From a virus: DNA of 36,069 nt. This document shows, one piece after another, positions 1 to 36,069 of the stretch (position 1 is its first letter; each line of letters begins with the position of its first letter). The stretch is taken from positions 1 to 36,069 of IMG/VR virus record IMGVR_UViG_3300031524_000040. One strand, written 5' to 3'. Position numbers and translations under genes: made by a program. The notes under the pieces were generated by a model. It ran no database searches. It was not told the origin of the DNA and saw only the letters and a list, made by a program, of their open reading frames with translations.

Positions 1-120
1 CGTGGCCGTCCACCGAATCCGGTCCCCCCGCCGGGTGGGGTGGGGGCGGTCGCCTGAAAAAAGAATGCTTGCCATTGGTCCCGGCGTCCAACCATCGTAT
101 ATTACTTTAACGATAACCAT
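1..120 (-). CDS. Possible partial small protein, cut by the left edge
   Basis: On the minus strand an ATG at 120 opens a frame that stays open for 40 codons to the window edge. It begins MVIVKVIYDGWTPGPM and becomes rich in Arg, Pro and Thr. It lies 50 bases downstream of the 171-500 gene on the same strand, so it could be the next gene of that cluster. An in-frame ATG at 135 is an alternative start. I recognise no family. The frame is short and the last 50 bases are very GC-rich, which favours chance open frames, so this is tentative. Confidence 0.3.
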   Translation of the reverse strand, partial: MVIVKVIYDGWTPGPMASILFSGDRPHPTRRGDRIRWTAT

Positions 121-170
121 AATGATGCACAACATCTCTTATCTTCACTTCACCAATAATGGCGCGGCGA

Positions 171-500
171 TCACCACTCAGGCACCGGCGGCGGCAGGCT
201 CGCAGGGCCAGCACCACGGCGGGAGGACTGGCGCGGGCGCATGACGCCGGCTTTGGGGAGCACCATTGACCACAACCTGTCCTTTGCGGCGACCAGGCTG
301 CACAACGTCTCGACATCGACGGGTTGGGCCAGCAGCCGGTCAATCACATCAATTTGCGCGAGAGTCGTTCCAGACCGCAAATCCAACTGCTCTTGCGGGG
401 TGCTGGCGTTGCGGCGAGCGGCGCGGCGAGCGTTTCTGGCTGCGGTGGCGCGAGCTTGCATTTCTCGGGCATTTTGGCGGGTAAATGGCGGTGCCTTCAT
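171..500 (-). CDS. Small basic protein, function unknown
   Basis: A 109-residue product beginning MKAPPFTRQNAREMQ. The first 35 residues are a very basic Ala/Arg helix (RARRAARRNA type) suited to nucleic-acid contact. A central segment (TLAQIDVIDRLLAQPVDVE, then LVAAKDRLWSMVLPKAG) reads as a helical hairpin like those in small phage proteins encoded near terminase or replication genes. An upstream ATG at 512 is in frame, but it falls inside the predicted -10 of the promoter at 509-537, so the start at 500 is preferred and the message would be almost leaderless. It diverges from the 766-1490 operon. The family resemblance is from memory; the function is unknown. Confidence 0.6.
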   Translation of the reverse strand: MKAPPFTRQNAREMQARATAARNARRAARRNASTPQEQLDLRSGTTLAQIDVIDRLLAQPVDVETLCSLVAAKDRLWSMVLPKAGVMRPRQSSRRGAGPASLPPPVPEW

Positions 501-508
501 TTGCAATG

Positions 509-537
509 ACAATGCAATGACTTTGCGGGTTTGTCAA
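509..537 (-). promoter_or_regulatory. Predicted sigma70-type promoter for the 171-500 gene
   Basis: Read on the minus strand there is a perfect TTGACA (-35, 537 to 532), a 17-base spacer and CATTGT (-10, 514 to 509). Transcription would start near 502, two bases before the ATG at 500. The -10 is weak (three of six matches to TATAAT). The stretch 538-700 between the divergent genes holds nothing else I can support. Confidence 0.4.
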
Positions 538-709
538 CAGGTGACTTGGTTCCACCGGGTGAGGTGATCGGATGGGAGACAGATGGGTTCAATGGTTAAT
601 CTCATGGGGACTGGTCCTGGTCGTGAGACGTGAACGATGACCGGGGGACAGCGGCGGGGGGAGAAGCCAAAGGCTCAAAATTCCCGTCTTTATCTGTATC
701 TGTATGCGT

Positions 710-759
710 TTGTCTTGCATTTTGTCTGGACATTTGTCCTAGACAGTTCTATACTTGTC
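710..759 (+). promoter_or_regulatory. Promoter with overlapping dyad and TTGTC repeats
   Basis: TGGACA (727-732), a 17-base spacer and TATACT (750-755) form a good sigma70-type promoter, each hexamer one mismatch from consensus. The -35 lies in an imperfect dyad: GTCTGGAC (724-731), ATTT, GTCCTAGAC (736-744). TTGTC also recurs at 710, 722, 734 and 755, the first three at exact 12-base steps. This arrangement suggests a regulator binding over the -35. The predicted start, near 762, is only a few bases before the ATG at 766. Confidence 0.5.
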
Positions 760-765
760 CTGACT

Positions 766-984
766 ATGACACCGAATACACTGAAAACATTGAGGAAAAT
801 AAGGCACCGATTAATGCGACTTGAGGAAATGGCGTGCTGCACGGGCGGATTTGACAGCGAGATTGAAAAAATGGAGCATTACCGGGAGAAGACGCTTCAA
901 TTCATCATGCAGCAGATTGATGATGCTCACGCGGAGGGTCTCGGGCTTGGTAGGCATGAGGCTCAACAGGGGGATGCGCGATGA
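766..984 (+). CDS. Small hypothetical protein ahead of the replication-type gene
   Basis: A 72-residue product beginning MTPNTLKTLRKIRHRLM, with a helical C-terminal part (EKMEHYREKTLQFIMQQIDD). Its stop overlaps the start of the next gene in an ATGA arrangement, which supports real translation and coupling. The start at 766 sits just 11 bases past the predicted -10, implying a nearly leaderless message. An alternative ATG at 814 has a weak AAGG upstream and would leave a 56-residue protein starting MRLEEMACC. No family recognised. Confidence 0.5.
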   Translation: MTPNTLKTLRKIRHRLMRLEEMACCTGGFDSEIEKMEHYREKTLQFIMQQIDDAHAEGLGLGRHEAQQGDAR

Positions 985-1490
985 ACGGCTTTGCGTTGCT
1001 TTGGGGCAAGATCCTGGATTCGTCACTTTGGCGGCAGGAGTCGAAGGAAACAAGGCTGGTCTGGATTACCATGCTGGCCATGAAAAACAGTGAGGGGAAA
1101 CTTTGGTCGTCGGTTGTCGGGCTGGCGGATCGGGCAAAGGTCACACTGGAGGAATGCAAAGAGGCCTTGGCAATTCTCTCGTCACCAGATGCCGAGGACA
1201 CCAGCGGCGTGGACGAAGGCCGGAGGATTCGGCAGATACAAGGCGGCTGGGAGATTGTGAACCACGACATGTATCGATTCAGCACCGAAGCCAAGCGGGA
1301 ATTTTGGCGGCAGCAAAAGGCGGAGCAAAGAGCGGCTGAGGCGGCAAAGAAGGCAAGGCGGAAGGGGCGGCGCAATACCGGCGATGACGGCAAACCGGCC
1401 AGCCATGCTTACAAGGCGAGGGAGCGGGCAGCAGTGGCCGAATACGAAAGGAGCGGCACCGGAGAGGCGGCACCGCTCAATGCTGGGTAA
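981..1490 (+). CDS. Replication-type winged-helix DNA-binding protein
   Basis: A 169-residue product. Residues 1-100 follow a pattern common in phage replisome-organiser N-termini: a GKILDSSLWRQESKETRLVW opening, VWITMLAMKNSEGKLWSS, a winged-helix core (VVGLADRAKVTLEECKEAL), an LSSPD turn, then GRRIRQIQGGWEIVNHDMYR. The C-terminal 60 residues are a highly charged, probably disordered or coiled tail (KAEQRAAEAAKKARRKGRR). Such proteins bind DNA and are thought to load helicase at phage origins; the family role is known, the role here is inferred. It is coupled to the preceding gene by ATGA and converges on the 1522-1734 gene across a hairpin. A second protein of this general type is at 13740. 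Confidence 0.65.
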   Translation: MNGFALLWGKILDSSLWRQESKETRLVWITMLAMKNSEGKLWSSVVGLADRAKVTLEECKEALAILSSPDAEDTSGVDEGRRIRQIQGGWEIVNHDMYRFSTEAKREFWRQQKAEQRAAEAAKKARRKGRRNTGDDGKPASHAYKARERAAVAEYERSGTGEAAPLNAG

Positions 1491-1496
1491 CATTTC

Positions 1497-1515
1497 CCCC
1501 GCTCCTAAAGCGGGG
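1497..1515. terminator. Hairpin between convergent genes
   Basis: CCCCGCT (1497-1503), a five-base loop and AGCGGGG (1509-1515) form a perfect 7-bp GC-rich stem in the 31-base gap between the convergent genes ending at 1490 and 1522. No clear T-run follows on either strand, so it may be a weak or Rho-assisted bidirectional terminator or only an mRNA end-stabilising hairpin. Confidence 0.45.
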
Positions 1516-1521
1516 TGATGG

Positions 1522-1734
1522 TCAGGCCGTGCAATGTTCGTAAGCTTTGCGCCGGCGCTCCATCTCCTGATTTTCTTCGGCCATGAATAATTGCTCGTGC
1601 CTGGCCTTGGCCTGCCTGGTTGCCAATTCTGCCGCTGCCAATGCCCTCCGGGCTTCATTCTCGGCTGTCCGGCAGGCGTTCAGTGATTCCTTTGCCCGGC
1701 GCAATCTGGTTTGGTTCTCAGTTTCGTTTTGCAT
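1522..1734 (-). CDS. Small coiled-coil protein
   Basis: A 70-residue product beginning MQNETENQTRLRRAKESL. It is almost entirely alpha-helical, rich in Ala, Glu, Arg and Gln with heptad-like spacing (ARRALAAAELATRQAKARHE), and therefore a likely short coiled coil. The frame runs further upstream to 1797, but that part overlaps the neighbouring gene and does not look coding, so the internal ATG at 1734 is chosen; it lies 7 bases after the stop of the 1742-1999 gene. It is the last of four small minus-strand genes (2358 to 1522) that read as one operon. Function unknown. Confidence 0.55.
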   Translation of the reverse strand: MQNETENQTRLRRAKESLNACRTAENEARRALAAAELATRQAKARHEQLFMAEENQEMERRRKAYEHCTA

Positions 1735-1741
1735 AATATTG

Positions 1742-1999
1742 TCAATGGGTGGATTTAGGGGACTGGATGGCATAATCACCATCCGAACGGGTTTCAAACC
1801 ACTTTGCGACCCCGTTTTTCACGATGGCGAATTGATTGCCGGTGTACCAGCGAGGCTCCCCGCCAACCCGGCGAAAGATTGCCCGAGGGAATAGGTGATG
1901 GCCTTTAGCTTCATCCTTGGCCGCTTGGCGGTCGGCGTGCCAGTCGGCAATTGCGAGTTGAGCCGCATTGGGGAGAATTGTTCCAAGTGGAGCTATCAT
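1742..1999 (-). CDS. Small hypothetical protein of the minus-strand early cluster
   Basis: An 85-residue product beginning MIAPLGTILPNAAQLAI. It has a helical basic segment (DWHADRQAAKDEAKGHH) followed by what looks like a small beta domain (FRRVGGEPRWYTGNQFAIV, then KWFETRSDGDYAI). The start is supported by its leader: ACCCCGCCAAATTATGA is identical over 17 bases to the leader of the next upstream gene, exactly 200 bases away. No family recognised. Confidence 0.55.
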   Translation of the reverse strand: MIAPLGTILPNAAQLAIADWHADRQAAKDEAKGHHLFPRAIFRRVGGEPRWYTGNQFAIVKNGVAKWFETRSDGDYAIQSPKSTH

Positions 2000-2022
2000 A
2001 ATTTGGCGGGGTGATGGGAGGG

Positions 2023-2199
2023 CTATAAGGTAATTTTCCACCCCGGATGGCTGAACACTGAATCTCCAATCCAGTGCTTTGGGGCCGGCAGCCATTTCTT
2101 GTGTACCTCGTCAAAATATGTCGAGGTCGATTTAATGATGAGGTGGGGAGACATATCAGCCAGGCCCAGGATGTTTTTAAAACGGTCAGGTTTTTTCAT
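2023..2199 (-). CDS. Small hypothetical protein (58 aa)
   Basis: A 58-residue product beginning MKKPDRFKNILGLADM and ending HPGWKITL. It has the same 17-base leader as the gene that follows it and lies 12 bases downstream of the 2212-2358 gene, so it fits the operon. The Trp-rich C-terminal half (KKWLPAPKHWIGDSVF) suggests a small compact fold. Function unknown. Confidence 0.55.
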   Translation of the reverse strand: MKKPDRFKNILGLADMSPHLIIKSTSTYFDEVHKKWLPAPKHWIGDSVFSHPGWKITL

Positions 2200-2211
2200 A
2201 ATTTGGCGGGG

Positions 2212-2358
2212 TTAAATTTTCTCGATTGCAAAATTGCCCGAATGCGTCCCGGTCAGCCGGTAGCCGAGCGTGAGAAGCCGGTTGCTACCCCAGCCGAGAT
2301 ATATAGAGCCGGAGATGATTCCTGCGAGCGTGGATTTGGCCTGTTGTTCGTTTGTCAT
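2212..2358 (-). CDS. Small hypothetical protein (48 aa), first gene of the minus operon
   Basis: A 48-residue product beginning MTNEQQAKSTLAGIISG and ending HSGNFAIEKI. It is the first gene downstream of the minus-strand promoter at 2399-2427, with a leader of roughly 34 bases. Gly, Ser and Leu are common, with a short hydrophobic stretch (LAGIISGSIYLGWG) that could be a buried helix or a weak membrane segment. Function unknown; support comes from length, spacing and operon position. Confidence 0.5.
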   Translation of the reverse strand: MTNEQQAKSTLAGIISGSIYLGWGSNRLLTLGYRLTGTHSGNFAIEKI

Positions 2359-2398
2359 ATTTCAGTTTCGGTTAAATGTTTTTCGTTCCAACAGGGAC

Positions 2399-2427
2399 AA
2401 TTTACTACAGGATAGTGAGCAATGCAA
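2399..2427 (-). promoter_or_regulatory. Minus-strand early promoter with operator O1
   Basis: Minus strand: TTGCAT (2427 to 2422), 17-base spacer, TAAATT (2404 to 2399). The spacer is filled by a dyad, read on the plus strand as TTACTA-CAGGA-TAGTGA (2402-2418). It has the same form and the same placement relative to -35 and -10 as two others, at 2553-2569 and 4592-4608. Likely operator for the Cro-like protein encoded at 4619, by inference. Confidence 0.6.
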
Positions 2428-2544
2428 ACAAATAATGAATAAATCTTTTGGCGTTATTCCGTGCCCGTTTCCACTTTATACACCTGCAATCCGTCCAATG
2501 TTTGCAACGGTTTTAAAGCATTTGAAATTATTTTAACATTTTTG

Positions 2545-2572
2545 TTGCATTCTTACTACAGAATGGTAAAGT
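2545..2572 (+). promoter_or_regulatory. Plus-strand early promoter with operator O2
   Basis: TTGCAT (2545-2550), 16-base spacer, TAAAGT (2567-2572). The dyad TTACTA-CAGAA-TGGTAA (2553-2569) occupies the spacer and shares its last three bases with the -10. The promoter faces away from the minus-strand promoter at 2399-2427, so the pair would be co-regulated. The predicted transcript starts near 2579, about 30 bases before the ATG at 2609. Confidence 0.6.
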
Positions 2573-2608
2573 GATTGTGTTGGTAGAAACAATAACATTA
2601 CTTTAGCT

Positions 2609-2851
2609 ATGAATATTTTAACCTCTCCCGTCCCTCATTGCGGAACCGTCCGCCTTGTCCGCTTTGTCCGGCCTGCCGGTGTCCCGACCTCGTTGTTGCT
2701 CGTCAAGGGCGATTACCACCCCGATGACGCGACCGTCATCCATTTTTGCCACGAATCTCCCCGCGTTGCGTACCGGGCATTCTCCACGATTGTGCGGGCC
2801 AAAAATAACGACCGCCGCAAAATCACCCTTCCCAAAATTTGCAGCAACTAA
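2609..2851 (+). CDS. Small hypothetical protein, first gene of the plus early block
   Basis: An 80-residue product beginning MNILTSPVPHCGTVRLV. It is basic, with a beta-rich pattern (TVRLVRFVRPAGVPTSLLLV, then ATVIHFCHESPRVAY). It is the first open frame after the O2-controlled promoter and lies 35 bases before the next gene, whose leader is A-rich. No family recognised. Other frames across the same stretch are also open, so the call rests on promoter spacing and order. Confidence 0.5.
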   Translation: MNILTSPVPHCGTVRLVRFVRPAGVPTSLLLVKGDYHPDDATVIHFCHESPRVAYRAFSTIVRAKNNDRRKITLPKICSN

Positions 2852-2885
2852 CCCCACAATTTAACCAAATAACCAAAATAACATT

Positions 2886-3299
2886 ATGCAAGCCATCATC
2901 ACAAAATTCCTGCCCGCCACAAACTTCAAAGGCAGCCGCATCAAAGCCATTTGCGAGCGCGGCAGTATCACCATCAGCGCGGACAGCGCATTGAGCGGCG
3001 AACATGCCCACATTGCCGCCGTCAACGCGCTGGTTGCCAAATTCGTCAAAGAGGATAAGGCGCGTTACGGGGACGAGCGCAACCCGTGGCAGTGCGTCCG
3101 CGCCTGCGGGCAATTGCCGAACGGCGATTATGCGCACGTCGCCGCCGATCCTGAAAAGCAGGTGATTGTGGAATTTCCGAATCACGACGAAAAGACGCGG
3201 TTTAAAACCTACCTCAAAGACATTCAGGCGACTACTTCGACAGTCACCGGGCTATCCGCCGGCCTTGGTTGCTCGTCCCTCCGGCATGTCCTGATTTGA
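2886..3299 (+). CDS. Conserved-looking early phage or plasmid protein, function unknown
   Basis: A 137-residue product. The opening MQAIITKFLPATNFKGSRIK, then ICERGSITISADSALSGE, resembles a small protein I associate with phages and plasmids that starts with the same M-Q-A-I...LPAT...GSRIKA pattern; its function is not known to me. The middle is alpha-helical (HIAAVNALVAKFVKED). The last 30 residues (STVTGLSAGLGCSSLRHVLI) are unlike the rest and may be a divergent tail. The leader is A/C-rich and has no Shine-Dalgarno site (ACCAAAATAACATTATG). Confidence 0.65.
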   Translation: MQAIITKFLPATNFKGSRIKAICERGSITISADSALSGEHAHIAAVNALVAKFVKEDKARYGDERNPWQCVRACGQLPNGDYAHVAADPEKQVIVEFPNHDEKTRFKTYLKDIQATTSTVTGLSAGLGCSSLRHVLI

Positions 3300-3312
3300 A
3301 TCCCCCGAAATC

Positions 3313-3373
3313 GCCGGGCGCGTGAGTGCCCGGCGCGGTCGGTGAATACAAACCAAACAGCCGGGCGACCGGC
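3313..3373 (+). repeat. Paired-hairpin intergenic module, copy 1
   Basis: GCCGGGC (3313-3319) pairs with GCCCGGC (3328-3334) in a 7-bp stem just after the stop at 3299. A linker containing AATACAAACCAAACA follows, then GCCGG-GCGA-CCGGC (3360-3373), a hairpin closed by a GNRA-type tetraloop. Twelve bases later comes the ATG at 3386. The linker, second hairpin and GGAAAGAAAAATATG are nearly repeated before the gene at 3654. Confidence 0.55.
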
Positions 3374-3385
3374 GGAAAGAAAAAT

Positions 3386-3583
3386 ATGAAAACGATTAAG
3401 CCTGTTGAAAAATTGACGGAGAAAAACTCGCCCGTTGGAAAACGAATTGTGTCGGGGGCCTATGGTGCCGGTCTTTGTATTGGAGCAACTAAGAACTTCT
3501 TGGCCGTTGAGTTTGACAGTGGTGTTGAAACCACAGTTGACCGGAGTGGCAACCTTCATTTTGAGCGTCCCGCAAAATATTAA
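3386..3583 (+). CDS. Small hypothetical protein (65 aa)
   Basis: A 65-residue product beginning MKTIKPVEKLTEKNSPVG. Residues 18-60 read as a small beta barrel (KRIVSGAYGAGLCIGATKNFLAVEFDSGVETTV): alternating hydrophobic strands and Gly turns, reminiscent of SH3-like or Tudor-like folds. The start is fixed by the repeated leader with GGAAAG upstream. The open frame extends further upstream through the hairpin module, which is not credible coding sequence. Function unknown. Confidence 0.6.
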   Translation: MKTIKPVEKLTEKNSPVGKRIVSGAYGAGLCIGATKNFLAVEFDSGVETTVDRSGNLHFERPAKY

Positions 3584-3592
3584 CTACCTCCT

Positions 3593-3640
3593 CCCGGTTC
3601 GCCGGGGAATAAAAACCAAACCAACAGCCGGGCGACCGGC
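3593..3640 (+). repeat. Paired-hairpin intergenic module, copy 2
   Basis: CCCGG-TTCG-CCGGG (3593-3606) is a hairpin with the very stable UUCG tetraloop. The linker GAATAAAAACCAAACCAACA leads to a second hairpin, GCCGG-GCGA-CCGGC (3627-3640), identical to the one at 3360-3373, then GGAAAGAAAAAATATG and the start of the 3654 gene. It sits neatly between two small genes. Confidence 0.6.
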
Positions 3641-3653
3641 GGAAAGAAAAAAT

Positions 3654-3776
3654 ATGGCAACTAAAAAAGTAAATATCAAAAACAAAAACGCTGGAATCCG
3701 CAATGCTTTTTACCAGTCCACCGGCCGCAAGGCAAAAACGTTGCGGGAAGCAAAAGCCTATTTCGGGATCAAGTAA
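3654..3776 (+). CDS. Very small basic protein (40 aa)
   Basis: A 40-residue product beginning MATKKVNIKNKNAGIRNAF and ending AKAYFGIK. It is strongly basic (11 Lys or Arg in the first 30 residues) and could bind nucleic acid. The start is set by the duplicated hairpin leader; the frame is open upstream but overlaps the preceding gene. Function unknown. Confidence 0.5.
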   Translation: MATKKVNIKNKNAGIRNAFYQSTGRKAKTLREAKAYFGIK

Positions 3777-3793
3777 CCCCTGGCCAATCCTCC

Positions 3794-4027
3794 ATGAAAC
3801 ACACATTCGCCATAGAAGTCAAAAGGGGCATTACCGCGGCACGGCTTAAAGCATGCATAGATGCTTATGTCAGGTTGCACTTTGACGCGCAAGCCCCAGG
3901 CGTTCCGGGTGCAATCCATTTGAAATCGTCGCGGCTCCTGTCCGAAACAAACGAAACCAAAACAATCGAAATTGAATCCGAGTTCGTACAAACCCAACCC
4001 CCTCCCGGCGGGCAAGCCGGGGAATAA
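3794..4027 (+). CDS. Small hypothetical protein (77 aa)
   Basis: A 77-residue product beginning MKHTFAIEVKRGITAARLKA. It has a ferredoxin-like flavour: a strand (HTFAIEVK), a helix (AARLKACIDAYVRLHF), strands (GAIHLKSS, KTIEIESEF) and a Pro/Gly-rich tail (QTQPPPGGQAGE). The DNA of that tail coincides with the hairpin at 4004-4021, so the C-terminus may be shaped by RNA structure rather than protein function. Its start follows the previous stop by 17 bases with CCTCC upstream. No family recognised. Confidence 0.55.
   Translation: MKHTFAIEVKRGITAARLKACIDAYVRLHFDAQAPGVPGAIHLKSSRLLSETNETKTIEIESEFVQTQPPPGGQAGE
4004..4021 (+). repeat. Hairpin leader, copy 3 (single hairpin)
   Basis: CCCGGC (4004-4009), loop GGGCAA and GCCGGG (4016-4021) make a 6-bp stem overlapping the end of the 3794 gene. 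It is followed by GAATAAAATTATG and the start at 4032. The CCTCCCGG entry and the GGGGAATAAAA exit match copy 2 at 3593, so it is a shortened member of the same leader family. Confidence 0.5.
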
Positions 4028-4031
4028 AATT

Positions 4032-4355
4032 ATGAATAAAATCGAACACACTCCGCCACCTTTGGCGCAACCCCTATCATTTGGCATGACCCCATGGCAC
4101 ATGGGGGCCGACAATGATGGATGCTGGGGAATCTGGACACGCAAATGCGAAAAGCCCGGCAGCCTGAATCATTTTGCGATTGCGGTTGGAATCCAGGACG
4201 AGCGCGAAGCCGCTTTCATCGCCACCGCCTGCAATGAACACGCCGCGCTGGTGGCTGTGGCCGAGGCGGCGCGCAACCTGACGTCCGACAACGGCGGGCG
4301 CGCGCTGGATGCCGCGCTGGCGCGTTTGGCCGAGGTACAGGGAGGTGCAAAATGA
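4032..4355 (+). CDS. Hypothetical early protein (107 aa)
   Basis: A 107-residue product beginning MNKIEHTPPPLAQPLSFG. The N-terminal half has Trp and Cys residues in a compact pattern (MTPWHMGADNDGCWGIW, then RKCEKPGSLNHFAI) that reads as a small beta domain. The C-terminal half is a helix rich in Ala (EREAAFIATACNEHAALVAV, then ALARLAEVQGG). Phage early regions often carry such proteins of unknown role. Its stop overlaps the next start (ATGA) and GGGAGG precedes that start. Confidence 0.6.
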   Translation: MNKIEHTPPPLAQPLSFGMTPWHMGADNDGCWGIWTRKCEKPGSLNHFAIAVGIQDEREAAFIATACNEHAALVAVAEAARNLTSDNGGRALDAALARLAEVQGGAK

Positions 4356-4570
4356 GCGCACCACTTTACACCGTGCGCCACACACCGGCGACACTAACCG
4401 CGAATGAGCGTTATTACGCCAAACGCGGCGACGAGGCGGAAATGCTGCCGTGCGCGACGCCAAACGAGGCGCTTGAAATCTCCACGTTCCTCAACGAGCC
4501 GCATCGGGCGGCGGAACTATCCGCCATGTTTTGGCGCGAATTTCCAGGCAAAATTGACCCCCTAAAATAG
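4352..4570 (+). CDS. Small hypothetical protein (72 aa)
   Basis: A 72-residue product beginning MSAPLYTVRHTPATLTANE, translationally coupled to the 4032 gene by ATGA with a good ribosome site (GGGAGG) inside that gene's end. It has acidic and basic segments and two short helices (NEALEISTFLNEPHRAAELS). No family recognised. It ends just before the O3 promoter, which starts a new transcription unit. Confidence 0.55.
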   Translation: MSAPLYTVRHTPATLTANERYYAKRGDEAEMLPCATPNEALEISTFLNEPHRAAELSAMFWREFPGKIDPLK

Positions 4571-4583
4571 TCGCTTAATTCTT

Positions 4584-4611
4584 TTGACATCTCACTAATC
4601 CGTGGTACTAT
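4584..4611 (+). promoter_or_regulatory. Promoter of the Cro-like gene, with operator O3
   Basis: Perfect TTGACA (4584-4589), 16-base spacer, TACTAT (4606-4611). The dyad TCACTA-ATCCG-TGGTAC (4592-4608) fills the spacer and overlaps the -10 by three bases, exactly as O1 and O2 do in their promoters. The predicted start, near 4618, coincides with the ATG at 4619, so the message would be leaderless. The geometry suggests autoregulation. Confidence 0.65.
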
Positions 4612-4618
4612 TTTGAAA

Positions 4619-4804
4619 ATGAAAACATTCCAAGACAAAATCACCCAAGCGCGTGCGCGTGCGGGGCTGAACCAAGAGCAGACAGCCGCACTGTTGGACG
4701 TGTCCCAGCAAGCCGTGTCAAAGTGGTGTGCGGGCGTCTGTGAGCCGTCAAAGTTGATGCAAAACGCGGTTCTCGAAAAACTCAAAGCGAAAGGAACAAA
4801 ATGA
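4619..4804 (+). CDS. Cro-like helix-turn-helix regulator (XRE type)
   Basis: A 61-residue product beginning MKTFQDKITQARARAG. Residues 17-40 form a classic helix-turn-helix: LNQEQTAALLDVSQQAVSKW, with Gln-Thr-Ala-Ala in the first helix and S-Q-Q-A-V-S-K-W in the recognition helix. The length fits Cro/Cox-type repressors, which bind short dyads as dimers. Its promoter contains the O3 dyad in the spacer, and related dyads lie in the divergent promoters at 2399-2572, so it probably represses itself and both early units. A TTG at 4613 is in frame but lies upstream of the predicted transcript start, so the ATG is preferred. Confidence 0.8.
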   Translation: MKTFQDKITQARARAGLNQEQTAALLDVSQQAVSKWCAGVCEPSKLMQNAVLEKLKAKGTK

Positions 4805-5010
4805 CCATCCCCAGCGACAACAACCCTTTGAAGGACCACGGCGACGCTGACGACCTGTCCCGCGAGGGCATCAGCGAACCTCATCCGCTGCCCGAGGATT
4901 ATTACCACGACCAAAACCACAAGGACAGCATCTGCATTTTTTGCTGGGTGATTGTCGCCTCGCTGGTGCTGGGACTGGTCATGTTGATCGCGCATTTTTT
5001 CAGCAAATAA
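4801..5010 (+). CDS. Small membrane protein with C-terminal anchor
   Basis: A 69-residue product beginning MTIPSDNNPLKDHGDADDL. The first 43 residues are acidic, His-rich and soluble; residues 44-66 are one hydrophobic helix (ICIFCWVIVASLVLGLVMLI) ending HFFSK. This is a tail-anchored, probably inner-membrane protein with the acidic part in the cytoplasm. It is coupled to the regulator gene by ATGA. Small early membrane proteins of phages often act in superinfection exclusion or host takeover, but nothing here shows that role. Confidence 0.65.
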   Translation: MTIPSDNNPLKDHGDADDLSREGISEPHPLPEDYYHDQNHKDSICIFCWVIVASLVLGLVMLIAHFFSK

Positions 5011-5039
5011 TTTCGGTAAACCATTAACAAAAAAATATT

Positions 5040-5381
5040 ATGGGACTGGACACTTCACACAACTGTTGGCATGGACCTTATTCGTCATTTAACAACTTTC
5101 GGCGCAGCATCATGCTGGCCCTTGGAAATCCACCGCTTGACAGCATGGAGGGTTTTGGGGGCAATACCCCTTGGTCCGAGATTAAGGACAAATCGCTAAA
5201 CGCGCTGCTGAATCATTCGGATTGCGACGGCAAAATTGACAAGGAGGGCTGCCGCGAATTGGCCTTGGCGATTGAAAAGGCGTTGCCCCTCTTTAATGAT
5301 GAGACTCGGCGCAAGGCTGCCCGATTCGCAGCAGGATTGCTTGAAGCGGCAATGCTGGGGGAAGATGTTATTTTCAATTAA
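5040..5381 (+). CDS. Conserved phage protein, paralogue of the 11657 gene
   Basis: A 113-residue product beginning MGLDTSHNCWHGPYSSFN. This N-terminus (MGLDT-H--WHG-YSSF--FR), together with MEGFGG, LNHSDCDGKID and a C-terminal helix (RRKAARFAAGLLEAAMLGED), is a pattern I recall from many phage and prophage hypothetical proteins; no function is known to me. A second copy, about half identical, lies at 11657. The Cys, His and Asp residues in LNHSDCDG are conserved in both copies and could bind metal. The leader is A-rich with no Shine-Dalgarno site (TTAACAAAAAAATATTATG). Confidence 0.7.
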   Translation: MGLDTSHNCWHGPYSSFNNFRRSIMLALGNPPLDSMEGFGGNTPWSEIKDKSLNALLNHSDCDGKIDKEGCRELALAIEKALPLFNDETRRKAARFAAGLLEAAMLGEDVIFN

Positions 5382-5389
5382 TCACGGTT

Positions 5390-5436
5390 GCGCGTGCCTT
5401 CTCACGCGCTCATTAACCAGAGTGCCGATTACGGCA
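5390..5436 (+). repeat. Paired hairpins in the leader of the coiled-coil gene
   Basis: GCGCGTG (5390-5396), loop CCTTCT and CACGCGC (5403-5409) form a 7-bp stem. TGCCG-ATTA-CGGCA (5423-5436) forms a second stem. GTTT-AGCG-AAAC follows shortly, then an A-rich stretch and the ATG at 5468. The hairpin-linker-hairpin-A-rich-ATG layout resembles the modules at 3313 and 3593, although the sequences differ. Confidence 0.5.
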
Positions 5437-5467
5437 TTCCGTTTAGCGAAACAAAAACATTACATTT

Positions 5468-6682
5468 ATGAGCGATACCAAAACCATTGAATTAGAAATT
5501 GTCGAGACCGATCAAAAGCTGGCTCAAGCCGCCCAGCAAACTGGACTGGAAAAGCCCGCAACATCACAACTTGTGGCCGCATTCCAGCCGATTTACGCGA
5601 AAGCCCGGACGGCGATTGATGCCGCCAAGGGCGTGGCTGAATCTGTGAAAGACGCAACGTGCGTCACGCAGATTCGCAAATCCCGCGAATGCCGTCTGGC
5701 GATTCGCGCCGTGCGCATCGAGAGCGAGAAAACGCGCGTGGCGCAAAAGCAGCACGCCCTGCTTTACGGAAAAGCGGTTGATGGGTTTCATAACATCCTC
5801 ATGGCCGACTTGTCCCCGGTGGAAACAGCTTTGCAGGAGGCGGAGGACTTCGCGGAGCGCGCCGAAGCCGCGCGCTTGTCGGAACTCAAGGCCGAGCGCG
5901 AAAAGGTCTTGCTGCCGCTGCTGGAATCGCCGGTTGTGACCGACCTGTCAATCCTCACGGAAAGCGATTTTGCCAAGCTGGTGGCCTACGCCAAGCTTTT
6001 GAAGCAAGCCAAGATCGAAGCCGCAGCGAAGGCGGAGGCCGAAGCCAAGGCCAAAGCCGAGGCGGAACGGTTGGAACGTGAGCGCATCGCCGCCGAAAAT
6101 GCCCGGTTGAAAGCGGAGGCCGAAGCCCGCGAAGCCGCTGCCAAAGCGGAGCGCGAGGAAGCCGCCCGCAAGCTGGCCGAGGAACGCGCGGCGGCGGAAG
6201 CGGCTCGCAAGCTGGCTGAGGAAACGGCCCGCAAAGAGCGGGAGGCCATCGAGGCGAAGGCCAAGGCCGAACGCGCGGCGGCGGAAGCCAAGGCGCGGGA
6301 AGAACGCCTTGCCGCCGAAGCGCAAGCGCGGAAGGAGCGGGAACGGTTGCAGGCCATCGCGGATGAAGAGCGCAAGAAGCTCGCTGCCGCCGAAGCTGCC
6401 GCCAAGGCTTTGCGCGACGCCGAGGCCAAGCGGGTGGCTGATGCCGAAGCGGAAGCCAAGCGCCTGCGGGACGCGGAAGCCAAGCGATCCGCCGAGGTTG
6501 CCGCCGCCGCACGGAAAGCCGCCGCCGCGCCGGACAATGCCAAGGCAAAGGCATTCGCGGAACACCTGCGGGCCATGGACCTGCCGAAGTTCAACGCGAA
6601 GGCATTCGACCTGCTGCCCTCCAAAATCGAGGCTCTGGCCAAGTGGGTCGAGTCGCAAATCTCAACCGGGGAGCTACTGTGA
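5468..6682 (+). CDS. Long coiled-coil protein upstream of the ERF gene
   Basis: A 404-residue product. Residues 1-180 are helical and mixed in composition (SQLVAAFQPIYAKARTAIDA, then KSRECRLAIRAVRIESEKTR). Residues about 180-360 are an uninterrupted Ala/Glu/Lys/Arg helix of the TolA type (AAKAEAEAKAKAEAERLERE and similar), likely a single alpha helix or coiled coil. The last 40 residues form a small capped segment (MDLPKFNAKAFDLLPSKIEA). It overlaps the ERF gene by four bases, so the two are translated together; a long helical partner next to a recombinase is common in phages, and a scaffold or accessory role is inferred only. The repetitive DNA also opens long antisense frames that are not genes. 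Confidence 0.75.
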   Translation: MSDTKTIELEIVETDQKLAQAAQQTGLEKPATSQLVAAFQPIYAKARTAIDAAKGVAESVKDATCVTQIRKSRECRLAIRAVRIESEKTRVAQKQHALLYGKAVDGFHNILMADLSPVETALQEAEDFAERAEAARLSELKAEREKVLLPLLESPVVTDLSILTESDFAKLVAYAKLLKQAKIEAAAKAEAEAKAKAEAERLERERIAAENARLKAEAEAREAAAKAEREEAARKLAEERAAAEAARKLAEETARKEREAIEAKAKAERAAAEAKAREERLAAEAQARKERERLQAIADEERKKLAAAEAAAKALRDAEAKRVADAEAEAKRLRDAEAKRSAEVAAAARKAAAAPDNAKAKAFAEHLRAMDLPKFNAKAFDLLPSKIEALAKWVESQISTGELL

Positions 6683-7413
6683 AACCAGCCAGCGAAATAG
6701 CGGTCGTCGAGCCTCAAGCGGTGGCGATTACCGGACCTGCTCCGCAACTGTCCATCCAAGCCGCCTTTCAAGCCATCATTTCCGGCGACCTGTCGCATGA
6801 GAAGCTGGAAATCATCCAAAAATTGCTGGCCATGGATGCCGAAAAGCAGTTCATCCAAGCCTACAACCGAATGATGGGGCGCATCCCGATCATCGAGGCC
6901 AAGAGCGTTATCCCGAATCGCGGGAAGTACGCCAAATTTGAGCACATCATGGAAATCATTTTGCCGATTTTGAAGAGCGAAGGGTTTGCCCTTTCCTTCA
7001 CCAGCGAAATGATTGAAACCAATCCCCCGAAGATCAAGGCGACTTGCACCATTTCGCACACGGGCGGGCATAGCCGCTCGGGTTCATTCACCTGCCGTGT
7101 CGGCGGGCGGTCTGACTCGGATACCCAGTCCGATTGCAAAGCCGCCACCACGGCCAAGCGCAACGCCATGAACCAGCTTTTAAACATCGTCATCACCCAG
7201 GACGTAATGACCGAGGAGCATGATGCCGGGATGGAATCGGAAAACTTCATCGACACGGCGAAGGCGGCGGAGTTTGAAGAGCGGTTGCTGGCCACGGGCA
7301 GCGACTTGGACGCCTTCCTAAAATGGGTTGACGCGCCGAATTTTGCGCGATTGCCCATCGCCAAGCTGGCCGACATTGAAAGCATGATTCGGCGGAAGGA
7401 GAAAACATCATGA
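6679..7413 (+). CDS. erf: ERF-family single-strand DNA annealing protein
   Basis: A 244-residue product. ERF proteins anneal complementary single strands during phage recombination and replication, working with a 5'-3' exonuclease. The ERF signature is visible at residues 55-165: QAYNRMMGRIPIIEAKSVIP, KYAKFEHIMEIILPILKSEG, FALSFTSEMIE, then a GHSRSGSFTCRV strand pair and SDCKAATTAKRNAMNQLLNI (the conserved K-R--L-N-L-type helix). The GTG at 6679 is chosen because GGGGAG precedes it and it overlaps the previous stop in a GTGA arrangement; an upstream ATG at 6643 lies deep inside the previous gene. The YqaJ-like exonuclease two genes downstream completes the expected pair. Confidence 0.85.
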   Translation: MKPASEIAVVEPQAVAITGPAPQLSIQAAFQAIISGDLSHEKLEIIQKLLAMDAEKQFIQAYNRMMGRIPIIEAKSVIPNRGKYAKFEHIMEIILPILKSEGFALSFTSEMIETNPPKIKATCTISHTGGHSRSGSFTCRVGGRSDSDTQSDCKAATTAKRNAMNQLLNIVITQDVMTEEHDAGMESENFIDTAKAAEFEERLLATGSDLDAFLKWVDAPNFARLPIAKLADIESMIRRKEKTS

Positions 7414-7604
7414 AGGGCAAACGCATTAAAACCTTTGAGCAGTTGGCCAAGGCGGCGGACGAGCGCAAAAGCATCGTTTGGGGCAGTACAAACTACAAAG
7501 GCTGGAAGCCGACCCCGGCCATGTGGGCATTGAATTGGAGCGGCGGTTTTATTCGGAACGTTTTGCATTGCGGCATGTGGATTTACAAAAAGGCCAAACA
7601 ATGA
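7410..7604 (+). CDS. Small hypothetical protein between ERF and exonuclease
   Basis: A 64-residue product beginning MKGKRIKTFEQLAKAADERK. It overlaps the ERF stop and the next start by four bases each, so it is a genuine member of the recombination operon. The C-terminal half is Trp-rich (WKPTPAMWALNWSGGFIRNV, then GMWIYKK). I know no family. A helper role in recombination is suggested by position alone. Confidence 0.6.
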   Translation: MKGKRIKTFEQLAKAADERKSIVWGSTNYKGWKPTPAMWALNWSGGFIRNVLHCGMWIYKKAKQ

Positions 7605-8302
7605 AAATCCACACGGAATTTTCCCAAAATTCGGACGCATGGTTTTCCGCCCGCGCCGGGGTCATCACCGCCAGCGAGGTTAAAGCCCTTGTGACGCCCA
7701 CTTTTAAAGTGTCCAAAGGCGACGGGGTGCAAACCTATCTGGCGCAAAAGCTGGCTGAATGGTGGCTTCAGGCCCCTTTGGACAAGTTTAACAACTTCGA
7801 CATGGAGCAGGGCCAGATACTTGAAGCCGAGGCGCGGCGGACCTATATATTTGAGACGGGCGAGCAATTGCAAACTGTTGGTTTTATCACGTCGGACGAC
7901 GGGGTTTTAGGTTGCTCGCCGGATGGCCTGATGCCGGACCACGGCGCGGAGATCAAATGCCCGCAGGCGAAAACTCACACGTCCTATTTGCTGGATGGGA
8001 TTTTGCCCACGGAATACGGGCCGCAGGTCCAATTCAGCATGTACGTCACCGGGTTCAAAACGTGGCGATTCATGAGCCACCGCCGCAAGTTCCCGCCGTT
8101 CATTATCACGGTTGAACGCGACCCAGTTGCCCAAACGGCGATCGCCACCGCGCTGGCCGGCTTCCTGCCGATGTTTGAAGCGGCCAAGGCAAAACTGCTT
8201 GCCCTTAACGGCGGAGTGCGTCCACCAAAGCCCGAGGCTGCCATAACGCCCGAAGAATACATGCGGCGTAACCCTGACCCCAACTTCGACGGGAGACATT
8301 AA
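7601..8302 (+). CDS. YqaJ/lambda-exonuclease-like nuclease
   Basis: A 233-residue product. The PD-(D/E)xK nuclease core is readable: an early SDAWFSARAGVITASEVKAL (the R-x-G-x-I-T-A-S motif typical of YqaJ), an acidic helix MEQGQILEAEARRTYIFETG, the strand LGCSPDGLM containing the catalytic Asp, and AEIKCPQAK containing the catalytic Glu-x-Lys, followed by YGPQVQFSMYVTG (the Q-x-Q helix). This class digests the 5' strand of double-stranded ends to give the 3' tails that ERF anneals. The start at 7601 overlaps the previous stop; an upstream frame extension lies inside the neighbouring gene. Confidence 0.88.
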   Translation: MKIHTEFSQNSDAWFSARAGVITASEVKALVTPTFKVSKGDGVQTYLAQKLAEWWLQAPLDKFNNFDMEQGQILEAEARRTYIFETGEQLQTVGFITSDDGVLGCSPDGLMPDHGAEIKCPQAKTHTSYLLDGILPTEYGPQVQFSMYVTGFKTWRFMSHRRKFPPFIITVERDPVAQTAIATALAGFLPMFEAAKAKLLALNGGVRPPKPEAAITPEEYMRRNPDPNFDGRH

Positions 8303-8314
8303 CCCACGCGATTT

Positions 8315-8695
8315 ATGCCCATATCTCAATTTGAACTCCAGCAGATGCAAGCGCGTCTGGCGATCAACCGCAACCAAAAGGCCGCGAGCGCGTGCGAAAG
8401 CACAGCCATGGGCGTGGACAAGGAAAGCGATTTGCACAGCGACATTCTGGCCGATTGCCGGCAGCGGGGCTGGATTGCCCTGCATGGTTCCATGGCGCAG
8501 ACCACCGGACGCACAGAAGGCGAGCCTGATTTTTGCATCCTTGCCGACGCTGGCCGCGTATTTTTCATTGAGTGCAAGACGAGGGTTGGGAAGCTGTCCC
8601 CGGCGCAACATGCCATGGCCCATTTTGCGGAAAAACTCGGGCACAAAATCCACCTTGTCCGAAACATGGCTCAATATTTGGAGATTGTGAAATAA
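8315..8695 (+). CDS. VRR-NUC domain nuclease
   Basis: A 126-residue product. Residues 35-120 match the VRR-NUC form of the PD-(D/E)xK fold: ESDLHSDILADCRQRGW, then GRTEGEPDFCILADAGRVFF, IECKTRVGKLSPAQHAMAHF and a final LGHKIHLVRNMAQYLEI. The Glu-Pro-Asp and Glu-Cys-Lys residues are the probable catalytic set. In phages such stand-alone domains are thought to act as structure-specific or Holliday-junction nucleases, near recombination genes as here. The first 30 residues are a basic helical extension (ELQQMQARLAINRNQKAASA). Confidence 0.82.
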   Translation: MPISQFELQQMQARLAINRNQKAASACESTAMGVDKESDLHSDILADCRQRGWIALHGSMAQTTGRTEGEPDFCILADAGRVFFIECKTRVGKLSPAQHAMAHFAEKLGHKIHLVRNMAQYLEIVK

Positions 8696-8697
8696 TT

Positions 8698-8943
8698 ATG
8701 ACCGTTAACCACACCATCACACGCGACGAAGTTGAAATTGAAATCACCTGCGAGGTTAAAATGTGGGGCGGGGCGAAGGGTGCCCGCGATTCATTCGGGG
8801 TGCCGCTTGAGCCGGACGATGAGCCTGAGGCGGAGATAATTTCCGTGACGCCGGACATTGAATTGACCGAGGACGAAGAATGTGCGATCCGCGAAAAGGC
8901 TTTTGATCAAGCGGCGGATGAGGCAAATGATTTTGAGGAATGA
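8698..8943 (+). CDS. Small acidic hypothetical protein
   Basis: An 81-residue product beginning MTVNHTITRDEVEIEITCEV. It is very acidic in the second half (EPDDEPEAEIISVTPDIELT, then EDEECAIREKAFDQA). The pattern of strand, acidic loop and C-terminal helix recalls small phage proteins of unknown role. It starts two bases after the VRR-NUC stop with TAATTATG, without a Shine-Dalgarno site; the frame upstream lies inside the nuclease gene. Confidence 0.55.
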   Translation: MTVNHTITRDEVEIEITCEVKMWGGAKGARDSFGVPLEPDDEPEAEIISVTPDIELTEDEECAIREKAFDQAADEANDFEE

Positions 8944-8944
8944 C

Positions 8945-9193
8945 ATGAAACTTTACAAACAACTGCCCAATCCGCCGAAGTCGCCAATCATCGGACAGTT
9001 TACCGTTCATAACAAAGTGGCGGACTTCTGGACGCCGGACGCCACCAAGGGCAGCTTGGTGGCTGAGTTGCGATTTCCTGAAATCGTTCACGCTTCGAGC
9101 GAGGGCATTTTCCTTAAAGGCTATGAGCCTGCTGGCGTTGACAAAACCGGACGGGAAATCACGAAATATCAGGAGTGGTGGATGCTTTATTGA
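8945..9193 (+). CDS. Small hypothetical protein (82 aa)
   Basis: An 82-residue product beginning MKLYKQLPNPPKSPIIGQF and ending KYQEWWMLY. It is beta-rich with a run of short strands (VADFWTPDATKGSLVAELRF). It follows the 8698 gene by one base, so it is likely coupled. No family recognised; the hydrophobic, aromatic C-terminus (WWMLY) is conspicuous and may be an interaction tail. Confidence 0.5.
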   Translation: MKLYKQLPNPPKSPIIGQFTVHNKVADFWTPDATKGSLVAELRFPEIVHASSEGIFLKGYEPAGVDKTGREITKYQEWWMLY

Positions 9194-9216
9194 ATTTACG
9201 GTAACAAACAAAAACT

Positions 9217-9417
9217 ATGAAACCAAAAACTGCAAAAGACTGGGAGAATCTGGCGGAAGCGGCGATGAGTGCCGGGCTTAAAGTCCTTGCCAAGGAGGCT
9301 AAAAAGAACAATGCACCTTTTGAAGATTACGAGGATTCCCGGTGGGACCTCTTGAAATCGTACCAGAAATCCGGGTGGATCGCCGCCGCCAAATTCATCG
9401 CCCGCAAACTAAAATGA
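9217..9417 (+). CDS. Small basic hypothetical protein (66 aa)
   Basis: A 66-residue product beginning MKPKTAKDWENLAEAAMSAG. It is all alpha-helical and basic overall (VLAKEAKKNNAPF, then WIAAAKFIARKLK), ending in an amphipathic cationic helix. The leader is A/C-rich (GGTAACAAACAAAAACTATG) and lacks a Shine-Dalgarno site. Its stop overlaps the ASCH gene start (ATGA). Function unknown. Confidence 0.55.
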   Translation: MKPKTAKDWENLAEAAMSAGLKVLAKEAKKNNAPFEDYEDSRWDLLKSYQKSGWIAAAKFIARKLK

Positions 9418-10130
9418 AAACGACACCTCTATTATTCAAAGCGGAGATGGTCCGCGCCATCCTTCTCGAAATCGACCCGAAGACGCAGACAAGGCGCACA
9501 GAGGGGTTAGATGCTGTGAATGCCGCGCCGGATGATTGGAAGCCTCTTTTTATTCATCCCGTTACCTGGATTAAAAACCAAAAGCCCACCGTTCAGTTTT
9601 TGAATATTCGGACTAGATTGATTGTGGATTGCATTTCTAAAAAAGGAATGCCCGGCGATCAAATATGGGTGAAGGAGACGTTTTGCTACGACGACTTTGG
9701 AGACCCGATTTACCGCGCCACCGAACCGGATCAGGGGTGCAGTCACCCAGAAGATATGTCGCCATGGAAACCCTCAATCTTCATGCCGCGCAAATCCTCC
9801 CGCATCACCCTTGAGCTAACCGAAGTGAGGGTGGAAAGGCTGAATGAGATCAGCGAGGCGGATGCCATCGCGGAGGGGGTTAATCCGCACGTTGAGGCCA
9901 AATGGTGGCAGGGCTACCGCAAAGACGACCCGCTCATGCACACCTGCGCAGAGGCGGACGAAAACGGAAACCCGCCCGATTGGATAATCGAAGCCAAGCC
10001 TTATCGGGATTTGTCCCACCTAAATCGAACCGCAAAGCAGGAATACGCAATCCTCTGGGAATCCATCAACGATCCCGGCTCCTGGGCGGCAAACCCTTTC
10101 GTATGGGTGTACGAGTTCAAAAAGCTATGA
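9414..10130 (+). CDS. ASCH/PUA-like domain protein of phage type
   Basis: A 238-residue product. It follows a widespread phage protein pattern with an ASCH-like beta barrel: FKAEMVRAILLEIDPKTQTR near the N-terminus, GDQIWVKETFCY, then WKPSIFMPRKSSRITLELTE, VRVERLNEISEADAIAEGV and a C-terminal ILWESINDPGSWAANPFVW. ASCH domains are related to RNA-binding PUA domains, and some members act on modified nucleosides; the phage form has no settled function that I know. It is coupled on both sides by ATGA overlaps. The start at 9414 is chosen for that overlap. Confidence 0.8.
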   Translation: MKTTPLLFKAEMVRAILLEIDPKTQTRRTEGLDAVNAAPDDWKPLFIHPVTWIKNQKPTVQFLNIRTRLIVDCISKKGMPGDQIWVKETFCYDDFGDPIYRATEPDQGCSHPEDMSPWKPSIFMPRKSSRITLELTEVRVERLNEISEADAIAEGVNPHVEAKWWQGYRKDDPLMHTCAEADENGNPPDWIIEAKPYRDLSHLNRTAKQEYAILWESINDPGSWAANPFVWVYEFKKL

Positions 10131-10495
10131 GACGCTTCACCAATAATTACAATTCGGACGGCAAGGAAAAACGCCGCCAAGCACGGGAAGCGGCTGGGAA
10201 TAAATGCATCCGATGCGGATCGCCGTCCGTCCCCGGAAAGATCCTCACCACCCACCATTTTGACGGCGACAAATCGAATGATGAATGGTGGAATTTGCTG
10301 GCACTATGTCAGGTTTGTCACTTGCAAATCCAAGGCAGGGTGGACCCGGAAACGCCGTGGTTTCTGCCTCACTCGGAATGGATCAAGCCTTATGTGGCTG
10401 GATTTTACGCCAGTAAATATGAGGGCAGGAATATTACCCGCGAGGAAGCGGAAACCCGAATGACCACATTGCTCGCCTATGAACTTAGAGCGTAA
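10127..10495 (+). CDS. HNH endonuclease-like protein (small)
   Basis: A 122-residue product beginning MRRFTNNYNSDGKEKRRQAR. The HNH fold is visible: a Cys-x-x-Cys knuckle (CIRCG), the strand-helix LTTHHFDGDKSNDEWWNLLA with the His-His pair and a following Asn, then LCQVCHLQIQGR supplying the second Cys pair. Such proteins nick or cut DNA, and in phages they assist packaging or act as homing nucleases; which applies here is not clear, and the terminase is not in this window. It overlaps the ASCH gene by four bases and the next gene by 17. Confidence 0.75.
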   Translation: MRRFTNNYNSDGKEKRRQAREAAGNKCIRCGSPSVPGKILTTHHFDGDKSNDEWWNLLALCQVCHLQIQGRVDPETPWFLPHSEWIKPYVAGFYASKYEGRNITREEAETRMTTLLAYELRA

Positions 10496-10721
10496 CCCCA
10501 TAACCATCGCCCGCGAGCAGGGTCGCAAGGCGGGACTGGACCCGAAGCTGCATCTCGGATTAAACCCCCATGTCAAGGGACGCGAGCCAGCCTTATGGGA
10601 AGCATGGCGGCAGGGATACGAATCCACCGTTGAGCGGTTCACCGTCCAGACAAAGGCAAAGTTTGACGGCATTCCGCATGGGGGCACGGAAGATTTCCCC
10701 AACAAACCACTTGACGGATGA
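10479..10721 (+). CDS. Small hypothetical protein with Rmf-like motif
   Basis: An 80-residue product beginning MNLERNPITIAREQGRKAG. Residues 12-50 (EQGRKAGLDPKLHLGLNPH, then ALWEAWRQGYES) resemble the ribosome modulation factor pattern G-x-x-A-G...N-P...W...W-x-x-G, an uncertain resemblance. If real it would bind ribosomes or nucleic acid. It starts inside the end of the HNH gene. The region after it, to 11230, has no credible gene. Confidence 0.5.
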   Translation: MNLERNPITIAREQGRKAGLDPKLHLGLNPHVKGREPALWEAWRQGYESTVERFTVQTKAKFDGIPHGGTEDFPNKPLDG

Positions 10722-10752
10722 AAACACTTGTGCGGTGCTTTGAACGTCAGAT

Positions 10753-11118
10753 GCTCATTAGCGTGAGCGAAAGTGATCGATGCAAAATTTCTCCGTGTCA
10801 CGGGGTAAACTTCTTCGACCGATCCACCCACGCTAACGTGACACGGGAATACTTTTCCCTCTCTGACCGCGTAACCACTGGAAATCGCTTTGGGCGAGCC
10901 ACTGGCGAAGGAGCGGCGCTCATGGACAGCCAACATGGGACAGCGAGTGCTGATAGCCGCAAGCGGCCCTTTTGGCTTAATGCGGGGTGTTCGGGTAGTC
11001 TGCGAGAAAAGACTAGGGTCGGCTCTGGTGAACCGTTGCCCGTGGCCCGTAAAAAGCGAAGCGAACGACCGACGGAAACGGTTGCGCCAAAGCTAATGCT
11101 TCCCAATTTAAGGTTGGG
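10753..11118 (+). ncRNA. Candidate structured RNA in a 500-base gene desert
   Basis: A frame is open through 10718-11203 but its translation is Ser/Arg/Cys-rich and unlike a protein. The DNA instead shows dense complementarity. TTAGCGTG (10758-10765) pairs with CACGCTAA (10829-10836), and CCGTGTCACG (10793-10802) pairs with CGTGACACGG (10837-10846), in pseudoknot order. The first segment can also form GCTCA/TGAGC (10753-10768), whose loop TTAGCG matches 10831-10836. Further stems: GCGCTC/GAGTGC (10916/10945), GCCG-CAAG-CGGC (10956-10967), TAGTCT/AGACTA (10996/11010), AACCGTT/AACGGTT (11031/11077) and CCCAA/TTGGG (11102/11114). The strand is assumed plus. I match no known family. Confidence 0.5.
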
Positions 11119-11230
11119 GGTATTATGCTCGCTCACTCCCTCCGAAAACTGTTGGTCAAATGCGGGTGAAGTAAAGGTTTTAAGTCTTTGTCTTATGTCT
11201 TAATTCCCTTTCTTAACTTTTTATCTTATT

Positions 11231-11593
11231 ATGAATTGCAGATATTGCGGACAATTAATAATCGGTGATTCCGTAAAAACATTGGCTTACTGGAACCAAA
11301 CGACGGATATATGCCACGCCGAATGCAAGGCCATCGGAGAGCGGACAGAGGCTTTTGATTGCCAGACCATTGATGCCGATTGCAACGACTGCAAGCATTT
11401 TCAGCGCGGCAACCTGATTCAAAACTGGCTCTCCGATATGGCGGACGGGAAAGCCACAAAGCGGCTGGTCAACATGGGAATTTTTAACGGAATGTGCCAG
11501 CGCTTTAACACTCCCGCGAAGGCTTTCCCGAAAATGTCAACCGGGAGGAGCTGCTTTGAACACCGAAGAAATATCCCTAGAGTTGTCGCATGA
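11231..11593 (+). CDS. Cys-rich, probably zinc-binding hypothetical protein
   Basis: A 120-residue product. It begins MNCRYCGQLIIGDSVKTLAY with one Cys-x-x-Cys knuckle, then has ICHAEC (His and Cys), then DADCNDCKHFQRGN (another Cys-x-x-Cys-x-H), and later MCQRFN and SCFEHR. This gives at least two likely metal sites. The second half (ADCNDCKHFQRG, then GMCQRFN) resembles small phage proteins in which Cys-x-x-Cys-x-x-F is followed by a distant Cys. It is preceded by an AT-rich leader with no Shine-Dalgarno site. Role unknown; nucleic-acid binding is plausible. Confidence 0.65.
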   Translation: MNCRYCGQLIIGDSVKTLAYWNQTTDICHAECKAIGERTEAFDCQTIDADCNDCKHFQRGNLIQNWLSDMADGKATKRLVNMGIFNGMCQRFNTPAKAFPKMSTGRSCFEHRRNIPRVVA

Positions 11594-11656
11594 GCTTTTG
11601 CAACCGAGCCGAACCGAAGAAACTACATATCCAATAACAATTAACACAACAACATT

Positions 11657-11995
11657 ATGGGACTTGAGACTACACACAACTGCTGGCATGGGCCTTACTC
11701 GTCATTCAACCAATTCAGGTGTGCGATTGCCCTTGCAGCCGGGTTCAATCTTGAAGAGATGGAGGGATACGATGGAGGGCGCAAATGGGAGTCGCTTCCA
11801 CCAAATAAAATCCATTTGCTTTTAGATCATTCCGATTGCGAAGGAAGGCTTGATTGGAAGCAATGCGGGCATATCGCGGAATCCTTCATTGAGTTGTACC
11901 CACGTTTAGACCCTCGATGGCAGGTGGAAGCTAGGCAATTCGTCAAAGGACTTCGACTGGCCAGAAAACAAAAGAAAAGCGTGATTTTCAGCTAA
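11657..11995 (+). CDS. Conserved phage protein, paralogue of the 5040 gene
   Basis: A 112-residue product beginning MGLETTHNCWHGPYSSFNQF. It is a second copy of the 5040-type protein: MEGYDGG and LLDHSDCEGRLD line up with MEGFGG and LLNHSDCDGKID there, and both end in a basic helix followed by VIF. The two copies differ enough to be an old duplication or separate acquisitions. The leader (AACACAACAACATTATG) is A/C-rich and resembles that of the first copy. Family function unknown. Confidence 0.7.
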   Translation: MGLETTHNCWHGPYSSFNQFRCAIALAAGFNLEEMEGYDGGRKWESLPPNKIHLLLDHSDCEGRLDWKQCGHIAESFIELYPRLDPRWQVEARQFVKGLRLARKQKKSVIFS

Positions 11996-12053
11996 CTAAA
12001 TAGGGATGGTCCACCTAGTCTTTTGCAGTTGTCTTTAATTCTTAAATATTATT

Positions 12054-12446
12054 ATGGAAACAACATCACACATTAACGGTCCCCACTCTCTGGAAACACG
12101 GGAGAATCAGGTGGATTACGAAATCATCAATCGGCCTTTTGAGGTCAGGGCCGAGGCAGTTCTGGCTGCGTGCTTTATCGGAATCCACCATTGCCCTGAA
12201 ATCAAAAAGGCGTCCGACAGTTGGTCAACGAACATTTTTAGCGGCCAACTCTCAACCTTTGATTACGACCAGTTGACGCGGCTTGTTTTCGCCGCGCACA
12301 AATATTGCATCCGGGTATCCATTCACAATAGCGGACCCAGATTGGTGAAGATTATTGTGTCTGACCGGAAAACCCGCGTCGGTGGAATCTCAGAGCGGCA
12401 TCCAACATTGGCCGAGGCGATTGAATATATTTTGCCAAGGATTTAA
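12054..12446 (+). CDS. Hypothetical protein (130 aa)
   Basis: A 130-residue product beginning METTSHINGPHSLETRENQV. It appears to be mixed alpha/beta: helices (RAEAVLAACFIGIHHCPEIK and YDQLTRLVFAAHKYCI) alternate with strands (VSIHNSGPRLVKIIVSD). The closing segment (RHPTLAEAIEYILPRI) is a typical C-terminal helix. Upstream, TTGCAG and TATTAT separated by 18 bases could be a weak promoter (about 12026-12053). No family recognised. Confidence 0.55.
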   Translation: METTSHINGPHSLETRENQVDYEIINRPFEVRAEAVLAACFIGIHHCPEIKKASDSWSTNIFSGQLSTFDYDQLTRLVFAAHKYCIRVSIHNSGPRLVKIIVSDRKTRVGGISERHPTLAEAIEYILPRI

Positions 12447-12494
12447 CCAACAACCCCCGTCGCCGCCTGACCAATTACAACAAGCAATGAGTTT

Positions 12495-12701
12495 ATGAGC
12501 GAACTTGACGAAATTATAATGCCGGAAGATTTCTTTGCGAGATATGTCACTACTCGCAGAAAAATGCGAAAACTGTGTGACCGTGTTTTACGGCAGGAAA
12601 TGGCTTATTGGAATTACCCGTGGCGGGGCCGTCACGATGCGGCAAACGTGCTTTCCTGCCCTCACGAATCCTATCTGGCAACCCTTTCCGTTAACCATTA
12701 A
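12495..12701 (+). CDS. Small hypothetical protein, frame uncertain
   Basis: A 68-residue product beginning MSELDEIIMPEDFFARYV. Its N-terminus looks protein-like and it stops just before the leader of the next gene. Another frame across 12544-12711 also reads plausibly (MSLLAEKCENCVTVFYG, with a Cys-x-x-Cys like the following gene). Either the first frame is right, or the true protein switches frames near 12545 through a frameshift or sequencing error. I cannot decide by reading. Confidence 0.4.
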   Translation: MSELDEIIMPEDFFARYVTTRRKMRKLCDRVLRQEMAYWNYPWRGRHDAANVLSCPHESYLATLSVNH

Positions 12702-12711
12702 CCAACAAATT

Positions 12712-12906
12712 ATGAGCAAACAAAGTGAAGCAAAAATCAAACAAGGATATGTCCCGAAGGCTATCCCTCAAACGTGTGCAAATTGCGCATCCTTGGAAAT
12801 TCTACCTCAAACCAGTGATTTTTCAGCCGCTGGATTGCGCTGCAAAATCGGCGGATTCGCCGTCAAGAAAATGGGCACCTGTAATGAGTTCAGCGGGAAA
12901 CCTTGA
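12712..12906 (+). CDS. Small Cys-rich protein (64 aa)
   Basis: A 64-residue product beginning MSKQSEAKIKQGYVPKAIP. It contains QTCANCASLEI, later LRCKIGGFAV and GTCNEFSGKP. The Cys-x-x-Cys...Cys...Cys spacing matches a common small phage zinc-knuckle protein. The leader TTAACCAACAAATTATGAG is identical over 19 bases to that of the following gene, which fixes this start even though the frame is open upstream. Confidence 0.6.
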   Translation: MSKQSEAKIKQGYVPKAIPQTCANCASLEILPQTSDFSAAGLRCKIGGFAVKKMGTCNEFSGKP

Positions 12907-12922
12907 TTTTAACCAACAAATT

Positions 12923-13099
12923 ATGAGTGAGAACGAGATGAAAAAAGCCGGTGATAAAATATACAGCATCCTGCAAAAAGCAGGGGCAACCTTTCAAGAG
13001 GGATATTTTATTTTGGAGTCCGTGCGCGTGGTGATTAATATTTACCACCGCAAGGACGTTGAGGAAAAAGTCAGAAACCCTAACCCACCCACCCCATGA
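12923..13099 (+). CDS. Small hypothetical protein (58 aa)
   Basis: A 58-residue product beginning MSENEMKKAGDKIYSILQK. It has an amphipathic helix, then strands (FILESVRVVINIYHRKDVEE) and a Pro-rich end. The start is supported by the same 19-base leader as the 12712 gene. Its last codons overlap the 13096 gene by four bases. Function unknown. Confidence 0.55.
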   Translation: MSENEMKKAGDKIYSILQKAGATFQEGYFILESVRVVINIYHRKDVEEKVRNPNPPTP

Positions 13100-13314
13100 C
13101 TGAAAAACAATTCAAGCCACCATGGCAACCGATGAGCACCGCGCCGAAGGATGGCCGTGTCGATTTATGGTGGATAGACCGCCGTTTTGTGGACTGTTAC
13201 CGCGACCCTATTGACGGAGGATACAGGCACATGACGCACTTTAACCAGCTAATCATGGTTGAAAGCCCCACCGCATGGATGCCACTGCCCGACGCACCGA
13301 AGGAGATGCCATGA
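13096..13314 (+). CDS. DUF551-like small phage protein
   Basis: A 72-residue product. The pattern WQPMSTAPKDGRVDLWWIDR, then TAWMPLPDAPKE, is that of the DUF551 group of short phage proteins, which carry W-x-P-M-x-T-A-P-x-D-G near the start and W-M-P-L-P near the end. They have no assigned function. It is coupled to both neighbours by four-base overlaps. Confidence 0.7.
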   Translation: MTEKQFKPPWQPMSTAPKDGRVDLWWIDRRFVDCYRDPIDGGYRHMTHFNQLIMVESPTAWMPLPDAPKEMP

Positions 13315-13502
13315 GTGAAACAAAATGCCAGTGCCGCCGATGCCATCGGGAGCGGACAGACTCCGGTCCATTCCCGAGATTTGCGACCTTCACCGTCTGC
13401 GAATGGTGCGGCAACAAACGGTGCCCCCATGCGGACGACCACCGATACCAATGCTCCGGCCACAATGGCACAAACCAAATCCCCAAACTGATACCCACCT
13501 GA
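13311..13502 (+). CDS. Small zinc-ribbon phage protein
   Basis: A 63-residue product beginning MSETKCQCRRCHRERTDSG. Two Cys pairs (CQCRRC and CEWCGNKRCPH) plus His residues make a clear zinc-ribbon or treble-clef protein. The closing DHRYQCSGHNG resembles a recurring phage protein ending CPHA-DHR--C-GSN. Such proteins lie in early operons; the role is unknown. The start is fixed by the overlap with the upstream gene. Confidence 0.7.
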   Translation: MSETKCQCRRCHRERTDSGPFPRFATFTVCEWCGNKRCPHADDHRYQCSGHNGTNQIPKLIPT

Positions 13503-13569
13503 TTTATGATCGAAAACACAGCCGAAAATCGGATAATTGCTTGATTTAGTGGAGCTTTTGGGGTATGTT

Positions 13570-13726
13570 CCCCGCGTCACCGCAAGGTGTCCGGGGTTGG
13601 AAGCCCTGAGAAAAATGCAGTCTATGGTACACAATAACAAACATTCAAGGCACTCCATGCCGACAACGGTCCTTCGCGGGTTCGCTCGCAAGCTGCTACC
13701 GCTTCCAACGGTATGGAGTGCCTTGA
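13570..13726 (+). ncRNA. Candidate structured intergenic RNA
   Basis: Between 13503 and 13739 there is no gene, but two strong foldbacks. The first is CCCCG (13570-13574) with CGGGG (13592-13596), enclosing CACC-GCAA-GGTG, a stem capped by a GNRA tetraloop. The second is an 18-bp stem, TCAAGGCACTCCATGCCG (13645-13662) with 13709-13726, carrying one G-U pair and a 46-base loop. A possible promoter is TTGATT (13541-13546), a 17-base spacer and TATGTT (13564-13569), though its start would fall inside the first stem. The second stem ends 14 bases before the ATG at 13740, so it could also control that gene. Family unknown. Confidence 0.5.
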
Positions 13727-13739
13727 GTCTTTACCCCCT

Positions 13740-14606
13740 ATGCCCCAACGCTTCCTAAAACCCGGAATCCGCCAATCCCGCCGCTGGAATCGAGTCGGCT
13801 GGCTTGCCCAGTCGCTTTACGTCCGGCTGGTGACGCTGGTTGACGATTTCGCCCGGTACGAGGCGGACCCGGAGCTTTTGCGGTCTGAATTGTTCCCCTA
13901 CGGCGACCCTGACGGCAACCCCATACAATTGACAGCAATTGACAGCGCTTGCGAGCAACTAGCAGAAAAGGACATGGTTCACTTTTACATTCACGATGGT
14001 GTAAAGTATTGTCAACTAAAGCGTTGGACGGAGCGGACAAGGGCAGAAAAAAGCAAATATCCTGCCCCTTTGACAACAGTTGCTGTCAAATGCCAGCAAA
14101 CCGCAGCAATTGCTGCTTCCCCGTCCCCGTCCCCGTCCCCGCCATCGACAGAAAAGAGAGAGAGAGAGGAAAACTTCCATCAATGCCCGCCAATGACGCG
14201 AACGGAATTCAACACCCTTTGCCAGTTGCGAGCGGTCCCCGCGGACTGCGCGGAGTGGTTTTGGAACACGCACGACGCCGTGAACTGGTTGGACGGACAG
14301 AAGCGACCAATCCAGAAGGTCGAGCCGCTGCTGATGCGCACGCTGGCGAGCTGGCGCGCCAATGGTGGGGCCGGCAATGGAAAGGCACCGAACGGGACGG
14401 GTCAATCGCCCAACCGGCCTAAAACCCCGATGGACTTGAAAACCATCATCCAGGCAAAAGAGACGCTGGCCGGGGAGATCCGCAAAAAACATTGCAGCGA
14501 TGTGGCCATGGGGGACAGTTGGACCAACGCCGAAAAGAAAGCCGAATATTTCAAACTTAAACGCGAGGTTAAAGAATTGAACACCCAAATCTCATCCATG
14601 GCATGA
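13740..14606 (+). CDS. Replication-type protein with N-terminal winged-helix domain
   Basis: A 288-residue product beginning MPQRFLKPGIRQSRRWNRVG. Residues 15-115 follow a common phage replication-protein pattern: LAQSLYVRLVTLVDDFARYE, ADPELLRSELFPYGDPD, an ACEQLAEKDMVHFYI helix-strand and YCQLKRWTERTRAEKSKYP. A low-complexity linker (SPSPSPSPPSTEKRERE) leads to a C-terminal alpha-helical half. This class is thought to bind the origin and recruit helicase. A start at 13713 is in frame but lies in the stem of the hairpin described above, so 13740 is preferred. The DNA for residues 60-125 carries repeats that could be the origin. It overlaps the HNH gene by four bases. Confidence 0.65.
   Translation: MPQRFLKPGIRQSRRWNRVGWLAQSLYVRLVTLVDDFARYEADPELLRSELFPYGDPDGNPIQLTAIDSACEQLAEKDMVHFYIHDGVKYCQLKRWTERTRAEKSKYPAPLTTVAVKCQQTAAIAASPSPSPSPPSTEKREREENFHQCPPMTRTEFNTLCQLRAVPADCAEWFWNTHDAVNWLDGQKRPIQKVEPLLMRTLASWRANGGAGNGKAPNGTGQSPNRPKTPMDLKTIIQAKETLAGEIRKKHCSDVAMGDSWTNAEKKAEYFKLKREVKELNTQISSMA
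13926..14116 (+). other. Candidate replication origin inside the replication-type gene
   Basis: Two tandem CAATTGACAG repeats (13926-13935 and 13936-13945). TTTGACA (14069-14075) and TGTCAAA (14084-14090) face each other across eight bases. GCAGCAATTGCTGC (14103-14116) is a perfect 14-base palindrome. A TTGTCAA lies between them, near 14009. The shared cores (TTGACA and AGCAATTG) look like iterons, and in lambdoid phages the origin lies within the initiator gene. The position fits; function is inferred. Confidence 0.35.
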
Positions 14607-15055
14607 AAAGCGTAAAAATTATCCTGAACCAGTCCGGCTACGGGAAGCAAATCCAGTCCGAAAAGTGGATTCAGTTTTCCAAGCAAATCCGCAGCCTCCG
14701 CGACGTGTGCGAATGCTGCCGCCAAGGCGACCGGCAACTTCAGGTGCACCACCTGTTTTACGACCCGGCCCGAGACCTTTGGGATTACACCAACGAGGAA
14801 TTGGTGGTGCTTTGCGATACCTGCCACCGCGATTTACATGAAAGCTTGAAAGAGTTTCGGAAACACGTTTTCCGCTATTTGACACCCCGGACCCTGCAAG
14901 TTTTAAATGGTGCGCTGGAGGTCGGACTGACCCGCTACAATCCTCTGCTTTACGTTCACGCGCTGGCGGAGTTCACCGGCAACGAGCCGCTGGTCAATAA
15001 TCATGCGCGGGCGTTTGGGGCGAAAAATGCGAAAGAAATGCGGGAAAACCAATAA
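14603..15055 (+). CDS. HNH endonuclease-like protein
   Basis: A 150-residue product. The zinc-type HNH motif is clear: DVCECCRQGDR (first Cys pair), LQVHHLFYDPARDLWDYTNE (His-His, then Asn), LVVLCDTCHRDLHESL (second Cys pair with following His). Residues 95-150 form a helical tail (RTLQVLNGALEVGLTRYNPL). HNH proteins of this length in phage early regions may act in recombination, packaging or homing. It overlaps the replication-type gene by four bases and has no intron-like flanks that I can see, so it looks like a standing operon member. Confidence 0.75.
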   Translation: MKSVKIILNQSGYGKQIQSEKWIQFSKQIRSLRDVCECCRQGDRQLQVHHLFYDPARDLWDYTNEELVVLCDTCHRDLHESLKEFRKHVFRYLTPRTLQVLNGALEVGLTRYNPLLYVHALAEFTGNEPLVNNHARAFGAKNAKEMRENQ

Positions 15056-15062
15056 TACACCT

Positions 15063-15128
15063 ATGAGCAAAACCAAAATCAAACCGCCGAAGGGCTGGCG
15101 GGTGTTGCGGAAAGGCAAAAAGAAATGA
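15063..15128 (+). CDS. Micro-ORF (21 aa)
   Basis: Twenty-one codons encode MSKTKIKPPKGWRVLRKGKK plus a final Lys. The stop overlaps the start of the DUF3310-type gene (ATGA). The KPPKGWRVLRKG pattern resembles the first part of longer phage proteins that start with P-x-G-[WY]-R-x-L-x-x-G, so it may be a remnant or a true micro-protein. It could also serve only to couple translation into the next gene. Confidence 0.4.
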   Translation: MSKTKIKPPKGWRVLRKGKKK

Positions 15129-15463
15129 GCGCGAACAAAGTTAAACCGCCGAAGGCGACACTTGGACAGCTTGTGACCGAAGCGCACAAGGCTGGCGTAA
15201 AATTCAGCATCTCGCTTGAGGATAAATCCGTGCATCACCCCGCGCACTACACCAGCCATCCGAGCGGCGTTGAGTGCATCCAAGTCACCCAGCACATGAA
15301 CTTTTGCCGTGGCAACGCCATGAAATACATTTGGCGGGCAGGGGACAAGGGCAACGAGGTTCAAGACCTTCAAAAAGCCATCTGGTATCTCGAATGTGAA
15401 ATCAAACGTATCCAGACTGAAACCACCAAACAAGCGGCCAAAGATTTGGCAATGGCATCCTGA
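15125..15463 (+). CDS. DUF3310-type protein, possible nucleotide kinase
   Basis: A 112-residue product. Residues 38-100 carry the DUF3310 signature: HHPAHYTSHPSGVECIQVTQ, then HMNFCRGNAMKYIWRAGDKG and DLQKAIWYLECEI. Proteins with this domain include the T7 gp1.7 group, annotated as nucleotide kinases, although I cannot confirm activity here and no P-loop is visible. The first 35 residues (KVKPPKATLGQLVTEAHKAG) are a basic helical extension. It is coupled to the micro-ORF. Confidence 0.75.
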   Translation: MSANKVKPPKATLGQLVTEAHKAGVKFSISLEDKSVHHPAHYTSHPSGVECIQVTQHMNFCRGNAMKYIWRAGDKGNEVQDLQKAIWYLECEIKRIQTETTKQAAKDLAMAS

Positions 15464-15466
15464 TTT

Positions 15467-15802
15467 ATGAACCCGAACAAAACAAAGCAGTTGGCCGAAA
15501 AGATGGGGTGGAAACTCCGAATCAAACCGAAGTCTATTAAGCCGGGCGACTGCTGGATGATTGGCGATCAGCTTGTGATTTACCCGGCGCATGGAAAGTC
15601 TCGTCGCTACTGGAATCCTGAAACCAGAAACGCTGACATGGTGGAGTTGATGGAGAGGCTTCTGAAAACTCACCCGTGCGGATTTACAATCCACGGTCAA
15701 GGGGAGGGATTTGGGATTGTCGCCAAGGAAGATGTTTACGCACCCACCCTCCGCGCCGCCGTCGTTTCATTCGCTTGCAAAGTTTGGGGGATCGAAGAAT
15801 GA
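15467..15802 (+). CDS. Hypothetical phage protein (111 aa)
   Basis: A 111-residue product beginning MNPNKTKQLAEKMGWKLRIK. LAEKMGWK near the start, then an alternation of short strands (CWMIGDQLVIYPAHGKS), a helix (ADMVELMERLLKTH) and a strand-helix end (GIVAKEDVYAPTLRAAVV) recall the phage ABA-sandwich type of small protein, a tentative likeness. It starts 3 bases after the previous stop and overlaps the next gene by four bases. Function unknown. Confidence 0.6.
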   Translation: MNPNKTKQLAEKMGWKLRIKPKSIKPGDCWMIGDQLVIYPAHGKSRRYWNPETRNADMVELMERLLKTHPCGFTIHGQGEGFGIVAKEDVYAPTLRAAVVSFACKVWGIEE

Positions 15803-16203
15803 ACCCAAAATTCGCCAAACCACCAGAGCCAACGCCGTGGGACACCGGAACGCTGGTCCCCATGAAAACCACGACCGACGCCCTGCTCGAAAAATACCCG
15901 TTCGCTGATGCCGAACGCTTGCGCCAGATCGAGGCTGAAGCCGATTTTGAGCGGAGGGGGGAGGCATCTCAAGTGACCTCCATCGCCATCAAACTCGGAT
16001 TTGACCCTAAAGCGTTCATGGCCATCAAGCGAGAGACTCGGATGGTGCTGTTTCCTCAAAAGACCAAGAAAAAACACGGGCCGTCAAAAGGGCAGGGCGG
16101 ACGCCCAAACAAATTGGGGCTGGCCAAAGGTCTGAACGCCAGGGACCACACGGAATATGTCAGACAATGGCGGGCGAAGCGGAAGGCTAAAATAAATTTA
16201 TGA
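15799..16203 (+). CDS. Hypothetical basic protein (134 aa)
   Basis: A 134-residue product beginning MNPKFAKPPEPTPWDTGTLV. The middle is helical (ALLEKYPFADAERLRQIEAE). The C-terminal third is Lys/Arg/Gly-rich (KKKHGPSKGQGGRPNKLGL, then VRQWRAKRKAK), typical of a flexible DNA- or RNA-binding tail. SIAIKLGFDPKAFMAIKRET could be a small HTH-like helix pair. It is coupled on both sides by four-base overlaps. No family recognised. Confidence 0.55.
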   Translation: MNPKFAKPPEPTPWDTGTLVPMKTTTDALLEKYPFADAERLRQIEAEADFERRGEASQVTSIAIKLGFDPKAFMAIKRETRMVLFPQKTKKKHGPSKGQGGRPNKLGLAKGLNARDHTEYVRQWRAKRKAKINL

Positions 16204-16628
16204 ACGAATCTAAAATAATTGGAAACCATCTACTTTCGGAAGAATGTCGCAAAAAATTCGCAGTCGGAGAGTTTAGCCCGCGATGGAAATTGTTAAACTC
16301 ACGACGATTGACAGCCGGGCCATATGCCAGCACGCCGGAGGATGGTTTTAACGGCATGTTTTTTCTGTCCATTTTTGGAGCCAAGGTTAAGGCTATGGCG
16401 TCCGATGGTGGTGGGTGGCGTCATGTGTCGGTGAGCATTGATAAATGCTCCCAGCCGCCAAGCTGGGCTATAATGTGCGCGGTTAAAGACCTGTTCTTTG
16501 AGCCTGAGGACTGCGTAATTCAATTTCACCCGCCGAAATCTGATTACGTGAATAACCATACCGGCTGCCTTCATTTATGGCAACCGATTGGCGTTCCTAT
16601 TCCAATGCCGCCGAAAGAGTTTGTTTAG
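16200..16628 (+). CDS. DUF7694-type phage protein, function unknown
   Basis: A 142-residue product. The second half follows a pattern that recurs in many phages: KAMASDGGGWRHVSVSIDKC, PPSWAIMCAVKDLFFEPEDC, VIQFHPPKSDYVNNHTGCLH, LWQPIGVPIPMPPKEFV. The middle invariant part is M-C-x-V-K-D-x-F, then Q-x-H-P-P-x-S-x-Y-V-N. I recall this as the DUF7694 group, with no known activity. It is the last plus-strand gene, and the late block converges on it 27 bases later. Confidence 0.75.
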   Translation: MNESKIIGNHLLSEECRKKFAVGEFSPRWKLLNSRRLTAGPYASTPEDGFNGMFFLSIFGAKVKAMASDGGGWRHVSVSIDKCSQPPSWAIMCAVKDLFFEPEDCVIQFHPPKSDYVNNHTGCLHLWQPIGVPIPMPPKEFV

Positions 16629-16655
16629 CGGTCCCCGGCGAAGGCGAGGATTAAT

Positions 16656-17156
16656 TCACCACCCCACCGGCAACAGCCGGGGCGAGTGACCAAGCTCAGC
16701 CGGTGAAACCTTGGAATCCTCACACCGGATTAGCGGCAGCAACGCCGGGGCGACCTTGCGAATCGCCTGCATGTCCGCTTCTGAGCAAAACACGTTCTGC
16801 TCATCGGTCGCGGGCAGATCCAGGGCGTACTCAAACAGCCCGGCGATGCTGTACCCCTGAACCGACGGCCCGCTCGTGGTGATGTCGAAATATCGCTCAA
16901 ACTGGGCGGCAATGTCTGGCGTCATGCCCTCTAAGGTGAAAAGGTCGATTCCCGGCACCTCGGCCGGGTTTAAGGCGCGGCAACGCATCTTCGGGTAATA
17001 ACACTCCCAAATAGTCTTGCCGTCGCTCCTGAGCCAGCCTGCGTGCGTCCATTGGCCACGGGTGATAAATTGGATGGGTTGACCCAGTATGTCCCCTGGG
17101 TGGACGCGCCAGAGGGCGATTAGCGGCTGAGGGAATGGGAGGGTTGCGAGGTTCAT
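16656..17156 (-). CDS. Permuted papain-like (YiiX/NlpC-P60 type) hydrolase
   Basis: A 166-residue product. HPGDILGQPIQFITRGQWTH puts the catalytic-type His in a GQWTHAGW motif ahead of the Cys in NVFCSEAD, the permuted order found in YiiX- and LRAT-like members of the NlpC/P60 superfamily. GDILGQPIQ is the strand that usually opens this fold. Such enzymes cleave peptide, amide or acyl bonds. Here it is the last gene of the late block, so a lysis role (peptidoglycan endopeptidase) is plausible, but a lipid-modifying role cannot be excluded. There is no signal peptide, which fits a holin-released enzyme; no other endolysin candidate was seen in the window. Confidence 0.72.
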   Translation of the reverse strand: MNLATLPFPQPLIALWRVHPGDILGQPIQFITRGQWTHAGWLRSDGKTIWECYYPKMRCRALNPAEVPGIDLFTLEGMTPDIAAQFERYFDITTSGPSVQGYSIAGLFEYALDLPATDEQNVFCSEADMQAIRKVAPALLPLIRCEDSKVSPAELGHSPRLLPVGW

Positions 17157-17167
17157 AAAATCAAAAT

Positions 17168-17199
17168 CCCGCCCGGAGAACTGGAAAACTCCGAGCGGG
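17168..17199 (-). terminator. Terminator-like hairpin upstream of the hydrolase gene
   Basis: CCCGC (17168-17172) and CGGAG (17174-17178) pair with CTCCG (17189-17193) and GCGGG (17195-17199): an 11-position stem with one mismatch and a ten-base loop. On the minus strand it is followed by ATTTTGATTTT. It may attenuate read-through from the Acb2-like gene into the hydrolase gene, whose ATG lies about 11 bases beyond. Confidence 0.5.
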
Positions 17200-17232
17200 T
17201 GTTGGTGGGCGAAACATTAAAACGCCCGAAGG

Positions 17233-17571
17233 TTAAAGTTTCAGGCCGTCCGCCGTCGGTTCGATCTTGGTGTTCGACGGATCTTTGCTGTTGGGGTACG
17301 GGTTGGGCGACGCGCCGGGATTTTCCTCGTTGATGCGCTTGAGATCCATACCCAGCCACATGACCGCCTCCGTGAGTTTGGTAACGACAATGGACCGCTG
17401 CGGAGATTCATCCATGGACTTGACCACTTGAATCGTTTGGTCAATATCCCGCCGCAGGCTTTTGACCAGCGAAATTCCATTAGCGATGCGGGTAGGCTCG
17501 TCAAAGAACACGGTTCCGGGTTGATTCAATTCGACTGGTCCACTTTGAACGCTAGGGGATGATGGCGACAT
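17233..17571 (-). CDS. Acb2-like anti-CBASS candidate (cyclic-nucleotide sponge family)
   Basis: A 112-residue product beginning MSPSSPSVQSGPVELNQPG. The C-terminal half, QRSIVVTKLTEAVMWLGMDL, then NPYPNSKDPSN and IEPTADGLKL, matches what I recall of the Acb2 (DUF7681, 'Acb2/Tad1 domain') group: a helix with T-K-L-x-E-A-x-M-W followed by a P-T-A-D-G-L-K tail. Acb2 proteins form hexamers that sequester cyclic di- and trinucleotides and so block CBASS signalling. That is known for the family; activity here is inferred. The frame upstream of 17571 is open but not protein-like, so this Met is chosen. A terminator-like hairpin follows. Confidence 0.65.
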   Translation of the reverse strand: MSPSSPSVQSGPVELNQPGTVFFDEPTRIANGISLVKSLRRDIDQTIQVVKSMDESPQRSIVVTKLTEAVMWLGMDLKRINEENPGASPNPYPNSKDPSNTKIEPTADGLKL

Positions 17572-17617
17572 GTTTATTTGGTGTTTTTGGTTAAGCGGTT
17601 TTCGCCGGGTTGCGTGA

Positions 17618-18109
17618 TTAGTGAGTTGCGCCCGTGGCTGGAATGACCGCCGTGCTCGTGATGGCCGAATTTGTTCCACTGCCCTGATTCACGTAAGCAT
17701 TCCCGGACGCAAACTGGCCATTCAAGCCGAACCAGAAGGGCACAGCCTTGTTTTGCAATCCCCCGGCCTCAGAGATGTTCGGCGCATAAATGGCGTTGGT
17801 CGAAGTTGGTATCAGCCGGAAAGTGGAGTGGTTCAGCCCGAGCTTCACATTCGGGAAGGTCGAGGAATAACTGGAAAGCGTGGCGGCGAATCCGTAAACG
17901 TCTTCCTCGCCCAAAAGAGCATAACCGTCGGGCAGGAAAAGCCGCGCCTTCGTGACTGTGGTAACGGTCTTGGCGGGCGTGATGACATTGGTCGAGCCGG
18001 TGAGGGCATAGACGGCGGGCGTATTAACGGTGATGGTTTCGCGGGTATAGCAGCCGGTGATGGACACGACCAGCGAGACGGCGAACAGGGAGGATAGGAG
18101 TTTTTTCAT
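17618..18109 (-). CDS. Predicted lipoprotein
   Basis: A 163-residue product beginning MKKLLSSLFAVSLVVSITGC. That is a textbook lipoprotein signal: two Lys, a hydrophobic core, then a lipobox (I-T-G-Cys) with the Cys at residue 20. The mature part is Thr/Ser/Asn-rich (RETITVNTPAVYALTGSTNV) and beta-rich, probably attached to a membrane by its lipid. A spanin, adhesin or superinfection-exclusion role is possible; nothing in the sequence decides. The Met at 18109 is chosen because it gives the signal; the frame extends to 18154. Phage promoter-like repeats lie upstream (18325-18593). Confidence 0.7.
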   Translation of the reverse strand: MKKLLSSLFAVSLVVSITGCYTRETITVNTPAVYALTGSTNVITPAKTVTTVTKARLFLPDGYALLGEEDVYGFAATLSSYSSTFPNVKLGLNHSTFRLIPTSTNAIYAPNISEAGGLQNKAVPFWFGLNGQFASGNAYVNQGSGTNSAITSTAVIPATGATH

Positions 18110-18324
18110 GTTAAATTTTTGAGAATCGGATTGATTAGCCATTAATATGAACACATCGCATTTACAACGCTGGCGTCACACACATCAACCCTATTGACAT
18201 TCTCAATTGCCATTGGAAAGGGCATTGTTTATGCGAAATTGGCGGCGCGAGCAATAGTCAGCTTGCAACTTCGGCTGGGTAAGCCGACATGTTTTCCATA
18301 TTCCAGCTTTCGCCGGTCAGTGAA

Positions 18325-18352
18325 CCCTTACACCATCACGCCATTCTGTTAA
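18325..18352 (-). promoter_or_regulatory. Degenerate copy of the TTGACA-N16-TAGGGT promoter
   Basis: On the minus strand TTAACA (18352 to 18347), 16 bases, TAAGGG (18330 to 18325) resembles the other copies at 18420 and 18557. Transcription would run toward the lipoprotein gene at 18109, with a leader of about 210 bases that contains CGGCT-TACCC-AGCCG. One mismatch in each hexamer against the other copies makes this weaker. Confidence 0.3.
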
Positions 18353-18419
18353 ATCACTGTGGGCGAGCGGCACTTTCACAGCCCTTTCGCTGCTGCCGCC
18401 TGCCCCTGCGGTTAAACTG

Positions 18420-18447
18420 ACCCTAACACAATTCCGACGACTGTCAA
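18420..18447 (-). promoter_or_regulatory. Phage-type promoter, copy A
   Basis: Minus strand: TTGACA (18447 to 18442), 16 bases, TAGGGT (18425 to 18420). It lies in a 39-bp element (18418-18456) that repeats at 18555-18593, with identical ends (TAATTTTATTTGACA and TTAGGGTCA) and a divergent middle. Conserved ends with a variable centre is what a promoter family would show. The -10 departs from TATAAT, so a phage-modified polymerase or another factor may be involved. Confidence 0.5.
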
Positions 18448-18459
18448 ATAAAATTAGCG

Positions 18460-18550
18460 CGGAAATATAAAAGACACCGGCCAACAGGCGATTGCAGTCC
18501 ACGCAACCTGTTGGCCGGTAGGGACGCGGGGCTCTACAATTAACTCGCGA
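18460..18550 (-). ncRNA. Candidate small RNA with its own promoter and terminator
   Basis: Promoter copy B (18557-18584) would start transcription near 18550. No start codon with a credible frame follows. At 18518-18507 and 18488-18477 (minus strand) lies a perfect 12-bp stem, CCGGCCAACAGG with its complement, closing an 18-base loop that contains TTGC and GCAA as a second small stem. It is followed at once by TGTCTTTTATATTT. That is an intrinsic-terminator layout, so the product would be a roughly 90-nt RNA. The next promoter copy starts just downstream at 18447. Target unknown. Confidence 0.5.
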
Positions 18551-18556
18551 CAATTG

Positions 18557-18584
18557 ACCCTAATGCAAAGCGGCGAATTGTCAA
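18557..18584 (-). promoter_or_regulatory. Phage-type promoter, copy B
   Basis: Minus strand: TTGACA (18584 to 18579), 16 bases, TAGGGT (18562 to 18557), within the 39-bp repeat 18555-18593. The repeat overlaps the stop codon of the HTH gene. It appears to drive the short terminated RNA at 18550-18460. Confidence 0.5.
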
Positions 18585-18590
18585 ATAAAA

Positions 18591-18755
18591 TTAAACCGTC
18601 ACGCGGTCGTGGAAACGGAAAGCCTCGTCCTCGGTGAGCTTGTTCCGCTTCATGCGGGCATAGATCGTGTGGTACTTCACACCCTTGGCCGCGCACTTGG
18701 CGCGTAAGCCTGCGGGGTCTGCCTTGCGGCCTGATTTGCCTTTTTTGCCTGACAT
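18591..18755 (-). CDS. Small HTH protein (54 aa)
   Basis: A 54-residue product beginning MSGKKGKSGRKADPAGLRAK. The first 15 residues are a basic tail; residues 17-48 (LRAKCAAKGVKYHTIYARMK, then LTEDEAFRF) read as a homeodomain-like helix-turn-helix with G-V-x-x-x-T-I-Y at the turn. Similar tiny phage proteins with Lys/Gly-rich tails and a T-V-Y-x-R-x motif are common and presumed DNA-binding. It sits between promoter-like repeats, so a regulatory role over the nearby RNAs or late genes is plausible but not shown. Confidence 0.65.
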   Translation of the reverse strand: MSGKKGKSGRKADPAGLRAKCAAKGVKYHTIYARMKRNKLTEDEAFRFHDRVTV

Positions 18756-19054
18756 AGTTTGAAATTGGCTGGGAGATAGCGATTTGCGCGCCGGACTTAT
18801 TACGGTCGTCAGCTTACATGCCCTATGACCGCTCTATAAGTGTCGGTTGCGACCCGACCGTGGGCCTAACCCACGCTCACTCCCAATAAATCGATTAACC
18901 AAGCCATGGCCCGCCGCCAAAAGTTATGCTCTGCGGGTCGTTGCAAGCCGTCTGGACTAGGAGCACCGCCCAAACGGAACTTGGTATGCCAAACCCTACC
19001 ATGCTCCCGCGAGTTGTCAATGGATAATCCAACTGTTAGGGGATTCCGAATGGT
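18756..19054 (-). other. Intergenic region with two hairpins and no gene
   Basis: Nearly 300 bases without a credible frame. On the minus strand, downstream of the promoter at 18993-19020, the RNA would contain GTGGG-TTAGG-CCCAC and, directly after it, GTCGG-GTCGCAA-CCGAC (about 18840-18876). It may be a structured leader or a separate RNA preceding the HTH gene. A plus-strand frame at 18906-19112 is not protein-like. Confidence 0.4.
18993..19020 (-). promoter_or_regulatory. Phage-type promoter, copy C
   Basis: Minus strand: TTGACA (19020 to 19015), 16 bases, TAGGGT (18998 to 18993). Both hexamers and the spacer length equal those of copies A and B, although the flanks differ, so this is an independent occurrence rather than a recent duplication. 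The transcript would start near 18986, with a 230-base leader before the HTH gene. Confidence 0.5.
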
Positions 19055-19414
19055 TCACTTCGGCGGAGCCGTGCCAGCCGCCGAGGTCTGCGATTCAGGA
19101 ACGACGGCTTGAAGCGTATCCTTCACCACTGGCTGACTGGGAAGGGACGCACCGGCAACGTGCGCCACAAGGCGAGCCAGACCACTAGACCCCTCCGCCG
19201 TCGAATTTTTCAGGGCGAAATTACGAATGTACTGGGCAATCGCCTTGACCGTGAGCGCCGCAACGAGCAGGGATGCCCCGTCGATTTTGATGCCAAAATC
19301 ACTCAGCAGCTTGCCAAGGTCTTGAGCAGTCGAATCCGGCACGGGGACGGCATTGGTTTGTGCCGCGCATGAAAGCGCGGTCATGGCGATAAGGGCGATG
19401 GTTATTTTTTTCAT
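19055..19414 (-). CDS. Predicted lipoprotein, possible spanin-type
   Basis: A 119-residue product beginning MKKITIALIAMTALSCAAQT. It has a short lipoprotein signal with a lipobox-like A-L-S-Cys, the Cys at residue 16. The mature part has a hydrophobic segment (ASLLVAALTVKAIAQYI) and a Pro/Ala-rich tail (SQPVVKDTLQAVVP, then SAAGTAPPK). It overlaps the holin-like gene by four bases. That adjacency and the lipid signal fit an outer-membrane spanin, but the hydrophobic middle is unusual for one, so the role is open. Confidence 0.6.
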   Translation of the reverse strand: MKKITIALIAMTALSCAAQTNAVPVPDSTAQDLGKLLSDFGIKIDGASLLVAALTVKAIAQYIRNFALKNSTAEGSSGLARLVAHVAGASLPSQPVVKDTLQAVVPESQTSAAGTAPPK

Positions 19415-19716
19415 AAATCAGTCGAATCAATGCGGTCAATGTCCTCCGGCGTGAGTTTCCTTTTATGCTTTCGGTGCGGGTTCTGCTCGTCTCTCAAAAA
19501 CTTGTCCCACGCCTTTAGCTTCAAATGACGCAACCGGATTTTGTAGCAGACCAGAATGAGGGCACCTACGCCCAGCAAGAGCGCAACCAGTCCATTGATG
19601 GCGTCCACCAGATGAGCGGCATAGCCCGACAGTCCAACCCCAGCCGCCAGCAGTCCCCAATTTTCTTTTAGGTGTTGCATCATAAATCCCTCACGCCCGG
19701 TTTGGGTTGTGTTCAT
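19411..19716 (-). CDS. Holin-like small membrane protein
   Basis: A 101-residue product. One or two hydrophobic helices occupy residues 19-58 (WGLLAAGVGLSGYAAHLVDA, then GLVALLLGVGALILVCYKI), separated by a tight turn with Asp and Asn. A long, very basic C-terminal tail follows (RLRHLKLKAWDKFLRDEQ, then HRKHKRKLTPEDID). Size, topology and the basic tail are those of many phage holins, which open the inner membrane for the endolysin. It lies in an ATGA-coupled chain with secreted proteins on both sides. Starts at 19683 or 19680 are possible; 19716 is chosen for the overlap. Confidence 0.6.
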   Translation of the reverse strand: MNTTQTGREGFMMQHLKENWGLLAAGVGLSGYAAHLVDAINGLVALLLGVGALILVCYKIRLRHLKLKAWDKFLRDEQNPHRKHKRKLTPEDIDRIDSTDL

Positions 19717-20018
19717 TGGGCATTAAAAGTCAATGTAAACAGGTTGGTTCCGCCTTGCGGATTGTTTACCGATGTAATCGTAAGTGTGTGTTGTATTCCG
19801 GGCGCACCAAAGAAAGCATTAAGAGTCGGCCCCGGAAACGTCTGCTGCCCCGCCGCATTCGTGATGGCCGCGAATTGGTTTCCCCAGTAGACGGCAGCCG
19901 CTCCGGTCAATGTAACGGGCACAAAAACGACGTTGGTCACCGTTACGGTGTTAGTCGTCACCTGTTGACCATAGACTGATAACGTCAATAATGATAAGAG
20001 GATGATGAATGGCTTCAT
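19713..20018 (-). CDS. Small predicted secreted protein
   Basis: A 101-residue product beginning MKPFIILLSLLTLSVYGQQ, a good Sec signal peptide with probable cleavage after G or Q near residue 18. The rest is Thr/Val/Asn-rich beta sequence (TTNTVTVTNVVFVPVTLTG), like the nearby fibre. It is coupled to the holin-like gene by ATGA and lies five bases after the fibre gene. It may be exported with, or assist, the 20023 fibre-like protein. Confidence 0.6.
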   Translation of the reverse strand: MKPFIILLSLLTLSVYGQQVTTNTVTVTNVVFVPVTLTGAAAVYWGNQFAAITNAAGQQTFPGPTLNAFFGAPGIQHTLTITSVNNPQGGTNLFTLTFNAQ

Positions 20019-20022
20019 GTTT

Positions 20023-21963
20023 TTATTGCTTGTCTACAAGAGTTTGGTTGATTTGCGCCACCCCGGTGGCATTCGTCAATGCCCACAGCGAGTTAGGGGA
20101 TACAACTTGGGTCGTCACCCAATTGGTAATTATCAATGCTCCAACACCATACGTTGCACCCCACTGTGAAAACTGAGGCTTTGTTATTCCGGCCGTTGTC
20201 CAATCAGCGTTACTTACGATTATATTAATTGCCGTGGACAAGGTTGCGTTTTGTGTAACTGTGCCCGGCACCGTCACAGAGAACCTTGCATTTGGCCCAA
20301 TGTTCCACGCTCCCGGCATCGGGTCGTTGGTGGTGCAATAAACGTTGGCTGTATTCGTCGGTGCCGTCATTGGATAGATGGTGACTGATGTGCCGACAAT
20401 GGAGGTTGTCTTTGCAGCCGCGCCAAACGTTGAAACCGATGGGCTAAGGACAACGCCATTTGCCCCGCCGTCTTGTAAATCAAGGGTACCGTCCGGTGCA
20501 TTAAGGACACCAAACCCACCATGTAATAGCACGGTAGTGTTTGCAGTGGACGCCCCGAGCGATTGCGTTTGGGCAGTGTTCGTGCTCGCTCCGATGGTTG
20601 GATACAGCCCGAAGATCGTCACCCCGTTAGTCTGGTGTAACTCGTTTCCATTAGTGCTGGTCACAACCCCCACTGGTCCACTTGCGCTGGTAATCAGATT
20701 ACTAAACTGGGTTGCGCTGGCTGGTGTCAGATTGGTAAACGCACCACCGCCCGTGGCGTAATTCGTGCTGCCGGTGAATACGCCAGGATTGCCACCGGTA
20801 CTATTCGTCAGAACCGGCACACCGTTGACTGTGGGCAACGCCCCGACGGTTGCCAGCGTGTTCGTAATCGTGCCGGTTAGTTGCGCGGCATTCAGGCTGG
20901 TCAAGCCCGCGCCGCTGCCGAAATATTGGCCAGCGAGCAGGGCCAGACCGTTCGTGCCCAGCGTTAGATTGATATTGGTGGGGTTGGAAGCCGTGCCGAT
21001 TCCCCAGGCGAAACTCGCGTTTGTCCCCTGTCCGGTGGGGATGACCTGGTCATTCCAGACCGACGGGTCCGCCGTGCCCCAAACCAGGCCAACGCCATTG
21101 GACTGCCCGCCGGTGATTTGGTTCGTGTAAAACGGGCTGTTGTAGTACGCCCCGAAATAATTGCTCACTGGCTGGTCAGTGGTGACTCCTGGCCGGTTGA
21201 TATACCAGCCCGTTTCCGCCGCGCCGTTGGTGCTGCCATTGAAAATTTGCGGGGCGACATACGTGTTCGTGTTGCCCGAAATGGTCATGGCAATCAGCGC
21301 ATTGTTGCTGACAGTGATGCCGGAAGGATTGTAACCAATGGCCGTGGCGGTGACGTTGGTCAGGCCGGAGCCGTTGCCGGTGATGACTCCATTGGTTGAA
21401 ATGCTCGCCACCACCACCCCGTTGGAAATCAGTTCCAAAGTCATGTTGGTCCAGAGCAGGTTCTGCGAGGCCTTCCAATTCTGCCCGTCCCAATGCAGGA
21501 GGCTGCCACTTGTGGGAGTGTTGGTGGATAGTTGGGCTTCGTAGTTGGTGGCACTGAAGCCGCTCAGGGCCGCGCCGGGCACGATCCCCGTAAGCTGGCC
21601 AGCCGGTATGCTGGTAAGGCCCGATCCTGAGCCGGTAAAGGTCAGTCCGACGATATTTCCAGAAACATCAATCGACGCGCCGCCACCAAAACCAGAAAGC
21701 GAGGAAAGAGTTGCGCTGCCAGCATTCAAAATGCTCCAATTTCCGCCAACGCTGGATTCTCTAACATTTCCATTGGCGTCGATTCCAAACGTAATTCCGG
21801 TGTTGGTAACACCAAGTCCCTGCTGGAAATTTACGCCGCCCGCCGGGCCGACTTGGGGCAATATGCTGCCGGAATTGGTTGTCCATCCGTTGCGCTGATA
21901 GCTGGTTTGAGAAAACCCCCGCAACCCAAGGAGGATTACGAGGGTGAAGATGAGCTTTTTCAT
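20023..21963 (-). CDS. Tail-fibre-like protein with an N-terminal signal peptide
   Basis: A 646-residue product beginning MKKLIFTLVILLGLRGFSQ, a clear Sec-type signal peptide. The mature part is a Gly/Asn/Thr/Ser-rich beta protein with repeated hinge motifs: GSGSGLTSIPAGQLTG, GNGSGLTNV, GSGAGLTSLNAAQLTG. The same G-x-G-x-G-L-T motif is in the tail fibre at the right edge. Tail fibres normally assemble in the cytoplasm, so the signal is odd; it may be a secreted or surface-displayed receptor-binding protein, or the signal may act as a virion-attachment helix. The Met at 21963 is chosen because the upstream gene stops at 21966; the frame extends to 21984. Confidence 0.65.
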   Translation of the reverse strand: MKKLIFTLVILLGLRGFSQTSYQRNGWTTNSGSILPQVGPAGGVNFQQGLGVTNTGITFGIDANGNVRESSVGGNWSILNAGSATLSSLSGFGGGASIDVSGNIVGLTFTGSGSGLTSIPAGQLTGIVPGAALSGFSATNYEAQLSTNTPTSGSLLHWDGQNWKASQNLLWTNMTLELISNGVVVASISTNGVITGNGSGLTNVTATAIGYNPSGITVSNNALIAMTISGNTNTYVAPQIFNGSTNGAAETGWYINRPGVTTDQPVSNYFGAYYNSPFYTNQITGGQSNGVGLVWGTADPSVWNDQVIPTGQGTNASFAWGIGTASNPTNINLTLGTNGLALLAGQYFGSGAGLTSLNAAQLTGTITNTLATVGALPTVNGVPVLTNSTGGNPGVFTGSTNYATGGGAFTNLTPASATQFSNLITSASGPVGVVTSTNGNELHQTNGVTIFGLYPTIGASTNTAQTQSLGASTANTTVLLHGGFGVLNAPDGTLDLQDGGANGVVLSPSVSTFGAAAKTTSIVGTSVTIYPMTAPTNTANVYCTTNDPMPGAWNIGPNARFSVTVPGTVTQNATLSTAINIIVSNADWTTAGITKPQFSQWGATYGVGALIITNWVTTQVVSPNSLWALTNATGVAQINQTLVDKQ

Positions 21964-21965
21964 GG

Positions 21966-22358
21966 TTAGAATATTTGCGTCCAAGTCGTTCCGTTATTTT
22001 GGGACACCCAGCCAGTGCCCGCCGCTGTGTTGACGTAAAAAGCCCCCGTGGTTGTGCCGTTGGTTGGGTTGACGGTGCCGTTTGAAAATCCGCCCGAGCC
22101 GCCACCCCCGCCGCTCACGTTTTGCCCGATGATTTGCAGGAGTGCCAGCTTCAAGGCGTGCTGTTCGCTGGCGAAGCCGGTGTAACCGGCCACGTTAGCA
22201 GCGGACAAAAGAGATTGGTAGTCAGTGGCCACAGAGGGAGCAACAGTGAAGGCGATGTATCGCAACAACGCCAGTTCCAGAACATCCGCCTCCGATGCGA
22301 AACCGGAGTAGCCCGCCGCGTTGGCGGACGCAAACAAAGATTGAAAATCGGTTGCCAT
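21966..22358 (-). CDS. Small virion-type protein with a tandem repeat
   Basis: A 130-residue product. Residues 2-36 (TDFQSLFASANAAGYSGFAS, then EADVLELALLRYI) are repeated at 44-78 (TDYQSLLSAANVAGYTGFAS, then EQHALKLALLQII): an internal duplication of an approximately 42-residue helical unit. A Gly linker leads to a C-terminal beta segment (TTTGAFYVNTAAGTGWVSQN) like those in fibre and fibre-hinge proteins. It lies between a small acidic protein and the fibre gene, so an adaptor role in fibre attachment is plausible. Confidence 0.6.
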   Translation of the reverse strand: MATDFQSLFASANAAGYSGFASEADVLELALLRYIAFTVAPSVATDYQSLLSAANVAGYTGFASEQHALKLALLQIIGQNVSGGGGGSGGFSNGTVNPTNGTTTGAFYVNTAAGTGWVSQNNGTTWTQIF

Positions 22359-22361
22359 GGT

Positions 22362-22658
22362 TCATTTGGCCATCGCGTCAAGCCCGCTCATGGCGGATTG
22401 CATGTCCCCCGAATCTTCGGGCGCATTGCTGTTTTCGTCCTTCGATTCGTCTTTTTTGCAGTATTCAACCTCAATTTCGTCGCCGTGAATGGCCACGATT
22501 TTGACGCAACACTCCGCGCCCGGCTCCAAGTCGCCAGCCTTGCCAAAAAAGGATTTCGGAAGCAAGGATGTTTCCGCGCCATCGTCTTGCGGCTTGTCAG
22601 CCATCGGCTTGTCGGCAGACGTTTCACCGCCTTCGTTTGGGTCCATGTAATCAGGCAT
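22362..22658 (-). CDS. Small acidic protein downstream of the capsid gene
   Basis: A 98-residue product beginning MPDYMDPNEGGETSADKPM. The middle, LLPKSFFGKAGDLEPGAECC, then VKIVAIHGDEIEVEYC, resembles a small protein found beside capsid or portal genes in many phages: L-L-P-K-S, then G...L-x-P-G and a V-x-V-x-E-V-E-Y strand. The ends are acidic and disordered. It might be a head-decoration or assembly factor; the evidence is position and pattern only. It follows the hairpin terminator after the capsid gene. Confidence 0.6.
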   Translation of the reverse strand: MPDYMDPNEGGETSADKPMADKPQDDGAETSLLPKSFFGKAGDLEPGAECCVKIVAIHGDEIEVEYCKKDESKDENSNAPEDSGDMQSAMSGLDAMAK

Positions 22659-22685
22659 AATGAGGCAAGGTCAAAAAGGTTGAAA

Positions 22686-22713
22686 GGGGTGGCCAGTTTT
22701 ACCCGGCCACCCC
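22686..22713 (-). terminator. Terminator after the capsid gene
   Basis: GGGGTGGCC (22686-22694) and GGCCACCCC (22705-22713) form a perfect 9-bp GC-rich stem with a ten-base loop, seven bases after the capsid stop. On the minus strand it is followed by TTTCAACCTTTTTG, an interrupted T-tract. Partial termination here would set the ratio of capsid to downstream gene products. Confidence 0.65.
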
Positions 22714-22719
22714 ACTAAC

Positions 22720-24462
22720 TCAGGTGGTCGCGCCCCACGGGATCTCCACGTCGTAGCAGGTGCCCGTAAGCGTGATTTGCGTCCCGTTGGCGGCAGCAGC
22801 CCAAGTGCCCAGCACGGCGACCTGAGCGTTCAACGCCGCAACCAGGAGCGGGATGGTGTTGACGATGCCCTGCACGGGGTCGTTGTTGACGTAACCAATC
22901 TGCTCATGATCGGTCGGGTCGTCGTTGCAGGTGATCGAGTTGGCCGGGATGTAATACCCGCCGTTGAACGGAGAATATCCATTCGTGACCGCCACGGGGG
23001 TAAACGTGAGTGTGTTCGTAACCGGACCCGCGCAAGTCGGGGGCAGGGAACTGTAATTCTGCACGGGATACGGATAGTTGGAATCCGGCACGCCGGCCGT
23101 GATTTCCGCCACAATCGCCGCCGTGGCCTTGTGCATGATGAGTTCGGAAAACTCGACGTATTTCGGCATGTAGGCCATTTTGAAATCCGCGATGAACTGG
23201 CCTTTGTTCCGGCGTTTGTTCTCAATGACGTTGCCATTGGAATCCGCGCCGAGGTTGTCCATTACGAACTGCCATTTGCCGCCGAAATTGCGGGAGCTAT
23301 ACGGCATTTCCGGGTTGACCGGGGTGGCGTCCGCCATCAAGCACGCACCCGCCGCACGGTGCCAAATGACCGTCCAGCGGTACTGAGCCGCCGGGTAGGC
23401 CGGGTTCACGTCGTCTTTGGTTCCCGCCGCGCTGCCAGCGCCGGAAGACGTTTCATTGATGTACGGCAACACGAGGTTGTAGCGGTAGGAGGTCGTGCCC
23501 CAAGGGAACGATCCGCCCACGGTGCCGACGTAATTGAACCGGAGTGAGAACGGGTCAACGCGCACGGCGTAATTGCCGAGCTTGCCGGTGAAGTTGTACT
23601 TCCAGTATTTGGAAGTGGCATCCCAGCTTTCAAAACGCCAGTTGCCGGAAACTGAGGGGTTGTCGCCGGGACCGACGCCAACCTGACCGCCGAGGTGTTC
23701 CAAATCCCACAGGGTTTCAAGGTCAGTCACCAACTCGATGAGCGGGGGCATGTCCTTGAACGGCTGTTTGCCGAAATAGCCGATTTGCATGAGGGGTTGA
23801 ACCCGGCGTTGCAACATCTGCGGGGTGAGCCGGTAAATGGCACTCGGATTGACGTTGGTATCAATGTAGGCTTCCGACAGGGTGCCGCCGTTTTCGACGG
23901 TTTGCAGCCATTGATATTGGAAGGTGCCCGCGCCAGTCGCACCGCTGGAAGTGGTGCCGGACGAGGAAAAGCCGAAGAACTGGTTGGCAACCCACTTGTT
24001 TTTGCAGTTTTGCGCCACGCGCTTCCGCAAAAAGTTGGAATTAATTGCCGAGGTCGCCGGTTTCAGAATGTCGGAAATGATTTGCCGAAATTGCTGCTTG
24101 GCATGGGTGACGTGCATCTCCTGATCGAAGCACAGAAGCGGGGTCGCCCAGTATTGCTGTTCGAGGAAGTACACCGTCCGGGTGCTGCCCCAAGTGATGT
24201 AGTTTTCCGTCTTGTCGCAAGGGGTGCCGAGACAGTTGCCAGCCTGAACGGGCGTCCAGACCTTGGTAACGTCAGGCCAGACGTGGTTGAAACGGTCGAG
24301 GGTGTGTTCGGTGCCGGAATAGGCTTCAAACGTCCCAGTTTCGACGTGGAGAATCCAGCCGTCCTCGGGCCGGATGTCCTCAAGGATGAGCTTGTCGAAC
24401 ACAGGTGTTTGATTCACCAACAGTTGGGTAAATTGCTTTGCGCTTAAAATTCCGCTTGCCAT
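22720..24462 (-). CDS. Probable major capsid protein
   Basis: A 580-residue product beginning MASGILSAKQFTQLLVNQTP. The call rests on position, size and character: no signal, no membrane segment, a mixed alpha/beta sequence rich in Tyr and Trp, its own promoter-leader-terminator set, and a downstream small acidic protein. Regions such as RTVYFLEQQYWATPLLCFDQ and KKRVAQ-type basic helices followed by Gly/Ser-rich loops suit a large HK97-type subunit. A late stretch (QFIADFKMAYMPKYVEFSEL) looks like a conserved core helix-strand pair. I cannot confirm the HK97 fold without structure prediction; another large virion protein is the alternative. Confidence 0.6.
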   Translation of the reverse strand: MASGILSAKQFTQLLVNQTPVFDKLILEDIRPEDGWILHVETGTFEAYSGTEHTLDRFNHVWPDVTKVWTPVQAGNCLGTPCDKTENYITWGSTRTVYFLEQQYWATPLLCFDQEMHVTHAKQQFRQIISDILKPATSAINSNFLRKRVAQNCKNKWVANQFFGFSSSGTTSSGATGAGTFQYQWLQTVENGGTLSEAYIDTNVNPSAIYRLTPQMLQRRVQPLMQIGYFGKQPFKDMPPLIELVTDLETLWDLEHLGGQVGVGPGDNPSVSGNWRFESWDATSKYWKYNFTGKLGNYAVRVDPFSLRFNYVGTVGGSFPWGTTSYRYNLVLPYINETSSGAGSAAGTKDDVNPAYPAAQYRWTVIWHRAAGACLMADATPVNPEMPYSSRNFGGKWQFVMDNLGADSNGNVIENKRRNKGQFIADFKMAYMPKYVEFSELIMHKATAAIVAEITAGVPDSNYPYPVQNYSSLPPTCAGPVTNTLTFTPVAVTNGYSPFNGGYYIPANSITCNDDPTDHEQIGYVNNDPVQGIVNTIPLLVAALNAQVAVLGTWAAAANGTQITLTGTCYDVEIPWGATT

Positions 24463-24703
24463 AGGTTGTTACACGATAAAGGGTTAAGTTGTGGACGTTG
24501 ACCGTCCGTTTATCCTTTTGTGTGAAGCCAACCACAGGCAGGGTGCCTTTTCCCGCGTTTACGGGAGCTAAAGTTTGGTTGCTGGTGCCAGTAGCGCGAG
24601 GGCAAGGTTACGAACCTTTTAACCGGCGTGGATACCGGATTGCCAAACTTTCCGCAAATCAAAGAGCTATGGGAGAACTAACACGCCTTTTGCGCATTGT
24701 CAA
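24463..24703 (-). promoter_or_regulatory. Promoter and structured leader of the capsid gene
   Basis: Minus strand: TTGACA (24703 to 24698), 17 bases, TAGTTC (24680 to 24675); predicted start near 24668, giving a 206-base leader. At 24644-24601 the RNA can form a three-way junction: GGCAA closes with TTGCC around CCGG-TATCCACG-CCGG and GGTT-CGT-AACC. A further CCCG/CGGG stem lies downstream. There is no open frame of note in this stretch. The promoter resembles the TTGACA-N16-TAGGGT group but is not identical to it. Confidence 0.5.
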
Positions 24704-24705
24704 AT

Positions 24706-27700
24706 TTATCTTTTCACGCCAAGCAACTTGTCTACCTCCCGCTGGACTCCCGGCGGCAGTTTCTCAACTTTGACAGGCAGCTTCTCGCGCAAAAACGGCA
24801 ATCCGCTTTCGAGGTATTGCGTCACTCCATGCGGATCGCGCTTAATGGGATTCCCGTTTGCGTCGCGGTCCTGATAATTTGCCGCCTCCTGAATGAGTTG
24901 CGGGATGAGCAAGCTTTTGACGTGCGTCCCAAGGGCGTAATCTTCGCTCGACGGTCCCGATAACTGGCTGACAAATTCCGTCGCGCTACCAACGGGGGAC
25001 TGATTAAGCAACCCAATCGAACCAGCCACAAGGCCAGCCGTCAACCCGCGTTTCTCGCCGGTCTTTTTGATCTTTGACGCGGCGATTGCCCCAATGGTGT
25101 GCCCAAGTTGAGCAACCGAAATCATGGGATTATGCAAAAGTAATCCGGGGATGTTGTGGCCCATAATGCGGGCACCGGCAACCCCAGCCTGATCGGGCCG
25201 ACGCTTTTCGCCGGGTTGGTAAAACCCGCCAAACGTGCCGTTTCCGCCGTTGTTGTATCCGTCAAAGAATCCCCACAGCAACATGCCGAAGCCGATTGAT
25301 CCGTATTTGAAATGTCGGGCGATGGCATCTGCTTCCTCAGGCTTGAGATTTTCCAGTCCAGCCTTGACAGCCGCTCGATATTTGACGGTGCCCGTAATCA
25401 GTCCAAACGCATTTTCCAGCGTTTGCTTCATGTAATTGAATGGCACGGTCAGGATGGGGAATTCAATCCGGCCAACCGTGGCCAGTGCTTTTCCGGTCAA
25501 AGTCGGTTTTCCGGTTGCCTTCGACGGATCTTCCCACCGTTTGAACATCTGCCGGATGCCGTTGGCAACCTTGTTCTGCTCCAAAAGCAAAGCCCTGTCC
25601 GAATCCAAATAGGCATCTTTGGCCAAAGCCAGTTGGGTAAACGGGTCGGTAATGTCCGCGCCATTCTTGGCCGCAAAGTTCATCCGTTTGGCAAGGGAGT
25701 TTTCAAACGCCACCCGGCGCAACGGGGATTTGATAACCTCGTGGATTTGCTGCGGGATGTTATGCCATTGCCAGCCTTCCTCAAGTCGGTTGGAGTACGC
25801 GGTTTTCAGGTCGGACTTGCCCGTTCGCAAAACGCTCCATGCGTCTTGGATGCCTTTAGTAAAGCCTTTGGCTACCGCACGGGACAGAATCGGCAAACTG
25901 TTTTCGCCTTCGCTGGGTGCCTTTTCGGCCACGTTACGCAAGCCGGGGAGGCGGTTGATATTTCCAGTCAACTCCCCGCCAATCATCGTTGCAATTCTGG
26001 TCGGGGTGTACGCCGCCAGCTTGCCCAGCACGTTGACACCGGACAGCACGGAGAACCGCCGCACATTTGAAACCCAGTCAAACGCCCGTTCGGTTTTGGG
26101 CAGGTTGGCCCGTTTCCAGTCGCGCAGCCGGGCTTTGAATTTCTTGGAAATGGCTTCTTTTTCAGCGAGCAACTTTTGAGCTTCGGCATCCATTGTGATT
26201 GGACGTTTTGGCTTGGTCGCATAATCCTTTTCATCCAATCGCCGTTGGTATTCCTCAATGGAATCTTGCGCTCGCTTCTTCCATGCGGCCAGCCGCTCAG
26301 CATCGGACATGCCCGCCCGTCCGAAAATAGCGTCGAATTGCTCTTTCAGGGCGTCGCGCTTAGCCTTCAACGCTTCGATTGCTGGATTGGTTGGGCGTGT
26401 GGATGGCGTTTTAACGTCTCTGGTTTTGGACGATATTTGACGCTCCAAATCATCAATCCGTTTTTTTAAGGCTTTTTCTTCGGCGCGTAATCCCGCCGCC
26501 AACGCATTAGCGTCCCTCACTTCGGGGACAACGGATGGCTGGGAGCTTTCGCGCAAAGCCGCCCGGCGGTCTTTTAATTCCTGCAACCGCTGGCGTCGAA
26601 TCTCGATTTCAGGGTCAAGCGGACCCATTTCCCCACTCGGCTTGCCCGGTGGAAATATTTCTCCCGTTTTTAATTGTTCCTCGACTTTTTTAATCTGACT
26701 GTCAAGTAAAGCGGTTGCGCGTTTGACCTTTTCCGCGTGAGATAATTCCGAGTTGAAAAACACCTCGTCATGCTGCTTTTTAAGCTCATCCCGTTTGGCC
26801 TTCAAGTCAGTCAACTCTTGATCTGGCACAAGCTGGCGGCGTTCTTTGACAATCCGCTCGCGCGTCTCTATTTCTTTCGTCAGGTCTTTTATCTGATTTT
26901 CGACAACGGTTTTGGCCGTCTGCAAAGCGGAACGCAACTCCGATTCAGGGTCGCGTGACGTGTAGCCACCTTCCTTTTTCTTTTCAGCAACCTGCTTTTG
27001 CAACCGGCGTTCTTCGTCGCTGGGTGTCCGGCGTTCAAACCCAGTCTTGAGCGGTGCCTTTCCTGCCGCCATGTCCTCAAGTTTTCCAACCTGCTGCATC
27101 TGGCCTTTTAAGTCACGCAACACGACTGAAATTACATCCTTCGACACTTGGCGAAAATCCCCGTAACCGCTGATGGCATCCATAGCCTCGCGGCGGGTAA
27201 TCTCAGGGTCAAATTCCTGCAATGCCTGATGCACGGCATCAATCAAAGCGTCACGGCCACGGATACCCTGCTCGACAAAGGTTTTGGCGAGTTGTGCCAC
27301 GTCGTTGGTAATGTCCCCACGCTTCCCGGTTTTGAATTTCTCGGCAATCTTCGCTTTGATGGTTGTTTGCTTCGTGGGCACGTCCATTTTTGCAACGACG
27401 CGCTTGACCTTGGCTTTGATGGGCGGTGGTGCAGTCTCCGCCAAGTCGTCAACTTGCTTCTGGCTGGCTTCGTAAATGGTTTGCAGATGAGGCTTCACCG
27501 CGTCCCCGAGGTCTTCCACCATGCGGGCGGACCACTTAGCGAAATCCAGCCCGATGTGGGCAATGTGCGATGCCCCGATAATGGCGGCATCGGATAGCAT
27601 GGTCGGGTCAATGAATGCGCTGGTGCGCCTCCACCGCTCCATCGAGCGTTTGCGAGCCGCGTCCGCCGCCGTGTCCAACTTGGCGACAAATTTCTCCGCC

Positions 27701-30582
27701 GTTTTGATGATAATGTCAGGAATGGTCGGCTTGGTTGACCGCTCAATATCAGCCAGCACTTTCGCCGCTTCCAATTCGGAAATGCGTTTGTCCTTTTCGG
27801 TGATGTGCTGCTGCAAGGCATCCGAAATGCGCTTGTACTTGGCGGCGTCTTCCAAAAGTTGCTGCCGTTCCGAGTTGGTCAAATCGCTACCCTTGGCGGC
27901 ACGCGCCAAACGCTCCTGAGCCGCAAACGAGTAATCCTCTTGTGCCACGGCCTGCCGCCAGCGGCCCTCGCGCCCCCACTCGCTGCCCCGCTCTTTGATG
28001 GCGTCGAGCAACTTATTGAACTCATCCGAGAACCGGGCAACTTCAACTTGCGCCTGCGCTTTTCCTTCCGGCGTTTTCTCCGTCCACGTCCGTTCCGCCG
28101 CGTTATTCAGAGCATTGCCCAAATCCACCTTGTACTTGAGCAGCAAGGCGGATTCGTCGCCGGTCAATGACCGCCTGGGATTGGCCATGATGGCATCCGC
28201 AATCCGCTTGGCTTCCAATGGATTCGAGTTGACGGCCTTCTGCCAAGCCGCGCCCATTTCCTGCCGGTCGGTCGGGGTCGCCTCGGGCAATCCCATGGCG
28301 ACGCGCTCCAAGTCTGCCGTCGCATTTTTGAGTGATGTGCCGCTTTCGAGCGATTCAGGAAGCTCGCCCCGCGTGCCTTCGCTCGCCGTTTTAGCTCCCG
28401 GACCTTGGGGGATGGGAGATGGATCTGTCTGTGTTTTTGGCTCAATCCCAAGTGCGAGTTTTGCTTTTGCCGATTGCTGTTCTAAATCCTCTGCGGAGCG
28501 GTCAAAAAACTCCATTCGTTCTTTGGCGGACGCGAGGTGTTTTTGCTCTTCCGCCAAATCCGATTTATGGTGTGGTGTTTGCTTTTTGAGGCGATTCAGC
28601 TTGTCAATTCTGGACTGCGAATCATTCATTGCGTCACGCCGCTCTTGGGCTGTCTCCCTTGCTCGCTGCGCCTGCGCCTCTAGCCGTGCCGCGTCGGTGT
28701 GCTTGTATAATTCTTCGGCAAACGCTTCGGCCTGTGCTTTTTCTTCGGGGGTTTCCAGTGATGCAATTTGTCGTTTAGTCGCCATGTAGGCTTTGGATGC
28801 ACCGCCAAATGCTTCAATGGCTTTTTCGGGTGTTACTTCCCGTTGTCCAGATGGAACATGGACTTTGCCAACCGTTTTAGAACTGGCATCAAGAGCTTTA
28901 ACTTTCTGCCAAAGCGATGTCAAAGTGTCCCCATCTCGAAAGCTTTTGGTGGTGCCGTCTCCGGGAATGTCCATTGTGACCCTTCCCTCACCAGACGACG
29001 CCAGAGCCTTGATAAACCATTTAGCCTCTTCTTCCGTGTCAAAACTTGCCCGCTTGGTATCGCTATTGCCTCCCGGTCGTTTGGCAGTTGCCTTGAATTT
29101 GTTTCCAACTTTCTCAATGGTTCCAAAGGACACGCTTCCAAGGCTGCGGGCAGTCCATTCGCCGGGGTGATCTGCAAGTGGTTCAATAGTCGTTTGAGAT
29201 TCCTCAATGCCCTTATTGATCTCATCCTCGACCCTTTGAATATAGGCCGCTTTAACTTCCTTGGCCGGTCGCATACCCTCGTTATGAACCACGTCGGAAA
29301 CGTGTTCGGCTACTTTGGCGGTGGCTGAGGCAGGAGTGTCTATGGACTTGGCTCTTGGTGCCTTCCCTTGATTTTTAGAGGGTTCTCCCGTAGCTTTCGG
29401 TTGGCCGGGCTGCTTTTCTACTGCTATGTCTGGCAACTTCGCTCCTACGGGAGACTCCAAAGATGGGGTGGCTTTCTCAATCGCTGGTTGAGGGGGCTTG
29501 ACGCTTTCAGGCGGTTTAACCTTAGTCCAAGGACTATTCGGACCAACACGCTCAATCTCACCAGTTTTTTGAAGTGTATCAATCGCCGCTTGCGCACGGG
29601 CATAAGGCAACTTCGCTTTTCGCTGTAACTGGGACAGTCCAATCGTACCGTATTGATCGAGAATTGAACGCGCTGCTACTAAGTCCGGTTCCGCCCCCCC
29701 GGCTGGTGCCGTGGCCGGAGGGGACGGTGGAATTTGAGGTTTCTCAGCAGGTGTTACGGGTGGCTCCGAAGGTTGATTTTTGTCAGAAATACTAGGTATT
29801 TTTTCTGACAGGGGAGGGGTGGCAGTTGTTAAATTTTGCTTAACAACTGGCCCAGTTACTTGCTCTTTGGACGGAGCAAGGTCGTCAGGGTCGGTCCCTG
29901 CGTCCACAGCGGGCATCACGGGAGGCTTTGCGCCTTGGGGGGTTGCCATCACCCTGCCAGTGGCCAACGGGCCTTGTACGGGCGAAATAGGGGGCTTGGC
30001 GGCGGTCGGGACGGGCTTTCCTGTTAATTGGGTGAACTCATGTTCTCCCAGCTTGCCCGCCATGAATGCACTCAGGGCGACATTTACAATGGTATCGTTT
30101 ACCGCCTGAATATCCTCGTCCGTTGCATGAGCAGGGTCGTCCGCAATCTTATTGACTTGCGCCATCAGGCTTTTACCGCCTTCGACTGCCCCGCCAACCA
30201 TGTCGTACAGAAACTTTGCCCGCTGGACCAACCCAACGCCGGGAGTAATCGCCGCTGCTGATTGGGCAATGCCCATGGGGGATGTGAGAAACTGGCCCAA
30301 ACCCGCCGCGCCACGTTCTGCCGCCCGCACCGGAGCCATCAATCCTTTGCCGCTGGGCACCTTGTTCGGGTCAATTCCAAGCGGGGAAATGTTCAATTCC
30401 TCGGATGTCGCATCCCAATTTCCGCCTGCCTGCGGTGGTCCGCCTGCGGTGGTGGATGGCCTGACCGGCATCGGTCGCAACAATGCTTCCGACGTTATGG
30501 GCGAGACTTTAGGGGTGGGCGCAGCAGCCCAATCCGGCACTGTTTCGGTTTCTTGCGCCCAATCTGGAATGGTATCGGCCAT
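24706..30582 (-). CDS. Giant virion-associated protein (1958 aa), possible ejection protein
   Basis: A 1958-residue product. Residues 1-300 are Pro/Ala-rich with a hydrophobic helix pair near 90-130. Residues about 300-350 (ARSILDQYGTIGLSQLQRKA, then YARAQAAIDTLQKTGEIERV) look like an FtsK-gamma-type winged helix. Residues 350-1500 are largely charged coiled coil with small globular inserts (for example GSVSFGTIEKVGNKFKATAK). Residues 1500-1958 are a distinct domain with hydrophobic helices (HFKYGSIGFGMLLWGFF, GLTAGLVAGSIGLLN). Very long, modular, partly hydrophobic proteins next to capsid genes are typically internal virion or ejection proteins or phage polyproteins. No lytic transglycosylase or polymerase motif was recognised. 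Confidence 0.55.
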   Translation of the reverse strand: MADTIPDWAQETETVPDWAAAPTPKVSPITSEALLRPMPVRPSTTAGGPPQAGGNWDATSEELNISPLGIDPNKVPSGKGLMAPVRAAERGAAGLGQFLTSPMGIAQSAAAITPGVGLVQRAKFLYDMVGGAVEGGKSLMAQVNKIADDPAHATDEDIQAVNDTIVNVALSAFMAGKLGEHEFTQLTGKPVPTAAKPPISPVQGPLATGRVMATPQGAKPPVMPAVDAGTDPDDLAPSKEQVTGPVVKQNLTTATPPLSEKIPSISDKNQPSEPPVTPAEKPQIPPSPPATAPAGGAEPDLVAARSILDQYGTIGLSQLQRKAKLPYARAQAAIDTLQKTGEIERVGPNSPWTKVKPPESVKPPQPAIEKATPSLESPVGAKLPDIAVEKQPGQPKATGEPSKNQGKAPRAKSIDTPASATAKVAEHVSDVVHNEGMRPAKEVKAAYIQRVEDEINKGIEESQTTIEPLADHPGEWTARSLGSVSFGTIEKVGNKFKATAKRPGGNSDTKRASFDTEEEAKWFIKALASSGEGRVTMDIPGDGTTKSFRDGDTLTSLWQKVKALDASSKTVGKVHVPSGQREVTPEKAIEAFGGASKAYMATKRQIASLETPEEKAQAEAFAEELYKHTDAARLEAQAQRARETAQERRDAMNDSQSRIDKLNRLKKQTPHHKSDLAEEQKHLASAKERMEFFDRSAEDLEQQSAKAKLALGIEPKTQTDPSPIPQGPGAKTASEGTRGELPESLESGTSLKNATADLERVAMGLPEATPTDRQEMGAAWQKAVNSNPLEAKRIADAIMANPRRSLTGDESALLLKYKVDLGNALNNAAERTWTEKTPEGKAQAQVEVARFSDEFNKLLDAIKERGSEWGREGRWRQAVAQEDYSFAAQERLARAAKGSDLTNSERQQLLEDAAKYKRISDALQQHITEKDKRISELEAAKVLADIERSTKPTIPDIIIKTAEKFVAKLDTAADAARKRSMERWRRTSAFIDPTMLSDAAIIGASHIAHIGLDFAKWSARMVEDLGDAVKPHLQTIYEASQKQVDDLAETAPPPIKAKVKRVVAKMDVPTKQTTIKAKIAEKFKTGKRGDITNDVAQLAKTFVEQGIRGRDALIDAVHQALQEFDPEITRREAMDAISGYGDFRQVSKDVISVVLRDLKGQMQQVGKLEDMAAGKAPLKTGFERRTPSDEERRLQKQVAEKKKEGGYTSRDPESELRSALQTAKTVVENQIKDLTKEIETRERIVKERRQLVPDQELTDLKAKRDELKKQHDEVFFNSELSHAEKVKRATALLDSQIKKVEEQLKTGEIFPPGKPSGEMGPLDPEIEIRRQRLQELKDRRAALRESSQPSVVPEVRDANALAAGLRAEEKALKKRIDDLERQISSKTRDVKTPSTRPTNPAIEALKAKRDALKEQFDAIFGRAGMSDAERLAAWKKRAQDSIEEYQRRLDEKDYATKPKRPITMDAEAQKLLAEKEAISKKFKARLRDWKRANLPKTERAFDWVSNVRRFSVLSGVNVLGKLAAYTPTRIATMIGGELTGNINRLPGLRNVAEKAPSEGENSLPILSRAVAKGFTKGIQDAWSVLRTGKSDLKTAYSNRLEEGWQWHNIPQQIHEVIKSPLRRVAFENSLAKRMNFAAKNGADITDPFTQLALAKDAYLDSDRALLLEQNKVANGIRQMFKRWEDPSKATGKPTLTGKALATVGRIEFPILTVPFNYMKQTLENAFGLITGTVKYRAAVKAGLENLKPEEADAIARHFKYGSIGFGMLLWGFFDGYNNGGNGTFGGFYQPGEKRRPDQAGVAGARIMGHNIPGLLLHNPMISVAQLGHTIGAIAASKIKKTGEKRGLTAGLVAGSIGLLNQSPVGSATEFVSQLSGPSSEDYALGTHVKSLLIPQLIQEAANYQDRDANGNPIKRDPHGVTQYLESGLPFLREKLPVKVEKLPPGVQREVDKLLGVKR

Positions 30583-30585
30583 GGC

Positions 30586-31683
30586 TCACATTGATTGCAG
30601 AATGGCGTCTGATGCACCAGCTCCAAATTTCGCATCAAACTTCGCTTTAAGCTCTGGATGCGCCACAAGGTAAGAAATGTCGGAACTACTCGGTTTTTGA
30701 GATTCTGCCGCCGGTTTTCGCATAAACTGCAACTGCCCAGGTTGTCCAGGGTGGGGAAACATATCAGGAACTCCAACGCCATCCGGGTGCTCCAAGGGGG
30801 ACACATTCGGCGGCGGGGGCGCTAATTTATTATTATTTGGGTTTGAATTATTTGCCCCTGCAAGGATGGTTTTTATTTCATCGACTGTTAACGGTTTGGG
30901 TTGCGAAGGAAGGGAATGAGCTTGGATGCCCGCCTTGGGTGGATTGGTTGCGGTGATCGCCCCGCCTTGGGTTGGCGTGCCCGGTGGCGGCGGTGGATTT
31001 CCAGCCAGGGGCAACGCGGCATCGGTGGACACCAGCGCTTGCGCGGCTTGCTGGTTCAGTGAAACCGCTTCATCCGCAAGTTTTTGGGCGTCGTCGTTCA
31101 ATTTCTGTTTTTTGGCGGCATCTTGCTCGCCCAAGGCTTGCCCCCGCAACTGACCGGCCAGCGTGAGTTTTGCGCCAGCTTGAATTTTGTAAGATTCGGC
31201 TTGGTTCTTGCGCTGCAAATTTTGCTCAATCGCCGCCTTGGCATCCGCCTTGGCGTCCGCTTGCGCTTTTAGCTTCGCTTGCGCATCACTCCGAATATCG
31301 CCCTCTTTGGTAGCCGATTGTTGGAATTTAGACGCCGCTTCTGCCGCCTGCTGTGCCAGCTGGTCTTTTTGAAAGCCAAGCTGGCTTTGACGGTAGGCGC
31401 TCAAAACATTGTCCTGCTGCATTTTAATCAGGAAGTCATTCTGATTCTTTTGTTGGGTCACTTGCGCATTAACCGCCGCCGCTTTTTGGATTTGCTGCAA
31501 TCGCTGGTTTTCTTGAGCAATCGCGGCGGCTTGCGAAATGGCCCGTTGCTGCTCTTGCTGCTGGAATTGGTCAACGCCAATGTCGGTGGCGCGTTGCGAC
31601 TCGCCCGCCCGATCGCCGGATTCGGTGGCGGCAAGGAATGAATTAGGAGAAACGTCCAACCACGGCGGAATTTGTGCGGCCAT
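30586..31683 (-). CDS. Coiled-coil internal virion-type protein
   Basis: A 365-residue product beginning MAAQIPPWLDVSPNSFLAA. Residues 20-200 are a long Gln/Ala-rich coiled coil (QQQEQQRAISQAAAIAQENQ, then KAQADAKADAKAAIEQNLQR). The C-terminal part is Pro/Asn-rich with a final helix (HPELKAKFDAKFGAGASDAI). F-D-x-K-F-G-x-G-A near the C-terminus is common among small phage internal virion proteins. The start at 31683 is set by a strong GGAGGGGG site eight bases upstream, one of few clear Shine-Dalgarno sites in the window. It is four bases from the 1958-residue gene; the two may act together in DNA ejection. Confidence 0.55.
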   Translation of the reverse strand: MAAQIPPWLDVSPNSFLAATESGDRAGESQRATDIGVDQFQQQEQQRAISQAAAIAQENQRLQQIQKAAAVNAQVTQQKNQNDFLIKMQQDNVLSAYRQSQLGFQKDQLAQQAAEAASKFQQSATKEGDIRSDAQAKLKAQADAKADAKAAIEQNLQRKNQAESYKIQAGAKLTLAGQLRGQALGEQDAAKKQKLNDDAQKLADEAVSLNQQAAQALVSTDAALPLAGNPPPPPGTPTQGGAITATNPPKAGIQAHSLPSQPKPLTVDEIKTILAGANNSNPNNNKLAPPPPNVSPLEHPDGVGVPDMFPHPGQPGQLQFMRKPAAESQKPSSSDISYLVAHPELKAKFDAKFGAGASDAILQSM

Positions 31684-31684
31684 A

Positions 31685-32563
31685 TCAGTATCCCCCTCCA
31701 AAATCGTAAACCGCGTAGGGGTCCGTGCTTGTGTCGAACTGGCCAGCCCCCGGCGCGGTGAAATTGTTCAAGGTGTTGTAATTGCTGGCGTCGTAGCCGT
31801 ATTGCGGGGCGACGGTTGTTGACGCGGGCGGAGTCACGCCGGGAGCAAAGCCCGCCCCTCCCGTTGTTCCTGTGTTCATGTTCCCGCCGAAGCTATAAGT
31901 ATAATACGGGTCCGACCCGCCTCCGGTATTGCTTGCCACGTTGGAAGCGTAGTCACTGTTGGCCAAGGTGTTCGGATTGGTAAACCCGGCATAGCTGGGA
32001 TTGGTCGAGTACCCGGCTCCGTAACCGCCGCGAGCTTGAACAAGCTGCTGCTGATAGTTTTTTTGCAACTGGTCCGCCGCCGCCGTTGGATTGGGGGCCG
32101 CCGCCAGTGTGGCGTTGGATTGGGCAACATCAGTTGCCAAGGCTGGGTTGGTTGTCGTTGAGCCAACGCCGGTCAGGAATGACAGATAATCCGCCGTGCC
32201 CTTTTGGGTCAACGCTTCCGAGTTTAGCCCCAATGACTCCAAAAGGTTATTTGTCGCCAGTCCGCTGCCGGGCGCACCGGATGCGACTCCCTGAGTTGCC
32301 GCCGCCTCTTCAAGTTGCGATTGGACCGATCCAGGAACCTGACCCGCAATCTCGCTTTGGATATTGGACGCCACACCAGATGTCAGCGGATTCAGTCCGC
32401 CGGGCACAAGGTCGTTTACCTGCGTGTAGGTATTTGGGGCAACGGTTGTGGCCCCCGGCACGGCCCCGTAGGCTCCGCTGCCGGTCTGCGGGGCGGTCGG
32501 CAACGCGCCATACGATGTTAGCGACGGGAAAAGCGGGTTGGACAGGCTGGGTTGGGTGGCCAT
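31685..32563 (-). CDS. Virion-type protein, function unknown
   Basis: A 292-residue product beginning MATQPSLSNPLFPSLTSYGA. Residues 55-125 (NPLTSGVASNIQSEIAGQVP, then QSQLEEAAATQGVASGAPGS and LLESLGLNSEALTQ) follow a pattern I recall in phage tail or internal proteins near podovirus-like structural genes: a Q-V-P-x-x-V-Q-x-Q-L helix, a Gly-Ala-Pro-Gly-Ser-Gly turn and an L-G-L-x-S helix. The C-terminal half is Gly/Tyr/Asn-rich and probably disordered or fibrous. It ends two bases before the next start. Confidence 0.5.
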   Translation of the reverse strand: MATQPSLSNPLFPSLTSYGALPTAPQTGSGAYGAVPGATTVAPNTYTQVNDLVPGGLNPLTSGVASNIQSEIAGQVPGSVQSQLEEAAATQGVASGAPGSGLATNNLLESLGLNSEALTQKGTADYLSFLTGVGSTTTNPALATDVAQSNATLAAAPNPTAAADQLQKNYQQQLVQARGGYGAGYSTNPSYAGFTNPNTLANSDYASNVASNTGGGSDPYYTYSFGGNMNTGTTGGAGFAPGVTPPASTTVAPQYGYDASNYNTLNNFTAPGAGQFDTSTDPYAVYDFGGGY

Positions 32564-32566
32564 AAT

Positions 32567-33595
32567 TCAAATCATTGTTCCGATGTTTTGGCGTTCGGGC
32601 CGCGCATTTCCAAACGGGCGGAAAGAGACGTTGAATTGCTCAATCGGATATTTGTTGCGAAGACCGTAATTTAGCTCACGAATCGCGGAAAGCTCGTATT
32701 TCTGGCCTTCGTCAATCTCCCCTGCCTCTTTCAGCTTAATCGCGGAAACCATGTCAGTCAGTGCGTCCGCGTCTTCTATCAAAACCAAGTCTTGCGGGTT
32801 GGACACGGGGACGAATTGCAATTTAACCAGCGCCTCCACGCGGTAAGGCGCGGACGGGCAATGTTTGCGCCCCTGCAAGTGGGAAACGACGTAATCAGGA
32901 TTGGTGTCCGTTGGCCGGTAATAGGCCAAATCCCGCAAAACCGAATTGGCGGTGTCGATGGCAAATCCGCGCACCACCCCGTTTGTGACCGGCTTGACGA
33001 CGCGGGTAACGATTTGGAAACAAACTGGCGTGTCAGTGAACGGGTAGGCCAAAGTCACCACCAAACCGTCCTGCCAAGTGCCGTCTTGGCGAAGGGTGTT
33101 GATAATTTGCCCGTTGGCATCCTTCCCCAAAATGGTGATGGTTTTTCCGGCGTCCGTCGGGTTGTCGATGTAAATCCGCAGCGGCATCGGATAAAGCGGG
33201 TCCAACTGGTTGAAAACCGGACTGGTGGCGTTAAAATCCGCTCGTAATTCCCCGTGCTGATACACCCGTCCAGCCTGTTCGTAAGCCCACGCCCATTCCC
33301 GGTGACGATGTTCGTCGTAAGGCATGAACTTGTACCAATGGTTGTACAAATCCACATGCCGCCCACAAACATTCATGGCCAGAATGGAGCCGACGTAATT
33401 TGGCCATGTCACCGTATTTCCGTAAGCCGCGCAAACAATCGGTTGCACGGTGCCGTAAAAATTCCCCCGCTTGAGCAACATGCGGGTCGCCTTGTTCACG
33501 AGCGAGATAAACTCCGTGCTGTTGCCGCAAGAAGACGCCACCTGCAACAACCTTTCGTTGTTGCTCTGCAAATCCGCCAATGTGGTAAGTGACAT
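32567..33595 (-). CDS. Virion-type protein, possibly a tail or neck component
   Basis: A 342-residue product beginning MSLTTLADLQSNNERLLQVA. Conspicuous parts: KATRMLLKRGNFYGTVQPIV, the Trp/His-rich YNHWYKFMPYDEHRHREWAW, and a C-terminal helical region VEALVKLQFVPVSNPQDLVL, then ALTDMVSAIKLKEAGEID and YELSAIRELNYGLRNKY. The L-x-K-L-x-F-V-P-V...ALxxM-x-x-AI-x-x-E-E-x-G pattern is one I associate with tail or neck proteins of podovirus-like phages, without a firm family name. No enzyme motif is visible. Confidence 0.5.
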   Translation of the reverse strand: MSLTTLADLQSNNERLLQVASSCGNSTEFISLVNKATRMLLKRGNFYGTVQPIVCAAYGNTVTWPNYVGSILAMNVCGRHVDLYNHWYKFMPYDEHRHREWAWAYEQAGRVYQHGELRADFNATSPVFNQLDPLYPMPLRIYIDNPTDAGKTITILGKDANGQIINTLRQDGTWQDGLVVTLAYPFTDTPVCFQIVTRVVKPVTNGVVRGFAIDTANSVLRDLAYYRPTDTNPDYVVSHLQGRKHCPSAPYRVEALVKLQFVPVSNPQDLVLIEDADALTDMVSAIKLKEAGEIDEGQKYELSAIRELNYGLRNKYPIEQFNVSFRPFGNARPERQNIGTMI

Positions 33596-33596
33596 A

Positions 33597-34097
33597 TTAT
33601 GATACGGCGATAATGTTTAAAGAAGCGTCCAAAACAGTGGTTGTCGGCACAGGGGACGGATTGTAATTTGACGGAAAAGTTACAACCGATGTTGGCGTGC
33701 TGCCGGGAATATTCACGCTTAACTGGGTGCCGTCCGCAAAACTCAAAAACGCGGCATTGCCAAGGCTGGTCCCGGTTACGGTGATAATCCAAGGCCCGGA
33801 GCCGGAAACCACGCCCAAAGAAGCCGTGGGTGGTGCCACGTCCAAAATATTCGTAACCGCATTGGATTGCGAGGCTATCAGGCTGTTTATCAGATTTGCA
33901 ATAGTCTGGCAGTTTGCGTTCAAAAACGTAAATGCGAATCCGTAAGTCGCGCCATTCCCGGTAATATTGAACGCAACCGAATTGCTGCTGATGCCGCTTA
34001 TCGCCTGGTTGACAGCCCACACGTTTGAGATTTGAGAAAGCAAAAAACTTTGCTGGTTCCCATTCGCATCTGGCGGAAATATGATTGTTCCGGTCAT
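33597..34097 (-). CDS. Small beta-rich structural protein
   Basis: A 166-residue product beginning MTGTIIFPPDANGNQQSFLL. It is rich in Ser, Asn, Thr and Val with repeated strand patterns (NITGNGATYGFAFTFLNANC, then GVVSGSGPWIITVTGTSLGN), the latter reminiscent of an Ig-like or IPT/TIG fold. It overlaps the fibre gene by four bases and lies one base before the next gene, so it belongs to the same structural cluster. A fibre-associated or tail-decoration role is likely. Confidence 0.5.
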   Translation of the reverse strand: MTGTIIFPPDANGNQQSFLLSQISNVWAVNQAISGISSNSVAFNITGNGATYGFAFTFLNANCQTIANLINSLIASQSNAVTNILDVAPPTASLGVVSGSGPWIITVTGTSLGNAAFLSFADGTQLSVNIPGSTPTSVVTFPSNYNPSPVPTTTVLDASLNIIAVS

Positions 34098-36069
34098 GGC
34101 TTTAATTCAATTTGCAGCACCGCGTTACTGTACCACAACAGCACCGGCCAGCCGTTTGAGTTGGCGAATTTAAAGGCGCCGGTGGTCATGCCGTTGGTGA
34201 GTGGTGCAAGGTTGGCGGACCATGCGTTGGACGGGTAATAGGTGCTCGTGCTTTCCGCCCCCGTCAGTGCGCTGGCATTGAGGTTGGTCAGGGCGGTGCC
34301 GTCAACCGCAATGTTGATCGGCTGCCCTGGCACCGTGCTGGGATTCTGAAAAGTGCTGATATAAAGTCCTGCCAGGGATTGGTAAGCCGCCAACCCATTT
34401 GTCGGGTCATTGAAATGTACCCCATCCAGCGAGTAGCGGGGAATATTATTGGTGTTCAGCAAACTCTGACTGACCAACAGCGAGCATTGGTAATCGTGCG
34501 ATACCCAAGTCACATTCGTCCAGAGCATGTTGTTTAGGATGTTTAGGTTGGTCAGGCCAAATTGGGTTTGCGGATAGACTGATGAATTGGTAGCAGTAGG
34601 CCAAACGTCCCAGATTGAAAGCTGGTAATTCGGGACATTGAGAAATGGGGCGCAAAAGGCATTAGAAACATAGCTTAGAATCGTTGCCGCCGTCTCTCCC
34701 GATCCGTAAATGTCATTAATGCCGCCGTTTTCCTGCACCTCCGTTTGGGTGATTTTACCATGAGGGAGGTGCATGGCAATCAGGTTGGTCACAAATCCAT
34801 ACTGGTAGGTCTTGGTTCCCCCTTCAAACTCAGGGTAACTTACATAATCACTGCGAATTTGCAACGAGTCCAAATAAGTCTGGATGTTGGTCCCGTTCGG
34901 AGCACCCTGCCAGGCAAACCGGCTGTCACCAATCCAGAAAGTTTTCTTGTGCGCAGACTGCATCCAGTCTGAAACCCAGATCGGGACTTGAATATTCGTA
35001 CTGGAATACCCGGCCCCGTTGTACACCTGCACACTCTCAATGTAGCCCGCAAAGCCGTTGGTCCCATACGGCACCCCATTGGTCAAAATCGGCTGGCCCA
35101 GACTGATAGTGTTCATTGCCGCCGGGTAAATTGGATACGTCAGGTTGGTCAACCCGGTGTTGTACCACTCACAGAAAACCCCGTCATTCCACACCAGCAC
35201 TTGCCCTTGCCCGTTATTTTCAATCATGGTGGTATGGCGTGGAAATTGTTGCCAGGCGTAATAGTAGTTCGAGATTTCGCTGGAATATGTCAAGAGATTG
35301 GTGAGCGTTCCGGGATATACTACAGTCGGCCAGACATTGGTCCCGCTACTCATAAACCAGTTCAGCCAGCCACCAAACCCGCCAGTGTTGTAATACAAAT
35401 ATTCACGGTCGCCAGTGTTAGTGTTTTCCAGTCCGCCCAAATAGCCCCCCAGTGCTGCTGTGTTGGTCTGGTCAACCCGCCAGACGATCACCACTGTATT
35501 GGTCGGTCCCACTGCCGCCGGCCAGCGAATGGAACTGTTGTAGTTGAATTTTGCCCCCCACTTGGAAAATGTGACGTTCGTTGCTGATAAGAAAGAGCCG
35601 GACATTGAATAATTCGTATACCCCTCACTGGCAACAAAGCTGGCTGCATCAACCAGCGACATGCCAGAGGCGGACGGCAGTAACATGTTGTTATTTCTGA
35701 TGTCGATAAAGGCGTTGTAAAAATCAGTGCTGTTGGTGAGCGCAACAGCATAAAAAGTATTGGTGCTGATGAACGTGCCAGTGGTGGGAATCAGCGGGTA
35801 AATATTGTTTGTGGCTGCTGCAAAAGTGTTATTGGTTGCCGTCACAATCGCAGCGTTCAACGTCACCACATTTGCTGCCAGGGCCTGCACCGCCTGGTTG
35901 GTGATTGATGCTGTGACAAAGCCGTTAGTAGTCGGAAGCCCAGTCAATCCAGCGCCATTACCCGCAAACACATTCGCCGTGTTCGTCGCCGTTACCTGCG
36001 CGATGAAAGCGACAGAGTTGTTGCTGTTCACGTTGCCGCCGCCGCCCCCGCTGCCGTTGGTAATGCCCA
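34094..36069 (-). CDS. Tail fibre or tailspike with SGNH/GDSL esterase domain, 5' end cut by window
   Basis: At least 658 codons. A GTG at 36031 is not the true start: the frame stays open to the window edge with fibre-like sequence (ITNGSGGGGGNV). The N-terminal part carries GNGAGLTGL hinge motifs. Then follows a beta region with Trp/Tyr-rich loops (GLENTNTGDREYLYYNTGG, FAGYIESVQVYNGAG) of LamG-like character. The SGNH hydrolase residues are all visible, numbered from that GTG: IGDSRFAW (about 360), NGGINDIYG (about 436) and DGVHFN (about 536). These match blocks I, III and V. Such domains deacetylate host surface polysaccharide. The C-terminus (FKFANSNGWPVLLWYSN) is a typical fibre end. It overlaps the 33597 gene by four bases. 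Confidence 0.75.
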   Translation of the reverse strand, partial: GITNGSGGGGGNVNSNNSVAFIAQVTATNTANVFAGNGAGLTGLPTTNGFVTASITNQAVQALAANVVTLNAAIVTATNNTFAAATNNIYPLIPTTGTFISTNTFYAVALTNSTDFYNAFIDIRNNNMLLPSASGMSLVDAASFVASEGYTNYSMSGSFLSATNVTFSKWGAKFNYNSSIRWPAAVGPTNTVVIVWRVDQTNTAALGGYLGGLENTNTGDREYLYYNTGGFGGWLNWFMSSGTNVWPTVVYPGTLTNLLTYSSEISNYYYAWQQFPRHTTMIENNGQGQVLVWNDGVFCEWYNTGLTNLTYPIYPAAMNTISLGQPILTNGVPYGTNGFAGYIESVQVYNGAGYSSTNIQVPIWVSDWMQSAHKKTFWIGDSRFAWQGAPNGTNIQTYLDSLQIRSDYVSYPEFEGGTKTYQYGFVTNLIAMHLPHGKITQTEVQENGGINDIYGSGETAATILSYVSNAFCAPFLNVPNYQLSIWDVWPTATNSSVYPQTQFGLTNLNILNNMLWTNVTWVSHDYQCSLLVSQSLLNTNNIPRYSLDGVHFNDPTNGLAAYQSLAGLYISTFQNPSTVPGQPINIAVDGTALTNLNASALTGAESTSTYYPSNAWSANLAPLTNGMTTGAFKFANSNGWPVLLWYSNAVLQIELKP

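Follow-up and report, generated by a model that had tools for sequence, protein, structure and literature searches.

Candidate operators of a Cro-like protein in three early promoters of an uncultivated phage

The Cro proteins of phages lambda, 434, and P22 are lytic repressors, whose dyad operators overlap the early promoters on both strands together with the promoter of cro itself; the lambda operators are 17 bp long with a 6-N5-6 geometry. XRE genes in general commonly autoregulate from an adjoining site. According to the available passages of two papers (PMC4488713, PMC4997575), the Cro proteins of PY54 and phiKO2 bind one site and leave their own promoter free, a strong promoter of PY54 yields a leaderless cro mRNA, and both phages possess a prophage repressor. 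Here, we analyzed a 36,069-nt stretch of DNA from an environmental bacterial virus (IMG/VR record IMGVR_UViG_3300031524_000040, positions 1–36,069), which is denoted the window. It was joined with a second record of the same phage (51.6 kb) into a circle of 53,303 bp. In a literature search, we noticed no earlier account of the phage or of such an operator in it.

Three dyads and their promoters

The three 17-bp dyads of the original prediction, denoted S1, S2, and S3, were found letter for letter in the window (Table 1), where one operator form indeed occupies three early promoters, one of them adjoining a small Cro-like gene. Re-measurement of the geometry in promoter orientation also agreed with what had been claimed: the sites start 3 (S1), 2 (S2), and 2 (S3) bases after the −35 element, and each overlaps the −10 element by exactly 3 bases. 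They are single dyads throughout, S1 and S2 lying 151 bp apart and S3 approximately 2 kb away, rather than tandem operators between divergent repressor genes. S3 overlaps the Cro-like gene's own promoter, as is expected of a Cro-type autorepressor. The −10 element of this promoter is followed after 7 bases by the ATG, so that the cro mRNA is probably leaderless. The S1 and S2 promoters hold 7 of the 12 consensus bases each and were absent from the list of a promoter scan that required 9/12; this weak consensus counts against the operator reading.

Table 1. Candidate operators, putative promoters, and genes of the early region (window coordinates).
Feature	Position	Strand	Description
Candidate operator S1	2402–2418		TTACTA-N5-TAGTGA; 5/6 dyad pairs
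Candidate operator S2	2553–2569		TTACTA-N5-TGGTAA; 5/6 dyad pairs
Candidate operator S3	4592–4608		TCACTA-N5-TGGTAC; only 3/6 dyad pairs
Minus-operon promoter (putative)	2399–2427	−	TTGCAT (2427–2422), 17 bp, TAAATT (2404–2399); expected start near 2392; from geometry
Plus-early-block promoter (putative)	2545–2572	+	TTGCAT, 16 bp, TAAAGT; expected start near 2579; from geometry
Cro-like gene promoter (putative)	4584–4611	+	TTGACA, 16 bp, TACTAT, extended −10; 10/12; promoter scan
Minus operon	1522–2358	−	Four small ORFs, first ATG 2358; family scans without confident match
Early plus block	2609–4570	+	Small ORFs between S2 and S3; ORF list, family scans
Cro-like gene	4619–4804	+	61 aa, HTH_3; ATG at 4619
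Genes downstream of cro	5468–8695	+	Repetitive coiled-coil-like protein (by eye), Erf annealing protein, YqaJ/RecE-type exonuclease, VRR-NUC nuclease

The Cro-like protein and its relatives

The 61-residue protein scored 31.2 bits against HTH_3 of Pfam (curated cut-off 23), which places it in the XRE/Cro-CI HTH family. Its predicted model, built from a four-sequence alignment in which the row of relative L040 lacked the first Met, consists of four helices (pLDDT 88.7, pTM 0.69) in keeping with the all-helical Cro/CI fold, and superseded a poor single-sequence model (pLDDT 78.9, pTM 0.41). A structure search of the PDB with this model gave no match at E 0.001; phage 434 Cro ranked second (TM 0.70, E 0.035), and P22 c2 was obtained with TM 0.77 and E 0.12. 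The sequence search of solved structures gave a single weak match, MbcA (E 0.0025). The SQQ of the recognition helix presumably resembles the QQ of the 434 repressor, which reads A-C of ACAA, and AC is present in all six half-sites of S1–S3.

At E 0.001, HTH_3 matched the 51.6-kb record at the Cro-like gene only. Neither the S24 repressor domain nor, at E 0.001, an integrase (PF00589) or resolvase (PF00239) was found in the window or that record, and no other regulator or HTH family was recognised among the 78 ORFs of both records that were scanned with Pfam. The statement that no second repressor is visible thus holds beyond the window, as far as known families go. The same scan detected 15 families in one ORF each, so that most ORFs of this phage are of unknown kind. 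This unknown majority speaks for the likeliest alternative, in which the dyads are real operators but are bound by a repressor of the host or by a phage protein that escaped recognition, the Cro-like gene being just one of the targets; the protein is, moreover, linked to the sites by sequence evidence only. We regard this as unlikely, since an XRE gene autoregulated from an adjoining site is a usual arrangement, the phage records revealed no other HTH family, and the same dyad form is used by a CI/Cro pair in an unrelated contig, L084.

In L084, three dyads of the form YACYA-N5-TRGTR, 46 and 39 bp apart, lie between an S24-domain CI repressor gene and a Cro-like gene. A match of one site to the pattern had led to the choice of this contig, which leaves only the two other sites as independent evidence; when its region was compared with the phage collection, nothing matched. 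Of 88 hit sequences, 8 contained a second dyad within 300 bp, and three dyads occurred only in L084; counting was done on the stored strand and hence gives an over-count. The composite promoter–operator pattern was matched in 127 stretches of viral contigs (74 + 53), mostly in or before unrelated genes; an XRE gene was located just downstream only at S3 of the window itself and in L084, as judged by eye rather than by a family scan of the downstream ORFs. The leaderless form of the pattern was matched in 6 stretches of genome contigs, again mostly in or before unrelated genes; one of the 6 (L181) precedes a TetR-like ORF by eye.

In relatives L025/L026, L030, and L040, the coiled-coil gene found downstream of cro likewise follows a small XRE gene. 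The cro gene at this place showed identities of 32% (L026), 30% (L030), and 24% (L040), and the recognition helices differ. Reading by eye showed the cro gene of L026 and L030 to be divergent, with TTGACT-16-TAATCT and 9 bases between the likely −10 element and the ATG, while neither a defensible motif common to their two promoters nor a shared operator was seen in the same reading. Owing to these other helices and the lack of a shared operator, there is no conservation footprint for the present site. Furthermore, an HTH_3 match at E 0.1 was absent in 10 of 13 related records, which indicates that the cro gene is dispensable in the group. Searches over viral contigs with the Cro protein, and likewise with the gene that opens the plus block, recovered the same phage only. 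Contigs L005–L008 were found via the gene at 2886, which is all that they have in common with the plus-strand early region, and among five records searched for HTH_3 including these, only the 51.6-kb record has a match. Nine named phage records contain a weakly similar HTH gene; eight were retrieved and the upstream regions of four were read by eye. The 2886 gene and the Erf gene had distant phage matches (<60% identity) that were unhelpful, and a coiled-coil profile run over genome contigs gave no confirmed relative, so the host was not found.

Symmetry, promoter elements, and chance

A further alternative is that the sites are a promoter element, in which three related and perhaps duplicated promoters have in common an extended −10 of the form TRGTA as well as an upstream spacer that is conserved, with no repressor involved. 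In S2 and S3, the right half does double as an extended −10 (TGG before TAnnnT, giving TGGTAnnnT), the register to the −10 element is constant across the three sites, and a 21-bp stretch common to them has 11 invariant columns. S1 and S3 are also more alike along the promoters (12/17) than against them (8/17). S3 is a weak dyad with its right half partly an extended −10, which counts against the operator reading. S1 and S2, however, agree at 14/17 positions in the anti-promoter orientation and at 10/17 along the promoters, which fits a dyad and not a promoter element. Their symmetry of 5/6 points the same way, and we know of no sigma-70 element to which the left half, CTYACTA, belongs. The promoter-element explanation is accordingly judged improbable.

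The exact pattern TYACTA-N5-TRGTRM was found at three places only in the window, namely S1, S2, and S3. With at most 1 mismatch, the 51.6-kb record gave the same sites only, and a backward control pattern gave 1 match. The motif scan proposed at the outset therefore confined the strict matches to the sites, but with at most 2 mismatches it fell to chance level, 8 being observed in the window versus 8.1 expected. In a leave-one-out matrix test, each omitted site was the top position of the 53,303-bp circle, training sites excepted. A matrix made from S1 and S2 alone scored S3 at 12.4 and the next-best position of the circle at 9.7. This S3 score was reached by 30 of 20,000 shuffled versions of the stretch upstream of cro (4571–4620), and 10 of 60 whole-circle shuffles held such a score somewhere, so that it is the place of S3 that is telling, not its score. 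When 32 dyad pairs in 2359–2608 (at least 20/24 half-site agreement) were compared, none but S1/S2 and the register nested within it indicated the cro promoter.

Weaker tests were less clear. The S1/S2 pair alone was equalled in 59/400 shuffles, the triple dyad score in 14/300 with any spacer of 0–10 and in 2/300 with a spacer of 5, and the promoter-anchored triple in 17/5,000 shuffles and, when 425 actual 250-bp pieces were taken from the circle, in 3 of these, including the one that contains the sites themselves. The claim that the placement is hard to explain by chance is thus borne out by the recovery of S3 at the cro promoter, while the dyads taken alone are only modestly significant. Chance likeness among AT-rich promoter spacers, to which the pair and triple frequencies and the whole-circle shuffles lend some weight, is very improbable given that the circle's best other match falls exactly in the cro spacer, where so few shuffles equal it. 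An unbiased whole-circle dyad count was dominated by GC-rich halves and was uninformative for or against these sites, and a dyad or repeat noted by eye around 709–760 was not confirmed by a repeat finder.

Proposed circuit and comparison with known phages

We consider it likely, from sequence, that the three dyads are operators through which the 61-residue Cro-like protein achieves a self-limiting early shut-off. All three promoters would fire upon infection, and the repressor would be supplied by its own leaderless mRNA and by read-through from the upstream early block. A dimer on each 17-bp site would occupy the spacer as well as the first half of the −10 element, thereby excluding RNA polymerase. 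The divergent early promoters, whose S1 and S2 are the better matches, would be closed first, and the own promoter, whose S3 is the poorest, at a higher repressor level. The phage thus probably turns down its own early genes by negative feedback, a sound and fairly ordinary mode of phage control. The original prediction spoke of a one-repressor switch; one repressor among known families stands, but a switch is not supported: no integrase, resolvase, or S24 repressor was detected, and one negatively acting repressor with one operator per promoter, every placement repressing, would give feedback shut-off rather than a lysis–lysogeny decision between two stable states. It is a more tentative idea that one leaderless protein, with ordered affinities and one operator per promoter, closes the divergent promoters before its own recombination operon and so forms a minimal one-protein timer. 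If so, superinfection exclusion could be a further effect of the timer, as could a carrier state that involves no lysogeny.

An uncultivated phage hereby gains a concrete, testable circuit that names the protein, three 17-bp targets, and the start sites to be expected. Confirmation would reveal a Cro that acts on its own in a phage whose lysogeny genes, if any, are not recognisable. This bears on the question of whether solitary cro genes in phages that look virulent are remnants or functioning timers.

The protein shares a small all-helical XRE architecture with 434 and P22 Cro, and its sites share with those of lambda, 434, and P22 the overlap of early promoters on both strands and of the own promoter, in the 17-bp 6-N5-6 form of lambda. 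In contrast to these phages, the present one has no recognised CI partner or integrase, a single operator at each promoter rather than tandem triplets, and a cro gene located 2 kb inside the plus early block instead of at the divergent promoters. As far as the available passages on PY54 and phiKO2 go, a small Cro and single rather than tandem binding (predicted here) are common to all, and the cro mRNA, leaderless in PY54, may be so here, whereas three sites including the own promoter are predicted here and no prophage repressor was recognised. L084 has the same dyad form near XRE genes, but in the canonical two-repressor layout of an S24 CI and a Cro-like protein, with other recognition helices.

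Three dyads in early promoters

Three 17-bp dyads, S1, S2, and S3, are present in the sequence as the original prediction had claimed, and the observation is real. Base-by-base checking of the promoters bore out their uniform placement, in which each dyad overlaps the −10 element by three bases. S1 and S2 lie in the divergent early promoters of the minus operon and the plus block, and S3 lies in the promoter of cro, the gene of a Cro-like protein. A promoter scan listed only the S3 promoter (10/12) out of the three.

Dyads, promoters, and genes considered here
Feature	Position	Strand	Description
S1 and its promoter	window 2402–2418 (dyad)	minus	TTGCAT-17-TAAATT (base-by-base check)
S2 and its promoter	window 2553–2569 (dyad)		TTGCAT-16-TAAAGT (base-by-base check)
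S3 and its promoter	window 4592–4608 (dyad)		TTGACA-16-TACTAT (base-by-base check; promoter scan)
cro	window 4619–4804		61 residues
Three YACYA-N5-TRGTR dyads	L084: 2529, 2575, 2614 (region L084:2529–2628)		intergenic

Since the predicted pattern had been derived from the sites themselves, leave-one-out testing was used. A matrix made from S1 and S2 scored S3 at 12.4, the top value among all other positions (runner-up 9.7) of the 53,303-bp circle formed by joining the two records of this phage; a left-out S1 or S2 was likewise the top circle position outside the training sites. Within 2359–2608, S1/S2 was the best (22/24 half-site agreement) of 32 dyad pairs agreeing at 20/24 or more with spacers of 0–10, and only for S1/S2 and its nested register did the next-best match fall within the cro promoter. 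The S3 score was equalled in 30 of 20,000 shuffles of 4571–4620 and in 10 of 60 shuffles of the entire circle; because of the latter, the evidence lies in the location of S3 and not in its score. Other counts were less favorable: a pair of S1/S2 quality was present in 59 of 400 shuffles, an equally good triple in 14 of 300 (any spacer) or 2 of 300 (spacer of five), and an equally good promoter-anchored triple in 17 of 5,000. In the real circle, such an anchored triple was found in two other 250-bp pieces, of 425.

In S2 and S3, the right half doubles as an extended −10 element. Along the promoter, S1 and S3 have 12 of 17 bases in common, and against it 8; by itself this would fit an operator or a promoter element alike. 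S1 shares 14 of 17 bases with S2 against its own promoter direction and 10 along it. Such a match of S1 in both orientations is expected from a dyad and speaks for an operator rather than a one-directional promoter element. S1–S3 are likely, as predicted from sequence, to be operators of the Cro-like repressor.

The Cro-like protein and the predicted circuit

The cro product matched HTH_3 at 31.2 bits (cut-off 23), as well as several phage repressor PHROGs. Its structural model, based on four sequences, contains helices at 4–15, 19–26, 30–37, and 45–59. A PDB search with this model gave nothing at E 0.001; C.BclI, a controller protein, and phage 434 Cro were the top matches (E 0.025–0.035, TM 0.67–0.70), with P22 c2 and P2 C lower in the list. 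Only seven bases separate the cro −10 from its ATG, so that the mRNA is probably leaderless. The likely spacing read from the sequences of two related contigs, L026 and L030, is 9 bases, and a leaderless cro transcript is described for PY54 (PMC4488713).

As every site sits between −35 and −10, protein bound at S1, S2, or S3 would have to compete with RNA polymerase. S1 and S2 outscore S3 in the matrix, and the divergent early promoters are therefore predicted to close first; cro and the Erf/exonuclease block would be shut later, the overall circuit being one of negative feedback.

The proposal of a single repressor holds as far as known families tell. Within the 51.6-kb record, HTH_3 matched cro alone at E 0.001, and neither record of the phage matched peptidase S24, tyrosine integrase, or serine resolvase. 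A Pfam scan of 78 ORFs from both records gave 15 families, among which a regulator, an integration recombinase, and a partition protein were absent; a parallel PHROGs scan listed 25 of 62 families. The 78-ORF set omits cro, the repetitive coiled-coil-like gene downstream of it, two ORFs exceeding 1,000 residues, and shorter overlapping ORFs; one of the two long ORFs (L015:390–3698, in the second record) was scanned apart and gave no match. From these searches, which address known families only, no lysogeny module is recognizable. The further proposal of a switch does not follow, since a two-state switch would require either mutual repression or activation, and there is no sign of them here.

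Genome layout of the phage

The window record (36,069 bp) is classed as linear. In the second record of the same phage, IMGVR_UViG_3300029953_000619 (51,637 bp), base 17,505 is window base 1 and the end is at window 34,133; window 35,800–36,069 is identical to its first 270 bases, and the circle was formed from both. Most early, recombination, and replication-type genes are on the plus strand at about 600–19,000, and the large ORFs, including one with a major-tail-protein match, are mostly on the minus strand. Neither the window nor the left 17.6 kb of the second record yielded a tRNA.

Several repeats were also observed. Two different small genes are each preceded by a copy of a GC-rich leader, roughly 54 bp long, at window 3340–3388 and 3603–3656 (87%); the copies pair with each other in BLAST. 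A 75-bp repeat (85%; window 5019–5093 and 11636–11710) spans the starts of two ORFs (5040 and 11657), which are probably the pair that has phrog_11026 in common. On the minus strand, the same CCCCGCCAAATT, at window 2000–2012 and 2200–2212, stands directly 5′ of the ATG (1999, 2199) of two minus-operon ORFs, with no obvious Shine-Dalgarno sequence at either.

Putative anti-CBASS genes were seen alongside. In the second record, at a place beyond the window, a 264-aa protein encoded within a minus-strand gene block (L015:14292–15086, minus) matched the CBASS inhibitor Acb3 (Pfam E 2.5e-35). Window 17233–17679 (minus) gave a weak Acb2/Tad1 hairpin domain match below the cut-off (E 4.8e-4) and is possibly a second anti-CBASS or sponge-type gene.

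Related and unrelated contigs

The coiled-coil gene led to 13 viral contigs beyond those of the phage itself, and 3 of 13 records searched matched HTH_3 at E 0.1 or better. A small XRE gene precedes the coiled-coil gene in L025/L026/L031 (one sequence), L030, and L040. As read from the sequences of L026 and L030, the plus block starts with cro, which is divergent from the minus operon; the TTGACT boxes stand back to back. The recognition helices of the relatives' XRE proteins are unlike that of the window, and no common operator was found in L026/L030. The sharing observed between the phage and its relatives concerns the XRE gene slot and does not extend to the DNA site. The minus operon of L026 (4590–4790) and the matching part of L030 contain a long tract of GCCGTA/GCCGTC/GCCGGA-type hexamer repeats differing in length.

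A scan of viral contigs for S1-type promoters carrying the operator returned 74 stretches; in one of them, from the unrelated contig L084, an XRE gene follows 28 bases downstream. The three dyads of L084, one selected by the search and two not, stand between an HTH_3 + S24 repressor and a 76-residue Cro-like HTH_3 protein. A related pattern with one mismatch gave 8 matches on both strands of this locus, in five places, where 0.34 were expected. This immunity region of another phage is lambda-like, with the same operator form as the window; it differs from the window in having the textbook two-repressor layout.
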